Below are positions 1 through 53,820 of a stretch of DNA of 53,820 nt, piece by piece. The stretch comes from Gammaproteobacteria bacterium RIFCSPHIGHO2_12_FULL_38_11. GTDB lineage: Bacteria > Pseudomonadota > Gammaproteobacteria > Coxiellales > Coxiellaceae. The stretch lies in contig MGXX01000065.1 in assembly GCA_001801515.1 (NCBI GenBank), forward strand, positions 27,928-81,747. Reading direction: 5' to 3'. The position numbers and the translations under genes were made by a program. The notes under the pieces were generated by a model, which was not told the origin of the DNA, did not search any database, and worked only from the letters and a program-made list of their open reading frames with translations. Every line of letters starts with the position of its first letter. Position 1 is the stretch's first letter.

Positions 1-3000
1 ATCTGTTAAAATTATTCTCCAGCGCGCAATTAAATCTGAGTGATGTTCTATCCAAATATTCATACGTTGCATCATATTTTTTGTTGATGCGGAAAATGCA
101 ATCACACTGGCCGTTAGTTGTCGTTGTATTAAATCCAAATCACTTCTAAACGCCGCTTTAGCTAATACAGACCAACGATGAGTAACTGCCTGATCATTAA
201 TCTTATCGCGAAACCAATGTAAATCCAAACGGTCCACCAAATTAAAGTAAATTTGCGCAACGAGATACACATCTTCAGATTGTACATTAGCGGCTTCAAT
301 AATATTTAACGCATGAACCATTGACCTAACGCTCGCAATTCGTGTTGCAATCTCCTCTGGTACATGATCAGAAATTAATTGGTCTCGACGCAAATCAACA
401 TCTTCCTTATCACTGCCCACTAATAATTTGGGTAGGCGTTTATACAAACCTTTAATATGCGGTTCAAAATGCGCAATCATTTCAGGAATAGAAATTTGTT
501 CGCGCCAATTTCGCAACAGCCAACGGGTAGCACGACGGACTAAACGAACAACTTCATCCATCATTTGGTATTGCAATGACATATTAACACGGTAATCTAG
601 GGCTTCAATATCAGCAACCATTTCTGCAACATGAAAAATAGTAAAAGCAACCACAAATGCCCTGACAATTGCTGCAGTTGATGCGCCTGTTTCATCTGTC
701 ATTTGCTGCACAAAAGTAATACCCATGTGTGCAATCAAATGATTGCACAACTGTGTTGCTAAAATTTCATTACGAAGCCGATGCTTAAAAATAAAATCAC
801 GGTATTTTTTACATAAAATAGTTGGAAATGCATTTTTAATATAATCCATTAATGCAGGATCACTTAATAAATCAGATTGTAGAATTTCTTCTTTTAAAAT
901 AATTTTACTATAGGAAAATAAAACAGCCATTTCGGGTTGTGTTAAGCCTAATCCATTTGCACGACGTTCCAATAGCGTTTTTGCATCAGGCAAATATTCT
1001 AATGCACGATTAATTCTTCCTGCTTGCTCTTGCGCATTCAAATAATGCACATACAAACTCATATTTTTTGACGACAATAAAGTTAAAAAACTGACTGCTT
1101 GATTTTGATGGTAATTATTTTGCAATACCAAGCTCGACACTTCTTCTGTCATCGATGACAATAAATGATTGCGCTGTTTTATCGTTAAATCACTTGTTTC
1201 AACAATGGTATTTAATAAAATTTTAATATTGACTTCATGATCAGAGCAATCAACACCGGCTGAATTATCGATAAAATCAGTATTGATTAATCCGCCTAGC
1301 AAAGCATATTCAATACGACCAAGCTGCGTACACCCTAAATTACCCCCCTCAATCACAACACGCGCACGTAAATCAGCACCATTTACTCTGACCGCATCAT
1401 TAGTACGATCGCCCACAACAGCATGCGATTCTTCAATTGCTTTAACATAAGTGCCAATGCCACCATTCCACATTAGATCAACAGGTGCTTTTAAAATCGC
1501 CCGAATTAAATCATTGGGCGCCAATCGATCATCAACAATTTCCAGTAGTTTTTTTATTTCCGGTGTAATGGTAATAAATTTAGCGGCACGAGAATAAATA
1601 CCGCCCCCTTCAGAAATGCATTCAGGAGAATAATCCGCCCAGGTTGACCTGGGTAAAGCAAATACCCTTTGACGCTCTTGAAAACTCATTTTTGGATTGG
1701 GATTAGGATCTAAAAAAATATGCATGTGATTAAATGCAGCAACCAATTTCAAATGCTCAGATAATAAAACACCATTACCAAACACGTCCCCACTTAAATC
1801 ACCTATGCCAACGACCGTGATTTCTGTATTGTCGACATTAATATTTAAGCCTTGAAAATGTCTTTCTGCAGAAACCCACGCACCACGCGCCGTGATGCCC
1901 ATTTTTTTATGATCATAGCCTGTTGACCCACCTGATGCAAAAGCATCACCCAACCAAAAACCACTGTCGATCGCAATTTGATTGGCGATATCAGAAAAGG
2001 TTGCCGTTCCTTTATCAGCAGCAACCACTAAATAAGGATCAGCATCATCGTAACAAATGGTGTCCTTTGGAGAAATAACATCAAAACCATGATAATTATC
2101 TGTAATATCTAAAAGACCTTGAATAAAGCCTTTATAACAAACAATTGCTTCAGCAAAAATTTCATCACGCGTGCCATTGACAGGTAAATTTTTAGGGACA
2201 AATCCGCCCTTGGCTCCCGCAGGAACAATCACCGCATTTTTTACTTGTTGCGCTTTCATTAATCCTAGGATTTCTGTTCTGAAATCTTCCCTGCGATCTG
2301 ACCAGCGCAATCCGCCGCGAGCAACCTTAGCTGACCGCAAATGAATTCCTTCAAAACGGGGTGAATAAACAAAAATTTCAAATAAAGGTAAAGGGAGTGG
2401 CATTTCTGGAATTTTAGCTGGCGATAATTTAAGTGAAATATCACTTTTATTTTTTTGATAAAAGTTGGTACGCAAGGTCGCTTTAATGACGGATAACATT
2501 TGTCGAAAAATACGGTCTTCATCCAGCAATACCACTTCTTCAATTTGCGCTCGAATAGACACTTCAGCTTCTATCACTACACTTCCTGAAGGCTGCAGCA
2601 AAGGATCAAATAAGGCATGAAACAAATGCACAAGTGATTTGACCATTGAAGGATATTTCAAAAAAGTTTCTGCAACATATTGCGAACTGTAAGTAAACCC
2701 CGTCTGACGCAAATATTTAGTATAAGCGCGTAATAAAGCAATTTCGCGCCAATTTAATTGCGCATCCAATACCAACGCATTTAATAAATCATTTTCTGCT
2801 TGCCCCAACCAAATTTTATTAAAGGCTTCTTGAAAAATAGCGCGCACTTGATCAACCTCAAATGGCACATTTTTCGAAAAAATCAAGCTAAAATCGTTAA
2901 TCCATAATTGTCGACCATCTTTAAATAATAATTGATAGGGCTGTTCCTCAATAACACGCAAACCCATATTTTCTAAAATAGGCAAGGCATCTGATAATGG

Positions 3001-4752
3001 CACCGTTGCTTGATAACGAAATAATTTAAATTTAATTTCTTGGGCAGTTGAACCTAATGGGCGATACAAACTCATTCCTAATGCATCAGAACCGTCAAGG
3101 GCTTCAATGTGTTCGATATCAGAAAGCGCATGCATTGGTGTAAAAGCTTCGCGATAACCCGCAAAAAAAGCCCCCTTGTAACGGCTAATAAGAAAATTAC
3201 CGCGTTCTTCACCAAAATAACCCAATGCTGCTTCTTTAAATCTGTCTTTCCATGACTTAGAAACCTCGATTAAACGTGTGGTTAATTCATCGATATTGTA
3301 TCGCAATTTTTTTTTCGAAGGGACACGAATAACATAATGGATACGTGTTAATAATGCGGTGTAAAAATAAGTATAATAATTCGCTTCAATACCATGAAAT
3401 GTTTCCATTAATACATTTTGAATGCGCGCAATTAAGCTTGAATTAAAATTGTCGCGCGGTACGAATACCAAACACGAGACATACCGACCATAAGTATCAT
3501 CACGAACGAACAAACTGACTTTTCGTCGGTCCTGCAAATTTAAAATACCCATTGCAATGCGATATAGTTCATTCACCGGTGCTTGAAATAAATCATCACG
3601 CGGAAAAGTCTCTAGAATATGCATTAAATCTTTGCCCGCATGACTTTTGGGAGGTAGGCCAGATTTTTTCAAAATCGAAATGACTTTGAGTCGTAAAAAA
3701 GGAATTTGTTTAGGATGACTGCTATACGCTGTTGACGTATATAACCCAATAATACGGCGCTCACCAATTAACTGCCCCGCTTCATTAAAGCGTTTTATAC
3801 CAATGTAATCGGTATACGCTGGACGATGCACCGTTGCTACCGTGTTGGTTTTAGAAATCACGAGTAATTGTTTTGTTGATAACATGGATTCACGTGCTGA
3901 TTCAGGCAAGGCTGAAAATTGACGCGTTAGTTGACTATGACTTTCATCACGCAAAACACCCAAGCCTGAATGGGGAATTAAACGCAACGCCATCGCGTCA
4001 TGCTCGCCCTCAACTTCATAATCACGCACCCCTAAAAAGGTAAATTGTCCCTCTAAAAGCCATTTTAAAAAGGCAATAGACTCTTGAACTTCTTCTTTTG
4101 ATAATGTTTTTATAACACGCGATAAATCTTGAATTGATTCTTCAACCCGAGTTTGCATCGGCTTCCAATCTTGAACAACAACCTGTACATCAGACAACAC
4201 ACGATTTAAATTTTCTTCAATCATCGATAAAACAGCTGGATCGGTTTGTCGATCAATTTCCATGTACACAGGTGATTCAATTGAATCGCAAATCGGATGA
4301 TTTGCATTGTAACCCGTTATTTTTGTTACAAAACCTTCTGCATTACGTATAATTTTCATGCCGCCCATGTAAATCATCAAATGGACGGTAAACCCTAGGC
4401 GACCCATTTCCATGCGCACACTGTCGACAATAAAAGGCATGTCTTTCGTAATCAGCTCGATAACCGTATGCGTGGTATGCCAACCATCACACTCAAGTTC
4501 AGGATTAAAAAGATGAAAAAGCGGGCGAAGCGATTGCCGGGGTTTCGAAACCAGTACCCACTGGGAATACACCATGCCAAATAATTCTGCAACAGAACGA
4601 AATTTTAAATCGCTCTCCGCCGCATGTGAATAAAACAAACGAACAAAATTGGAAAAAAGCGCATATTGCGCCTCGTCGTGCAATTGTGTCTTGGCATATT
4701 GAACCACTTTAGAAATAAGCGACTTCATAGGGGGGTGATCTGCTATAGGCAT
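1..4752 (-). CDS. gdhB: NAD-specific glutamate dehydrogenase, large type (3' end outside window)
   Basis: This gene encodes the large (about 1600-residue) NAD-dependent glutamate dehydrogenase, which oxidatively deaminates glutamate to 2-oxoglutarate in the cytoplasm. The frame stays open from the ATG at 4752 to the window edge, giving 1584 residues, nearly the full family length. The catalytic core has GGLRWSDRREDF near residue 808 and PAGAKGGF near residue 842, followed by segments such as GIGDLSGDVFGNGV and RVVIEGGNLGCTQLGR that are typical of this family. The N-terminal part is the long regulatory extension, including MPFIVDSVRME. An AAGGTG ribosome site 8 bases upstream supports the ATG at 4752; a second ATG 24 bases on is possible. 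It is divergent from the response regulator gene across 127 bases. Amino acids, glutamate included, are major carbon sources in Legionella and Coxiella, which fits the inferred taxon. Confidence 0.95.
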   Translation of the reverse strand, partial: MPIADHPPMKSLISKVVQYAKTQLHDEAQYALFSNFVRLFYSHAAESDLKFRSVAELFGMVYSQWVLVSKPRQSLRPLFHLFNPELECDGWHTTHTVIELITKDMPFIVDSVRMEMGRLGFTVHLMIYMGGMKIIRNAEGFVTKITGYNANHPICDSIESPVYMEIDRQTDPAVLSMIEENLNRVLSDVQVVVQDWKPMQTRVEESIQDLSRVIKTLSKEEVQESIAFLKWLLEGQFTFLGVRDYEVEGEHDAMALRLIPHSGLGVLRDESHSQLTRQFSALPESARESMLSTKQLLVISKTNTVATVHRPAYTDYIGIKRFNEAGQLIGERRIIGLYTSTAYSSHPKQIPFLRLKVISILKKSGLPPKSHAGKDLMHILETFPRDDLFQAPVNELYRIAMGILNLQDRRKVSLFVRDDTYGRYVSCLVFVPRDNFNSSLIARIQNVLMETFHGIEANYYTYFYTALLTRIHYVIRVPSKKKLRYNIDELTTRLIEVSKSWKDRFKEAALGYFGEERGNFLISRYKGAFFAGYREAFTPMHALSDIEHIEALDGSDALGMSLYRPLGSTAQEIKFKLFRYQATVPLSDALPILENMGLRVIEEQPYQLLFKDGRQLWINDFSLIFSKNVPFEVDQVRAIFQEAFNKIWLGQAENDLLNALVLDAQLNWREIALLRAYTKYLRQTGFTYSSQYVAETFLKYPSMVKSLVHLFHALFDPLLQPSGSVVIEAEVSIRAQIEEVVLLDEDRIFRQMLSVIKATLRTNFYQKNKSDISLKLSPAKIPEMPLPLPLFEIFVYSPRFEGIHLRSAKVARGGLRWSDRREDFRTEILGLMKAQQVKNAVIVPAGAKGGFVPKNLPVNGTRDEIFAEAIVCYKGFIQGLLDITDNYHGFDVISPKDTICYDDADPYLVVAADKGTATFSDIANQIAIDSGFWLGDAFASGGSTGYDHKKMGITARGAWVSAERHFQGLNINVDNTEITVVGIGDLSGDVFGNGVLLSEHLKLVAAFNHMHIFLDPNPNPKMSFQERQRVFALPRSTWADYSPECISEGGGIYSRAAKFITITPEIKKLLEIVDDRLAPNDLIRAILKAPVDLMWNGGIGTYVKAIEESHAVVGDRTNDAVRVNGADLRARVVIEGGNLGCTQLGRIEYALLGGLINTDFIDNSAGVDCSDHEVNIKILLNTIVETSDLTIKQRNHLLSSMTEEVSSLVLQNNYHQNQAVSFLTLLSSKNMSLYVHYLNAQEQAGRINRALEYLPDAKTLLERRANGLGLTQPEMAVLFSYSKIILKEEILQSDLLSDPALMDYIKNAFPTILCKKYRDFIFKHRLRNEILATQLCNHLIAHMGITFVQQMTDETGASTAAIVRAFVVAFTIFHVAEMVADIEALDYRVNMSLQYQMMDEVVRLVRRATRWLLRNWREQISIPEMIAHFEPHIKGLYKRLPKLLVGSDKEDVDLRRDQLISDHVPEEIATRIASVRSMVHALNIIEAANVQSEDVYLVAQIYFNLVDRLDLHWFRDKINDQAVTHRWSVLAKAAFRSDLDLIQRQLTASVIAFSASTKNMMQRMNIWIEHHSDLIARWRIILTD

Positions 4753-4879
4753 AAAATGGCACCTTAGATTTGATCGCCAATCTTAACACGCGACCTAAAA
4801 ACGCTCAAATACTATCGCCACGGAAGTATCTCCCGTATTATAGTAACTTAGCGATACTGGAATATCACAGGAGAGTATT

Positions 4880-5557
4880 ATGCGTGTATTACTAGTCGAA
4901 GATGACGAATTGTTGGGCGACGGGATCTACTCTGGGTTAAAGCATTACGGACACACCGTTGATTGGGTTAAGGATGGCAAATCTGCCTATGAAGCATTGG
5001 CCCGCAAACAGGAAAGCTTTGATGTGGTTGTTCTTGATTTGGGATTACCTAGAATGTCTGGTCTTGAAATTTTAAAACGCATTCGCGAAAAAAATATTCC
5101 CGTACCCGTTTTGATTTTGACAGCAAAAGATACGGTTGAATCACGGGTTGAAGGACTTGATGCTGGTGCTGATGATTATTTATTGAAACCATTTGATCTT
5201 GATGAATTATGCGCACGCATGCGCGCACTGCAGCGCCGTTCTAAATCACGTGTACAACCATTATTAATTCATGGTGACATCAGCATTGATCCAGCTGCGC
5301 ATATTGTCACATTGAAAGAAGAACCGGTTGAATTATCGCGTCGTGAATTTACCTTATTACAAAAATTAGTGGAAAATGCTGGCCGCGTTATTTCAAGAGA
5401 TCAATTAAATCAAACGCTGTATGGTTGGGGTGAAAATATCGACAGTAACGCCCTGGAAGTGCACATCCATAATTTACGAAAACGCTTTGGCACCAAACTT
5501 ATTCGCACTATTCGCGGTGTGGGTTATATGGTAAAAGCAGAGAAAGAGGAATTTTAG
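4880..5557 (+). CDS. OmpR/PmrA-family response regulator
   Basis: A 225-residue two-component response regulator. The receiver domain (about residues 1-115) has the acidic pocket VEDDE, the phosphoacceptor Asp53 in VLDLGLP, the conserved Thr in LILTAKD and Lys in LLKPF. The C-terminal winged-helix DNA-binding domain (about 125-220) has SRREFTLLQKL and ends RTIRGVGYMVK. Resemblance is to the QseB/PmrA group. A GGAG ribosome site precedes the ATG, and the stop codon overlaps the GTG start of the kinase gene by one base (TAGTG), so the two are cotranscribed. In Legionella a PmrAB system controls many secreted effectors, which is suggestive beside the giant effector-like gene, but no clear PmrA box was seen. 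The symbol is left blank because QseB and PmrA cannot be told apart by eye. Confidence 0.95.
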   Translation: MRVLLVEDDELLGDGIYSGLKHYGHTVDWVKDGKSAYEALARKQESFDVVVLDLGLPRMSGLEILKRIREKNIPVPVLILTAKDTVESRVEGLDAGADDYLLKPFDLDELCARMRALQRRSKSRVQPLLIHGDISIDPAAHIVTLKEEPVELSRREFTLLQKLVENAGRVISRDQLNQTLYGWGENIDSNALEVHIHNLRKRFGTKLIRTIRGVGYMVKAEKEEF

Positions 5558-6996
5558 TGTCACTGGCACAGACACGGACACATATGAAAGATAAATTCAT
5601 GTCGCCTTCAATAAGAACCTATTTATTAATCAATTTATTATTGAGCGTCACACTCATCACCTCATTTGCAATCATTGGTAATTTATTTTTAGCGCATAAA
5701 GATATTCAACTGCAATTAGATGCACAATTAATTCGCACCACCTTGCGCATGCAAGCTATTTTTTCAGGCTCAATTGCACCCGCAGAATTAGCCACAATTC
5801 AAGAACGATTACGAAATGAAAATAAACATTTAGCAGAATTAAAAAGAACATCGAATTTAAAACCTGCTGCCATTGAACAAGCCGCAAGAAATTCAGAGTT
5901 TCAGATTTGGAATAGACACCACCAATTAATTTTACATTCTCGACACGCCCTAGAAACCCCGTTTTCAAATGGATCTGTTGGGCTGTCAACGCTATGGTTG
6001 GATGGTCATACATGGCGCGTGAGCACAGGATATAACAGTGAAAATCATTTAACAGTCATGGTTGCCGAGCGTGCAAACTATCGACAAGAACTTGAAAATC
6101 GTTTAACACAAGACTCTGTTGTCGTGATGCTCGTTACTTATCCCTTTTTAGGATTTTTGATTTGGGTTATCGTTGGACGTGGTCTTGACACCTTACGCCG
6201 TGTTGCAAAAGAAGTGAATCAACGCGCGCCATCTTATTTAGAACCAGTAGATTTAGAATCCGTGCCCTCTGAAATTGAACCGCTTGTCAGTGAATTAAAT
6301 AGTTTATTTGGGCGATTAAAAGCAGCCTTTGGCCGCGAAAAGCGATTTACAGCCGATGCAGCCCACGAATTAAAAACCCCCCTTGCTGCTTTAAGCACAC
6401 AAGCGCAGGTTGCCTTACGTGCCAAAACAGATGAAGAAAAAAATGAAGCCTTAATGAAAGTATTATTCGGCGTGCGGCGCAGTACACACGTCGTACAACA
6501 ATTATTAACCTTAAGTCGCATGGAACCCGAAGCCGGTCTGACAGACACAACGCCAGTTAATTTGGCAAAACAAGCAGGTGAAATTGCCGCGATGCTAGCG
6601 CCTACTGCAATTGAAAAAAATATCGAACTGGAATTGTTATCGCCAGACAGCAAAGCAACAATTGAAGGCAGTGCGACAGCCATTGATATTTTACTGCGTA
6701 ATTTAGTCGATAATGCTATTCGCTATTCACCACCCGATAGTTTTGTCACGATTGATATTCAAGAAGACAAAAAGCATGTGACCTTAATTGTTCGAGACAA
6801 CGGGCCAGGTATTCCAGAAAAGTTACGTAAACGCGTATTTGAGCGATTCTTTCGCGTCATTGGTTCCAACGCACTGGGTAGCGGATTGGGCTTAAGTATC
6901 GTTCAACAAATCGCAACACTGCATCACGCCAATATTGAGTTACACACGCCTACTGACGGCCAAGGAATTGAATTTAGAGTTGTTTTTAATAAATAA
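5557..6996 (+). CDS. Two-component sensor histidine kinase (QseC/PmrB type)
   Basis: A 479-residue inner-membrane sensor kinase that partners the regulator directly upstream. It has a first membrane helix at about residues 20-46, a periplasmic sensor region to about 185, a second helix containing YPFLGFLIWVIV, a HAMP-like linker, and then the kinase core. The H-box is AHELKTPLAAL with phosphoacceptor His270, the N-box NLVDNAIRYSPP, the G1 box VRDNGPGIPE and the G2 box GSGLGLSIVQ, so it looks catalytically complete. The start is GTG at 5557, overlapping the regulator stop and preceded by AGAGGA; a later ATG (residue 10) is an alternative. Its signal cannot be deduced from the sequence. It is followed by a 104-base gap before the giant gene. 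Confidence 0.95.
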   Translation: MSLAQTRTHMKDKFMSPSIRTYLLINLLLSVTLITSFAIIGNLFLAHKDIQLQLDAQLIRTTLRMQAIFSGSIAPAELATIQERLRNENKHLAELKRTSNLKPAAIEQAARNSEFQIWNRHHQLILHSRHALETPFSNGSVGLSTLWLDGHTWRVSTGYNSENHLTVMVAERANYRQELENRLTQDSVVVMLVTYPFLGFLIWVIVGRGLDTLRRVAKEVNQRAPSYLEPVDLESVPSEIEPLVSELNSLFGRLKAAFGREKRFTADAAHELKTPLAALSTQAQVALRAKTDEEKNEALMKVLFGVRRSTHVVQQLLTLSRMEPEAGLTDTTPVNLAKQAGEIAAMLAPTAIEKNIELELLSPDSKATIEGSATAIDILLRNLVDNAIRYSPPDSFVTIDIQEDKKHVTLIVRDNGPGIPEKLRKRVFERFFRVIGSNALGSGLGLSIVQQIATLHHANIELHTPTDGQGIEFRVVFNK

Positions 6997-7100
6997 GCAA
7001 GGTCGCCTCGTACGTTCACGCGATAATTCTCTCCTAATCTAATAAAACATTAAGCTTCATCTGTTATAACAAGTTATTAAAACAAAAGAAGGATGGTGCA

Positions 7101-10100
7101 ATGCCCGCCCTGGAACTACCACATAATTTTTACACTCTCGTCGGAACGGACCAAGAGCAATATCAAGAAACAGGTGGAGAGGATGGCCCTGACATCACGC
7201 AATCCATACAAAGCGGGAAATTACTGTGGAAAAAACCTGGCGAAGTAGCGATCCAACAGAAAAAAACAATTGTTCTCAGCTTTATCTGGCATGCGTTTAA
7301 AAAAACCGATCTCAATACAATAATTGAAAATTTCAATAATCCAAATTTCATTGATACATTAGAAAAATTAGATTACGTCAAAAGATTATTAGACTCTGGA
7401 TTTTCTGTTTTACTTCCAACGCAAAATGGATTAAAGGAATTAAAAGCGCCTATCTCATTAAAAACATTTGAGGCGTACCAAAAAGACGATTTAAGTGACG
7501 CAAAACGTTATTTCACCTATGGCACAACACTGAAGAAGAATCGAGATTCGCTGTTGTTATTAGACGATAAGACCTGTAAAGATCTAAAAAAAACAAATAC
7601 AATATTAGAATTAGATCCGCTAGACTTAATCGATATCGAGAACATCGAGAACAGCAAATTTGAAAATGTATTGACGGAAAAACAAGAAGCAATATTACAA
7701 AATAAATTACCGCCTTTTTGTCTCATTGAATCAACCTATCCCCATATAAAAATACCTTTTCTTGAATCAATGCGAAAAAATAAAAAAACAGGAAGAAAAG
7801 AAATATCACTTATCATTATTAATGCAAACAAAATTGATGAAGAAACATTAAGAAGTAGTGACCTTAGAAAAAGCGGTGTTGAATTTAAAATAGATGAGAG
7901 CCGCCGCTCAAGCGTAATGCTTACCATTTACAAGGCATTAAGAAAATCAGAAACGCCGATTCTCGCGATAGATATTGATGGAAGTTATTTTGACCATATA
8001 TCAATAAACTTTATAAACTTTATAGTCAATAAATTAAATTTATCGCAGCTAAAATCTTTTTCACTAGATGAGCCTTGCTTTTCTTTTGATTTTAAAATAC
8101 CCAGTAACTTTTTTTCACACTTTAGTGAACTAGAAACATTAAAACTCAATGACTACAATCTTGAACTGGACATTGCCAGTGCAATCGCACAATTACCCAA
8201 ATTAAAAAAATTAATAATTACTGATAGCGCAATAAAACTACCAAAAAAAGTATCAATTGCTCCGTATACCAGCGAAATAGAAGAGCTTCATTTATTAGAA
8301 GCAGGTTGTTTATATAAAATGATCCTTCATATTCAATTTCCAAAACTAAGAAAATTAATTATTCCGCGCAGCAATATAAACGAAAGACAACTTAGCGTTT
8401 TTCTTAAAGATGCCTATGATTTAGAAGAATTGGATTTATCGGAATGCACTAATATAGATTGGAATTCAGTTTTACTCCCCTCTTTTAAAAAATTAAAAAA
8501 ACTAACCTTGCCAAAAAATAACATGACCGAAGAGAAACTGAGTCAATTATTAGGCACATTGCCGAATGACAATACAACAATAATTGAGGAATTAAGCCTA
8601 AAGCAGTGTCCAATGATTGGAATAAGATCGCGTGTCATAAAAAAAATTTTAGCTGCAGGCACTGAAATTGATCCGATAAATACCTTTAGAATTGCAGTCC
8701 ATTTAGAGGGTGCTGAAGAGCTAGATTTCAACCACTGCACAGGCATTAAAAATATAATCAAATTTTACTCGCGTTTTTTCAACATTAAAAAAATTGATTT
8801 ATCCTATACCGATATCACTGTAGAAGAACTAAAAAAATTGCTAATCTCATCGACGAACTTAAAAGAGATAAATATCTCAAATTGTCCTAATTTAAAAACC
8901 CTTCCAGGAAATTTAGAATTATTGAAACTTTTGGTCTTGAAATTACCTCAAGATGACGTTGTAAAAATACTTAAAAATATCATTGAAAATTATCCTGAAT
9001 CTTACAAATCATATATAGCAACAATAAATGCATTGAATATAGATCGCAGTAGATTGCCAGCGACCACAAGAAATGAACCTACAACCGTTTTTCTCCCACA
9101 ATTTGCACAAGATGATGCTGAAACATCCAAGCAACTTAATGAAAAAATTGATTTCAATCAAGCGCCTAATTTAAGTCCAGGTCAAACACCCTATCATAAC
9201 CAGAAAGAAAGGGCTGATGCTAACACACACTATGACCCAGAAAAAGCGTTAACAAAACGCGAAATATTCTATGCGGCAAGTAATGCCGACTACCCTGCAC
9301 CTTCAATCAATCACTATCGATTAAGCTGTTACGATACGCTTACGCTCAATTCTGAAATTTGCGGGCAAAATAATGCTTTTACACTGTCAAATAAACCCGA
9401 CGCACTAGAAAAAATAGTAATCGTGAAATCAGATAACCTCTATTCTAATTTACATAAACTAGTCGAAGACGATAAAGGAAAATCAACACACGATAGCCAA
9501 TTTTTTTATGGGATAGTTGATTTAAAATTAAATCGTGAATGGCAAGCACTCCCTGCTTCGTCAGCAAAGGAAGTTATACTGCAATATCATTTAAATTTAC
9601 CGCTAGAGGTTGAATTTTCCTTTTCAAAGAAAAAAAATATTTATTATATCCGCAAAGGAGAAAAAGAGAATAAGGGGATCACTGAGGTTAAAATTGATTT
9701 TATTATTGAAAGAAAAAAACAAAACGGTAATTCAGTGTTACCAAATTATATTCAAACGCTACAAAAAGAAATAAGTGATTTTGGGATTGATTATGAACCA
9801 TCTAACGAAGATCCAAAAAATGGTGAAGGGCATCTACAGTATATTTTAGATAAAAAAGTAGGTGCTTGTCGGCATCGAGCTGTTGTTTTTATAAGCGAAT
9901 TAAAGAAAATTGAAAGAAAAAGTAATTTATCTGAAACCCCTGTCAATTATATCGGCAATGATATTCACGCTTTTATTGAAGTATTTTTCGGGGGTGAATG
10001 GATAAGCTGTGATTTGGGTGGATATCCTTGTAGAGAATCACTTGATAATAAAAATAAACCCACATTAACCGAAAATAAATCCACATTAACCGAAAATAAA

Positions 10101-13100
10101 TCCACATTAACTGAAAATAAACAGGCAGAATTAAATACATCTATTGTTAACGAAGACCCGATTGTAGCAGCGACGGCTGATTACAAAGACATTGTAGAGA
10201 CACAAATTTATCGCGTTCCTGATGAAACTGCAATTGGATTGCCTGAACCACAACGCCCACTCAGCACACCTACCCCTCTACTCACTCCACTCAAAAAGAA
10301 AATACAACAACTCTGTACCGGTGAAAATAAAAAATATTTACTGAAATTAGAAGGATCCGCTAACATTGAATCGATGGCTTATCAATTACAGTGTTATTGC
10401 GCTGTTAGCTCAAAACGTCCTTATTTCTATATCGATAAACCCGATGATTTAATTTGTAGCTCACCTATCATTGAACGCAACGGGGATGTAGGAGAATTAA
10501 AAAACGGCCCAGGTGGTTTATTATTTGAGTTCCTAACACTTTGCAAAAAACAAACAGACCCAGCACCGGCATTATTTATTAATTTTGGAAATTTTAGCAC
10601 CAATGAAATTATTAAATTTAACACCTTGTATGGTGATGAACGAAAAATCGATGGTATTAACATGCCTGACAATTTAACTATTATAGCCCTTATTGATATT
10701 GCGCAAACAGAAGTTATTGAGGATGATGCTTTTAAATCCCGATTTCGATTAGATCAAACCATCGACACATCGATTTATACAGATGAATTAACATTGCCAG
10801 CCTTATTTACACAAAAAACAGAAGACGTGACAGAATTACCAACAGCAGAATTATCAGCTTATGACGAATTAGAATCCGCAATCGATAATTTATCAGATCA
10901 AGATTCCGATGATGCGCAGTCTATTTCAGATAAATCTATTAATGAAAATGAAGACGAAGATATAGCATTTGAAGCAGAAAAAACTGAAGAAACGATGGAA
11001 ACAGAAGTTATTATTTCCGAAAGAAACAGTCCAGTTTCTTCTGTCAATGATGATAACGATACAACCGACGACCTCAGCACAATTACCATTAATCTTTACG
11101 AATCAAAAGAATGGAAAAGTATTTTACTCGGGCAATGGTTTTTGCGGGGTAAATCATTGTTATTTCATGAAGGCCAACTTTCTGGTGTATTAAAAAAAGC
11201 ATATGAAAGTCAAAAATCGGTAAAAAATATTACTTTTTTAAACCCCCCCAAAGATCCTAATTTTGAACGGTTTTTTCGTGAAGCTTTGCTTCGGAATGAA
11301 ATGGCAGAAATAATGGTGACCGATAAACAAACCAATCGACCAATACCAGTCCCCTTTCCTGACACCATTAAATTATCCACTGCCGTTTGGCATAATTTTA
11401 AAAACCTACCGATTAAATCAATTCATTCGGGTTTGCCAGAAAGCAAACCATCTAAAATTTATGTGTTAAATAATGAATTATATTCGTCTTTTTTCCACCG
11501 AGACATTTTTAATGGGAATGACAATTCAATCACACGAACAAAAGGGTGGATTGAGGAAAATACAGGGAAAGTAGTTACCGTTTATATTAACGATACGCTT
11601 TCATTGGGCCGCTTTGAACAATTTTTTGATTTATGTCGAAAAAACAATGTTAAAATAAATTTATATATAGCACCAACCCTAAAATTGCCGACAGAATTAA
11701 ATTACCCAGTGAAGGAAAAGAAAGTAGAAACCAACATCACATTGCTTCCTTGGCGTTTGGCCTTATCAAAAACACATTATATTGAAAGCACAGATAAAGA
11801 AGTAACCATTCGACAATTGGAAAAAACATTTAGGAATGAAAAACCGATTATAATTGATATATCTGAATTAAAAGCATGCGATTTACTTAAAAAATTAACT
11901 GGGAATTTTGATACCGACAGGTTGGAATTTAGCTTTTCTGAAGAAGAAAAGTTTTTGTTAACAGCGCTAAAAGAAAAGAAAACAGTTATTTTATGCGGAA
12001 ATATAAGCTTAGAGCTTGTCAATAATTTAACGCCCTATTTAATAGAGCGAAAATATGCTGGCAACCCAAAAGGGCGTTTATATTTTATCTCGCATTCTAA
12101 AAATCCATTCAGTGATGTTGTTACTTCAACCTACCACAAAGTAACTGCTACAGAAAAGCAGAAATTAATAACAAAAACCATTAGCAAGCAAATACTTAAA
12201 GAAACCCCATTATCTAAAATAGAAGCCAGTATACGTTCAAATGATCCTTGGGTGGGTTATGAAAAAGCACCCATCATTGAGCCTCGAAGAATACCGATTA
12301 ATTTATCTAAAGCCATGGCAGTTGAAAAAAATTTTACTCGGAAACGTTTAAATGATGTCGAAAATTTACTTGAAAAGCACAGCCAGCCTTATGTTTTTTT
12401 AGGAGGATTAACAGGGGTTGGTAAAACCACTTTTGTCATAAAACATTTTAATAAGGACAATAGAAAATTATTTCGTGAAACGGATATTAAAAATTGGGCA
12501 ATGAAGCCTGCTGACAAATACGTTCATTATTTATTTATCGATGAAGCAACCGTTACACAAAAACAATGGAGCCAATTTCGTGGATTATTTTATAATCCCA
12601 AAACAATTGTTATTGACGGCATCCTGATCACGTTAACGGATCAACACAAGGTCATTTTTGCGGGCAATCCAACATCCTACAGCGCAGATCGAACTGTACC
12701 CGCTTTATTTCAGGATTACGGTAATGCGGTTCTATTTGACATAATACCGGCAGAAGTGATTTATCTTGAAATTTTACAGCCCTTATTTGAAAACACAGCT
12801 TATGAAAAACAAAAAGAGGAAATTGCTTTGCCAGTTCTTGAAATGGCACAATTTTTATTTGATCGCGGACACAATACAATGTTAATTACGCCGCGTGAAT
12901 TAACGACTGTTATTATGTTTACACTGAGCTATTGTGAAAAAAACAAAAATGAAAACCCGGTTTCAGTTGCAAAATATTACGCCTATTCACTTTTAAACCC
13001 CTTTGTGCCAAACGAATATCAGGCGGAATTTCATAGGCAATATTTTCCTGATTTTGCACCTAAGATTGCAGATATTATTTCACCTAAAAGTGATTTCTAT

Positions 13101-14864
13101 CTTACCGACAACAATCAGCCAGCAGCCTTAATGCTCAATGATTTTTTAATGCTTCGCGCATACCGTCGAGAACACCCTGAATTCAGTAATAAACAATTAT
13201 TTGATGGATTAGGTGGCATGGTGCTTGAAGGTGATTCAGGAATTGGCAAAAGCAATTTGGTAATCGAGGTATTACTGGCCAATGATTTTAAAAAAGGAAA
13301 TCCAGAAGAGGAAATCTCTAGCGATGATCTTTTTTATCATATTGAAGCAAGGTGGTCATTAAAAAAGAGAAAAATAACATTACTAAAGGCTTATTTTGAA
13401 GGCAATCCTGTTATTTGGGATGAAATTAATTGCTCCTATTCAATGGAAACATTTTTAAATGATTTGTTGATGGGGAAAATTCCCGATGATGAAGTTGCAA
13501 TACAATATCTAAGAACGTATTCAGGTTATTCTCCCAAACCAGGTTTTAATATTATTGGTACGCAAAATCCAGACTTTATGGCAGGACGCGGAAAAACAAG
13601 TGACGCCCTACTTCATCGAATGCATTATAAAAAAGTACCCGGTTATTCGGAAACAGCTTTAATTGATGTACTTCGGTATACAGGGCTCGAAAAAACAATT
13701 GCAGAGAAAATGGTTTCTCAATTTTCAGAAAAAAATGAGAATGATAGCCCTGGCAGTGTGCGAACACTATTTCAAAATGCAAAAAAGGCAGTTGACCATT
13801 ACTTTCCAGATCGCATCTTTATTGAAAGAAAACTATTACTGACTGAAAAATTGATATTGGATACTGAAAAAAAATATCGAGAAACAACCACACTTTTAGA
13901 AACTGAAAATTTAATGCAGGAAGAACGAATTAAAGAATCAACAACGGCACCTGCATTAGATATTTTATGGTATATAGCGCGCATCATATCATTTGATGAA
14001 TTAAATGCGCTTTGTCAACACAAGAATATGACGGATGTTGTTTTTGATACCTTGCTAATGAAATTAGCCAGCATTAATAATAGTTCCGAAAAACTAATAT
14101 CGTTACTAGAAACCTTAAGCAAGCGAAATGGCTTGCCGCTTGAAGTATCGATAAAGATTGTACGCAATGCCCATGCTACTCCTGCAGTACACAATAATAT
14201 TGAAAAAACTTTAGCTGCTTCAATTGATTTGGCAGCCTCTGCCGCATCATTAGAAAAATTAATTGGGTTAAAGAGCGTCACTCACATCAATGTATTCAAT
14301 AATATAATAAACCATCCTAATGTTAATACGCCGACGCTTATTGAAACACTTAAAAAAATAAATACAAAATTACTAGGCACTTCAGAAGCACTTACTGAAA
14401 AACAAACTGCCCTTAAAACAGCATTATTAGCATTGGATAAATTAAAAAATAGAAAATTAGAAAAACAAAGTGACGCAATAAAATTAGGCGCGTTAAACAA
14501 ACCAGAGCAAATATTAAAATTAATTGAAAAATATATTGTATCGCGTATATCTTCTGATACTGTTAACGGCTATCAATTATTTAGGCGATTTAGGTTTGAC
14601 CGTGATTTAAATACCACTAAAACGAAAGTCAGTAATGCCATTATACTAGAATCCAAAATTCTAACAGCGATTACTAACAACCCCTATAATGCAACCAAAG
14701 CATTAGAAGAAATTGAATATGCTTTAAAATACAGCAAGCTTTCTAATATTCAGTCGGTGGGTTATAGGTTCTCAGAAGGTGATTATGGTGAATGTTTAAA
14801 TGCCTGTTTGGCTGTTTTAAAACCCGAACAAAAAAATTCTTTTGGGTGGAAGCATGTTCCCTGA
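7101..14864 (+). CDS. Giant LRR / transglutaminase-like / double AAA+ protein, putative effector
   Basis: A 2587-residue cytosolic-type protein with no signal peptide or obvious membrane segment. Residues about 310-605 form irregular leucine-rich repeats (units such as LEELDLSECTNI and LKEINISNCPNL). Residues about 910-975 contain a transglutaminase/protease-like triad: Cys923 in GACRHRA, His956 in NDIHAFIE and Asp971 in SCDLGGYP. An acidic, low-complexity linker spans about 1250-1325. Two P-loop modules follow. The first has Walker A GLTGVGKT (Lys1775) and LFIDEA. The second has GDSGIGKS (Lys2050), Walker B VIWDE (Asp2107-Glu2108) and the GTQNPDF...LLHRMH signature of dynein-related/MoxR-like AAA_5 domains. 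The C-terminus is helical. The architecture suggests a translocated effector or large remodelling machine, but this is inference. An AAGGATGG ribosome site precedes the ATG. I do not recognise a named homologue. Confidence 0.9.
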   Translation: MPALELPHNFYTLVGTDQEQYQETGGEDGPDITQSIQSGKLLWKKPGEVAIQQKKTIVLSFIWHAFKKTDLNTIIENFNNPNFIDTLEKLDYVKRLLDSGFSVLLPTQNGLKELKAPISLKTFEAYQKDDLSDAKRYFTYGTTLKKNRDSLLLLDDKTCKDLKKTNTILELDPLDLIDIENIENSKFENVLTEKQEAILQNKLPPFCLIESTYPHIKIPFLESMRKNKKTGRKEISLIIINANKIDEETLRSSDLRKSGVEFKIDESRRSSVMLTIYKALRKSETPILAIDIDGSYFDHISINFINFIVNKLNLSQLKSFSLDEPCFSFDFKIPSNFFSHFSELETLKLNDYNLELDIASAIAQLPKLKKLIITDSAIKLPKKVSIAPYTSEIEELHLLEAGCLYKMILHIQFPKLRKLIIPRSNINERQLSVFLKDAYDLEELDLSECTNIDWNSVLLPSFKKLKKLTLPKNNMTEEKLSQLLGTLPNDNTTIIEELSLKQCPMIGIRSRVIKKILAAGTEIDPINTFRIAVHLEGAEELDFNHCTGIKNIIKFYSRFFNIKKIDLSYTDITVEELKKLLISSTNLKEINISNCPNLKTLPGNLELLKLLVLKLPQDDVVKILKNIIENYPESYKSYIATINALNIDRSRLPATTRNEPTTVFLPQFAQDDAETSKQLNEKIDFNQAPNLSPGQTPYHNQKERADANTHYDPEKALTKREIFYAASNADYPAPSINHYRLSCYDTLTLNSEICGQNNAFTLSNKPDALEKIVIVKSDNLYSNLHKLVEDDKGKSTHDSQFFYGIVDLKLNREWQALPASSAKEVILQYHLNLPLEVEFSFSKKKNIYYIRKGEKENKGITEVKIDFIIERKKQNGNSVLPNYIQTLQKEISDFGIDYEPSNEDPKNGEGHLQYILDKKVGACRHRAVVFISELKKIERKSNLSETPVNYIGNDIHAFIEVFFGGEWISCDLGGYPCRESLDNKNKPTLTENKSTLTENKSTLTENKQAELNTSIVNEDPIVAATADYKDIVETQIYRVPDETAIGLPEPQRPLSTPTPLLTPLKKKIQQLCTGENKKYLLKLEGSANIESMAYQLQCYCAVSSKRPYFYIDKPDDLICSSPIIERNGDVGELKNGPGGLLFEFLTLCKKQTDPAPALFINFGNFSTNEIIKFNTLYGDERKIDGINMPDNLTIIALIDIAQTEVIEDDAFKSRFRLDQTIDTSIYTDELTLPALFTQKTEDVTELPTAELSAYDELESAIDNLSDQDSDDAQSISDKSINENEDEDIAFEAEKTEETMETEVIISERNSPVSSVNDDNDTTDDLSTITINLYESKEWKSILLGQWFLRGKSLLFHEGQLSGVLKKAYESQKSVKNITFLNPPKDPNFERFFREALLRNEMAEIMVTDKQTNRPIPVPFPDTIKLSTAVWHNFKNLPIKSIHSGLPESKPSKIYVLNNELYSSFFHRDIFNGNDNSITRTKGWIEENTGKVVTVYINDTLSLGRFEQFFDLCRKNNVKINLYIAPTLKLPTELNYPVKEKKVETNITLLPWRLALSKTHYIESTDKEVTIRQLEKTFRNEKPIIIDISELKACDLLKKLTGNFDTDRLEFSFSEEEKFLLTALKEKKTVILCGNISLELVNNLTPYLIERKYAGNPKGRLYFISHSKNPFSDVVTSTYHKVTATEKQKLITKTISKQILKETPLSKIEASIRSNDPWVGYEKAPIIEPRRIPINLSKAMAVEKNFTRKRLNDVENLLEKHSQPYVFLGGLTGVGKTTFVIKHFNKDNRKLFRETDIKNWAMKPADKYVHYLFIDEATVTQKQWSQFRGLFYNPKTIVIDGILITLTDQHKVIFAGNPTSYSADRTVPALFQDYGNAVLFDIIPAEVIYLEILQPLFENTAYEKQKEEIALPVLEMAQFLFDRGHNTMLITPRELTTVIMFTLSYCEKNKNENPVSVAKYYAYSLLNPFVPNEYQAEFHRQYFPDFAPKIADIISPKSDFYLTDNNQPAALMLNDFLMLRAYRREHPEFSNKQLFDGLGGMVLEGDSGIGKSNLVIEVLLANDFKKGNPEEEISSDDLFYHIEARWSLKKRKITLLKAYFEGNPVIWDEINCSYSMETFLNDLLMGKIPDDEVAIQYLRTYSGYSPKPGFNIIGTQNPDFMAGRGKTSDALLHRMHYKKVPGYSETALIDVLRYTGLEKTIAEKMVSQFSEKNENDSPGSVRTLFQNAKKAVDHYFPDRIFIERKLLLTEKLILDTEKKYRETTTLLETENLMQEERIKESTTAPALDILWYIARIISFDELNALCQHKNMTDVVFDTLLMKLASINNSSEKLISLLETLSKRNGLPLEVSIKIVRNAHATPAVHNNIEKTLAASIDLAASAASLEKLIGLKSVTHINVFNNIINHPNVNTPTLIETLKKINTKLLGTSEALTEKQTALKTALLALDKLKNRKLEKQSDAIKLGALNKPEQILKLIEKYIVSRISSDTVNGYQLFRRFRFDRDLNTTKTKVSNAIILESKILTAITNNPYNATKALEEIEYALKYSKLSNIQSVGYRFSEGDYGECLNACLAVLKPEQKNSFGWKHVP
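10060..10122 (+). repeat. Three 21-bp in-frame tandem repeats in the giant gene
   Basis: Three consecutive 21-base units beginning CCACATTAAC differ by only one or two bases and encode a seven-residue unit (STLTENK) repeated in the linker just after the transglutaminase-like triad. Unit length is a multiple of three, so copy number can change without frameshift. Confidence 0.9.
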
Positions 14865-14872
14865 TGATGACG

Positions 14873-16495
14873 TCAAGCAAGCGTTTGCATTGACGCTGTT
14901 GAAATAACACTATTACTGCGTAAGCGTGTTTTTTCAGTTGGGCCTGTATCAGGCGTAAAACGCGCTTTAATTGAATGCCATGCGTTTGCAAAACAGGATG
15001 AATTATTCGCTATTGATGGTGGAATGGTTGCTTCACCCTGTATAGGCTCAGCTTTGTAATGTGATGCTAAACGCATTAACAACAGCGTTATACTCAATGA
15101 ACACCCAATCACTTGCGAACCATAAATCCAACTTTCATCTTTATCTAAAGCAAATTTGGCAATAGCAGCAATACTGATATTAATGACGACATAACAAAAA
15201 AAGGTTACCATCATTGGGAAAAAATTATCGTTTCTGGAGGACAATACTGCAACCGAAGTTGCTCTCAGCGCACCAAAAACTTGTAAAAAACCTTCTTCTC
15301 TTAATAATTTTATAGCCATATTATAACTATCTGCTTCCGTATATTTATCAATTAAAATATCTGCAATAAATCCCGGCGTTGATAATACTATGATTAATCC
15401 AAGAATGGCCGCGGTAAAAGCCAGAAGCATAGCTGCGTTTGCAACTGTTATAACATTACGACCCTTCTCTGTTACATATTTACCACACAATGAATTAATG
15501 GTTGGAAATAATGTTCCAACAAGCAGCCGCATTGGACCACCATATAGACTGGCAACTTGTAATGCAAGCAAGCCTCTTGTCCCATTTAGCCCGCAAAAAT
15601 AACCAATTATAGTAGTAGCAGCGACAGTAAGCGAGTAATCGACACCTAAAGGAATACCGTCTCTTGCAATTTCTTTTAATATTTTACAATCGAAAATCAC
15701 ATTCCGACTAAAGAATTCATATTGTTTTAATATGGCATTAAAAAATATGGTGTAGGAATAAATAAATCCCGTGTGAAATAAAAGCGTAATTAATTTACTC
15801 ACAGTATAGCCAACTGCTGCACCCGCCAATCCCATTTCAGGAAATCCCCATTTTCCATTAATCAAGACATAGCTCATACCTATATCCAGAGTGACATCCA
15901 AAAAATCAGAAATCAAAGCCGTTTTTTTATTATCAAGAGCAAACATACACCGCACTTCTGACCTATAAATCACATCAAAAAAATACCCCAGTGATGACCA
16001 TCGAAAATAATCTTCGCTATTTTGAATAACCACACCAGGCTGATTTATTAATTTGAAAAATTTTGCCACAAAAAATTCAGCGATTATTGCAGTAATAAGG
16101 CCGGCGATTGCTGAAAAAATTATTCCTTGTCGAAAAATAATGCCCACTTCTAATTTTTCTTCAGGCGCTGCATTTTTTTTGTTGACTTTACGAATCATGG
16201 GCGGAATAGAATAAAGCATGCCATATAATAAAGATTGTAGCATCGCCTCTGTCGTTCTAAAGTCGGTAAAAGCAGGCACTAATTTTTTATTATATTGCTT
16301 AACCAGTAGTACTCTAGAAAATTCATAGCCTGCAAATAAGCCATTGCGAAGTACCAAAGGGGCTGCAAACTTTAGTAATATTTTAACTGCTTCAGGGTAG
16401 GTTAATTCTTCATCTTGCGTATCAATTGGCGTACAAAAATAAGCATCGTCATCATCATTAAGCCGGCCTGCTAATTCATCGAAATTAATCAACAT
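14873..16495 (-). CDS. MATE-family-like multidrug/sodium antiporter
   Basis: A 540-residue polytopic inner-membrane protein resembling MATE (multi antimicrobial extrusion) transporters, which expel cationic compounds using Na+ or H+ gradients. About 12 hydrophobic segments arranged as two halves are visible between residues 35 and 490, with MATE-like features such as MGLAGAAVGYTVS and a second-half segment IPLGVDYSLTVAATTIIG. It has a roughly 30-residue acidic N-terminal tail (DDDD near residue 14) and a hydrophilic 45-residue C-terminal tail, both longer than usual. It converges on the giant LRR gene with only 8 bases between the stop codons. The 30 bases upstream separate it from rarA, which is transcribed in the same direction. 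Substrate is unknown; another polysaccharide-flippase-superfamily member is possible. Confidence 0.75.
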   Translation of the reverse strand: MLINFDELAGRLNDDDDAYFCTPIDTQDEELTYPEAVKILLKFAAPLVLRNGLFAGYEFSRVLLVKQYNKKLVPAFTDFRTTEAMLQSLLYGMLYSIPPMIRKVNKKNAAPEEKLEVGIIFRQGIIFSAIAGLITAIIAEFFVAKFFKLINQPGVVIQNSEDYFRWSSLGYFFDVIYRSEVRCMFALDNKKTALISDFLDVTLDIGMSYVLINGKWGFPEMGLAGAAVGYTVSKLITLLFHTGFIYSYTIFFNAILKQYEFFSRNVIFDCKILKEIARDGIPLGVDYSLTVAATTIIGYFCGLNGTRGLLALQVASLYGGPMRLLVGTLFPTINSLCGKYVTEKGRNVITVANAAMLLAFTAAILGLIIVLSTPGFIADILIDKYTEADSYNMAIKLLREEGFLQVFGALRATSVAVLSSRNDNFFPMMVTFFCYVVINISIAAIAKFALDKDESWIYGSQVIGCSLSITLLLMRLASHYKAEPIQGEATIPPSIANNSSCFANAWHSIKARFTPDTGPTEKTRLRSNSVISTASMQTLA

Positions 16496-16525
16496 TGTGA
16501 TCGTTCTCTTAAATAATTAAATTAT

Positions 16526-17830
16526 TTAAAGTCCCTTTCGCAATCTATCCAGTTTTTCTTTAATTTTAATTTCTAATCCTCGAGGCACAGGTTCATAATA
16601 AACTTTTTTGCCCATGCCTTCAGGGAAATAATTTTCACCCACAACAAAAGCATCTGGCTCATCATGTGCATAGCGATAATCTTTTCCAAAATTAAGTTCT
16701 TTCATTAATTTTGTCGGCGCGTTCCGTAAATGAAGCGGCACCGCTAAACTACCGCCGCTGTGTACATCTGCCATTGCTTGATTGAAGGCAGCATATGATG
16801 CATTACTTTTGGCTGCAATTGCTAGAAAAATAACCACTTGTGCTAAAAATAAATCTCCTTCAGGCGAACCAACCTTTTCGTACGCTTGCCAGGCATCGAC
16901 CGCAATGGACAGTGCGCGCGGGTCTGCGTTGCCTATATCCTCAGATGCAAAACGCACGAGACGACGCGCAATGTAATGCGGGTCACAACCACCATCGATC
17001 ATGCGACAAAACCAGTATAAAGCGGCATCAGGGTCTGAACCTCGCATGGATTTATGTAATGCCGAAATTTGATCGTAAAAAGCATCCCCGCCTTTATCAA
17101 AACGCCGCAAATTTTGCGTTAAAACAGCTTGTAAAATTGTCTCTGTAATAATTGTCTTACCAGAACTGTCTGGCATGGCAAAATCTGACAATATTTCCAA
17201 TAAATTTAAACAAAATCGTGCATCACCATCAGAAAATGCTATCAATTGATTTTTTAAGTTTTCCGGAAAAATAATATTTAACTTACCCAGACCATTTTCA
17301 GTATCACACAATGCGCTGTCGATAATTCTTAATAAATCGTTTTCATCTAGCGATTTTAATACATAGACACGCGCACGTGATAATAACGCATTGTTTAAAT
17401 GAAACGAGGGATTTTCAGTGGTTGCACCAATGAAAGTAATCGTACCTTGCTCTATATGCGGTAAAAAAGCATCTTGTTGTGATTTATTAAATCGATGGAC
17501 CTCATCCACAAATAAAAGTGTTTTTTCTTTGTTTATTTGCGCTCTGGCAACCACTTCACGAATTTCTTTTACGCCCGATAAAACAGCGGATAACCGTTCA
17601 ATGCGGGCATTGGCATTGCTTGCGATTAATTCTGCAAGCGCTGTTTTTCCAACACCAGGCGGTCCCCATAAAATCATGGAATGTAATTTGCCCTGCGCAA
17701 TGGCCATTGCCAGAGGTTTCCCTTCAGATAATAAATGCGATTGACCAAAAAAATTCTCGACCAATCGTGGACGCATACGACGCGCAAGAGGCTGAATATT
17801 AAAATTTACACTGTCGCTCACAACGCCCAA
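16526..17830 (-). CDS. rarA: Replication-associated recombination protein A (AAA+ ATPase)
   Basis: RarA/MgsA, a clamp-loader-like AAA+ ATPase acting at stalled replication forks, related to eukaryotic WRNIP1. It is 434 residues, close to the family norm. Walker A is GPPGVGKT, Walker B LFVDEVHRFNKSQQD, sensor 1 GATTENPSF, and the C-terminal region carries the tetramerisation-type sequence MRGSDPDAALYW. The start appears to be TTG at 17830, with GGAG 7 bases upstream; an in-frame GTG three codons later is the alternative. It lies 18 bases after lolA in the common gammaproteobacterial order ftsK-lolA-rarA, so it is probably cotranscribed with them. Confidence 0.95.
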   Translation of the reverse strand: MGVVSDSVNFNIQPLARRMRPRLVENFFGQSHLLSEGKPLAMAIAQGKLHSMILWGPPGVGKTALAELIASNANARIERLSAVLSGVKEIREVVARAQINKEKTLLFVDEVHRFNKSQQDAFLPHIEQGTITFIGATTENPSFHLNNALLSRARVYVLKSLDENDLLRIIDSALCDTENGLGKLNIIFPENLKNQLIAFSDGDARFCLNLLEILSDFAMPDSSGKTIITETILQAVLTQNLRRFDKGGDAFYDQISALHKSMRGSDPDAALYWFCRMIDGGCDPHYIARRLVRFASEDIGNADPRALSIAVDAWQAYEKVGSPEGDLFLAQVVIFLAIAAKSNASYAAFNQAMADVHSGGSLAVPLHLRNAPTKLMKELNFGKDYRYAHDEPDAFVVGENYFPEGMGKKVYYEPVPRGLEIKIKEKLDRLRKGL

Positions 17831-17848
17831 CGTCCAACTCCAAACTCA

Positions 17849-18466
17849 TTACTGCAACACATTCACACCTGATGGCACAATAAAATAAAATGCACTTGCT
17901 GGCAAGGAATCATTCAGGCGTACATTTGAAAAATTAAAGCGGGTTGTTTGCTCCATTGTATTTTCAATTTGCATCGACTGTAATTTTTCATGCGAAAAAG
18001 CCAATGCGATAGAGCGAAATGCGCGATTGGGTTTTTTAGGAATTAACTGAAAAACCATAATATTCTGATGCGGAATCATGTGAATTGAAAATTGTTTTAG
18101 TAAAGTAGCAACATGGCCAGACAATAATTTTGCGGGATTCATCGGCATATTTTCAATAGATTGTTTCGTCGCCTGTTTTAAATCGACATCATAAATCCAT
18201 AACACATTACCATTTGTAATTACAATTTGATGTGATGGCTGCAATGTGTCCCATCGAAAACGACCTGGGCGTTCTAACATCACATTACCCCTACTCATTT
18301 GTAATACGTTTTGATTAAGGTCTGTTGTCGTTTGTGTAAATTGTGCTTGTAAGGTAGTGAATTGATCTAGTAAACGGGTTAATTGATCAGCGGAAGATAG
18401 GGTGTCTGCAAGGATAGTGTGACAAAGAAATAAATTAATGATAAGCATAAATTTAATGTGTCGCAT
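17849..18466 (-). CDS. lolA: Outer-membrane lipoprotein carrier protein LolA
   Basis: The periplasmic chaperone that takes lipoproteins from LolCDE and passes them to LolB at the outer membrane. The 205-residue length matches the family. It begins with a Sec signal peptide (hydrophobic core IKFMLIINLFLCHTILA, cleavage near residue 20). The mature protein has the LolA sequence GRFRWDTLQPSHQIVITNG with the conserved Arg and Trp, and later LLSGHVATLLKQF. It lies between ftsK and rarA as in Escherichia coli. The 92-base gap to ftsK contains a family C palindromic repeat. Confidence 0.95.
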   Translation of the reverse strand: MRHIKFMLIINLFLCHTILADTLSSADQLTRLLDQFTTLQAQFTQTTTDLNQNVLQMSRGNVMLERPGRFRWDTLQPSHQIVITNGNVLWIYDVDLKQATKQSIENMPMNPAKLLSGHVATLLKQFSIHMIPHQNIMVFQLIPKKPNRAFRSIALAFSHEKLQSMQIENTMEQTTRFNFSNVRLNDSLPASAFYFIVPSGVNVLQ

Positions 18467-18505
18467 AATTAATACTCACTGTTTGCAAATAGGGAATTTT
18501 TTGTA

Positions 18506-18560
18506 AAATTCAATTGCGTGCTCTGTAGCTTCCACTCGCTGACGCTCAGGGTTCTGAGCT
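18506..18560. repeat. Family C dispersed repeat after ftsK
   Basis: A copy of a dispersed element with the core CTTCCACTCGCTGACGCTCA, also seen at 44950-45016 and 49761-49818. Read on the minus strand it contains GAGCGTCAGCGAGTGGAAGC. It abuts the ftsK stop codon. Confidence 0.8.
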
Positions 18561-20994
18561 ATTCTGATGCCGGCACCAGCACATCCCGCTGCGCATTGCC
18601 TTCCATTTTACTCACAATGCCTGCCAGCTCCATCGCTTCAACAATGCGTGCTGCACGGTTATAACCAATTTTAAAACGACGCTGCACACTCGATACTGAA
18701 ACCCGCTGTGCTTTTATAATAAATTGCACTGCTTCATCATACAGTTCATCTTTTTCACCATCGCCATCTTCAATCATGGCGGATTCAGTATATCCTGTTG
18801 GATCAAGTGCGCCACTTTCATTTAAAAGATCTTCTAAATATTCTGGTTTTCCGCGCTGTTTTAAATCTTTTACCACGCGATGCACTTCTTCATCGCTTGC
18901 AAAACAACCATGCACACGGACAGGTACGCCTGATCCTGGCGGCATATACAACATATCGCCATTACCCAATAATTGTTCAGCACCTTGGCTGTCGAGAATC
19001 GTGCGTGAATCAATTTTTGATGACACTTGAAAAGCAATACGTGTTGGAATGTTTGCTTTAATTAATCCAGTGATCACATCTACCGATGGGCGCTGTGTTG
19101 CAAAAATCAAATGAATACCAGAGGCTCGCGCTTTTTGCGCTAACCTCGCAATCAATGTTTCTACTTTTTTTCCAACAACAACCATCATATCCGCAAATTC
19201 ATCGGCTAAAACAACAACTTTAGGCAAGGTTTGTAATTCAATAGGGCCATGTTCTGTTGGCGGTGTTAGTGGATCTAATAAAGGCGCGCCTTTATCAATG
19301 GCTTCACGAACCTTAATATTATAACCCATAATATTTCGAACACCGAGCGAAGCCATTAATCGATAGCGTCGTTCCATTTCCATCACGCACCAGCGTAATG
19401 CACTCGCTGCATCTTTCATGTCAGTAACAACAGGTGCTAATAAATGCGGAATACCATCATAAATAGATAATTCTAACATTTTCGGATCAATTAATATTAA
19501 ACGTAAATCTTGCGGGGAAGATTTATAGAGTAAGCTTAATAGCATGACATTTAAGGCAACCGATTTACCCGAACCCGTTGTACCGGCAACCAATAAGTGG
19601 GGCATTTTTGCTAAATCAACCACAACCGGCTCACCTGCAATATCTTTTCCTAACGCAATGGTCAATGCAGAACGAGATTGTTGAAAAGTCGGGGTAGACA
19701 ATACTTCCTTTAAAGTGACTGTTTCGCGATTGGGATTTGGCAATTCCAAACCAATCACGGATTTTCCGGGAATAACCTCAACAACACGCACACTGATCAC
19801 TGATAATGATCGCGCTAAATCTTTTACCAATGCCGTAATCTTATTTACTTTTGTTCCCGGCGCTAATTCCATTTCAAAACGCGTCACTACTGGTCCTGGA
19901 TGTGCTGCAACCACTTTTAAGGCAACACCAAAATCATTAAAACATTCCTCTACTTCTCGTGAACGGCGCTCTAACTCATCTTTACTAACCCCTATTTTCC
20001 TTTCATTCATACGCGAATCAAGCAAAGATAATTTTGGCAAAATAGTAGATTGTGAAAAACGCGGTGTACGCGTAGAACGACTTTCTTCTTCGTCAATTTC
20101 TGTTGGGTTAATTGCCGTAGCAACACGCGGCACTTTAGTTGATTTTTTCACTGCATCAAATAAGGGATCAGGTGCCATCAAACTCGGTTCAATAGGTTGG
20201 TTTGATAATTTTGTAATAAAGGGGGTATTTTTTTTAGTCTCATTGTCGCTTGAATAAAAACGTTCAAATGAAGTTAAGCGTGATAAAAAATCAAACGATA
20301 TTTTGGGCAAGGCAATATTAATTTTTAGTTCACCAAAACAATAACGACCTGCGCGGATGATACAAGCACCAATCGCTTCAATTAATTGCACCCACGATGT
20401 ACCTGTTAATAATGTAATGCCAATCAGCAAAATAGGGGAAAAAACAATCGTAGTACCAGCACGATTAAACCATTGCATTAGCAAATTGCCCATGGCATCA
20501 CCCACGATGCCACCAGATTCGTACGGCAGTCCGTAGTTAAAAGAAATTAAATATAAATGCAATAAACTGCAAGCAGCAATCACGCTCATCAATAAACCTG
20601 TTACGCGAGACGCAACCCGTGCCCAATTAATATCAGAAAATTCTTCAAATAGTTGATGCGCACGATATAATTCCCACACGCCTTGAAATAAAAAAATGGG
20701 AAAAAAATAGGTGATATAACCAAATACATATAACAAAAAATCAGACAACCAAGCACCCACTCGTCCGCCCGCATTTAGAATTTTGACGGTATCAACTTGA
20801 TGTGACCAACTGGGATCCGCGCGATGATACGTGACCAATGACAACAAAAGAAAAGCGCCAGCTGATAACAGCACGATCAGAAATGCCTCGTGCAATCGAC
20901 GATAAAATGCCGATGCGTTTGGCATCGTGGTATTGTTTGTTTTACGTTTGACGTCCCTCAACGGATGATTCCTGTTTGTGCTGTGAAATAACAT
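18559..20994 (-). CDS. ftsK: DNA translocase FtsK
   Basis: The septal DNA pump that clears and aligns chromosome termini and activates XerCD recombination at dif during division. The 811-residue protein has an N-terminal domain with four or five membrane helices (about residues 35-205), a short linker (about 225-330), the RecA-like motor with Walker [10 protein letters not shown] and Walker [13 protein letters not shown], and a C-terminal winged-helix gamma domain (about 745-800) that would read KOPS sites. It is shorter than the Escherichia coli protein because the Pro/Gln-rich linker is missing, as in many gammaproteobacteria. The first ATG is used here; Met24 is an alternative and neither has a strong ribosome site. 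It is upstream of lolA and rarA on the same strand. Confidence 0.96.
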
Positions 20995-21046
20995 TATAGT
21001 CTTGAATCGATGCTATTTTGTAGTGAAATATAACAATGGAAGGTAA

Positions 21047-21526
21047 TTAGAAACAGGCTGTCAGCCAATCAATCACAAATGCAACTGCGCTTTGACGTAT
21101 ATATCCTCGTCCACTGGTAAAATGCATGGTTTTTGTTTCACATCCTTCAGCTTTTGCTAATCCAAAGCAAACCATGCCAACGGGTTTTTCTTTTGTGCCA
21201 CCCGAAGGACCTGCAACACCGGTAATTGAAACGGCGATATCTGCTGAAAATTTTTTCAGTGCACCCTCAGCCATAGCTTTGGCTACGGGTTCAGAAACAG
21301 CGCCGTGTTGTGTTAATAAGTCTTTTGACACACCGAGACAATTTTCTTTCGCTAAATTACTGTAAACAACAACTGAACCATTAAACCATTGAGAACTGCC
21401 CGGCACTTCCGTCAGTAATGCCGACACACTTCCACCCGTACACGATTCTGCCAGGGCAATTCTGATATTTCTTTGTTTACATAGTTCACCCAGCTGTTTT
21501 GCTGATGCAAATAAATTGTTTATCAT
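21047..21526 (-). CDS. pncC: Nicotinamide-nucleotide amidase (CinA C-terminal domain family)
   Basis: Cytoplasmic amidase that deamidates nicotinamide mononucleotide to nicotinate mononucleotide, recycling the product of NAD-dependent DNA ligase. At 159 residues it is the stand-alone CinA C-terminal domain. Visible family motifs are ALAESCTGG near residue 25, [17 protein letters not shown], and [11 protein letters not shown]. The ATG has a good GAGGAT ribosome site. It is divergent from mutS with only 42 bases between starts, so the two promoters must overlap or share elements. Confidence 0.93.
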
Positions 21527-21568
21527 ATATTATCCTCAGACCCCACTCACACTAACACTGGCACTTCT

Positions 21569-23983
21569 ATGCAAACATTGTCACAACACACACCTATGAT
21601 GCAACAATATTGGCATATTAAAGGCCAACATCCCGACATCCTAGTATTTTATCGCTTGGGTGATTTTTACGAATTATTTTATGACGATGCCAAAAAAGCC
21701 GCCCAAATATTGAATATCACCTTAACCTCACGTGGACAGTCTGCCGGCTCAGCAATTCCCATGGCAGGCATCCCCTTTCATTCAGCTGATAATTATTTGG
21801 CAAAATTAATTAAGGCCGGTGAATCGATTGCAATTTGCGAGCAAATTGGCGACCCCGCCACCTCCAAAGGCCCAGTTGCACGTGAAGTCGTCAGGGTTTT
21901 AACGCCCGGCACAGTGACTGACGATAATTTATTGGATCAAAATCGTGATATTATTTTAACATCTATTTTTAAGCATGATACTCGCTTCGGTATTGCAAGT
22001 ATTAACATCGCCAGTGGCCGATTTTCAATTCAGGAACTCGAAAATGAAGTGACATTATTTGCTGAAATTGCACGTCTTAATCCTTCGGAAATATTACTCG
22101 ATGAAAATTCAACGCTCAATTTTTCCACCGCCGTTAAAAAAAGGCCCGCTTGGGAATTTGAATTGTCTACAGCAAAAAAATTATTATTAGAACAATTTAA
22201 AACGAATTCATTGGATGGCTTTGGCGTCAATAACTTGTCACTTGCCTTATGCGCTGCAGGTTGCCTATTGCATTACATGCAATATACACAACGCGCACAG
22301 CTTCCGCATATTCACAGCATTGTTATTGAAAAAAATAACGATGCTATTTTTATGGATGCGGCAACCAGACGTAATTTAGAATTAATCACGAATTTACAAG
22401 GTGAAAAAAATTATACCCTAACAGCTGTTTTAGATAATACGGTCACAGCAATGGGCGCTAGATTATTGCGTCGCTGGATTACACAACCACTAACCAACCA
22501 CGCTAAAATTAACAGACGACTCGAAAAAGTAGGTTTATTTTTAAAGTCAGATGCATTAGATGCTATTCGCGAAATCCTGAAAAATATTTTTGATTTAGAA
22601 AGGATATTAAGTCGTGTTGCTCTGCATTCTGCTCGTCCAAGAGATTTAGCGCATTTAGCGCATTCACTTTCCGTATTGCCAGAATTAAAAAATTGTTTAT
22701 TAAAACTTTATCCAACTGAATTAAAATTATTTCCAGAACTGCATGAATTACTACAAAAAGCAATTATTGAAAATCCACCCATGATCATTCGCGATGGCGG
22801 CGTCATTGCAGAGGGTTACGATGCAGAACTAGATGAATTACGTCAACTCGATGGCAACAGCCAACAATTTTTATTAGATCTTGAACAACGCGAGCGAGAA
22901 CGTACAGGCCTCAGTACCCTAAAGGTCGGCTATAATCGCATTCACGGTTATTATATTGAAATAAGCCGTTTACAGGCAGATAAAGCCCCAATTGATTATT
23001 CACGCAGGCAAACCCTAAAAAACATAGAACGTTTCATTACACCTGAATTAAAATCCTTTGAAGATAAAATATTAACAAGCAATTCTCGTGCACTGGCTCG
23101 CGAGAAATTATTATATGATGCATTACTCAGTAAAATTGCTGAATCGCTCATTCCACTACAACAATTATCAGAACAATTATCACAATTAGATGTGTTAACA
23201 AACTTTGCTTTTTGTGCGCTAAAAAATAATTATGTTGCTCCCCTATTTTCAACCACAGCTGGAATTGAAATCATCAACGGTCGCCATCCCATTATTGAAC
23301 ACGTGATTGAAAATCATTTTGTACCCAATGATACGGTTTTTAATTCGGAAAAACGCATGTTATTAATTACCGGCCCAAACATGGGTGGTAAATCAACGTA
23401 TATGCGACAAACCGCTTTAATTACTCTGATGGCGCATATTGGTGCTTATGTGCCTGCGGAAAAAGTAATCATTGGCCCCATCGATCGCATTTTCACCCGC
23501 ATCGGGGCTTCAGATGATTTGTCATCCGGTCGGTCAACGTTTATGGTTGAAATGACAGAAACTGCCAATATTTTGCATAATGCAACAGAAAATAGTTTGG
23601 TGTTAATGGATGAAATTGGCCGCGGAACCAGTACCTTTGATGGATTATCATTAGCATGGGCATGCGCCCTACATTTGGCAAATCACTCCAAAGCCTTCAC
23701 CTTATTTGCAACGCATTATTTTGAATTAACACATTTACCGCTGGAATGTGATGGCATTGCGAATGTGCATCTGGATGCAACCGAACACAATGATCAAATT
23801 GTTTTTTTGCATAAATTGAAATCAGGGCCGGCGAGTCAAAGTTATGGGCTGCAAGTAGCAAAATTGGCAGGCGTGCCTATTAGTGTAATTCATCATGCGA
23901 AATTAAAATTAGCGCAACTGGAAAATCCCCCTGATATTGGTATTACTACCGCAATACCGACCCCTTGTTTCAAAGAGGTTTAA
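21569..23983 (+). CDS. mutS: DNA mismatch repair protein MutS
   Basis: Mismatch recognition ATPase that starts methyl-directed mismatch repair with MutL (also in this window). At 804 residues it covers mismatch-binding domain I with the Phe-x-Glu region in [12 protein letters not shown], the core and clamp, and the ABC-type ATPase with Walker A GPNMGGKS, signature [11 protein letters not shown] and Walker [13 protein letters not shown]. It stops about 50 residues short of the Escherichia coli protein, so the C-terminal tetramerisation tail is probably absent. Its stop is 67 bases from the following ATPase gene; the gap is filled by two hairpin palindromes. Confidence 0.97.
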
Positions 23984-23984
23984 A

Positions 23985-24040
23985 TTCTTCTATTGCCAAT
24001 AGAAGAAATAACCTGTATTCTTCTATTATCAATAGAAGAA
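23985..24040. promoter_or_regulatory. Two tandem near-identical perfect palindromes
   Basis: Two inverted repeats, TTCTTCTATT-gcc-AATAGAAGAA (23985-24007) and TTCTTCTATT-atc-AATAGAAGAA (24018-24040), share identical 10-base arms and differ only in the 3-base loop. They are 33 bases apart centre to centre, about three helical turns. They lie directly after the mutS stop and end 10 bases before the ATPase ATG. They could be a double operator, tandem RNA hairpins, or hairpins that mask the ribosome site. No T-run follows, so ordinary terminators are unlikely. Confidence 0.8.
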
Positions 24041-24050
24041 ATTATAAATT

Positions 24051-25328
24051 ATGACAAATCAAATAGTTATAAAACAACTTATTCAGGAACAACAAGCGAT
24101 TCGCTTGCCGAACAATCCTGTCCCACGAGAAATTTGGAGTGAATTTGCCCCATTACAACACAACACGCAGATTATTATCATTAAGGGACTGCGACGCTGC
24201 GGCAAATCAACTTTTATGCAATGGGTACGTTCACACGAAAAAAATCCGCATTATTATTTTAATTTTGACGACGATCGCTTAACTAATTTCACGGTCGAAG
24301 ATTTTCAAACTTTATTGGAATTATTAATTGAATTAATCGGACCCGCAAAAACAGCTTATTTTGATGAAATACAAAATATTCCAGGCTGGGAAAAATTTAT
24401 TCGTCGTCTGCACAACCAAGAATATAAAATTTATATTACTGGTTCAAATGCACGGTTATTCAGCAAGGAATTGGGAACGCATTTAACCGGCCGTACTATT
24501 TCGATTGAAATGTTTCCGTATTCGTTCAGAGAATATTTGCAAGCAAAAAAAATAAATTACACGAAGGATGCACATACCACCGAAGAAAAAAGTCTCCTGA
24601 AAAGCGCATTCAATGACTTTGTTCAAATGGGTGGCATTCCAGAATACATTCGCTTTGAACAACCCGCTTATTTAAGTGAGTTATATGAAAGCATTTTATA
24701 TCGCGACATTATTGTGCGACACAGCGTTGGCAAAGAACAAACATTAAAATCACTCGTATATTATTTAGCGAGCAATGTTGGAAAAGAAGTCAGTTACAAC
24801 AAATTAAAAACATTATTAAAATTAGCCAGCGCCACAACCGTTTCTGATTACTGCTATTTTATTGAGATGAGTTATCTTTTCTTTATCATCAATCAATACA
24901 GCCCGTCACTTAAAGCACAAGCACATTACAGCAAAAAAGAATATTTTATTGATCAAGCCTTAGCAGCAACGGTGGGGTTTCGCACTTCAAAAGAATATGG
25001 ACGCACCCTAGAAAATATTGTTTTTTTGGAATTAAAACGCAGAAATACTGAAATCTATTTTCATAAAGCAAGGAAGGAATGTGATTTTCTTGTAAAAGAA
25101 TCGCATCAAATAACACAGGCAATCCAAGTATCAGCGCATCTTGACAGCAGCGAGACACAAAAGCGAGAATTTTCTGGATTGCAGGAAGCCATACATGCTT
25201 ACCATTTAAAAAGCGGCTTGATACTCACTGAAGACACCGAATTTCAAGAAGGCAATGTTATCGTTATGCCAATTTGGAAATGGTTAATAAATGGAAATAT
25301 CCCTATTTTTCAAATGGGGAGATTATGA
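24051..25328 (+). CDS. AAA+ ATPase with DUF4143 domain
   Basis: A 425-residue ATP-binding protein of the widespread AAA_14/DUF4143 family. The N-terminal ATPase has Walker A KGLRRCGKST (about residue 45), an acidic DEIQNIPGWE Walker B region, and TGSNARL as sensor 1. The C-terminal half carries the DUF4143 pattern, including a PD-(D/E)XK-like segment (RTLENIVFLELKRR and ARKECDFLVKE). The role of the family is poorly defined; many copies sit in variable regions and some are suspected of toxin-antitoxin-like or defence functions. It is 3 bases from the convergent end of the biosynthetic cluster. No strong ribosome site is visible because the preceding 50 bases are two palindromes. Confidence 0.9.
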   Translation: MTNQIVIKQLIQEQQAIRLPNNPVPREIWSEFAPLQHNTQIIIIKGLRRCGKSTFMQWVRSHEKNPHYYFNFDDDRLTNFTVEDFQTLLELLIELIGPAKTAYFDEIQNIPGWEKFIRRLHNQEYKIYITGSNARLFSKELGTHLTGRTISIEMFPYSFREYLQAKKINYTKDAHTTEEKSLLKSAFNDFVQMGGIPEYIRFEQPAYLSELYESILYRDIIVRHSVGKEQTLKSLVYYLASNVGKEVSYNKLKTLLKLASATTVSDYCYFIEMSYLFFIINQYSPSLKAQAHYSKKEYFIDQALAATVGFRTSKEYGRTLENIVFLELKRRNTEIYFHKARKECDFLVKESHQITQAIQVSAHLDSSETQKREFSGLQEAIHAYHLKSGLILTEDTEFQEGNVIVMPIWKWLINGNIPIFQMGRL

Positions 25329-25331
25329 ATA

Positions 25332-25832
25332 TTAAATATTTACAAGCATCACATCAACACCATTATATTTTGGCAGTGGCACATTAATATCAAAACGAAG
25401 CGGTAAGGCACGTTGCGTAAAGCTTAAAATCACCGCAGTGGCTATTTTTTTCTGATCAAAATAGGCCTGCACAACATGCAATGCACATTCCAAACTTCCC
25501 TGCCCTATTACGTCCAAAAAATCAGCTTTGATATTATATTTTTCTAGCAAATAAGGTGCGAGATGCGAATACTGAGAATCATATTCATAAGCATTATGCG
25601 TAATCACACATAATTCAGTTTTATTTAATACCGATAGCAGTGTTTTATCTTCAATAATAGCAAGATCAATTAATTGTGGAAATGAATAACCTATGGTTTG
25701 TATCAGCATTTCTTTATCAAGATAACCCTTTGTTAAGCGATGCATGTCTTCAAAGTATTGTAGGTAATCTGCTTTTGGTTTTCGACAGAGTGGATCGGGA
25801 AACGTAAAATGAATTTTTTTTGAAATGTTCAT
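25332..25832 (-). CDS. Half-length KAS III-like (thiolase-fold) protein without Cys nucleophile
   Basis: A 166-residue protein resembling only the N-terminal half of a ketoacyl-ACP synthase III. The stretch after residue 110 (DFLDVIGQGSLECALHVVQ) corresponds to the active-site region of its neighbours, and a Ser falls where they have Cys115. The frame ends soon after, so the half carrying the catalytic His and third residue is missing. It also resembles the other Cys-less protein in the cluster (33420-34268). It is the last gene of the run, 20 bases after the preceding KAS-like gene and 3 bases from the convergent ATPase stop. It could be a non-catalytic partner, comparable in logic to a chain-length factor, or a gene truncated when the flank rearranged. 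Confidence 0.65.
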   Translation of the reverse strand: MNISKKIHFTFPDPLCRKPKADYLQYFEDMHRLTKGYLDKEMLIQTIGYSFPQLIDLAIIEDKTLLSVLNKTELCVITHNAYEYDSQYSHLAPYLLEKYNIKADFLDVIGQGSLECALHVVQAYFDQKKIATAVILSFTQRALPLRFDINVPLPKYNGVDVMLVNI

Positions 25833-25852
25833 TCTAAAGTTACCTCAATGTG

Positions 25853-26779
25853 CTAATAAATAAACACCGCAGCAGCCAAATAAAACCCCATACCACATCC
25901 TGTCATTAGATAATAATCACCTTTTTTTAAACGATTTTCTAATAAGGCTGAATGTAAATTAATAATATGATCAGAACAAAACGTATGTCCATATTTTGGA
26001 ATGTTGTCTAAATAAATTTTTTCAATAGAGAAATTCAATGCAATAGCTATTTTTCTCCATGTTGGTAAATTGACATTATGCGGCAATATTAAATTAATTT
26101 TATCCAGTGTGATTTTTGCTTTATTTAATGCATCACAAATAATTTCAAGCATGGATTGAATAAATTTTGAGTCAAATGTTTTTATCTCAGAATCCGACAA
26201 GTAAATTCCTTTTGCATAACCCGACATTAAATGATTAGAAATTGATAACATCTGATTATCAAACCCGTCGCAAGAAAGCAAAGACGCTGTTGCCGCATCA
26301 CCGACAATTGAAGAGCCAGGAACCACACGTAGTAACGGCGTAAATGCTACCTCTCCGGTTATTACAATTGCATAATAATCAGGATTATTCTTTAAAAGAA
26401 CTGTTAAAATTTCTAAAGCTTTAAAATAAGAAGCACATTTTTGCATTGTCATTTCAAATAAAATTGCAGAATTAAGTTTATATTTTTCTTTTAATATAGT
26501 CAGCAGTGAGTAACCAAAAGGGTGTAATATTGCCGTAGTATGCACAAAAATTAAATATTTAATTTTTGTTTTATCATGACAATAATCAAGTAATTTTTTT
26601 AGTGGAATTGTTATGAAAGACTGTAAATCACCCTGTTCTAAAACAGGAATAGTTTTTAATCCATAAATCATACTGTAAACAGACAGCATTGGTTTAGACA
26701 ATTGCGTTTCCTTTTCCAAATCCATTATTGCTATTCTGTTTTTTGGAATTTCAATTTCAATGTGATTAATGCTTAGCAA
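25853..26779 (-). CDS. KAS III-like condensing or acyl-transferring enzyme, Cys-His-His
   Basis: A 308-residue thiolase-fold protein related to ketoacyl-ACP synthase III (FabH). Cys115 lies in MTMQKCAS, close to FabH Cys112. PGSSIVGDAATASLL matches the family GDGA region, and LPHNVN supplies His234. The third active-site position, Asn in FabH (GNT), is His265 in KYGHT. The C-terminal glycine-rich strand is TGCGMGFYLAAAV. A Cys-His-His set is typical of KAS I/II, not KAS III, so a changed reaction such as acyl transfer or decarboxylative condensation with an unusual donor is possible. It is a paralogue of the gene at 29248-30177. Its start overlaps the end of the transglutaminase-like gene by 14 bases. 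Confidence 0.8.
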   Translation of the reverse strand: MLSINHIEIEIPKNRIAIMDLEKETQLSKPMLSVYSMIYGLKTIPVLEQGDLQSFITIPLKKLLDYCHDKTKIKYLIFVHTTAILHPFGYSLLTILKEKYKLNSAILFEMTMQKCASYFKALEILTVLLKNNPDYYAIVITGEVAFTPLLRVVPGSSIVGDAATASLLSCDGFDNQMLSISNHLMSGYAKGIYLSDSEIKTFDSKFIQSMLEIICDALNKAKITLDKINLILPHNVNLPTWRKIAIALNFSIEKIYLDNIPKYGHTFCSDHIINLHSALLENRLKKGDYYLMTGCGMGFYLAAAVFIY

Positions 26780-27644
26780 TGGATACCCACTTTGCAGTTA
26801 AAAAGGGATTATCAACTAAAACCTCACCCGGGACTGTCAAAATAAAATTACTTTCATAAAAATATTTTATTTTATCAACATCGTTTATATGATTGATTAA
26901 TAGGTCAGATAATCTGTCTAGCAAATCAAAATCAGTAATCACAGAACTGAGCATCGGTCCCCAAACATCCCAAATAAGTGTTTCTTGTTTATTGAGCAAA
27001 GCCAAATCCTGAATTAAACGATTACGCACGGTAAATAATCCACGATGCTGACGCGAACCAAATCGCACGGCTTCCGCATTTTCAAAACGACACATTTTCC
27101 AAGCTCTGGCGGCCGAAATAAATTTATTTTCAGGAACATCGTTTAAATCAAAATCAATCATTAATTTGTAATAGTCAATGTGTAATGGCATCGTTCGTGT
27201 ATCAACTAAACACCAACGACACAGCTTTTCATTATAATATTCAACACAATATCCATCTAAAAATAAGCCAGGAATGAAGTAACTCACAAAACCTGATCGA
27301 AGACGCGCTGGAATTGCGCGTGACCGCAAAACAGAACACAACAATAATGAGGTGTCTCGACATACACCCATTACACGATTTTCTATTGCGCGTACTTTTG
27401 TTAATTCAGAATTATCTTTATGCAACATGGCTTTTAGAATATTGTCAATCGTCCTTAAATTTAATTCAGCATAACGATCCTCAGAAACGGAAGTTGACAA
27501 TAAATCTAAATCTGCATAATGCAAAAATAGCTGCTGAACAATTTTAGACACATGAGGAATATCATTTGGAAAAGCATTGTAAAAAAAATGATGATCCTTT
27601 GGATTTGAGAAAGCACTTTGTGTTATATAATATTCATAATGCAT
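26766..27644 (-). CDS. Transglutaminase-fold protein, possible amide synthase
   Basis: A 292-residue protein with a transglutaminase-like core. Cys95 lies in GVCRDTSLLLCSVLRS, followed by GIPAR-like AIPARLRSGF and the Asp148 strand RWCLVDTRT. The usual catalytic His, expected as DHW..E, is replaced: the segment is LDGYCVEYY with Gly131 at that position. In andrimid biosynthesis the transglutaminase homologue AdmF forms an amide between two carrier-bound acyl groups, a precedent for this context. Whether this protein is active with the altered triad is unknown. The ATG at 27644 is chosen because AGGAAA lies just upstream; a longer frame exists, but its extra residues overlap the preceding gene deeply. 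Overlaps of 11 and 14 bases with its neighbours suggest translational coupling. Confidence 0.75.
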   Translation of the reverse strand: MHYEYYITQSAFSNPKDHHFFYNAFPNDIPHVSKIVQQLFLHYADLDLLSTSVSEDRYAELNLRTIDNILKAMLHKDNSELTKVRAIENRVMGVCRDTSLLLCSVLRSRAIPARLRSGFVSYFIPGLFLDGYCVEYYNEKLCRWCLVDTRTMPLHIDYYKLMIDFDLNDVPENKFISAARAWKMCRFENAEAVRFGSRQHRGLFTVRNRLIQDLALLNKQETLIWDVWGPMLSSVITDFDLLDRLSDLLINHINDVDKIKYFYESNFILTVPGEVLVDNPFLTAKWVSIAKH

Positions 27645-29178
27645 GATAGTTTTCCTGTAAAAGTTGATAATCAATTTTACCATTTGATAAATGGGGCAAA
27701 AACGCCACTGTAACAATTTTCTTTGGAATAGCTTCGCGAGATAAATGCGACAATAATTTTTTCTTCAATTGTGAAATATTGATTTTTTGTGTTGAAAATC
27801 CAACCAGTGATTGGATTAAATGATGTTGGTCATACTCTGGAATAACACAAATATCATGGCAATTTAGTACTGTTCGTAAAACAGATTCTACCTCATGCTT
27901 CTCAACGCGATGACCCTTTACTTGCCATTGATCATCAAAACGACCCTGAAATAAATATCCATATTCATCGTGATATGAAACACGATCACCGGTAAAATAG
28001 GACGTTAAATCTGATTCTGAATTATAACTAAACTTATCGGTTGTAAAAGACGGCCAGTATCCGTTTGACACTTGATCGCCTGAAATAATTAATTCACCAT
28101 TATTAGAAATGGCCAATTGTGTGTGTGGAAATGGCTTCCCAATAGGCAATGACATCATCCCGCTGTAATTATTTTCTTTTTGATATATGTGATAGGTACA
28201 ACTCACAGTTGCTTCAGTTGGACCGTATAAATTTACAATTAAAGTATTTTTGGCTTCTTTTTGCCAAAGTTGTGCAAACGAAACTGGGAAGGGCTCGCCA
28301 CAAAAAAATGTATTTCTTAATGAAAATAAATGGCCATGATAAAAATGACATTGATTAATGATTGCCGGCATAATTGAGGGTACTAAAATACAATGGGTAA
28401 TTTTATTTTTATAAATAAATTGTGACACACTCAATTCCTTTTCCTCGTTATAAACGTATAGCGTAGCACCTGAAATAAGACAAAGCACAATTTCATGTAT
28501 TGAAATATCAAAGGCAATATCTGACAGTTGAATGAAACGATCTTGTGCATTTATGTGAAACGTATGCAAAATATCGTTAACATAAGTAGATAGATTTTTA
28601 TGTGAAATGGGGACTGCCTTTGGTTTTCCAGTTGAACCGGAAGTAAAAAACATATAAGCATAATTTTCTTTTTTTATTTTACAATGATAAAAATTATTAT
28701 CAACACAAGATTTATTACGCGTCTTTTTTCTATTTGCAATATAACAAAAATTATTAGCTTCAAAAACTAATTTTAATTTGTTTTTATGTGACATTGTTAA
28801 ACATAAAATATCCTTATTTTTAACTTGCGAAAGTAAATTTAAAAGAACATCAGCTTTAGCGTCACCCAGAAATATAAAATAAGAGTCTAGTGTTTCCAAT
28901 ATTTTTTTGCTTTTTTCGATTCCCGATTGAATATTTAAAGGAATATAAACACTGTTTGAAAAAAAACAAGCGAGCATCCCCACATAAAAATTAATGGTTT
29001 TATCAGAAATTACAACACAAAATCTATTTTTGTCTTGGAATTTTAAAAATTGACGTGAAAGTGTAAACGCTTGACAAATAATTTCCCAATAGGTAAATGA
29101 TTTTTTGTCAACAATAATTGCTATGTTGTTTTTAAATTTGATTGCTGACGCAATTATTTTTTCAAAGAAGTCTGACAT
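27634..29178 (-). CDS. Stand-alone adenylation enzyme (amino-acid-type, AMP-forming)
   Basis: A 514-residue member of the ANL superfamily. Motif A3 is FFTSGSTGKPKAV, A5 is NLYGPTEATVS, A7 is YFTGDRVSYHDEYGY, A8 GRFDDQWQVKGHRVEKHEVE, and A10 LSNGKIDY with the catalytic Lys. The A4-like segment IAFDISIHEIV retains the Asp that in amino-acid-activating domains contacts the alpha-amino group, so an amino acid substrate is more likely than a fatty acid. It most resembles free-standing NRPS or D-alanine:carrier ligases. It probably loads the cluster's ACP, or a carrier elsewhere. The ATG at 29178 follows an AAGGGA ribosome site. A family B palindromic repeat separates it from the upstream KAS-like gene. 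Confidence 0.88.
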   Translation of the reverse strand: MSDFFEKIIASAIKFKNNIAIIVDKKSFTYWEIICQAFTLSRQFLKFQDKNRFCVVISDKTINFYVGMLACFFSNSVYIPLNIQSGIEKSKKILETLDSYFIFLGDAKADVLLNLLSQVKNKDILCLTMSHKNKLKLVFEANNFCYIANRKKTRNKSCVDNNFYHCKIKKENYAYMFFTSGSTGKPKAVPISHKNLSTYVNDILHTFHINAQDRFIQLSDIAFDISIHEIVLCLISGATLYVYNEEKELSVSQFIYKNKITHCILVPSIMPAIINQCHFYHGHLFSLRNTFFCGEPFPVSFAQLWQKEAKNTLIVNLYGPTEATVSCTYHIYQKENNYSGMMSLPIGKPFPHTQLAISNNGELIISGDQVSNGYWPSFTTDKFSYNSESDLTSYFTGDRVSYHDEYGYLFQGRFDDQWQVKGHRVEKHEVESVLRTVLNCHDICVIPEYDQHHLIQSLVGFSTQKINISQLKKKLLSHLSREAIPKKIVTVAFLPHLSNGKIDYQLLQENYHAL

Positions 29179-29209
29179 GGTGTTTCCCTTACATCGCAAG
29201 ATTCGCACG

Positions 29210-29238
29210 CAGGCTACCGCCCGCGTTTCGGTGCTATT
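29210..29238. repeat. Family B dispersed repeat inside the biosynthetic cluster
   Basis: A diverged single copy of the family B element (CGCACGCAGG...GCGTTTCGGTGCTA) lying in the only sizeable gap in the second half of the cluster. It may modulate RNA stability between the flanking genes. Confidence 0.65.
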
Positions 29239-29247
29239 TTATTATAT

Positions 29248-30177
29248 TCAATATTTAAACAGTCCTGCTGCAAACGTGGCACCTAAACCCATAGTCACCA
29301 GCAAATAATAATCACCTGGCATAATTCTTTGTTTTGCAATACCGTCTTTTAAATTGATAAATGGATCTGATCCAAAGCAATGCGCTGTCGTCGCAATATT
29401 GTCCAAATACACTTGTTCAGGAAAAAGCGATAATGCATGAATAAGCTGCTTCCAAGAAATTTTATTAACGTTATGAGGAAACACACACCTTATTTTTGAT
29501 ATAACAATATTATTTTTGCTTAAAATTTTATTAATCAGTGATGTCATATTTTTAATGTAAGTTGATTGAAATAACAATTGTTCGTTTTGATCTGCCCATA
29601 TTCCCTTCGCAAATTGGCCGTAAGATGCAAGTTCAGCGTCTAAAAATTGATGCAAGCAATCAGATTTTTTCAACAATATAGCTGTTGCCGCATCACCTAA
29701 TATTGTTGAACCCGGTATTGTTTGCAAAATAGGTGTAAATGTAATATCAACAACTAATATCAAAATTATATCCGTGCTACTTAGAGAGCAAAATAATTTT
29801 TCTGATATCGATAATAAATTAAATACACTTGCACATTTATGCAATGTAGATTCAAAATAAATCGCCTGAGTTATTTTCAACTGAAAAAGTATATTTTGAA
29901 TGTAATGAAATCCAAAAGGCTCAATGTAATCTGCTGTATGTGCAAATAAAACATACTTTATTGAGTCAAGGTCAAGGGGGTATTCATATATTAATTTTTG
30001 AATAAGCGTTAAAATCTGCTTTGAGATTGTCTGTAGATTATGTCGCGGAACAAAATGTAACCCCATCACACGTTCAAACACTTTTGCATCCACTTCAGTT
30101 ATTTCATCTCCATGAACCAGGTCATTAATGGTTAAACTATTTTCACCCAAAAGATATGTAATATGCGCTATATTCAT
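29248..30177 (-). CDS. KAS III-like condensing or acyl-transferring enzyme, Cys-His-His
   Basis: A 309-residue thiolase-fold protein, paralogous to the product of 25853-26779. Cys115 lies in STLHKCAS, PGSTILGDAATAILL is the GDGA-like region, FPHNVN gives His235, and the third position is His266 in TAHCFGSD, replacing the Asn of FabH. The C-terminal glycine-rich strand is VTMGLGATFAAG. Both paralogues keep a plausible Cys-His-His set and conserved flanks, so both are probably under selection for activity. They may act on different acyl units or form a heterodimer. The start ATG overlaps the stop of the ligase gene by one base (TAATG). Confidence 0.8.
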   Translation of the reverse strand: MNIAHITYLLGENSLTINDLVHGDEITEVDAKVFERVMGLHFVPRHNLQTISKQILTLIQKLIYEYPLDLDSIKYVLFAHTADYIEPFGFHYIQNILFQLKITQAIYFESTLHKCASVFNLLSISEKLFCSLSSTDIILILVVDITFTPILQTIPGSTILGDAATAILLKKSDCLHQFLDAELASYGQFAKGIWADQNEQLLFQSTYIKNMTSLINKILSKNNIVISKIRCVFPHNVNKISWKQLIHALSLFPEQVYLDNIATTAHCFGSDPFINLKDGIAKQRIMPGDYYLLVTMGLGATFAAGLFKY

Positions 30178-31697
30178 TAGTGATACACCAAAGAATTTTT
30201 TAAAGCCATATTTTCCAGAACGTGTTTGTTAAGCTTTCCATTAGACAAAGATGGAAATCGATCGCTAAAATAAATGTAATCAGGTTTTTGTGTTGATGGA
30301 AATTTTGAAAGTATAATCATTTTTAAATAATTAATATTACAATTAATTGAATCAGATTCAACACAAACGACTAATTTTTGATCATCAGGCTCATTTTTAT
30401 TAATAAAAATATAAGTGCGATTAATATGTGAAACATGTGACAACTTTTCAATATATTCATAGGTATTTAATTTAGCACCCTTATATTTTACAATAAAATC
30501 ATTTCTACCTTTAAAATAAAAATAACCATCCTCATCCATCACTGCACGATCACCTGATAATAATACTTTCTGACCATATTCATCAGTCGTTATTTTTTTT
30601 GCAGTCTCAATTGGATCATTCCAATAGCCCATCATCACCGTTGGGCCTGAAATAACTAAGTTTCCTTCAATATGCTTACCCAACAATTTACCATTGGAAT
30701 CTTGAATCCACATTTTTAAATTTGGCATCGGTATACCAATTGATCCAGTTTTTTTGTTTAACATTGAGTGTGGCACGTAACTGCAACGTTTACATTCTGT
30801 TAACCCATACATTGAAATTAATTTAGCTTTTGGAAAAATTTTATATATTTTTTCAATGTGTGTTAATGTAATATTTTCTCCTGTATTAGTAACTAATCTT
30901 AGCGATGAAAAATCATAAGCATATCGCTTTGAGGTAATATGAAATAATTGCACCATTAATGGAACACAAGGCAATATCGAAACACAATGTCGTGAAATTT
31001 TATTAGCAACTAAATTAGGAAATAATAAATTTTTTTCAAGAACCAGTGTTGCGCCACAATTAAATGCCAACAACATTTGATAGAGCCCATAATCAAAATG
31101 CATTGGAAGTACAGATAATATGACATCAGATGAATTCAGCGTTAAATAACTTGAAATAGATTCAATAGCTGCCAACACATTACGATGCGAAAGCATCACA
31201 CCCTTTGGAATCCCAGTGCTGCCTGATGTATGCATAATTATTGCAAGATCAGATTCTGTTGAAATATATTTTAGATCGTAAAAATCTAAATCAATACGAA
31301 TTCGCTCACACAATTCACTGATATACGGAACTTCAAAACTGACGATACAATTAAATTGCGCATCTGTAATGTTGTCAAAAACAACCATTTTAGGATTAAT
31401 ATTTTTTATAATTTCACTTAATGTTTGTTCATTCACTTCGTGATCAATAAGGCATGGCACCATGCCTGATAAAACAGTAGCCCAAAAAGCAATGACGGTT
31501 GCATACGTATTCGCACCCAATATAATAACGCGCCCAGCATTTTTTTCTATGGTTAAGCTCATGTGTTGCACTAAACGTAGACTATCTTCATATACAGACC
31601 AATAACTATATGTTTCATCTCCGATAATCAATGCTGTTTTCGTTTTATACGCATTAATTGTTTTTAAAAAAATATGGGGTAATAAATAATGCATCAT
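30177..31697 (-). CDS. AMP-forming acyl ligase, exosortase-A-cluster type
   Basis: A 506-residue ANL-superfamily ligase that should activate a carboxylic acid as an acyl-adenylate and pass it to CoA or the cluster's carrier protein. Motifs are HTSGSTGIPKGVMLSH (A3), MYGLTEC (A5), LLSGDRAVMDEDGYF (A7), GRNDFIVKYKGAKLNTYE (A8) and SNGKLNKHV (A10). The segment VLPMHFDYGLYQML and the GLTECKRCSYVP stretch resemble the acyl-CoA ligases that accompany PLP decarboxylases and carrier proteins in exosortase A clusters, matching its company here. GAGG upstream supports the first ATG. It starts 3 bases after the dehydrogenase gene and overlaps the next gene by one base. Confidence 0.88.
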   Translation of the reverse strand: MMHYLLPHIFLKTINAYKTKTALIIGDETYSYWSVYEDSLRLVQHMSLTIEKNAGRVIILGANTYATVIAFWATVLSGMVPCLIDHEVNEQTLSEIIKNINPKMVVFDNITDAQFNCIVSFEVPYISELCERIRIDLDFYDLKYISTESDLAIIMHTSGSTGIPKGVMLSHRNVLAAIESISSYLTLNSSDVILSVLPMHFDYGLYQMLLAFNCGATLVLEKNLLFPNLVANKISRHCVSILPCVPLMVQLFHITSKRYAYDFSSLRLVTNTGENITLTHIEKIYKIFPKAKLISMYGLTECKRCSYVPHSMLNKKTGSIGIPMPNLKMWIQDSNGKLLGKHIEGNLVISGPTVMMGYWNDPIETAKKITTDEYGQKVLLSGDRAVMDEDGYFYFKGRNDFIVKYKGAKLNTYEYIEKLSHVSHINRTYIFINKNEPDDQKLVVCVESDSINCNINYLKMIILSKFPSTQKPDYIYFSDRFPSLSNGKLNKHVLENMALKNSLVYH

Positions 31698-31700
31698 ATG

Positions 31701-32801
31701 TTATATGCCTCTTATTTGTTTTTTTTGAATATCAGTTGTGCCTTCCATATATTCCCAGCAATGCACATCGCGCAATGCTTTCAGCAACCAAGGGTTTTCT
31801 AGCAACGCATCCATTTTGCATAATGCGATACACGCGCTAATTACCTTTTCTGAAATTGCAGTTGCATTGGCCTTTGCTAATGATACATTCCGGCACAATA
31901 AAGCATTTTTATCTACTTCCGATGCAGCATTTTTTAACATCTGCCTGGAAACCTTTAGCAAAGAATTAAAATTGGCAAAAACAGATTTGAGTGATTTTAA
32001 ATTGGCTTTGTTAATCAAGAATGTAATATCACACACCGCTTGTGCCTGTCCAATCGCCAATGCACCAACACCTGTTCTCAATCGATTAAATACTTTTACA
32101 ATTCCTAAAAGGCCATTTTCGCAGGCTGAAAGATGATTTCCTAAAATCTGAGATTCTGGAATTTTGACATCATTGAATTTTACTAATGCTATTTGTGCAG
32201 ATTTCAATGCAAACATGGATAATGACGTTTTTTGGATATTTAAATTATTATTTAACAAATCAGGCGTCAACCAAACAGCGCGAATACCTAATGGCCCATC
32301 AAATAAGCGCGCTAAAACAATTCCCATATTTCCCACCGCACCATTTCCAAAAAAACACTTTGTCCCGTTTAAAAAATAATCGCTATCATGTTTATTTTTT
32401 TTAGTTAATCTTGTTTGAATATTATTTGCATCGGAACCTTTATTGGGTTCTGTTAATGCAAAAAACGTTCGAATTTTTTTAGACTGTAAAATTTTGTAGA
32501 AATAATCAATTTGATTTGGCAAACCCAATTCTCGTAACATCAAACCTGATAGAGAAGGTCCGGGGCATGCCAATAAAACACCAGGGTCACCGTATGAAAA
32601 TGCCTCTAAATAATGCGTACGTTCGACTGTAGTACTATTGCAGTCAGATAAAATAAAATTAACAGCCGGTAAATCAAGATAATTTAAAATTATATTAGGA
32701 TCTGCATCCACTTTGAAAGACAGTTCTCTAAAGCTTTTTGCGTAGGATGATAATTTTTCACCATAATAACGAGTAGCATTCATATCATTTTTCATAATCA
32801 A
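31701..32801 (-). CDS. Acyl-CoA/acyl-ACP dehydrogenase
   Basis: A 366-residue flavoprotein of the acyl-CoA dehydrogenase family. FALTEPNKGSDANN is the FAD/substrate signature (usually LTEPxAGSD), FLNGTKCFFGNG is the adjacent strand, and EYMEGTTDIQKKQI is the C-terminal motif carrying the catalytic-type Glu. It is slightly short at the N-terminus compared with the usual 380 residues. In prodiginine and pyoluteorin pathways such enzymes oxidise prolyl groups on a carrier protein, a precedent for ACP-bound desaturation here. Its start overlaps the stop of the truncated dehydrogenase-like gene (ATGA), implying a heteromeric or coordinated pair. Confidence 0.88.
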   Translation of the reverse strand: MIMKNDMNATRYYGEKLSSYAKSFRELSFKVDADPNIILNYLDLPAVNFILSDCNSTTVERTHYLEAFSYGDPGVLLACPGPSLSGLMLRELGLPNQIDYFYKILQSKKIRTFFALTEPNKGSDANNIQTRLTKKNKHDSDYFLNGTKCFFGNGAVGNMGIVLARLFDGPLGIRAVWLTPDLLNNNLNIQKTSLSMFALKSAQIALVKFNDVKIPESQILGNHLSACENGLLGIVKVFNRLRTGVGALAIGQAQAVCDITFLINKANLKSLKSVFANFNSLLKVSRQMLKNAASEVDKNALLCRNVSLAKANATAISEKVISACIALCKMDALLENPWLLKALRDVHCWEYMEGTTDIQKKQIRGI

Positions 32802-33448
32802 ACCTCGATAAACTTTTCAAATAATCTTATGAAAAAAAGAAATTCAATTGCATTATTTTTTAACACAGCACGTGCACCAGCCAAGCGTGACAAAATTACC
32901 AAAAGATTCATTAATTGTTTAAGCAGAAAGGAAATTTGATCAGTTTTTATTGATAGTTTAATCAATTGCTCGACACGACTTAATATAATCATACAATCTG
33001 AAAAATGCGATTGAACGACATCAAGGTTCACAATGCGCTTATTTTCATAATATCGGTTTGACAAATGTTCATGCGTATAAACCGCTATTTTTTTGCATGC
33101 AATAAAAATGTTGGCCACTATCTTATTAATGAATACTTCATATAAATTGGATTTATTTTTATTTGTAACATCAACGGTCAGTTGTGAAAGAAACATGCCT
33201 GCTTCATTTAAAAAAGAAAGCGGCATGGGTTTCAAGCATTTTACGGAGATGGCTGTCACACTAGATTTTGTCAAAAGAACAATATCATTTTCAAAATTAA
33301 TATTTTCTGAATGCATGATCAATCCTTTTGAGTTACCCAAGCCGAAAAAACTGTTATTATCAACAACCGCTACAGAAGACATATTAAAAACCTCTTGCCA
33401 CGAAATTTGACAATAATTTTCAGATTGAAATAAAACATCTTTTATCAT
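32798..33448 (-). CDS. Partial acyl-CoA dehydrogenase-like protein
   Basis: A 216-residue protein that resembles the middle beta domain and C-terminal helical domain of acyl-CoA dehydrogenases but has no N-terminal helical domain. The segment ACKKIAVYTHEHLSNRYYENKR followed by VVQSHFSD matches the helix where full-length enzymes read 'R..FG..I..FQ..Q..LAD'. The C-terminal YEGT motif is not seen. It probably forms a complex with the complete dehydrogenase encoded immediately downstream by an ATGA overlap, like the split subunits in heterotetrameric bacterial dehydrogenases. Start at 33448 is chosen over 33460 because it shortens the overlap with the preceding gene; no strong ribosome site is visible for either. 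Confidence 0.65.
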   Translation of the reverse strand: MIKDVLFQSENYCQISWQEVFNMSSVAVVDNNSFFGLGNSKGLIMHSENINFENDIVLLTKSSVTAISVKCLKPMPLSFLNEAGMFLSQLTVDVTNKNKSNLYEVFINKIVANIFIACKKIAVYTHEHLSNRYYENKRIVNLDVVQSHFSDCMIILSRVEQLIKLSIKTDQISFLLKQLMNLLVILSRLAGARAVLKNNAIEFLFFIRLFEKFIEV

Positions 33449-34268
33449 ATAAAAAACCATTTTGTTTTATTAATAATATTCCAGTCGAAAATAATGCATG
33501 ATCATGATCAACAATAAATATATAGTTAAATTTAATTCTATTCTTAAATATAAAGTCTAAGCAGTAATAGACAAACCCAGAGCTGATCGGATAAAAAATA
33601 ACATTCCACGAAGTAAGAACATTAAAATTATCTTTATGTTTTACGTAAACAATAAAATCATTTATATTCATAGAAAAAGCATTTATCATGGATTTTATTT
33701 TTTCAATGTATTGTTTGTTAGAGATGACTTCACACAAAACCACCTTTACAAATTGTTTTGAATTGCATTTAGAAACGGTAGAAAGTGATGCCACAAAATT
33801 AATTTCTGGTGCAACAGGTTTATTTTTGCTTAATTTAAATAACCAAGCATTTTCAATTGAACAACATAACGCTTTACTAATCGAATTTGAATTATACAAT
33901 TTTAACAATGTGTTTAAGGCGTAAAACACGCATAGTAATCCACATCCTTTGACATCAAGAAAAGCGGCATGAATATTAAATTTGTTTTTCAAATACAATT
34001 CTGGTGCAGAATAATCCATATTCCACGTGACCCCCCAAGAGGGCAACAAAACCATGTCAACTTGATCAAATTTGTTGTTTTTTACTAATTTATTCATCAA
34101 TATTGTTCCCATCAAATCATAGCGATATACAAATTGTGATGAATCATAATTTAGGTTAACGTTATAAAGCTTATATAAATCATTTAAATACGCCTTTACA
34201 ACATCAGAAACAGGTTGTTTTTTGATATTTTTAAAGGCGGTTTGGAAAATAACTGAATCAATGATCAT
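33420..34268 (-). CDS. Degenerate KAS III-like (thiolase-fold) protein
   Basis: A 282-residue protein, recognised as thiolase-like only through its match to the cluster paralogues. HAAFLDVKGCGLLCVFYAL aligns with the active-site helix of the other KAS-like proteins, but Leu occupies the nucleophile position. Near the C-terminus YVKHKDNFNV may replace the His loop, and the glycine-rich terminal strand is lost (IVDHDHALFSTGILLI). It shares most with the half-length protein at 25332-25832. A scaffold or chain-length-factor-like role is plausible but unproven. It is very AT-rich. The ATG at 34268, 10 bases before the ACP stop, is preferred to the longer frame that starts deeper inside the ACP gene. 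Confidence 0.6.
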   Translation of the reverse strand: MIIDSVIFQTAFKNIKKQPVSDVVKAYLNDLYKLYNVNLNYDSSQFVYRYDLMGTILMNKLVKNNKFDQVDMVLLPSWGVTWNMDYSAPELYLKNKFNIHAAFLDVKGCGLLCVFYALNTLLKLYNSNSISKALCCSIENAWLFKLSKNKPVAPEINFVASLSTVSKCNSKQFVKVVLCEVISNKQYIEKIKSMINAFSMNINDFIVYVKHKDNFNVLTSWNVIFYPISSGFVYYCLDFIFKNRIKFNYIFIVDHDHALFSTGILLIKQNGFLYDKRCFISI

Positions 34269-34527
34269 GTCTGTCTCGCAATAAAACTTGCATATCAACA
34301 TAATTGATTACTGATGAAACCGTTTCTAAATCGCGCATTTCAATTGTTTCAGGATCAACAAAAAATCCTTCAATGGATTCTTCTAGACGCATTAAAAACA
34401 TTAACGAACTCATTGAATCTAATTGCAGATCTTCTTTTAAATAAGCATTTGAATTAATACACAGGTTATTGGACAAATTTAATGTTGATGCTAATGCATT
34501 TTTAACAAGTTGTTCCGTATTTTGCAT
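34258..34527 (-). CDS. Acyl carrier protein
   Basis: An 89-residue acyl carrier protein. The phosphopantetheine attachment Ser38 is in LQLDSMSSL, preceded by acidic helix residues and followed by helix II FLMRLEESIEGFFVDPE, in line with the family fold. It probably carries the intermediates handled by the ligases, decarboxylase, dehydrogenases and KS-like proteins of this run. AAGGAG sits 6 bases before the ATG at 34527, a near-ideal ribosome site, which excludes the longer frame beginning at 34563. It lies 26 bases after the decarboxylase gene. A phosphopantetheinyl transferase is not present in the window, so the host's general enzyme would have to load it. Confidence 0.93.
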   Translation of the reverse strand: MQNTEQLVKNALASTLNLSNNLCINSNAYLKEDLQLDSMSSLMFLMRLEESIEGFFVDPETIEMRDLETVSSVINYVDMQVLLRDRHDH

Positions 34528-34553
34528 CGTAGTCTCCTTGGTTGGGTTTAGGT

Positions 34554-35843
34554 TTATATGCATACTTGCTTGAAAGTTTCTGTGGCATTGATATTTTGTG
34601 TTAACAATAAGTCATCGATTGTTTCGCGACGTCGAATCAGTTTCAGTTTTTTATTTTCATAAATTACTTCAGCAGGTGAGCCATGGCTCAAAAATTTTCC
34701 TGGAGACGCCGTTAATCCATACGCACCAGAATTTTTAATAATAATTAAATCACCGACAGTAACATTTTTTAGTTCAATATTTTTCAGCAGTACATCACAA
34801 GGCGTACACAATGGTCCTGTCACCTGATATTTTTTTTTACTTATACTGTTTTTTAATTTATTTTCTGAAATATGAAAAAATGGAAAATTACGATGAATAA
34901 ACGACCCTAATCCCGTTGTCGCCATATGACAATGCAGGCCTGCATCAACGATTAAATAATTCTTTTCGTGGTTAGACTTTACTGATTGTATTGATGCAAT
35001 AAGAAAGCCTGATTCAGCTACCAAATAGCGGCCCAATTCTAAAATAAATTGTGTTGATTGTCGCAATAGCTTATAGCATTTTAATAATGCATTAATATCA
35101 TTTATTAATTTTAAATGATTTAATTTTTTTTCACCCTGAAAATAAGGGACACCAAAGCCACCCCCAATATCAATCACATTAAAATCAATTTTTAGCTTTT
35201 CAGAAAGTGAATCTGCTAGTATTAGTATATTTTTTATGTTTTCTATTATTGCATTTTCATCTAATACACGACTTGCATTAAAAATTTGTATCCCATCAAA
35301 CAAAATAAATTCACATTGTTGTATTTCATTAAAGCGAGCAGTAAATTCTGTTATTTCAATACCAAACTGTGATGAAACGCCACTCATTTTAATTGGTGCA
35401 TTTTTCATAAAAAAATCAGGATTAATACGTGCTAGAATCGATGTTTTTGCTTTATGCTTTTTTGATAGCACATCAACTAGGCTTATTTCAGTGATTGACT
35501 CGCAAACAATGTGCCTAATTTTCATTTGTATCGCAAACTCAATTTCATCTGGTTTTTTTGCAGGCCCTACAAAGATAATTTGTGAAGGCTTAAATCCTGA
35601 TTTAAGTGCAATAACCAGTTCGTTTTTTGATGAAATTTCACAATTTGCACCCAATGAAGCAAGGTATTTACAAACTTCTAAACTTGGATTTGCTTTAATT
35701 GAATAAAAAACACTACAACTGGGCGATAGGTTTTTTTGTAATTGCGCATATTTTTCTTTAATCGTTTCCATAAAATACAAAAACACCGGCGTGCCAAAAT
35801 GCGCAGCCGTTTTTATTAAAATATTATTTGTTAACATTTTCAT
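34554..35843 (-). CDS. PLP-dependent decarboxylase, BtrK/exosortase-associated type
   Basis: A 429-residue fold-type III decarboxylase related to diaminopimelate and ornithine decarboxylases. The PLP Schiff-base Lys50 is in FYSIKANPS, the phosphate-binding loop is DIGGGFGVPY, ELGRYLVAESG contributes the next active-site strand, and CTPCDVL carries the substrate-side Cys. MSGVSSQFGIE and the NSGAYG loop resemble BtrK of butirosin biosynthesis, which decarboxylates glutamate bound to a carrier protein, and the decarboxylases of exosortase A clusters. The next gene is an ACP, so an aminoacyl-ACP substrate is a reasonable inference. ATG at 35843 is chosen because GGAAG lies 7 bases upstream; an earlier ATG at 35864 lacks a ribosome site. 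It opens the biosynthetic run. Confidence 0.88.
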   Translation of the reverse strand: MKMLTNNILIKTAAHFGTPVFLYFMETIKEKYAQLQKNLSPSCSVFYSIKANPSLEVCKYLASLGANCEISSKNELVIALKSGFKPSQIIFVGPAKKPDEIEFAIQMKIRHIVCESITEISLVDVLSKKHKAKTSILARINPDFFMKNAPIKMSGVSSQFGIEITEFTARFNEIQQCEFILFDGIQIFNASRVLDENAIIENIKNILILADSLSEKLKIDFNVIDIGGGFGVPYFQGEKKLNHLKLINDINALLKCYKLLRQSTQFILELGRYLVAESGFLIASIQSVKSNHEKNYLIVDAGLHCHMATTGLGSFIHRNFPFFHISENKLKNSISKKKYQVTGPLCTPCDVLLKNIELKNVTVGDLIIIKNSGAYGLTASPGKFLSHGSPAEVIYENKKLKLIRRRETIDDLLLTQNINATETFKQVCI

Positions 35844-35868
35844 AATGACACTTCCATCTAACAATTTA

Positions 35869-36279
35869 TTAGCGATGAATCAATTTTCCATTAATTACTT
35901 TTCCATCGACAGAAGAGGTGACACTGACAATCACCTCCCCAGCTGGCCCTTGAAAATCAGCATTTCCTTTTATCTTTGAGTTATGACACAATTTAATTTT
36001 TTCTGCTGTTGCACTATTTTCAGTAACTGAATCAAATATCGAATCATCTGATCTCATTGGTCCACTGACCGTTGCTGTACCAGTAAAGGTGGAGCGCATT
36101 GCACGAAATGGACCGTGCACAACAATATTTTTAATGTACACACCCCTGCACCAGGTGGGTCCATCATAAATTTGCGTATGCGGTTCATGAAAACCCAATA
36201 CGATACATTGGTCCTCTGCTAATGCACCTTGCATTAAAAATGCTGAAAATAAAGCGAAAGCTATTACACGTGATTTCAT
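35869..36279 (-). CDS. Small secreted protein, possible polymer-forming beta-helix
   Basis: A 136-residue protein with a clear Sec signal peptide (IAFALFSAFLMQGALAE, cleavage near residue 21). The mature part has short repeating strands such as GTATVSGPMRSDDSIF, ENSATAEKIKLCHNSKIKGNADF and GKVINGKLI, reminiscent of bactofilin-like or other small beta-helical proteins. Three Cys residues could form disulfides in the periplasm. No precise family can be assigned. It ends 25 bases before the decarboxylase start and on the same strand, so it could be cotranscribed with the biosynthetic run, but a functional link is not shown. Upstream are 154 bases with an A-tract and a family B repeat. Confidence 0.75.
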   Translation of the reverse strand: MKSRVIAFALFSAFLMQGALAEDQCIVLGFHEPHTQIYDGPTWCRGVYIKNIVVHGPFRAMRSTFTGTATVSGPMRSDDSIFDSVTENSATAEKIKLCHNSKIKGNADFQGPAGEVIVSVTSSVDGKVINGKLIHR

Positions 36280-36390
36280 AAAATTTTTCCCAGTTGATTA
36301 ATTTACGAAAGCATCATAATCAATTTAAAAAAAAATTTATATCCGTGTTTTTGAAATAATTGGATTTTTTTAAAATGGGGGTAATGCAGG

Positions 36391-36428
36391 ATTCACACGC
36401 ACCCTTCCGAGTGCATTTCTGTGCTATA
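36391..36428. repeat. Family B dispersed repeat after mutL
   Basis: A single copy (TTCACACGCACCCTTCCGAG... ending GTTTCTGTGCTA-like) ends a few bases from the mutL stop codon. It could act as a hairpin protecting or ending the upstream transcript. Confidence 0.75.
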
Positions 36429-36433
36429 GGAAA

Positions 36434-38197
36434 CTATCTGCCGCGAAAAAATATTTTATCTAACTCGTTCATGGCATATTGTTTCCAAGTCGGGCGACCA
36501 TGATTACAACAACCACTGTTTTCTGTTTTTTCCATTTCGCGTAAAATAGCATTCATTTCTGGCAGCATTAATTTATGTGGTGCGCGAAATGCAGCATGAC
36601 ATGCTACAGTTGATAACACGCAATTTATTTCCGCCATCACGCGCGAACTTTTTTCTTGTGCGATTAAATCGGAAAAAACATCACGCAAAATAGTTTGCAT
36701 ATTTTTATTTTGTATTAATGCTGGAATTTCTCGAATAGCCAATTGATTTTTTCCCATTTGGTCAATGACAAACCCCATTTTTTCAAATAATTCAGCGTTA
36801 TTTTCAAATGCCTGTATTTCAGCAATAGGTAAATCTAAAATAATCGGCAGCAAAAGGGGCTGCCGAATTAATTTTGAATGATCAAAATTGGCTTTCATTT
36901 TTTCATATAAAATTCTTTCGTGGGCCGCATGCATGTCGACAACTATCATGCCTAATTTATTTTGTGCAATAATATAAATATCGTGAATTTGACCAATGGC
37001 AAAACCCATAGGGTGTTCAACTGCAGTATTCTCGTGTGCTAAATCACAATCATGCAATAAAAGAGAATGTTGCCTAATCGTTGGTATTACGCAATCGTCA
37101 GCGCTAGCAAAATATTTCCCACGTTCGTTTAGAGAATCGGGTTCTTGCTCCGTAGCTTCTGGAACTTTAGCGTTAGGATCTAAGCTGGAATGACAGGGCC
37201 GAACACTGGATAATGCTTCATGCACGCCTCGTTTGACAAAACTAAAAACGACTTGAGATTCGCGAAAACGCACTTCTTGTTTTGCTGGGTGAACATTCAC
37301 ATCAACAGTCGATGGATCTATTTCAAGAAATAATAAAAAAGCAGGGTGACGACCATGAAATAAAACATCACGATAGGCTTCACGCACAGCGTGCATAATC
37401 GTTTTATCACGCACAAAACGATTATTAACATAAATCATTTGCAAATCTGCTTGACTACGTGAATAGCGTGGTTCTGCAATCCAACCTTTTAATCGCATCG
37501 TTTGATGCGCGTATTCAATGCATAAAGCATAACGCATAAATTCAGAACCCAAAATAGTCCCTATTCGTTTTTCAATTTCCGCTACGCTATTAGCCGCTGG
37601 AACCGAAAAAATATCACGCTGATTGTGCGTAAGTTGAAATGCAACATCCATGCGACCCAATGCCAAACGGTGCATCATTGTTTCAATATGCTGAAATTCT
37701 GTGCGCTCGGTACGTAAAAATTTTCTACGTGCAGGTGTTTGATAAAATAAATTTGCTACTTCAACCGTTGTACCAACAGGATGTGCAACAGGTATCGGCG
37801 CATCAATTAATCCTTCTAAATTATTTTTAATGAAAAATCCATTGTCGCTGTTTTTTGTCGACGATATCATTTTTAATCGAGAAACAGAAGCAATGCTAGC
37901 CAACGCTTCACCTCGAAATCCAAAACTCATTACACGGGTTAAATCATCATATGAATTAATTTTACTTGTTGCATGCCGTTTTAATGCTAATGCTAAATCC
38001 TTGACATGAACGCCATGACCATTGTCCTTAATTCGAATTAAGCTTTGCCCACCATTGCTTATTTCAACCATAATTTTTGTTGCACCCGCATCTAAACTGT
38101 TCTCTATTAATTCCTTAACAACAGATGAAGGTCGTTCAATCACTTCACCCGCTGCAATTTGATTGGCGAGCAATGGGTCAAGTTCACGAATGCGCAT
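36434..38197 (-). CDS. mutL: DNA mismatch repair protein MutL
   Basis: The mismatch repair matchmaker that couples MutS to strand incision. Its 587 residues include the GHKL ATPase (ENSLDAGATKI, IKDNGHGV, FGFRGEALASI) and a C-terminal dimerisation domain. The latter has DMHAAHERILYE, close to the endonuclease motif DQHA(x)2E(x)4E, plus ACHAAFRA and CCNHGRPTW, so the protein may itself nick DNA, as MutL does in bacteria without MutH. The gene overlaps the end of amiB by 14 bases. tsaE-amiB-mutL is a common gammaproteobacterial operon. Confidence 0.96.
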   Translation of the reverse strand: MRIRELDPLLANQIAAGEVIERPSSVVKELIENSLDAGATKIMVEISNGGQSLIRIKDNGHGVHVKDLALALKRHATSKINSYDDLTRVMSFGFRGEALASIASVSRLKMISSTKNSDNGFFIKNNLEGLIDAPIPVAHPVGTTVEVANLFYQTPARRKFLRTERTEFQHIETMMHRLALGRMDVAFQLTHNQRDIFSVPAANSVAEIEKRIGTILGSEFMRYALCIEYAHQTMRLKGWIAEPRYSRSQADLQMIYVNNRFVRDKTIMHAVREAYRDVLFHGRHPAFLLFLEIDPSTVDVNVHPAKQEVRFRESQVVFSFVKRGVHEALSSVRPCHSSLDPNAKVPEATEQEPDSLNERGKYFASADDCVIPTIRQHSLLLHDCDLAHENTAVEHPMGFAIGQIHDIYIIAQNKLGMIVVDMHAAHERILYEKMKANFDHSKLIRQPLLLPIILDLPIAEIQAFENNAELFEKMGFVIDQMGKNQLAIREIPALIQNKNMQTILRDVFSDLIAQEKSSRVMAEINCVLSTVACHAAFRAPHKLMLPEMNAILREMEKTENSGCCNHGRPTWKQYAMNELDKIFFRGR

Positions 38198-39419
38198 GAT
38201 GCTTTCTCCAATAATTTACCCATGTTCCACGCGGTGGGTATTTCGAAAAATACTGATAAATACCTTGCATAATGGCACCTGCCAATTGATGCTGAAACTC
38301 TAAATTTGACAATTTATATTCTTCACGGGGATTAGATAAAAATCCCGTTTCAATTAAGAGTGAGGGAATATCAGGAGATTTCAATACGACAAATGCAGCT
38401 TGTTCTACTGTATTATGATGCAAATGCGCAATGGGCTTAACACAGCGAAGAACATTGGTTCCAATTTCCAAACTGTCACGAATTGTTGCAGATTGCGATA
38501 AATTAATTAAAACTGATTTTAATAAATGCGACTGGTCTTGTAATTGCACACCACCCATTAATTCAGATTTATTTTCACGACGAGCCAACCAACGCGCTGC
38601 TTCACTTGTTGCGCCACGTTGTGATAATGCAAAAACAGAAAAGCCATTTGCCTGTGTATTTCGCCATTTATCTGCATGAATGGCGACAAACATATCTGCC
38701 TTGTCTTGTCTGGCAATAGCCAAACGTTGACGCAAGGTTAGGTAATAGTCACTTGTTCGCGTTAATTCAGCGTGATAACCAGGTTGCCGATTAATATCAC
38801 GTTGTAATATTTCTGAAATAGACAACACAATATTTTTTTCTTTTGTACCATTAATACCTGCAGCACCCGGGTCTTTTCCACCATGACCCGGGTCGATCAC
38901 AATAATAATGCGGCGTTGATTTTTATTGTCTTGATCAAAATCAGCATCGTTGATAATTGCTTTTTTAATGTGAATTTTTTCTCTTACAGGGGGAGGCAGC
39001 AAAGGCAAAGAAGCGTGCCTTGTTTTGGGAAAAATAATCTGCAACCGTACTTGATGATGTGAATCGATAGATAAAACCCGAGTTTTTGGCTTTATCGATG
39101 AATTAAGTCCAAACACCATTCGAAACACGCCATCACGATGTGTTGCATAGCGAAAGCCATTAAGGATAGATTTTGCAGCATCAGGAAAATGCAGTTGTTG
39201 AACTGTTTTTACGTTTTTTAAATCCACAATAAATCGATTGGGAGTATGCAAGCTAAACGTACGGTATTGCGTAGATGACGATAAATAAAATGTTGCTGAT
39301 AATTGATGAGGCGTATTGTGCACGACAAGTTTGCGTAAAATAACCGTGTTTGCAAAAAGGGGGGTGGAGAGTGAAAAAATAATTACACTAAGCGCAATAA
39401 AAATGTATCGGCGTATCAT
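38184..39419 (-). CDS. amiB: N-acetylmuramoyl-L-alanine amidase
   Basis: A periplasmic zinc amidase that cleaves peptide stems from peptidoglycan to split the septum. The 411-residue protein has a signal peptide (FIALSVIIFSLSTPLFA), an AMIN domain (about residues 28-125), a linker, and an Amidase_3 catalytic domain (about 170-395) with VIDPGHGGKDPGA, FVAIHADKW and LIETGFLSN, which supply the zinc and catalytic residues. It lacks C-terminal LysM repeats. It overlaps tsaE by ATGA and mutL by 14 bases, showing tight coupling. AmiB activity is normally controlled by EnvC or NlpD, which are not in this window. Confidence 0.94.
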   Translation of the reverse strand: MIRRYIFIALSVIIFSLSTPLFANTVILRKLVVHNTPHQLSATFYLSSSTQYRTFSLHTPNRFIVDLKNVKTVQQLHFPDAAKSILNGFRYATHRDGVFRMVFGLNSSIKPKTRVLSIDSHHQVRLQIIFPKTRHASLPLLPPPVREKIHIKKAIINDADFDQDNKNQRRIIIVIDPGHGGKDPGAAGINGTKEKNIVLSISEILQRDINRQPGYHAELTRTSDYYLTLRQRLAIARQDKADMFVAIHADKWRNTQANGFSVFALSQRGATSEAARWLARRENKSELMGGVQLQDQSHLLKSVLINLSQSATIRDSLEIGTNVLRCVKPIAHLHHNTVEQAAFVVLKSPDIPSLLIETGFLSNPREEYKLSNLEFQHQLAGAIMQGIYQYFSKYPPRGTWVNYWRKHHAHS

Positions 39420-39832
39420 AAATAATCCATGGTTATATATCTTCCTACACCATTATCCGGTATTTTCAAAGTGCATAAAATATAGGGTTTGGGCAACCAG
39501 CCTTTTGCATAACTCGCCCATTCAATTAACGCTATCGTATTGGAATTAAAATAATCACGAAATCCCATTTCTTCTAATTCATACGTGCTTTTAATGCGAT
39601 ATAAATCGGCGTGTAAAATAACAGCTTCATTCACATTATAAGTTTCAATGAGTGTATAGGTTGGACTTTTTACTAAACCTTCATATCCCAAACCTTGCAA
39701 AAACCCTTGCACAAAAGTGGTTTTACCGGCGCCTAAAGGGCCTTCCAGATAAATGATGGCAGGCGCATGAATGCTTTTTGCTAATTTTTCAGCAAATTCA
39801 ACTGTTTCTTCAGGGCTTTTTAACAAAATCAT
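39416..39832 (-). CDS. tsaE: tRNA threonylcarbamoyladenosine biosynthesis ATPase TsaE
   Basis: ATPase that works with TsaB and TsaD to make t6A37 in tRNAs reading ANN codons. The start is placed at the ATG giving 138 residues; a TTG eight codons upstream would give a longer N-terminus. Walker A is EGPLGAGKTTF, the following VKSPTYTLIETY is the family switch region, HADLYR and EEMGFRDYF match the family, and IALIEWASYA is the Walker B-like strand. TsaD lies 1.5 kb away on the same strand but in a separate unit. It is divergent from queG across a 57-base gap. Confidence 0.95.
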   Translation of the reverse strand: MILLKSPEETVEFAEKLAKSIHAPAIIYLEGPLGAGKTTFVQGFLQGLGYEGLVKSPTYTLIETYNVNEAVILHADLYRIKSTYELEEMGFRDYFNSNTIALIEWASYAKGWLPKPYILCTLKIPDNGVGRYITMDYL

Positions 39833-39889
39833 TTCATTCTCTAATTTCTGATACAATGCAAGCTCTCCCAGACCGAGGTCCTATCGTCC

Positions 39890-40933
39890 ATGAATGAAAT
39901 TGATTTTACAGCGTTATGCAGCAACATCAAAGCCTGGGCGCTTGATTTGGGCTTTGCGCAAATGGGCATTACAGATTGCGATATAGGGGATGCTGACGAA
40001 CGATTGCAAGCATGGCTTGCTAAGGGATACCACGGGGCAATGCATTACATGGGAAATAATCGCGAATTAAGAAAAAATCCTGAAAAATTACATCCAGGGA
40101 CATTACGCATTATTTCAGTTCGCATGGATTATTTAATTGAAAATCACAATACACTTCAAATACTAGAAAATAGAAACAAAGCAGCCATTTCACGTTATGC
40201 ATTGGGGCGCGATTATCATAAAGTGATGCGAAAGAAATTAAATATATTAGCGAAAAAAATAAATGATATTGTTCCGCATGGTTATCGTGCCTTCACAGAC
40301 AGCGCACCTGTTTTTGAACGTAAAATAGCAGAAAAAGCAGGTATTGGATGGATCGGCAAAAATACGATGATCATGAATAAGCAAGCTGGCTCTTTCTTTT
40401 TTCTCGGTGAATTATTTACAAATTTACCACTACCGCTTGATAAACCCGTTGAAGCCCATTGCGGTTCATGCACCGCTTGCATTGATATTTGCCCGACAAA
40501 AGCCATTGTTGCGCCGTATCAAATTGATGCTAGGCGTTGTATTTCTTATTTAACAATTGAACATAAGGGCTCAATTGATCCTAAACTACGGCCTTTAATG
40601 GGCAATCGAATTTATGGCTGTGATGATTGTCAATTATTTTGTCCTTGGAATAAATTTGCAAAATTCACCCCAGAAAAAGATTTTCAACCACGTCATAATT
40701 TAAAAGATGTCGATTTAATTGAATTGTTTTCATGGAGTGAAAAGGAATTTTTAGAAAAAACAGAAGGCTCAGCCATTCGCAGAGCGGGTTATATTTCATG
40801 GTTGAGAAACATTGCGATTGCATTAGGGAACGCAGAAAAATCGGAGGCCGTGATTTCAGCCTTGAAATCACGGGAAAATCATGACTCAAACATTGTCCGA
40901 GAACATGTTGCTTGGGCGCTTTCAGTAGTATAA
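39890..40933 (+). CDS. queG: Epoxyqueuosine reductase
   Basis: Cobalamin- and iron-sulfur-dependent enzyme of the last step of queuosine formation in tRNA. The 347-residue protein has the N-terminal cobalamin-binding/active-site region (YHGAMHYM, AISRYALGRDYH, FTDSAPVFER with the conserved Asp, GWIGKN) and two [4Fe-4S] clusters in CGSCTACIDICPTKA and CDDCQLFCPW. A HEAT-like C-terminal extension ends at residue 347. The 3' end overlaps by 55 bases a convergent hypothetical gene. Confidence 0.96.
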   Translation: MNEIDFTALCSNIKAWALDLGFAQMGITDCDIGDADERLQAWLAKGYHGAMHYMGNNRELRKNPEKLHPGTLRIISVRMDYLIENHNTLQILENRNKAAISRYALGRDYHKVMRKKLNILAKKINDIVPHGYRAFTDSAPVFERKIAEKAGIGWIGKNTMIMNKQAGSFFFLGELFTNLPLPLDKPVEAHCGSCTACIDICPTKAIVAPYQIDARRCISYLTIEHKGSIDPKLRPLMGNRIYGCDDCQLFCPWNKFAKFTPEKDFQPRHNLKDVDLIELFSWSEKEFLEKTEGSAIRRAGYISWLRNIAIALGNAEKSEAVISALKSRENHDSNIVREHVAWALSVV

Positions 40934-41364
40934 GTTTGTCCTTCTGCAGCACGGTACGGATCATGTACATGGGGCGGCACTGTGTAAGGTTCTGTGTAAG
41001 GTTCTGTGTAAGGTTCTGTGTAAGGTTCTTGAAAGAATGAAAATTGTCTGGTTAGGCTGTATTGATGATACGCGTGTTCAAAAACATAAAAAATTTCCTT
41101 TTGATACGAATGATAGCCAATGGTTTTACTCAAATCAATTATTCTCGATAAAGCATCGTCATTAGCGATAGTCGCAAATGCGTATATTTTTGAGTTAAAC
41201 TGCGGTTTATAAATGCAAAGACGACGAACACAATCTTCTTTAGCAAGCATATTTAACATTCTTGTTACAGAGTCAACGGTATCCCTACGTGAAAGTTGTC
41301 CTATAAAAAGATTATCTCTTCTAAAATGACTGTTTTCTTGTGCATCTTCAGTAAAGCGGGACAT
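40879..41364 (-). CDS. Hypothetical protein with a Pro-Tyr-Thr-Glu repeat tail
   Basis: A 161-residue protein of unknown function. The N-terminal 110 residues look like a folded, mainly helical domain (LSRRDTVDSVTRMLNMLAKE, SRIIDLSKTIGYHSYQKEIF). They are followed by four EPYT units and a polar tail. The ATG at 41364 has GAGGAG seven bases upstream, a strong argument that the gene is real; a longer frame would run into tsaD. Its last 55 bases overlap the end of queG on the other strand, unusual for a conserved gene. No signal peptide or membrane helix. The proline-rich, Tyr/Thr-rich tail could be an interaction motif. It lies directly after tsaD. Confidence 0.65.
   Translation of the reverse strand: MSRFTEDAQENSHFRRDNLFIGQLSRRDTVDSVTRMLNMLAKEDCVRRLCIYKPQFNSKIYAFATIANDDALSRIIDLSKTIGYHSYQKEIFYVFEHAYHQYSLTRQFSFFQEPYTEPYTEPYTEPYTVPPHVHDPYRAAEGQTYTTESAQATCSRTMFES
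40981..41028 (-). repeat. Four exact 12-bp tandem repeats
   Basis: The plus-strand unit TGTGTAAGGTTC is repeated four times without interruption. On the minus strand it encodes Glu-Pro-Tyr-Thr in the tail of the hypothetical protein. Because the unit is a multiple of three, slippage would change tail length without frameshift. Confidence 0.92.
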
Positions 41365-41375
41365 ATTACCACTCC

Positions 41376-42389
41376 TCAAACAGTTGAAATTAACCAACGC
41401 GCTTTCACATCCGTATTAAATGAATCATTTTTTCCTTCTGATAAACGCAAAAAACCATTATATGCGACCATTGCCGCATTGTCAGTACAAAATTCACGAC
41501 GCGGAAAAAATATTTTAATGCCCCGCTTTATTAATTTATGCGCGTGATCACGCAGTTTTTCATTCGCAGAAACACCCCCTGCAATTACCAATTGATCGCT
41601 TTGCATTTCTGCTAATGCCCGTTCAGATTTTTTCATAAGCGTTTCAATAACGGCGTCCTCAAATGAACAGGCAATATCTGCTTTTGTTTGATCAGTTTTA
41701 TCAGATTGCGCAAATGCCTGCATAGCGGCTGTTTTTAATCCACTGAAACTAAAGGCTAAACCAGGACGATTTAACATGGGTCGCGGAAAATGAAATCGTT
41801 TTGCATTTCCCTGTAATGCCAATTTTGCCAGTGCTGGACCACCTGGGTAACCCAAGTCAATTAATTTCGCGGTTTTATCAAATGCTTCACCAGCCGCATC
41901 ATCCAATGATTCACCCAAAACACGATAATCACCGTATTTTTCGGCATAAAGTAACATTGTATGGCCACCAGAAACCAAAAGTGTAACAAAAGGATAGGTT
42001 GGTTTTTCTTTTTCTAACATCACGGCCATGATATGCGATTCTAAATGGTGCACACCGATTGAGGGTACTTGCCATGCAAACGCTAAACTTTTTGCAAGTG
42101 AAGCACCCACCATTAAGGCGCCGATTAATCCAGGACCACGCGTATAAGCAACACCCGTGATATCTTTTTTTGATAAATTCAATTGATTTAGTAATTGCTG
42201 TATTAAAGGTAATAATTTTTGAATATGATCGCGTGATGCTAGCTCAGGAACAACGCCACCGTATTGTTTGTGCAAATCCATTTGCGTATGAACTAATTGA
42301 CCAAGCAAGCCTGCTTTTTCATCATAAATAGCCACAGCTGTTTCATCACAGGATGTTTCGATTCCTAGAATGCGCATAAATTTTGCCAC
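41376..42389 (-). CDS. tsaD: tRNA N6-threonylcarbamoyladenosine transferase TsaD
   Basis: The catalytic Kae1/TsaD subunit that transfers threonylcarbamoyl to A37 of ANN-decoding tRNAs. Length is 337 residues as expected. The ASKHA-type ATP/metal site is visible: ETSCDET at the N-terminus, the metal ligands in VHHLESHIMAV, LVSGGHTMLLY, FDKTAKLIDLGYPGG, and the C-terminal VIAGGVSANEKLR and FCTDNAAMVAY with the third metal ligand Asp. It works with TsaB and with TsaE encoded nearby. The stop is 11 bases from the next gene on the same strand. Confidence 0.97.
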   Translation of the reverse strand: MAKFMRILGIETSCDETAVAIYDEKAGLLGQLVHTQMDLHKQYGGVVPELASRDHIQKLLPLIQQLLNQLNLSKKDITGVAYTRGPGLIGALMVGASLAKSLAFAWQVPSIGVHHLESHIMAVMLEKEKPTYPFVTLLVSGGHTMLLYAEKYGDYRVLGESLDDAAGEAFDKTAKLIDLGYPGGPALAKLALQGNAKRFHFPRPMLNRPGLAFSFSGLKTAAMQAFAQSDKTDQTKADIACSFEDAVIETLMKKSERALAEMQSDQLVIAGGVSANEKLRDHAHKLIKRGIKIFFPRREFCTDNAAMVAYNGFLRLSEGKNDSFNTDVKARWLISTV

Positions 42390-42410
42390 AAATTATTTTA
42401 ATTGCGAGAG

Positions 42411-42440
42411 TCACACGCACCCTCCCGGGCGCGTTTCTGT
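42411..42440. repeat. Family B dispersed repeat between mdh and tsaD
   Basis: A single copy (TCACACGCACCCTCCCGGGC followed by GCGTTTCTGT) fills most of the gap between the mdh stop codon and the tsaD start. Confidence 0.75.
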
Positions 42441-42444
42441 AATG

Positions 42445-43431
42445 TTATATCAAACCCAACGCTTTGACAGCATCGCGCTCTGAACGCAATTCATTTAAAG
42501 TAGCTGCCATTTTTTCTTGGCCGTACGCATTGTGTTTCCAATCGGTGACAACAATCACTTTTCCATTTTCAGTGCGGCAAGGAAATGAAAAAATTAATCC
42601 TTTATCAACACCGTATTCACCTTCTGATGCGCTACACATCGAATATACTTTGTTTTTGGCTGTTTCATGATGCAAAGCATTTAAACCATCAATAATGGCA
42701 TTTGCCGCTGATGCTGCTGAGGACAATCCACGCGCTTCTAAAATTGCAGCACCACGTTGCGAGACAGTGGGAATAAAAAATTCTGTAAACCATTTTTCAT
42801 CATTAATAACAGAAAATGCTGATTCTCCATTAATTTTTGCATTATAAAAATCAGGGTATTGTGTTGAAGAATGATTTCCCCAAATAACCATGTCACTTAT
42901 GTTGGAAACTGAAACGCCGGCTTTTTTAGCCAATTGTGTTGTACCGCGATTTTGATCTAACATTGTCATTGCAAAAAAGCGTTCTTGTGGAATATCTTTT
43001 GCATGATGCATTGCAATCAAACAATTTGTATTACAAGGATTGCCCACAACAAATATTTTTACATCTGATGCCGCGTGATCATTAATCGCTTTTCCTTGTG
43101 TTTTAAAAATAGCACCATTGATTTTTAATAATTCAGAACGTTCCATACCTTTTTTGCGGGGAACTGATCCAACGAGGGTTGCATAATGCACATCCTTCAT
43201 TGCAACAGCAGGATCGTCAGTCATCACAATATTTTTCAATAACGGAAATGCACAATCTTCTAATTCCATTGCAACGCCTTTCAAAGCAGCCAATCCTGCT
43301 GGAATTTCTAGTAATTGCAATTCAACGGGCTGATCTGCACCAAAGGCTTGACCGGATGCAATACGAAACAACAATGCGTAGCCAATTTGGCCAGCGCCAC
43401 CCGTGATTGCGATTTTGATTGATGGTTTCAT
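42445..43431 (-). CDS. mdh: Malate dehydrogenase
   Basis: NAD-dependent oxidation of malate to oxaloacetate in the TCA cycle. The 328-residue length and the motifs [19 protein letters not shown] (NAD fold), [17 protein letters not shown] (substrate Arg loop), [10 protein letters not shown] and [12 protein letters not shown] (catalytic His) identify the type-2, cytosolic-MDH-like form found in Legionella and other proteobacteria, not the Escherichia coli type. A single gene in its context, with a gap containing no strong hairpin upstream. Confidence 0.96.
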
Positions 43432-43494
43432 TTTAGTTTCCTTAGTTATTTTAAAATAATTTCGGCATGATTACTTTTGCTGCGTACATGTTCT

Positions 43495-44310
43495 TTATGA
43501 AACACTTATTGCTTGCAATAAATCCAAATAACGCTGACATTGCGCATTATCCCCCATCGTCATAAACGATGAATTCAATAGGGATTCCTTGGCGTTATAT
43601 TGCAGCGGCTTGCCTTGAAAATCAACCACTGATCCACCTGCCGCTTCTACAATACACTGACCCGCTGCTGTATCCCACTCACTTGTCGGCCCGAAACGAA
43701 CATACAAATCGTCTTTGCCGCAAGCCACCAAGCCAAACTTGAGCGCGCTATTCATCGGTGTTATCACAACGTTTTTAAATTTTTTCTCCAGTGCTTTTTT
43801 ATATTGCCTTGCGCGATCGGTATGGCCGCATAAAAATCGTAAAGGGCGCAAATTATTTTTTGATGTTGTTATTGCTTGCGTCGTATTATTTGCATCAATT
43901 AAAAACGCACCATTATTTTTTACACCATAATAACAAATTTTTTCAACGGGCGAATAAATAACACCTAAAGCAGCTTCGTGATTTTCAATCAAGGCAATAT
44001 TCACACAAAACTCAGGGCTATGATTAATAAATCCACGCGTGCCATCAAGCGGGTCAATTAGCCAATAGCGTTCCCATTTTTTTCGCACTGAAAAATCAGG
44101 AATGTTATTTTCTTCGGATAAGACAGGTATCTCTGAATTTAATTTTATTAATTGTTCAGTAATATATTTATTTGATGCCATATCGGCTTGCGTTACAGGA
44201 GAATGATCAGATTTTATTTTTATGCTATGCGAAAAACCACTGTGAAAATGGGATAATAATATTTCGCCGGCATGGGTGGCGATGCTGATTGCTTGAGGTA
44301 AATAATTCAA
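43495..44310 (-). CDS. cysQ: 3'(2'),5'-bisphosphate nucleotidase CysQ
   Basis: Inositol-monophosphatase-superfamily enzyme that removes 3'-phosphoadenosine 5'-phosphate, the by-product of sulfate assimilation and 4'-phosphopantetheine transfer. Length is 271 residues. Metal-binding motifs are VLSEEN, WLIDPLDGTRGF and the C-terminal EWDTAAGQCIVEAAGG. Divalent cations bind to the DPLDGT aspartates. It is in line with nudE on the same strand, but a 70-base gap with a family A repeat separates them. Confidence 0.93.
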   Translation of the reverse strand: MNYLPQAISIATHAGEILLSHFHSGFSHSIKIKSDHSPVTQADMASNKYITEQLIKLNSEIPVLSEENNIPDFSVRKKWERYWLIDPLDGTRGFINHSPEFCVNIALIENHEAALGVIYSPVEKICYYGVKNNGAFLIDANNTTQAITTSKNNLRPLRFLCGHTDRARQYKKALEKKFKNVVITPMNSALKFGLVACGKDDLYVRFGPTSEWDTAAGQCIVEAAGGSVVDFQGKPLQYNAKESLLNSSFMTMGDNAQCQRYLDLLQAISVS

Positions 44311-44340
44311 TAGAAGCTCCGTGTGTAATTCATTCTAAAA

Positions 44341-44383
44341 TTGCTGGCGCAAAACAGACCCCCTTTTTCAAAGGGGGTGATCA
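44341..44383. repeat. Family A dispersed repeat (C5TTTTTCAAAG5) after nudE
   Basis: Contains TTGCTGGCGCAAAACAGACC then CCCTTTTTCAAAGGGGGTGA, an inverted repeat around TTTTTCAAA. It ends on the nudE stop codon, which appears to come from the repeat's TGATCA end. Related copies are at 46565-46629 and 48193-48239. Confidence 0.85.
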
Positions 44384-44923
44384 CTTTCGAGATATACGTT
44401 CTAACAATAACAATGCAGCAACACTACGCGATTCATGAAATTCAGGATGCGCCAATAATGCATCGATATTATTTAATTTCCAGGGAATGACTGCCATAGG
44501 CTCAGGTTCATCACCCTCTAATTTTTTGGGGTATAAATCTTTTGCCAAGACAATATCCATTTCTGAATTAAAATAAGCAGGGGATAAACTCCATTTTGCC
44601 AGATGAATTAATTCATTTGCGCCGTAGCCCACTTCTTCCATTAATTCACGATTCGCTGATTCTAAAGGTTTTTCACCTTCATCCATCGCCCCTTTGGGAA
44701 AACCCAAAAAATAATTTCCACTGCTGGCTGCATATTCACGAATTAATAAAAATGTTTCATTATCTAACATCGGTATAATCATAACCGCACCAGATGATCG
44801 ACCTGTGATAATTTCAAAGGGTTGTTCAATGCCATTTGAAAAGCGCATTAACGATTCTTCAATTGTGAAAATGCGGGTTTTGGCGATTATCTTTTTATTC
44901 AGTAAAGTGGGGAATTTTGACAT
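44381..44923 (-). CDS. nudE: ADP compounds hydrolase NudE
   Basis: Nudix hydrolase that splits ADP-ribose, Ap3A and NADH in the cytoplasm. The 180-residue protein has the full Nudix box GFPKGAMDEGEKPLESANRELMEEVGYG-like core (residues about 95-120; catalytic Glu pair in RELMEEVG). The flanking SSGAVMIIPM and LLIREYAAS and the SPAYFNSEMDIVLAKDL stretch fit NudE. The stop codon lies in a family A palindromic repeat. Confidence 0.92.
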   Translation of the reverse strand: MSKFPTLLNKKIIAKTRIFTIEESLMRFSNGIEQPFEIITGRSSGAVMIIPMLDNETFLLIREYAASSGNYFLGFPKGAMDEGEKPLESANRELMEEVGYGANELIHLAKWSLSPAYFNSEMDIVLAKDLYPKKLEGDEPEPMAVIPWKLNNIDALLAHPEFHESRSVAALLLLERISRK

Positions 44924-44949
44924 AAATCACCTTTAGAAATATTAATCCA

Positions 44950-45016
44950 AGTCCAAATGCGTGCTTTGTCGCTTCCACTCGCTAACGCTCGGGGCTCTGA
45001 GGGGGCTCTGAGCTGA
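44950..45016. repeat. Family C dispersed repeat after the L,D-transpeptidase gene
   Basis: Contains GCTTCCACTCGCTAACGCTC followed by a duplicated GGGGCTCTGAG end, related to the copies at 18506-18560 and 49761-49818. It sits between the transpeptidase stop and nudE. Confidence 0.8.
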
Positions 45017-45025
45017 CTATATACA

Positions 45026-45769
45026 TTATTGCCGAACAATTATTTCCATGCCTTTTGTTGCAAAACGTTCATAAAGCCATTGTGCATCGGCATAAAATAA
45101 TCGAACACAGCCGGCACTTCGATTAATAAAACCAGATAAAGTTGAACCGTGAATTGCACTGCCACGATGAAAAAATAAACAATAAGGCATCGGTGCACCA
45201 CCATGTGTTTCTAAGGGATATTCATTCGAAACGCAATTTTTTCCTTCAATTCGAAAAATTCTAAAATCACCCGTTGTCGTAGCACATGATTCATTATTGG
45301 CAGGACATTTATCAGCACCACTATTAACAGGGCCCCAATACAGCAATTTTCCCTCTGCGTCATAAGCACCAAAAGCAAATAAATGCAAATTCACCAGTAA
45401 TAATTTTTTGCCGTGGGTGTTCATTTGATTCGGTAAAGGCGACATGTCCATGTAAGTTGTTTTTGAAAAATCTTTTGGTACAACAATCCAACTGCGATAC
45501 ATTAACGAAACATTTGTGCGATTCAAACGCATTACTTCTTCTCGCTGCTGATAGTTAGGAAACAGCTTATACCAATGGTCATTTTTTTTTACCATGCGAC
45601 AGGTGTATAAAGGCGAACTACACAATGTTTGGCCGTAATTCGTAGCGCTGGCAACAAGCTCTTGCGACGCATATACTTTTGGCGCAATTTCAAAACCAGC
45701 ATCATCAGCTATTGCAGCAGCGATTGGAATAATGAGTAGTGATAAAAAAATAATGATATAGTTGCGCAA
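45026..45769 (-). CDS. L,D-transpeptidase (YkuD domain), EnhA-like
   Basis: A 247-residue secreted protein with a signal peptide (IIIFLSLLIIPIAAAIA, cleavage near residue 21). The C-terminal YkuD domain has IHGSTLSGFINRSAGCVRL, with catalytic His and Cys, typical of enzymes that form 3-3 peptidoglycan cross-links or attach outer-membrane proteins. The upstream part with paired Cys residues (CSSPLYTC) resembles Legionella enhanced-entry protein EnhA, which also carries this domain. It would act in the periplasm. It is divergent from hemW with a 54-base gap. Confidence 0.9.
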   Translation of the reverse strand: MRNYIIIFLSLLIIPIAAAIADDAGFEIAPKVYASQELVASATNYGQTLCSSPLYTCRMVKKNDHWYKLFPNYQQREEVMRLNRTNVSLMYRSWIVVPKDFSKTTYMDMSPLPNQMNTHGKKLLLVNLHLFAFGAYDAEGKLLYWGPVNSGADKCPANNESCATTTGDFRIFRIEGKNCVSNEYPLETHGGAPMPYCLFFHRGSAIHGSTLSGFINRSAGCVRLFYADAQWLYERFATKGMEIIVRQ

Positions 45770-45823
45770 AAGAAAAGCCCTATGTTTTTTTCGCCATTAT
45801 AACGAATATGCCATGAGAGTCAC

Positions 45824-47026
45824 ATGAAATTTCCGTTAAGTTTATATATTCATATTCCCTGGTGCATTCGAAAGTGTCCTTATTGTGACTTTAACTCGCA
45901 TGCTGCACAAGGCGCTATTCCAGAAAATGAATATATTAATAAATTAATCAATGAGTTGCGTTCACAGCTGCATTTTGTACACGAAAGAAAAATTCACACT
46001 GTTTTTATCGGAGGTGGCACACCCAGTTTATTTTCACCAGAAGCTTACGTTTTATTATTTTCTCAATTGAAACAATCTTTGGATTTTGAAGAAAATTGTG
46101 AAATCACAATTGAAGCCAATCCCGGCACAACTGAAGCTTCCAAATTAAAAGGCTATTTTGATGCGGGGATTAACCGTGTGTCATTAGGCGTGCAAAGTTT
46201 TCAGAATGACAAATTAAAAATACTGGGCAGAATACATGAAGCGGATCACGCTAAAAAAGCAGTAGTTCATGCGCATGAAGCGGGATTTAAAAAAATCAAT
46301 ATTGATTTAATGTTTGGTTTACCGAATCAAACAATCGATGACGCCTTATTTGATTTGCAAACAGCCATTGATTTATCACCCACCCATATTTCGTGGTATC
46401 AATTAACGTTGGAACCCAATACGTATTTTCATCGCTTTCCACCTGTTTTACCGAGTGATGATGCAAGATTTGATATTCAACAGGCTGGGCAAGCATTATT
46501 GCGTGAGAATGGATTTGTGCAGTATGAAATTTCGGCTTATGCGAAATCTGTGCTATTTGAAAAATCCCCCCCAGCCCCCCTTTTTCAAAGGGGGGGGTCA
46601 GATGTTTCTCCTCTTTTTCAAGGGGGGGAACAGTCTAATCCAAATATTTGTAAGCATAATTTAAATTATTGGTTGTTTGGTGATTACCTCGGCATTGGTG
46701 CAGGTGCGCATGCGAAATTTGCACACTTACGCCGATGGAATACAAAACACCCCAAAAAGTATTTGAATGATTTTTCATTTGAAGAAAAAATAATTACGCC
46801 TGATGAAATGCCGCTGGAATTTATGATGAATGCCTTGCGGCTGCGTCAGCCAATACCAATAGCATTATTTGAAATGCGAACAGGGTTGAATTTCTCTGTT
46901 ATTCAAAAAAAAATTAAAAAAGCGATTGATCTTGAATTATTGACTTTGAATGATAAGGAGTTTCAGGTGACAGAAAAGGGGTGTTTGTTTTTGAATGATT
47001 TGCTGGAGCTGTTTATATCTTATTGA
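45824..47026 (+). CDS. hemW: HemW-like radical SAM haem chaperone, with repeat-derived insertion
   Basis: Radical SAM protein related to HemN; HemW binds haem and delivers it to respiratory enzymes. The N-terminal motif CIRKCPYCDFN supplies the [4Fe-4S] cluster, followed by FIGGGTPSLF, EANPGT and SLGVQSFQNDKL. At 400 residues it is longer than the usual 375-380. The excess lies between AYAKS and CKHNLNYWLFGDYLGIG, where about 30 residues rich in Pro, Gly and Phe (residues about 245-278) come from two copies of a family A palindromic repeat in frame. The rest of the protein is intact, so this looks like a tolerated insertion in a surface loop. Confidence 0.93.
   Translation: MKFPLSLYIHIPWCIRKCPYCDFNSHAAQGAIPENEYINKLINELRSQLHFVHERKIHTVFIGGGTPSLFSPEAYVLLFSQLKQSLDFEENCEITIEANPGTTEASKLKGYFDAGINRVSLGVQSFQNDKLKILGRIHEADHAKKAVVHAHEAGFKKINIDLMFGLPNQTIDDALFDLQTAIDLSPTHISWYQLTLEPNTYFHRFPPVLPSDDARFDIQQAGQALLRENGFVQYEISAYAKSVLFEKSPPAPLFQRGGSDVSPLFQGGEQSNPNICKHNLNYWLFGDYLGIGAGAHAKFAHLRRWNTKHPKKYLNDFSFEEKIITPDEMPLEFMMNALRLRQPIPIALFEMRTGLNFSVIQKKIKKAIDLELLTLNDKEFQVTEKGCLFLNDLLELFISY
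46565..46629 (+). repeat. Two family A palindromic repeats in frame inside hemW
   Basis: Two adjacent inverted repeats, CCCCCCTTTTTCAAAGGGGG and a diverged CCTCTTTTTCAAGGGGGGG, translate as APLFQRGG and SPLFQGGE. They fall in a loop that is short in other HemW proteins. Confidence 0.88.
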
Positions 47027-47043
47027 TTGTATTGTTATTTTTT

Positions 47044-47073
47044 TTCACAGGGTTGATTTTTTTGATCTATAAT
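47044..47073 (+). promoter_or_regulatory. Probable sigma-70 promoter for the 47112 gene
   Basis: TTCACA at 47044-47049 and a perfect TATAAT at 47068-47073 are separated by 18 bases, 38 bases upstream of the ATG. AGGAG at 47101-47105 follows as a strong ribosome site, so this small secreted protein should be well expressed. Confidence 0.65.
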
Positions 47074-47111
47074 TATTTCATGTCACGCAACCTTATTTTT
47101 AGGAGAAAATC

Positions 47112-47606
47112 ATGAAAAAAACAACCTTGTTAATGAGTGCGGCTTGCGCTGCGGTTTTGGGAGTGGTTTCGCTGAACGCCATGGCGACAACATCTTGTCC
47201 TTCCGGCTATAACCAATTTAACGTAACTTATTTTGGGGGTAGCGCTTATCTGCATACATTTAGCCCCAGCCTAACTGCTGCAAACATTACAATTAACGGG
47301 GTTGCTATTCCGAGTCAGTTAATTGGAGGCGGGGTAAAATATGCAAATGTATGTGGCACAACTGGTAAAAATCAACTTACAATTGGTGGCTCTGTAGCAG
47401 CACAACCAGGCGGCAACATTTCTGCTACCAATGGAGACTTTCAATATGGCGTCAATAATACTGGGAGCGCCTATTACATTCTTGTGTCGGCTGATAGGGC
47501 TGGTTTAAATTACTTTGTTCAGAATTATATGTCCGGATGTGTGGCACCAAAAACGAATGCTGGCACGCTGGCATATTATCTTTGCTATGCAGGAACAGCA
47601 TCTTAA
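47112..47606 (+). CDS. Small secreted hypothetical protein
   Basis: A 164-residue protein with a textbook signal peptide (MKKTTLLMSAACAAVLGVV... cleaved after AMA near residue 25). The mature protein is Gly/Asn/Thr/Ala-rich with four Cys residues (two near residues 30 and 73, two near the C-terminus), likely forming disulfides, and beta-strand-like segments such as NQLTIGGSVAAQPGG. No family recognised. Strong promoter and ribosome site and a dedicated terminator make it a single-gene unit. It is probably periplasmic or surface exposed. The next gene also encodes a small secreted Cys-containing protein, but the sequences are not clearly related. Confidence 0.8.
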   Translation: MKKTTLLMSAACAAVLGVVSLNAMATTSCPSGYNQFNVTYFGGSAYLHTFSPSLTAANITINGVAIPSQLIGGGVKYANVCGTTGKNQLTIGGSVAAQPGGNISATNGDFQYGVNNTGSAYYILVSADRAGLNYFVQNYMSGCVAPKTNAGTLAYYLCYAGTAS

Positions 47607-47631
47607 CTCTTAACAAAGAATAAAATTTCAA

Positions 47632-47660
47632 AACGCCAGCATCAAAACCTGGCGTTTTTT
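47632..47660 (+). terminator. Rho-independent terminator
   Basis: The stem AACGCCAG/CTGGCGTT (47632-47639 and 47649-47656) has a 9-base loop and is followed by a T-run, 25 bases after the stop codon of the secreted protein gene. Confidence 0.9.
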
Positions 47661-47709
47661 ATGTGCATCATAAAAATTACGTTATAATAATTGTTTCATC
47701 GGAGGAAAC

Positions 47710-48252
47710 ATGACAAAAACACGGATAGGTTTTTCAATACTCAGCTTCGGAATAGTGATATCTACGCAGGTAATCGCAGACTCAAAGCCAACCGGAACTG
47801 TTTTAACCTGCCCACAATCCATCGTCTGCACGCATAAAAGTTGTGATCTTTCACACGCACCAAAAGGCTGGAAGGTGTCTGAAACTTATTCTTACATGCC
47901 AAGAATAAAAACCAAGCTGTATTTTCTTTATTTTATGTTTGATCATTTTCCTTATCCGATTGGCGATACTGGCGCAAAAACAAACCCTTACCCAATTAAA
48001 TGCTTCTATGGCATTAACTGGTTAATTGAACGCCCCACTGTTTCCCTTGTTCCAGCGTCAGCATCAACGGTATTTCATCGTGTTCATCTGAACCCTGATT
48101 TTTGGGATCGTCATAAGTGCTCAGGTTTAGTAAATAATGCCAGTCATCCAGGGGTTGCCGCTAATTGTCCGATTGAACAAATAAATCCCCCCGGTTTTGC
48201 TGGCGCAAAACCGACCCCATTTTTCAAAGGGGGTGATCAAGCCCGCAATTAA
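47710..48252 (+). CDS. Small secreted hypothetical protein with repeat-derived C-terminus
   Basis: A 180-residue protein with a signal peptide (FSILSFGIVISTQVIA, cleavage near residue 23). The mature part has about six Cys residues (for example LTCPQSIVCTHKSCDL) and aromatic segments, suggesting a disulfide-bonded periplasmic or surface protein; the family is not recognised. The last 20 or so residues (PPGFAGAKPTPFFKGGDQ) are encoded by a family A palindromic repeat, so the original C-terminus was probably shorter or has been replaced. GGAGGA 4 bases before the ATG is a strong ribosome site, and TATAAT at 47683-47688 is a likely -10 box. Its stop codon overlaps the convergent DUF2797 gene by 4 bases. 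Confidence 0.75.
   Translation: MTKTRIGFSILSFGIVISTQVIADSKPTGTVLTCPQSIVCTHKSCDLSHAPKGWKVSETYSYMPRIKTKLYFLYFMFDHFPYPIGDTGAKTNPYPIKCFYGINWLIERPTVSLVPASASTVFHRVHLNPDFWDRHKCSGLVNNASHPGVAANCPIEQINPPGFAGAKPTPFFKGGDQARN
48193..48239 (+). repeat. Family A dispersed repeat in the secreted-protein gene
   Basis: Contains two nested inverted repeats, GGTTTTGC-tgg-CGCAAAACC and CCCC-attTTTCAAA-GGGG, and ends TGATCA like the copy after nudE. It is translated in frame at the C-terminus. Confidence 0.85.
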
Positions 48253-49145
48253 CACAAAGTAATTGAATACCCACTGAATTTTCTGATATTCAAAACACCC
48301 GTATCGAAAATTAAATATTGGCCTTTGATGCCTAGTAATATCCCTTCTATTTTTGATGTTTTATCAAATGACAAAGAATTTATTTTTGTGGGGTAGGCTA
48401 GAATGGGATAATTAAATGTAAGTACATTGTCATCATTAAGAAGTATGATCTGATCCGAGGATTCACACGCAGCCTCCCGGCCGCGTTTCTGTGGTATATT
48501 GATTTCACACGCAGCCTCCCGGCCGCGTTTCTGTGGTATATTGATTTCACACGCAGCCTCCCGGCCGCGTTTCTGTGCTAATAATAATAAATTGTTTCTT
48601 TCTTGGATTAAATCAATATGCGCTACATTTTCACGTAACATCACTCGCCAATTTGTTTTATCTGCTACATAATTTTTTAAGGCGACTTCAATTAAGCCGG
48701 CTTGATATCGATTGGTCGTTTCAAAAATAGGTAATGCTTGCACCGCGCCTTGGTCAATCCAGCGTGATGGATTATTTTTTATTTGCGTAACACCGACTTT
48801 TAATCCGGAAGAATTTGCCAAATAAACAATTTGTTTTTGATGACAATGTTGATGTGCCCAATGATTGGGATCACAGATTTTATTGCTTGTTTCAACCAAA
48901 CATTTTTCTGGATGAATCATACAATTATTACATTCATTTATTTTTTGCATGCAAGGAAAACAAAAGCCTTGTTGAAAAGATTGCTTTATTTTGCGATTGC
49001 ATTGGATACAATTGATTTCGCCATTCCATTCAAGAGTGAGTTTTTTGTTTAATAAATTATTGAGAGTGATTTTATTTAATTGATATTGAATTGGGTTAGT
49101 GTGTTGTACGTGCATCTTGTGAAGGTTAAAAGTTGCTGTAGTCAT
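48249..49145 (-). CDS. DUF2797 protein with repeat-encoded insertion
   Basis: A 298-residue cytoplasmic protein of the DUF2797 family, whose function is not established. Two Cys-rich zinc-binding-like clusters are visible (CIQCNRKIKQ...CFPCMQ and CNNCMIHPEKC), followed by HWAHQHCHQKQIVYLANSSG and the GVTQIKNNPSRWIDQGA segment typical of the family. Between residues about 190 and 232 a 14-residue unit (KRGREAACEINIPQ) occurs three times in frame, encoded by a family B repeat array, before the family sequence resumes (ILLGIKGQYLIFDTGVLNIRK). The ATG at 49145 is used; an earlier GTG is in frame. It is downstream of the ferredoxin-like gene and probably shares its transcript. Confidence 0.85.
   Translation of the reverse strand: MTTATFNLHKMHVQHTNPIQYQLNKITLNNLLNKKLTLEWNGEINCIQCNRKIKQSFQQGFCFPCMQKINECNNCMIHPEKCLVETSNKICDPNHWAHQHCHQKQIVYLANSSGLKVGVTQIKNNPSRWIDQGAVQALPIFETTNRYQAGLIEVALKNYVADKTNWRVMLRENVAHIDLIQERNNLLLLAQKRGREAACEINIPQKRGREAACEINIPQKRGREAACESSDQIILLNDDNVLTFNYPILAYPTKINSLSFDKTSKIEGILLGIKGQYLIFDTGVLNIRKFSGYSITLC
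48462..48587 (-). repeat. Family B array: three 42-bp units inside the DUF2797 gene
   Basis: Units start at 48462, 48504 and 48546, each TTCACACGCAGCCTCCCGGC followed by CGCGTTTCTGTG and a short AT-rich tail, a period of exactly 42. The first two are almost identical. The period equals 14 codons, so the array is translated. Confidence 0.95.
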
Positions 49146-49154
49146 TTGCTTTAC

Positions 49155-49355
49155 TCGCACGCAGCCTTCCGGCCGCGTTTCTGTGCTATTGATATTTCAC
49201 ACGCAGCCTTCCGGGTGCGTTTCTGTGCTATTGATATTTCGCACGCAGCCTTCCGGCCGCGTTTCTGTGCTATTGATATTTCGCACGCAGCCTTCCGGGT
49301 GCGTTTCTGTGCTATTGATATTTCACACGCAGCCTTCCGGCCGCATTTCTGTGTT
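49155..49355. repeat. Family B array: five 42-bp units with alternating variants
   Basis: Units start at 49155, 49197, 49239, 49281 and 49323. Units 1, 3 and 5 have CCGGCCGC and units 2 and 4 have CCGGGTGC in the centre, so the array behaves like an 84-bp two-unit repeat. It fills the gap between the DUF2797 and ferredoxin genes, and the last unit encodes the ferredoxin C-terminus. Confidence 0.95.
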
Positions 49356-49694
49356 AATTTGAAATTCTTTTACGGGAACACCATCAATCAAATGCTCTTG
49401 AATAATTCTTTCTAACACTTCAGGCGTGCAGCGTTTGTACCAAACACCTTCCGGATAAACAACCGCAATCGGACCCTCACAACACACACGTAAACAATTT
49501 GCTTTTGTGCGGTAAATACCCCCCTCCCCTGTGAGATTTAATTCATTCAATCTGTTTTTTAAATATTCCCAGGAGATTAAACTGTCTTCACGCATGCAGC
49601 ACTTGGGTTTTGTTTGGTCACAGCAAAGAAAGATGTGATGACGAATTTTATCTAAGTGAAGTTGAGAGAGTTTGTTATTAAGTTGATCGATCAT
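49323..49694 (-). CDS. (2Fe-2S) thioredoxin-like ferredoxin domain protein
   Basis: A small protein of about 123 residues resembling stand-alone thioredoxin-like [2Fe-2S] ferredoxins. Cys residues sit in [12 protein letters not shown] near the N-terminus and [11 protein letters not shown] in the second half, the latter followed by [17 protein letters not shown], typical of the fold. The start is placed at the ATG at 49694; the upstream 17-codon extension is repeat-like sequence. The last ten residues and the TGA stop come from the family B array, so the true C-terminus has been altered or replaced. It lies between fabV and the DUF2797 gene on the same strand. Confidence 0.85.
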
Positions 49695-49760
49695 CACTTT
49701 TCTCGCTTCGTTCACGCAGTCGGGAGCGCTTCCACTTCCATTCACTCATACGCAGCTTAT

Positions 49761-49818
49761 TGTGAAATTCAACTGCGCTCTCTGTAGCTTCCACTCCCTT
49801 ACGCTCGGGGTTCTGAGA
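49761..49818. repeat. Family C dispersed repeat at the fabV 3' end
   Basis: Has the GTAGCTTCCACTCCCTTACG core seen at 18506-18560 and 44950-45016. It carries the fabV stop codon and its last few codons. The adjoining 49698-49745 segment looks like a further decayed copy. Confidence 0.8.
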
Positions 49819-51001
49819 TTGATTCGATTTTAACATCCGCATCCACATCCTTAGAATAATCCACACCATCCACTTCGAATCCAAATAATTTATAAAAATC
49901 GTGGCGATAACCGACGAGATCACTTAATTCATAGACATTATCCGTTGCAATTTTATGCCAAATTTCTGCAATGGATTGTTGAATATCCGTTTGCATTTCC
50001 AAATCATCAATACGAACACGTTGCTCTTTATCAACAGGAATTTCGCGACCTGTATAAATAAAATCATGGAATAAACGCGTCATTTGTTCGATGCATCCCT
50101 CATGTGTTTTTTTCGCTTTCATTAACTTAAATAAAATAGAAATATACAATGGCACAACAGGTATTGCAGAACTCGCTTGCGTCACTAATCCTTTATTTAC
50201 CGATACAAATGCGCGCCCGCCTGTTTTTTGCAATTGTTGATCTAATTTATCCGCTGTTGCTAGCAAATGATCTTTCGCTTTGCCAATTGTCCCATTTTTA
50301 TAAATAGCATGCGTTAATTCAGGGCCTACGTAACTATATGCGCAAGTAATCACATCATCGGCTAAGCAATTTTCTCGAGACAATAAATCAATCCACAACT
50401 TCCAATCATCTCCACCCATCACAGCAACTGTCTGCGCAATATCTTCTGCATTCGCAGGCTCAATGACAATTTCACTGATTGTTCCTGTAAGCGGATCCAC
50501 TGTTTTATTGCGATAGATTGAACCCACGGGTTTTAATGTTGAATGATAAGTTTCACCTGAAACAGGATCTGTGCGACGCGGTGAAGCAAGACTATAAACA
50601 ATTAAATCCACTTTTCCTAAATCTTGCTTAATTAAATCCACCGTTTGTTTTTTAATGTCATTTGAAAAAGCATCGCCATTAATGCTTTTTGCATAATGTC
50701 CATCGTTGTGGGCAATTTTTTCAAATGCAGCTGAATTATACCAGCCTGCTGTTGCTGTGCGTTTGTCTGATGCAGGCTTTTCAAAAAACACCCCAATTGT
50801 TTTAGCCCCTGCGTAAGTTGCAACAATTCGCGAACTTAAACCATAGCCTGTTGATGCACCAATCACTAAAACGTTTTTGGGTTTAATCGACAATGCTGGT
50901 TGTGATTTAACATAATTGATTTGCTCAAGTACATTGTGATAACAACCAACAGGATGCGCTGTGGTACAAATGAAGCCACGAACTTTGGGTTCAATAATCA
51001 T
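49799..51001 (-). CDS. fabV: Trans-2-enoyl-CoA/ACP reductase FabV
   Basis: NADH-dependent enoyl reductase that finishes each cycle of fatty acid elongation; FabV proteins are usually insensitive to triclosan. The 400-residue length matches. The NAD fold is LVIGASTGYGLSSRI, and SLASPRRTDP and the active-site Tyr-x8-Lys in IYKNGTIGKAK are present, as is EQMTRLFHDF near the C-terminus. AAAGGAG precedes the ATG by 7 bases. The final residues (SISEPRA) and stop codon lie in a family C repeat. It is divergent from the MFS gene across 166 bases. Confidence 0.95.
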   Translation of the reverse strand: MIIEPKVRGFICTTAHPVGCYHNVLEQINYVKSQPALSIKPKNVLVIGASTGYGLSSRIVATYAGAKTIGVFFEKPASDKRTATAGWYNSAAFEKIAHNDGHYAKSINGDAFSNDIKKQTVDLIKQDLGKVDLIVYSLASPRRTDPVSGETYHSTLKPVGSIYRNKTVDPLTGTISEIVIEPANAEDIAQTVAVMGGDDWKLWIDLLSRENCLADDVITCAYSYVGPELTHAIYKNGTIGKAKDHLLATADKLDQQLQKTGGRAFVSVNKGLVTQASSAIPVVPLYISILFKLMKAKKTHEGCIEQMTRLFHDFIYTGREIPVDKEQRVRIDDLEMQTDIQQSIAEIWHKIATDNVYELSDLVGYRHDFYKLFGFEVDGVDYSKDVDADVKIESISEPRA

Positions 51002-51167
51002 GGTATAACTCCTTTAGCAGTGACAGTATTAGAAAATTAAAAAGTGAATTAGTCAATACTTAATCAATTAAAATACTGAAATTACCATTTTTACCACTTC
51101 AACTCACGCACTCCCACTCCCACATCTTATCTGCTACAATGCGAAAAAAAAATATAAGGACCCCAGT

Positions 51168-52529
51168 ATGCGAACACTTAATCTCAAAAATATACGATTT
51201 ATTCCAGTCGCTGCAATACCTTGGATTATTTGGAGTATCGCTGGTCTGTATTATTTCTTTGAAATTATTATTCGTACACTTCCCAGCACAATGTCCAGTT
51301 CACTGATGCATATTTTTCAAATTAACGCTACCTCACTTTCCGTCCTCACTTCTTTTTTCTATTATATTGCTTACACTGTCATGCAAATTCCTGCTGGGCT
51401 TTTGGTCGATCGCTATTCGGTAAAACGCGTTTTATTTATTGCCTGTCTATCCTGTGTTTTTGGATTTATGATATTTTATTCCACACGAAATTATCACTTG
51501 GCCGAATTTGGTCGTTTGGTTGTTGGTTTAGGCAGTGCATTTGCCTATGTTTCAGCATTAAAAGTGGCATCAGTTTGGTTGTCACGTCGACATTTTGGTT
51601 TTGCAACAACCATCATGGATTCTTTAGGCATGTTAGGCGCTATGTTTGCAGACGATATTCTAGCGCGAATCAATATTGATGATGGCATTCAAAGTTCTAT
51701 TAATATATTGATTGTCATTGGTCTTTTCATCGCCTTCTTAATTATTTTTGTTTTAAAAGATACTCCGGAATCTCAAATTAAAAACAAAAATCAAACCCGT
51801 TTAAGCACGAATGACAAAACCAATATTTTTAAAAAACTGTGTTTAATCGGAAAAAATCCACAAATTTGGCTGGTCGGCATTGTGGGTTGTTTGTTTTATT
51901 TACCGTCAGCTGTGATTGGTGATTTATTTGGTATTCCTTTTTTAAAGACGGTTTACCACTTATCACGAGAATCAGCACCTTTATGTATGTCTGTTTTTTT
52001 TGCAGGCTGGATTATTTGCGGCCCTTTATTCGGCGCTTACTCCGACAAAGTGGGTAAACGCTGTAAACCGTTAGTGATTACCATGCTAATCGAGGCCATT
52101 TTATTTTCAATTTTGCTCTACACTCCCCTCATTACAGGGCATAAGGTGCCAGAATATTTACTGTATATTTTATTTTTCTTTATGGGTGTTGCAATGGGAA
52201 CACATCCATTGGTGTTTGCTATTGCTAAAGAAAATTACTCCAATAAAATTGCCGGAACTGTCGTTGCTTTCACCAACACATTAATTATGCTCAGCGGCTT
52301 ACTCATCACACCGCTAGTTGGTTATTTATTAGATTACAGTCATCATAGTCTTGATAAAATCGGCGTTCCACACTACACAATGGCCAATTATACTTTTGCC
52401 TTAACCTTAATTCCTATTGCATTGATTATCTGCGTTATTATCATGGCATTTATAAAAGAAACCGGGGGCTTGAAAGAAGAAACGGAACAGAAATATGATC
52501 AGGCATTAGAGATGCTAAATAGGATGTAG
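51168..52529 (+). CDS. Major facilitator superfamily transporter
   Basis: A 453-residue inner-membrane secondary transporter with about 12 hydrophobic segments split by a central charged loop (ESQIKNKNQTRLSTNDKTN). The MFS signature between helices 2 and 3 is GLLVDRYSVKRV, with a second at GAYSDKVGKRC. It resembles the metabolite/sugar-phosphate-like permeases that are numerous in Legionella and Coxiella; the substrate is unknown. AAGGA lies upstream of the ATG, and it stands alone before the SRP RNA gene. Confidence 0.92.
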   Translation: MRTLNLKNIRFIPVAAIPWIIWSIAGLYYFFEIIIRTLPSTMSSSLMHIFQINATSLSVLTSFFYYIAYTVMQIPAGLLVDRYSVKRVLFIACLSCVFGFMIFYSTRNYHLAEFGRLVVGLGSAFAYVSALKVASVWLSRRHFGFATTIMDSLGMLGAMFADDILARINIDDGIQSSINILIVIGLFIAFLIIFVLKDTPESQIKNKNQTRLSTNDKTNIFKKLCLIGKNPQIWLVGIVGCLFYLPSAVIGDLFGIPFLKTVYHLSRESAPLCMSVFFAGWIICGPLFGAYSDKVGKRCKPLVITMLIEAILFSILLYTPLITGHKVPEYLLYILFFFMGVAMGTHPLVFAIAKENYSNKIAGTVVAFTNTLIMLSGLLITPLVGYLLDYSHHSLDKIGVPHYTMANYTFALTLIPIALIICVIIMAFIKETGGLKEETEQKYDQALEMLNRM

Positions 52530-52577
52530 CGTTTACATAAAAACTTCGGTATGATTCACCTTCTGTTTTTAAAAGTG

Positions 52578-52682
<105 letters not shown>

Positions 52683-52754
52683 CTCTTTTAAGAATGAAAC
52701 AGGTACGAAATAAATCACGCTCCTACAGCAAGAAAATACGACAGAGAATTTTAC

Positions 52755-53820
52755 ATGGCCTATCAAGCGCTCGCTCGAAAATGGCGTCCAAAGCGATTCA
52801 ACGAAGTTGTCGGGCAAACACATATCGTCACAGCACTCAGCCATGCACTCACCAATCACAAACTTCATCATGCTTACTTATTCACTGGCACACACGGCAC
52901 CGGTAAGACCACACTTGCGCGAATCTTTGCAAAATGTCTAAATTGCGAAACAGGCATTACCGCAACACCCTGTGAACAATGTTCAAGCTGCCATGAAATT
53001 GACAGCGGACGATTTCCTGATTTATATGAAATTGATGCCGCATCTCGAACCAAAGTGGAAGACACGCGCGAACTACTCGACAACATTCCGTACGCACCCA
53101 CAAAAGGCAAGTTTAAAGTTTATTTAATCGATGAAGTTCACATGCTATCAACACACAGTTTCAATGCCTTATTAAAAACACTTGAAGAACCACCTGAACA
53201 TGTGAAATTCTTACTGGCAACAACTGATCCTCAAAAATTACCTGCAACTGTTTTATCGCGCTGCTTACAGTTTCATTTATCCAAAATGATTCCCGAACAA
53301 ATCGAAAAGCAATTGGCATGCATTTTAACCTCTGAAAAAATAGATTTTGACGCTGCGGCATTGGCATTAATCAGTGATGCGGCCAATGGCAGCATGCGCG
53401 ACAGTTTAAGTTTACTTGATCAATGTATTGCTTATAGTAATGGGAAAATAACAACAGAAGCGACACAAAGCTTGCTGTGTTTGTCTGCGCAAACAGAAAT
53501 AACCGATTTATTAAAAGCCATTCATGAAAACAAAGCACAAATAGCATTGGCACTTACCAAAACATGGGCAGAAAATGGTGTCAATTTTTCGCGTTGCTTG
53601 TCAGAATTACTCACACAACTTTACCAAATCACAGTTTTGCAATTTACAGAAAACGCGGTATTCAATGCTTTTAATTCAGAATTAAAAAATATGGCACGTT
53701 TATTTTCTCCAGAAGATGCGCAACTCTATTATCAAATTGCCTTAATCGGACAGCGCGATTTACCTTTAGCGCCAACTGCACAAATTGGTTTTGAAATGAT
53801 TGTAATGCGAATGATGGCTT
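52755..53820 (+). CDS. dnaX: DNA polymerase III subunits gamma and tau (3' part outside window)
   Basis: Clamp-loader ATPase of the replisome. The first 355 residues are present. They contain ARKWRPKRFNEVVGQ at the N-terminus, Walker A GTHGTGKTT, the zinc-binding Cys set (CLNCETG, CEQCSSC), Walker B VYLIDEVHMLS, LLKTLEEPPEH, sensor 1 LATTDPQKLPATVLSRC and the NGSMRDSLSLLDQ sensor 2 region, then the collar domain. The ribosome site is weak (ACAGAGAA). The frame continues through the window end, so the tau-specific part and any frameshift site cannot be judged. Confidence 0.96.
   Translation, partial: MAYQALARKWRPKRFNEVVGQTHIVTALSHALTNHKLHHAYLFTGTHGTGKTTLARIFAKCLNCETGITATPCEQCSSCHEIDSGRFPDLYEIDAASRTKVEDTRELLDNIPYAPTKGKFKVYLIDEVHMLSTHSFNALLKTLEEPPEHVKFLLATTDPQKLPATVLSRCLQFHLSKMIPEQIEKQLACILTSEKIDFDAAALALISDAANGSMRDSLSLLDQCIAYSNGKITTEATQSLLCLSAQTEITDLLKAIHENKAQIALALTKTWAENGVNFSRCLSELLTQLYQITVLQFTENAVFNAFNSELKNMARLFSPEDAQLYYQIALIGQRDLPLAPTAQIGFEMIVMRMMA

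What the first reader, a model, noticed from the sequence alone, without database searches (positions are those of the whole stretch)
25332..35843. Compact eleven-gene ACP-based biosynthetic cluster with no obvious known equivalent
Seen: eleven same-strand, AT-rich genes with overlaps of 1-29 bases or gaps mostly below 30, encoding a PLP decarboxylase, ACP, two AMP-forming ligases, two acyl-CoA dehydrogenase-like proteins, four thiolase-fold KAS III-like proteins and a transglutaminase-fold protein. Known: BtrK acts on a carrier-bound amino acid, AdmF (transglutaminase fold) joins carrier-bound units, and dehydrogenases of this family oxidise carrier-bound prolyl groups. Inference: a small amide- or amine-containing metabolite is built on one free-standing ACP without modular PKS or NRPS. 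There is no thioesterase, dedicated transporter or phosphopantetheinyl transferase in the run.
Basis: partly seen in the sequence, partly recalled or inferred. Interest (0 to 1): 0.9.

Follow-up and report, generated by a model that had tools for sequence, protein, structure and literature searches.

The report
Compact carrier-protein enamide gene cluster
Eleven neighbouring genes in an uncultured relative of Coxiella appear to build a small amide-type metabolite on one free-standing carrier protein, by the logic of two recently studied Burkholderia lipopeptide pathways but with parts of its own, and the product is unknown.

Summary
In detail: eleven same-strand, AT-rich genes (31.6% vs 37.9% GC) at 25332-35843, with overlaps of 1-29 bases and gaps of 3-69. 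The set is a real unit: it recurs, largely in the same order, in six other genomes of one order that holds a Coxiellaceae-labelled MAG. In one of them the second ligase and the transglutaminase-fold protein are one gene. 'No known equivalent' does not hold. The core (VinN-type ligase, free-standing ACP, BtrK-type decarboxylase, acyl-CoA-dehydrogenase-type enzyme, KAS III-like enzymes) is that proposed for dehydro-beta-alanine (enamide) formation in bolagladin and AFC-BC11, and relatives lie on plasmids of Rahnella, Agrobacterium vitis, Tritonibacter and others. Best reading: aspartate is loaded by its side-chain carboxyl, decarboxylated on the ACP to beta-alanine, N-aminoacylated (glycine-like), desaturated to an enamide, and released by a KAS III-like acyltransferase. 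New here: the compact NRPS-free form, an AlmE-like ligase coupled to a transglutaminase-fold protein without the presumed catalytic histidine, a probable half acyl-CoA dehydrogenase, degenerate thiolase-fold partners, and a co-occurring secreted-type protein upstream. New variant of a known kind; substrates and product are inferred.

The parts
35869..36279 (-). orf136: secreted-type 136-aa protein (signal-peptide-like start, my reading), 25 bases upstream of g01; probable twelfth gene of the locus
   Evidence: Homolog upstream of g01 in 5 of 6 related loci; in the order search 5 of 36 genomes have it, all among the 6 cluster carriers, none of the other 30. No Pfam family.
34554..35843 (-). g01: BtrK/VinO-type PLP decarboxylase, predicted to act on an ACP-bound acidic amino acid
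   Evidence: PDB best match BtrK 2j66 E 2.7e-78; S[IML]KANP and GPLCTP motifs kept in 7 of 7.
34258..34527 (-). g02: free-standing acyl carrier protein, 89 aa from the ortholog-supported start (longest ORF to 34563)
   Evidence: DSM motif with the carrier serine in 7 of 7.
33420..34268 (-). g03: degenerate thiolase-fold protein without invariant Cys or His; probable non-catalytic partner
32798..33448 (-). g04: probable C-terminal half of an acyl-CoA dehydrogenase, possible partner of g05
   Evidence: Fold search points to the ACAD superfamily but weakly; 202-225-aa counterparts in related clusters match PF00441 in 4 of 5, two above cut-off; hhalign to these 30.7%, to g05 0.1%.
31701..32801 (-). 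g05: acyl-CoA-dehydrogenase-type enzyme, predicted beta-aminoacyl-ACP desaturase
   Evidence: PF02770/PF00441 above cut-off; Glu353 (catalytic base by recalled motif) invariant in 7 of 7; a g05-type domain is fused to a g01-type decarboxylase in 3 plasmid clusters.
30177..31697 (-). g06: VinN-type ligase, predicted to load the side-chain carboxyl of Asp (or Glu) on the ACP
   Evidence: 3wvn/3wv4 (VinN, identified by recall and by residue numbering) is the best PDB match with a single matched stretch; VinN Asp230/Ser299/Arg331 = D202/T272/R304, invariant in 7 of 7; code DYYPTTMRC vs VinN DFYPTSMRI.
29248..30177 (-). g07: KAS III-like acyltransferase/condensing enzyme (Cys115, His235, His266)
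   Evidence: C115, H235, H266 invariant in 12 of 12 g07/g10-type proteins; FabH Asn position is His.
27634..29178 (-). g08: AlmE/VinM-like amino acid ligase, predicted substrate glycine or another small amino acid
   Evidence: PDB best match 4oxi E 5.7e-62 (AlmE by recall); code DIHIFCLVS vs DLHLFCLIA; one gene with g09 in L041.
26766..27644 (-). g09: transglutaminase-fold protein, Cys95 and Asp148 kept, presumed catalytic His position Gly
   Evidence: Family of 43 proteins, the window's own included; His absent in 6 of 6 cluster members; fused to g08 in L041.
25853..26779 (-). g10: second KAS III-like enzyme
   Evidence: As g07.
25332..25832 (-). g11: truncated thiolase-like protein (N-terminal half)
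   Evidence: 284/288 aa in L031 and L041; 166, 185 and 163 aa in the window, L001 and L002.

Best explanation
A compact biosynthetic locus, kept at one chromosomal place, for a small enamide-type metabolite assembled on one free-standing ACP. g06 activates the side-chain carboxyl of aspartate and loads it on g02; g01 removes the alpha-carboxyl of the ACP-bound residue, giving beta-alanyl-ACP; g08, working with the transglutaminase-fold g09, adds a small amino acid (glycine-like) to the freed amine; g05 (with g04) desaturates the N-acylated beta-alanyl thioester to dehydro-beta-alanine; a KAS III-like enzyme (g07, g10, with degenerate partners g03, g11) takes the chain on its Cys and releases it to a nucleophile, as AfcL does. 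Shown here: gene content, synteny, conserved active-site and specificity residues, the fold of g03 and (weakly) g04, gene fusions. Inferred: substrates, order of steps, partnerships, product.
For: g01 is closest to BtrK among solved structures. g06 carries the residues named for VinN, one as Thr for Ser, in 7 of 7 orthologs and a near-VinN code. Bolagladin: BolO (VinN-like), BolC (ACP), BolN (BtrK-like), BolM/BolP (KAS III-like), BolQ (ACAD; deletion gives beta-alanine in place of the dehydro residue) (PMC7756342 passages). AFC-BC11: sole carrier AfcK, VinN-type AfcQ, decarboxylase AfcP acting on the loaded carrier in vitro, KAS III-like AfcL forming an amide, no classical NRPS (PMC12186527). 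g01-type and g05-type enzymes are fused in three plasmid clusters, adjacent in A. vitis, and in the same cluster in Rahnella and Streptomyces. VinM activates Ala/Ser/Gly and amidates the decarboxylated ACP-bound residue (PMC11284099 passages); g08 has an AlmE-like code and is fused to the transglutaminase-fold protein in L041. Asp/Glu racemase gene inside the L042 cluster.
Against: No product or activity is known. BolQ, AfcE, VinO and BtrJ sequences were not held, so orthology to them is untested. The loci that may be afc (L063, L065) are only distantly similar: decarboxylase about 20-24% over part of its length, no g05 match at E 1e-2 in the fetched stretch. Nothing in the run looks like a fatty acyl ligase or an NRPS, so the N-acyl group must differ from both models. 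L003 lacks g08, g10 and g11. In the tree g08 is only a deep sister of the other ligases of the plasmid clusters. AfcL/O are described with a Cys/His/Asp triad; g07/g10 have Asn at the residue three after His235 and His at the FabH Asn site.
Confidence: 0.58

Rival explanations
1. Same logic with glutamate: gamma-glutamyl-ACP is decarboxylated to GABA-ACP (as in butirosin) and desaturated to a 4-aminocrotonyl unit.
For: g01's nearest solved relative is BtrK, which uses glutamyl-ACP; the Ser299 position of VinN is Thr in g06; the racemase in L042 fits Glu as well as Asp.
Against: g06 is nearest to VinN among solved structures and its code differs from VinN's at 3 of 9 positions only; BolO, likened to VinN, is proposed to use Asp.
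Confidence: 0.2
2. A C-C bond-forming pathway: the KAS III-like enzymes condense the ACP-bound aminoacyl chain with malonyl or another thioester to give an amino ketone, and the dehydrogenase acts on that product.
For: Cys/His/His in place of Cys/His/Asn is the triad of elongating KAS I/II (recalled); PqsBC, a pair of an active and an inactive subunit (recalled), is among the VIA rows for g03.
Against: The same Cys and His are in 13 of 13 proteins of A9 and in 8 of 8 further ones from Burkholderia and A. vitis loci; in AFC-BC11 a KAS III-like enzyme forms an amide. No ketoreductase or malonyl loader was seen in the run.
Confidence: 0.13
3. An envelope-modification pathway: aminoacyl groups are put on a lipid or polysaccharide, as in Alm or perhaps in exosortase-A loci.
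For: g08 is AlmE-like; g01 and g06 hit the exosortase-A-associated families TIGR03099 and TIGR03098; a secreted-type protein is linked to the locus.
Against: Both TIGR hits are far below cut-off (340 vs 478 and 267 vs 592 bits); no AlmG-type acyltransferase among the cluster genes by Pfam; a dehydrogenase in the cluster and RND pumps in two relatives fit a small exported molecule better.
Confidence: 0.09

Closest known systems
AFC-BC11 pathway (Burkholderia cepacia complex; afc cluster)
   Same: One carrier protein, VinN-type ligase, PLP decarboxylase on the loaded carrier, ACAD-type desaturase (AfcE, proposed), KAS III-like amide-forming release, no classical NRPS (PMC12186527, passages and section 8).
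   Different: 25 genes with a fatty acyl-AMP ligase, citrate synthase, methyltransferase and several oxidoreductases; no transglutaminase-fold protein named in what I read. The loci that may be afc resemble the window only distantly.
Bolagladin dehydro-beta-alanine sub-pathway (BolO/C/N/M/P/Q)
   Same: Enzyme types match: ligase, ACP, decarboxylase, two KAS III-like enzymes, ACAD (PMC7756342, passages).
   Different: Feeds an NRPS; citrate-primed fatty acyl chain; KAS Cys replaced by Ser/Thr there, kept here.
Vicenistatin-type beta-amino acid starter enzymes (VinN, VinL, VinO, VinM)
   Same: Two ligases around one ACP and a decarboxylase; VinM amidates with Ala/Ser/Gly (PMC11284099, passages).
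   Different: No VinK transferase or type I PKS seen in the run; desaturase and KAS III-like enzymes instead.
Plasmid clusters of Rahnella, A. vitis, Tritonibacter, Gemmobacter, Rhizobium pMK-3, Streptomyces decoyicus (products not known to me; one paper search)
   Same: Decarboxylase, ACAD, ACP, KAS with the same Cys and His, and a g03-like protein in five of the six; g06-type ligase in all but Streptomyces.
   Different: Carry P450s, alpha/beta hydrolases, extra ACPs or ligases in various combinations; no g09 relative in five by blastp or in A. vitis by tblastn.

Membership tests
Dehydro-beta-alanine (enamide) carrier pathway | VinN-type ligase with Asp230/Ser299/Arg331 recognition residues | tested here: met
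   D202, T272 (Ser to Thr), R304 in 7 of 7.
Dehydro-beta-alanine (enamide) carrier pathway | Free-standing carrier protein | tested here: met
   g02, DSM motif 7 of 7.
Dehydro-beta-alanine (enamide) carrier pathway | BtrK-type decarboxylase | tested here: met
Dehydro-beta-alanine (enamide) carrier pathway | ACAD-type desaturase | tested here: met
   Family and Glu353 met; orthology to BolQ/AfcE not tested, sequences not held.
Dehydro-beta-alanine (enamide) carrier pathway | KAS III-like acyltransferase with Cys and His | tested here: met
Dehydro-beta-alanine (enamide) carrier pathway | Product contains dehydro-beta-alanine | not testable with these tools
   No product known.
AFC-BC11 pathway proper | Citrate synthase, methyltransferase and fatty acyl-AMP ligase genes | tested here: not met
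   No citrate synthase or methyltransferase among the eleven genes (a weak TIGR04325 hit of g01 at E 0.011 is far below cut-off); both ligases are nearest to amino acid ligases in the PDB. Not filed as a member of afc.
AdmF-type transglutaminase amide synthase | Cys-His-Asp triad | tested here: not met
   Cys and Asp kept; His position Gly or Ala in 6 of 6 cluster proteins. AdmF's triad is recalled and the His position is read from an alignment.
Vicenistatin-type starter pathway | VinK-type acyltransferase and type I PKS | tested here: not met
   No such family among the eleven genes.
AlmEFG glycine transfer to lipid A | AlmE-like specificity residues | tested here: met
   5 of 9 code positions identical.
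AlmEFG glycine transfer to lipid A | AlmG lipid A transferase | tested here: not met
   No Pfam acyltransferase of that kind among the eleven genes.
Exosortase-A-associated ligase/decarboxylase | Scores above TIGR03098/TIGR03099 cut-offs | tested here: not met
   An exosortase gene was not looked for.
Heteromeric acyl-CoA dehydrogenase (g04+g05) | Second subunit with ACAD fold | tested here: inconclusive

The most novel reading that the evidence does not exclude
The cluster is an NRPS-free assembly line with a new kind of amide synthase: an AlmE-like ligase hands its aminoacyl group to the Cys of a transglutaminase-fold protein that has lost the catalytic His, which acylates the amine of the ACP-bound beta-alanine; the desaturase and both KAS III-like enzymes work as heteromers with degenerate partners (g04, g03, g11), and the linked secreted-type protein handles the exported enamide.
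Probability: 0.25. Interest if true: 0.78.

Novelty: new variant of a known kind. Interest (0 to 1): 0.6.

Why it matters
Carrier-protein pathways that make peptide bonds without NRPS condensation domains are a young field: the AFC-BC11 paper is dated 2025. This locus is a small version kept at one chromosomal place in several related genomes of 1.4-2.1 Mb, a group for which the listings of my literature searches showed no described cluster of this kind. It gives a compact set for reconstituting the chemistry and for asking what a transglutaminase fold without its presumed catalytic His does. It also ties together plasmid clusters in cultured bacteria such as Rahnella and Agrobacterium vitis, where a product can be looked for directly.

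Tried and rejected
AdmF-type catalysis for g09: His not conserved. Stand-alone transglutaminase relatives as evidence of wider clusters: of 28 plasmid records I opened four; the listed neighbours in Rhizobium, Vibrio tritonius and Microvirga show no ACP or AMP-ligase (PLSDB gene tables are incomplete), Vibrio sp. THAF190c has no annotation. Exosortase-A membership: below cut-offs. g04 against g05 by hhalign: 0.1%, but the counterparts of which four match PF00441 also failed against g05 (0.1%), so that test is uninformative. Viral-contig scan with one transglutaminase-fold protein: none. PDB profile search with g03/g11: none. Solanimycin: its residues are given as dehydro-alpha-alanine, so not a model (passages of PMC10204066). 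Promoter and terminator scan: about what shuffles give (63 vs 66.0 with sd 7.8; 8 vs 5.7 with sd 2.7), so co-transcription is inferred from spacing only. Protein searches with g04 and g03 found 1 and 2 proteins, the window's own included.
Full report
Observation. The run of eleven minus-strand genes is real. I call them g01 (upstream, decarboxylase) to g11 (downstream, 166 aa). With starts supported by orthologs, spacings are +26, -11, -29, -4, +3, -1, +69, -11, -14 and +20 bases. GC is 31.6% inside and 37.9% elsewhere in the window. The cluster sits between a AAA_14 ATPase gene next to mutS on one side and orf136, mutL and an amiC-type amidase gene on the other (mutS, mutL and amiC are my reading of the sequence).

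It is a conserved unit. A genome scan with an alignment of the transglutaminase-fold family (43 proteins found; 17 aligned) gave 32 loci. Of the 11 loci that I printed, four (L001, L002, L003, L031) carry the cluster; six others show no cluster gene besides g09, and L027 (a Legionella-labelled MAG) only weak ligase matches on the other strand; the remaining 21 were not printed. Searching the 36 genomes of the order of G001 found the transglutaminase-fold gene in 7 and the KAS family in 6, which added L041 and L042; the seventh, G027, has g09 at the edge of a 7,175-base contig. All six carriers are in one order, which holds G002, a MAG titled Coxiellaceae. An even draw of 369 genomes of the class gave one hit, G001 itself. 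By blastp at E 1e-3, g01, g02, g05, g06 and g09 are in 6 of 6 loci, g08 in 5 of 6 (not L003), two KAS III-like genes in 4 of 6 and one each in L003 and L042, g04 in 5 of 6 (by position only in L042), g03 in 4 of 6 (by position only in L031 and L042), g11 in 4 of 6 (the g03-position gene of L042 also matches it weakly). In L041, g08 and g09 are one 798-aa gene. g11 is 284 and 288 aa in L031 and L041 but 166, 185 and 163 aa in the window, L001 and L002, so it is truncated there. L042 has three extra genes inside the cluster.

Chromosomal place and a twelfth gene. amiC or mutL lies upstream in L001, L002, L003, L031 and L041 as in the window, which suggests vertical inheritance or exchange at one site; the stretch held for L042 begins 607 bases before g01 and cannot tell. 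A 136-aa protein gene lies just upstream of g01 in 5 of 6 loci and is found in 5 of 36 genomes of the order, all among the six carriers. I take it as part of the locus; its function is unknown.

Loading and decarboxylation. g01's best solved relative is BtrK (E 2.7e-78; diaminopimelate decarboxylases from 2e-50). BtrK and VinO act on carrier-bound acidic amino acids (passages of PMC7857480 and PMC11284099). g06's best solved match with a single matched stretch is 3wvn (292 bits; the next such protein 223 bits), which I identify as VinN from recall; the residues named for VinN in PMC7756342 (Asp230, Ser299, Arg331) fit that chain with one constant offset of 16 and fall on D202, T272 and R304 of g06, invariant in 7 of 7 orthologs; the g06-type ligases of four plasmid clusters have D, T and R there too. 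The nine-position code is DYYPTTMRC against DFYPTSMRI. The carrier g02 keeps its DSM serine in 7 of 7. This makes an acidic amino acid loaded by its side-chain carboxyl the most likely first unit; Asp over Glu is inference. An Asp/Glu racemase gene (PF01177, E 1.2e-29) lies inside the cluster of L042.

Second ligase and the transglutaminase-fold protein. g08's best solved match is 4oxi (E 5.7e-62), AlmE from recall. [quoted passage not shown] VinM, which activates Ala, Ser and Gly, forms an amide on the decarboxylated ACP-bound residue. g09 keeps Cys95 and Asp148, but the position that is His in 5 of 6 other relatives compared is Gly or Ala in 6 of 6 cluster proteins; in the wider set of 17, whose contexts I mostly do not know, it is His in 2. 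One His-bearing relative (L045) in turn lacks the Cys. Reading that position as the catalytic His rests on spacing and on those relatives, not on a structure. The g08-g09 fusion suggests that the two act together.

What is known. Bolagladin (passages read): Asp proposed to be loaded on a free-standing ACP, decarboxylated, N-acylated, and desaturated by BolQ. AFC-BC11 (passages and section 8): a sole carrier, VinN-type AfcQ, AfcP, AfcE (proposed), KAS III-like AfcL making the releasing amide, no classical NRPS. The window's core has these enzyme types, so it works like them. It is not filed as a member of either named pathway: the acyl-chain genes are missing, and g09 and the AlmE-like g08 are extra. 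Two Burkholderia loci that may be afc (L063, L065) are only distantly similar; a third (L064) has decarboxylase, ligase, ACAD and two KAS homologs. All three are unannotated in the collection, so the afc identity is a guess. g10 matches 27 plasmid records in all; I opened nine cluster regions.

Searches for prior description: no paper with all five terms; 4 papers listed; by title and abstract start none on such a cluster; 15 of 4,145 listed; titles and abstract starts only; 10 of 11 listed. These cover open-licence papers only; I read none of those papers.

Remaining doubt. The product, the order of steps and the substrate of every enzyme are inferred. g03 and g04 have few detectable relatives, and g11 may be decaying in the window. 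Exporters: RND genes inside L042 and beside L003, an MFS gene beside L041; none sought further in the window. PPTase: a PF01648 match in 4 of 6 carrier genomes, on contigs other than the cluster's.

Noticed in passing
35869-36279: A secreted-type 136-aa protein with no Pfam family co-occurs with the cluster (5 of 36 genomes of the order, all among the six carriers) and lies upstream of g01 in the five loci that have it.
   Followed up: partly
L042:6190-13573: In this relative an RND membrane-fusion protein, an RND pump and an Asp/Glu racemase lie between the cluster genes; L003 has an RND pump next door.
   Followed up: partly
L059:9947-12385, L060:9986-12460, L062:10001-12424: Fused PLP-decarboxylase/acyl-CoA-dehydrogenase proteins of 807-824 aa on plasmids, in clusters with ACPs and AMP-forming ligases.
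   Followed up: partly
L064:9109-19283: An unannotated Burkholderia cenocepacia stretch with ACAD, two KAS-like genes, a g06-type ligase and a BtrK-type decarboxylase.
   Followed up: partly
7101-14864: A 2587-aa protein with leucine-rich-repeat matches and a sub-cut-off AAA match in Pfam, in an AT-rich stretch, next to a MATE-like transporter gene (my reading).
   Followed up: partly
48249-49160 and 49080-49415: A repeat with a unit of about 14 residues inside a DUF2797 gene, and a similar-looking repeat in an overlapping ORF on the other strand.
   Followed up: no
40879-41397: A run of TEPY-type four-residue repeats in a small ORF beside a tsaD-like gene (my reading).
   Followed up: no
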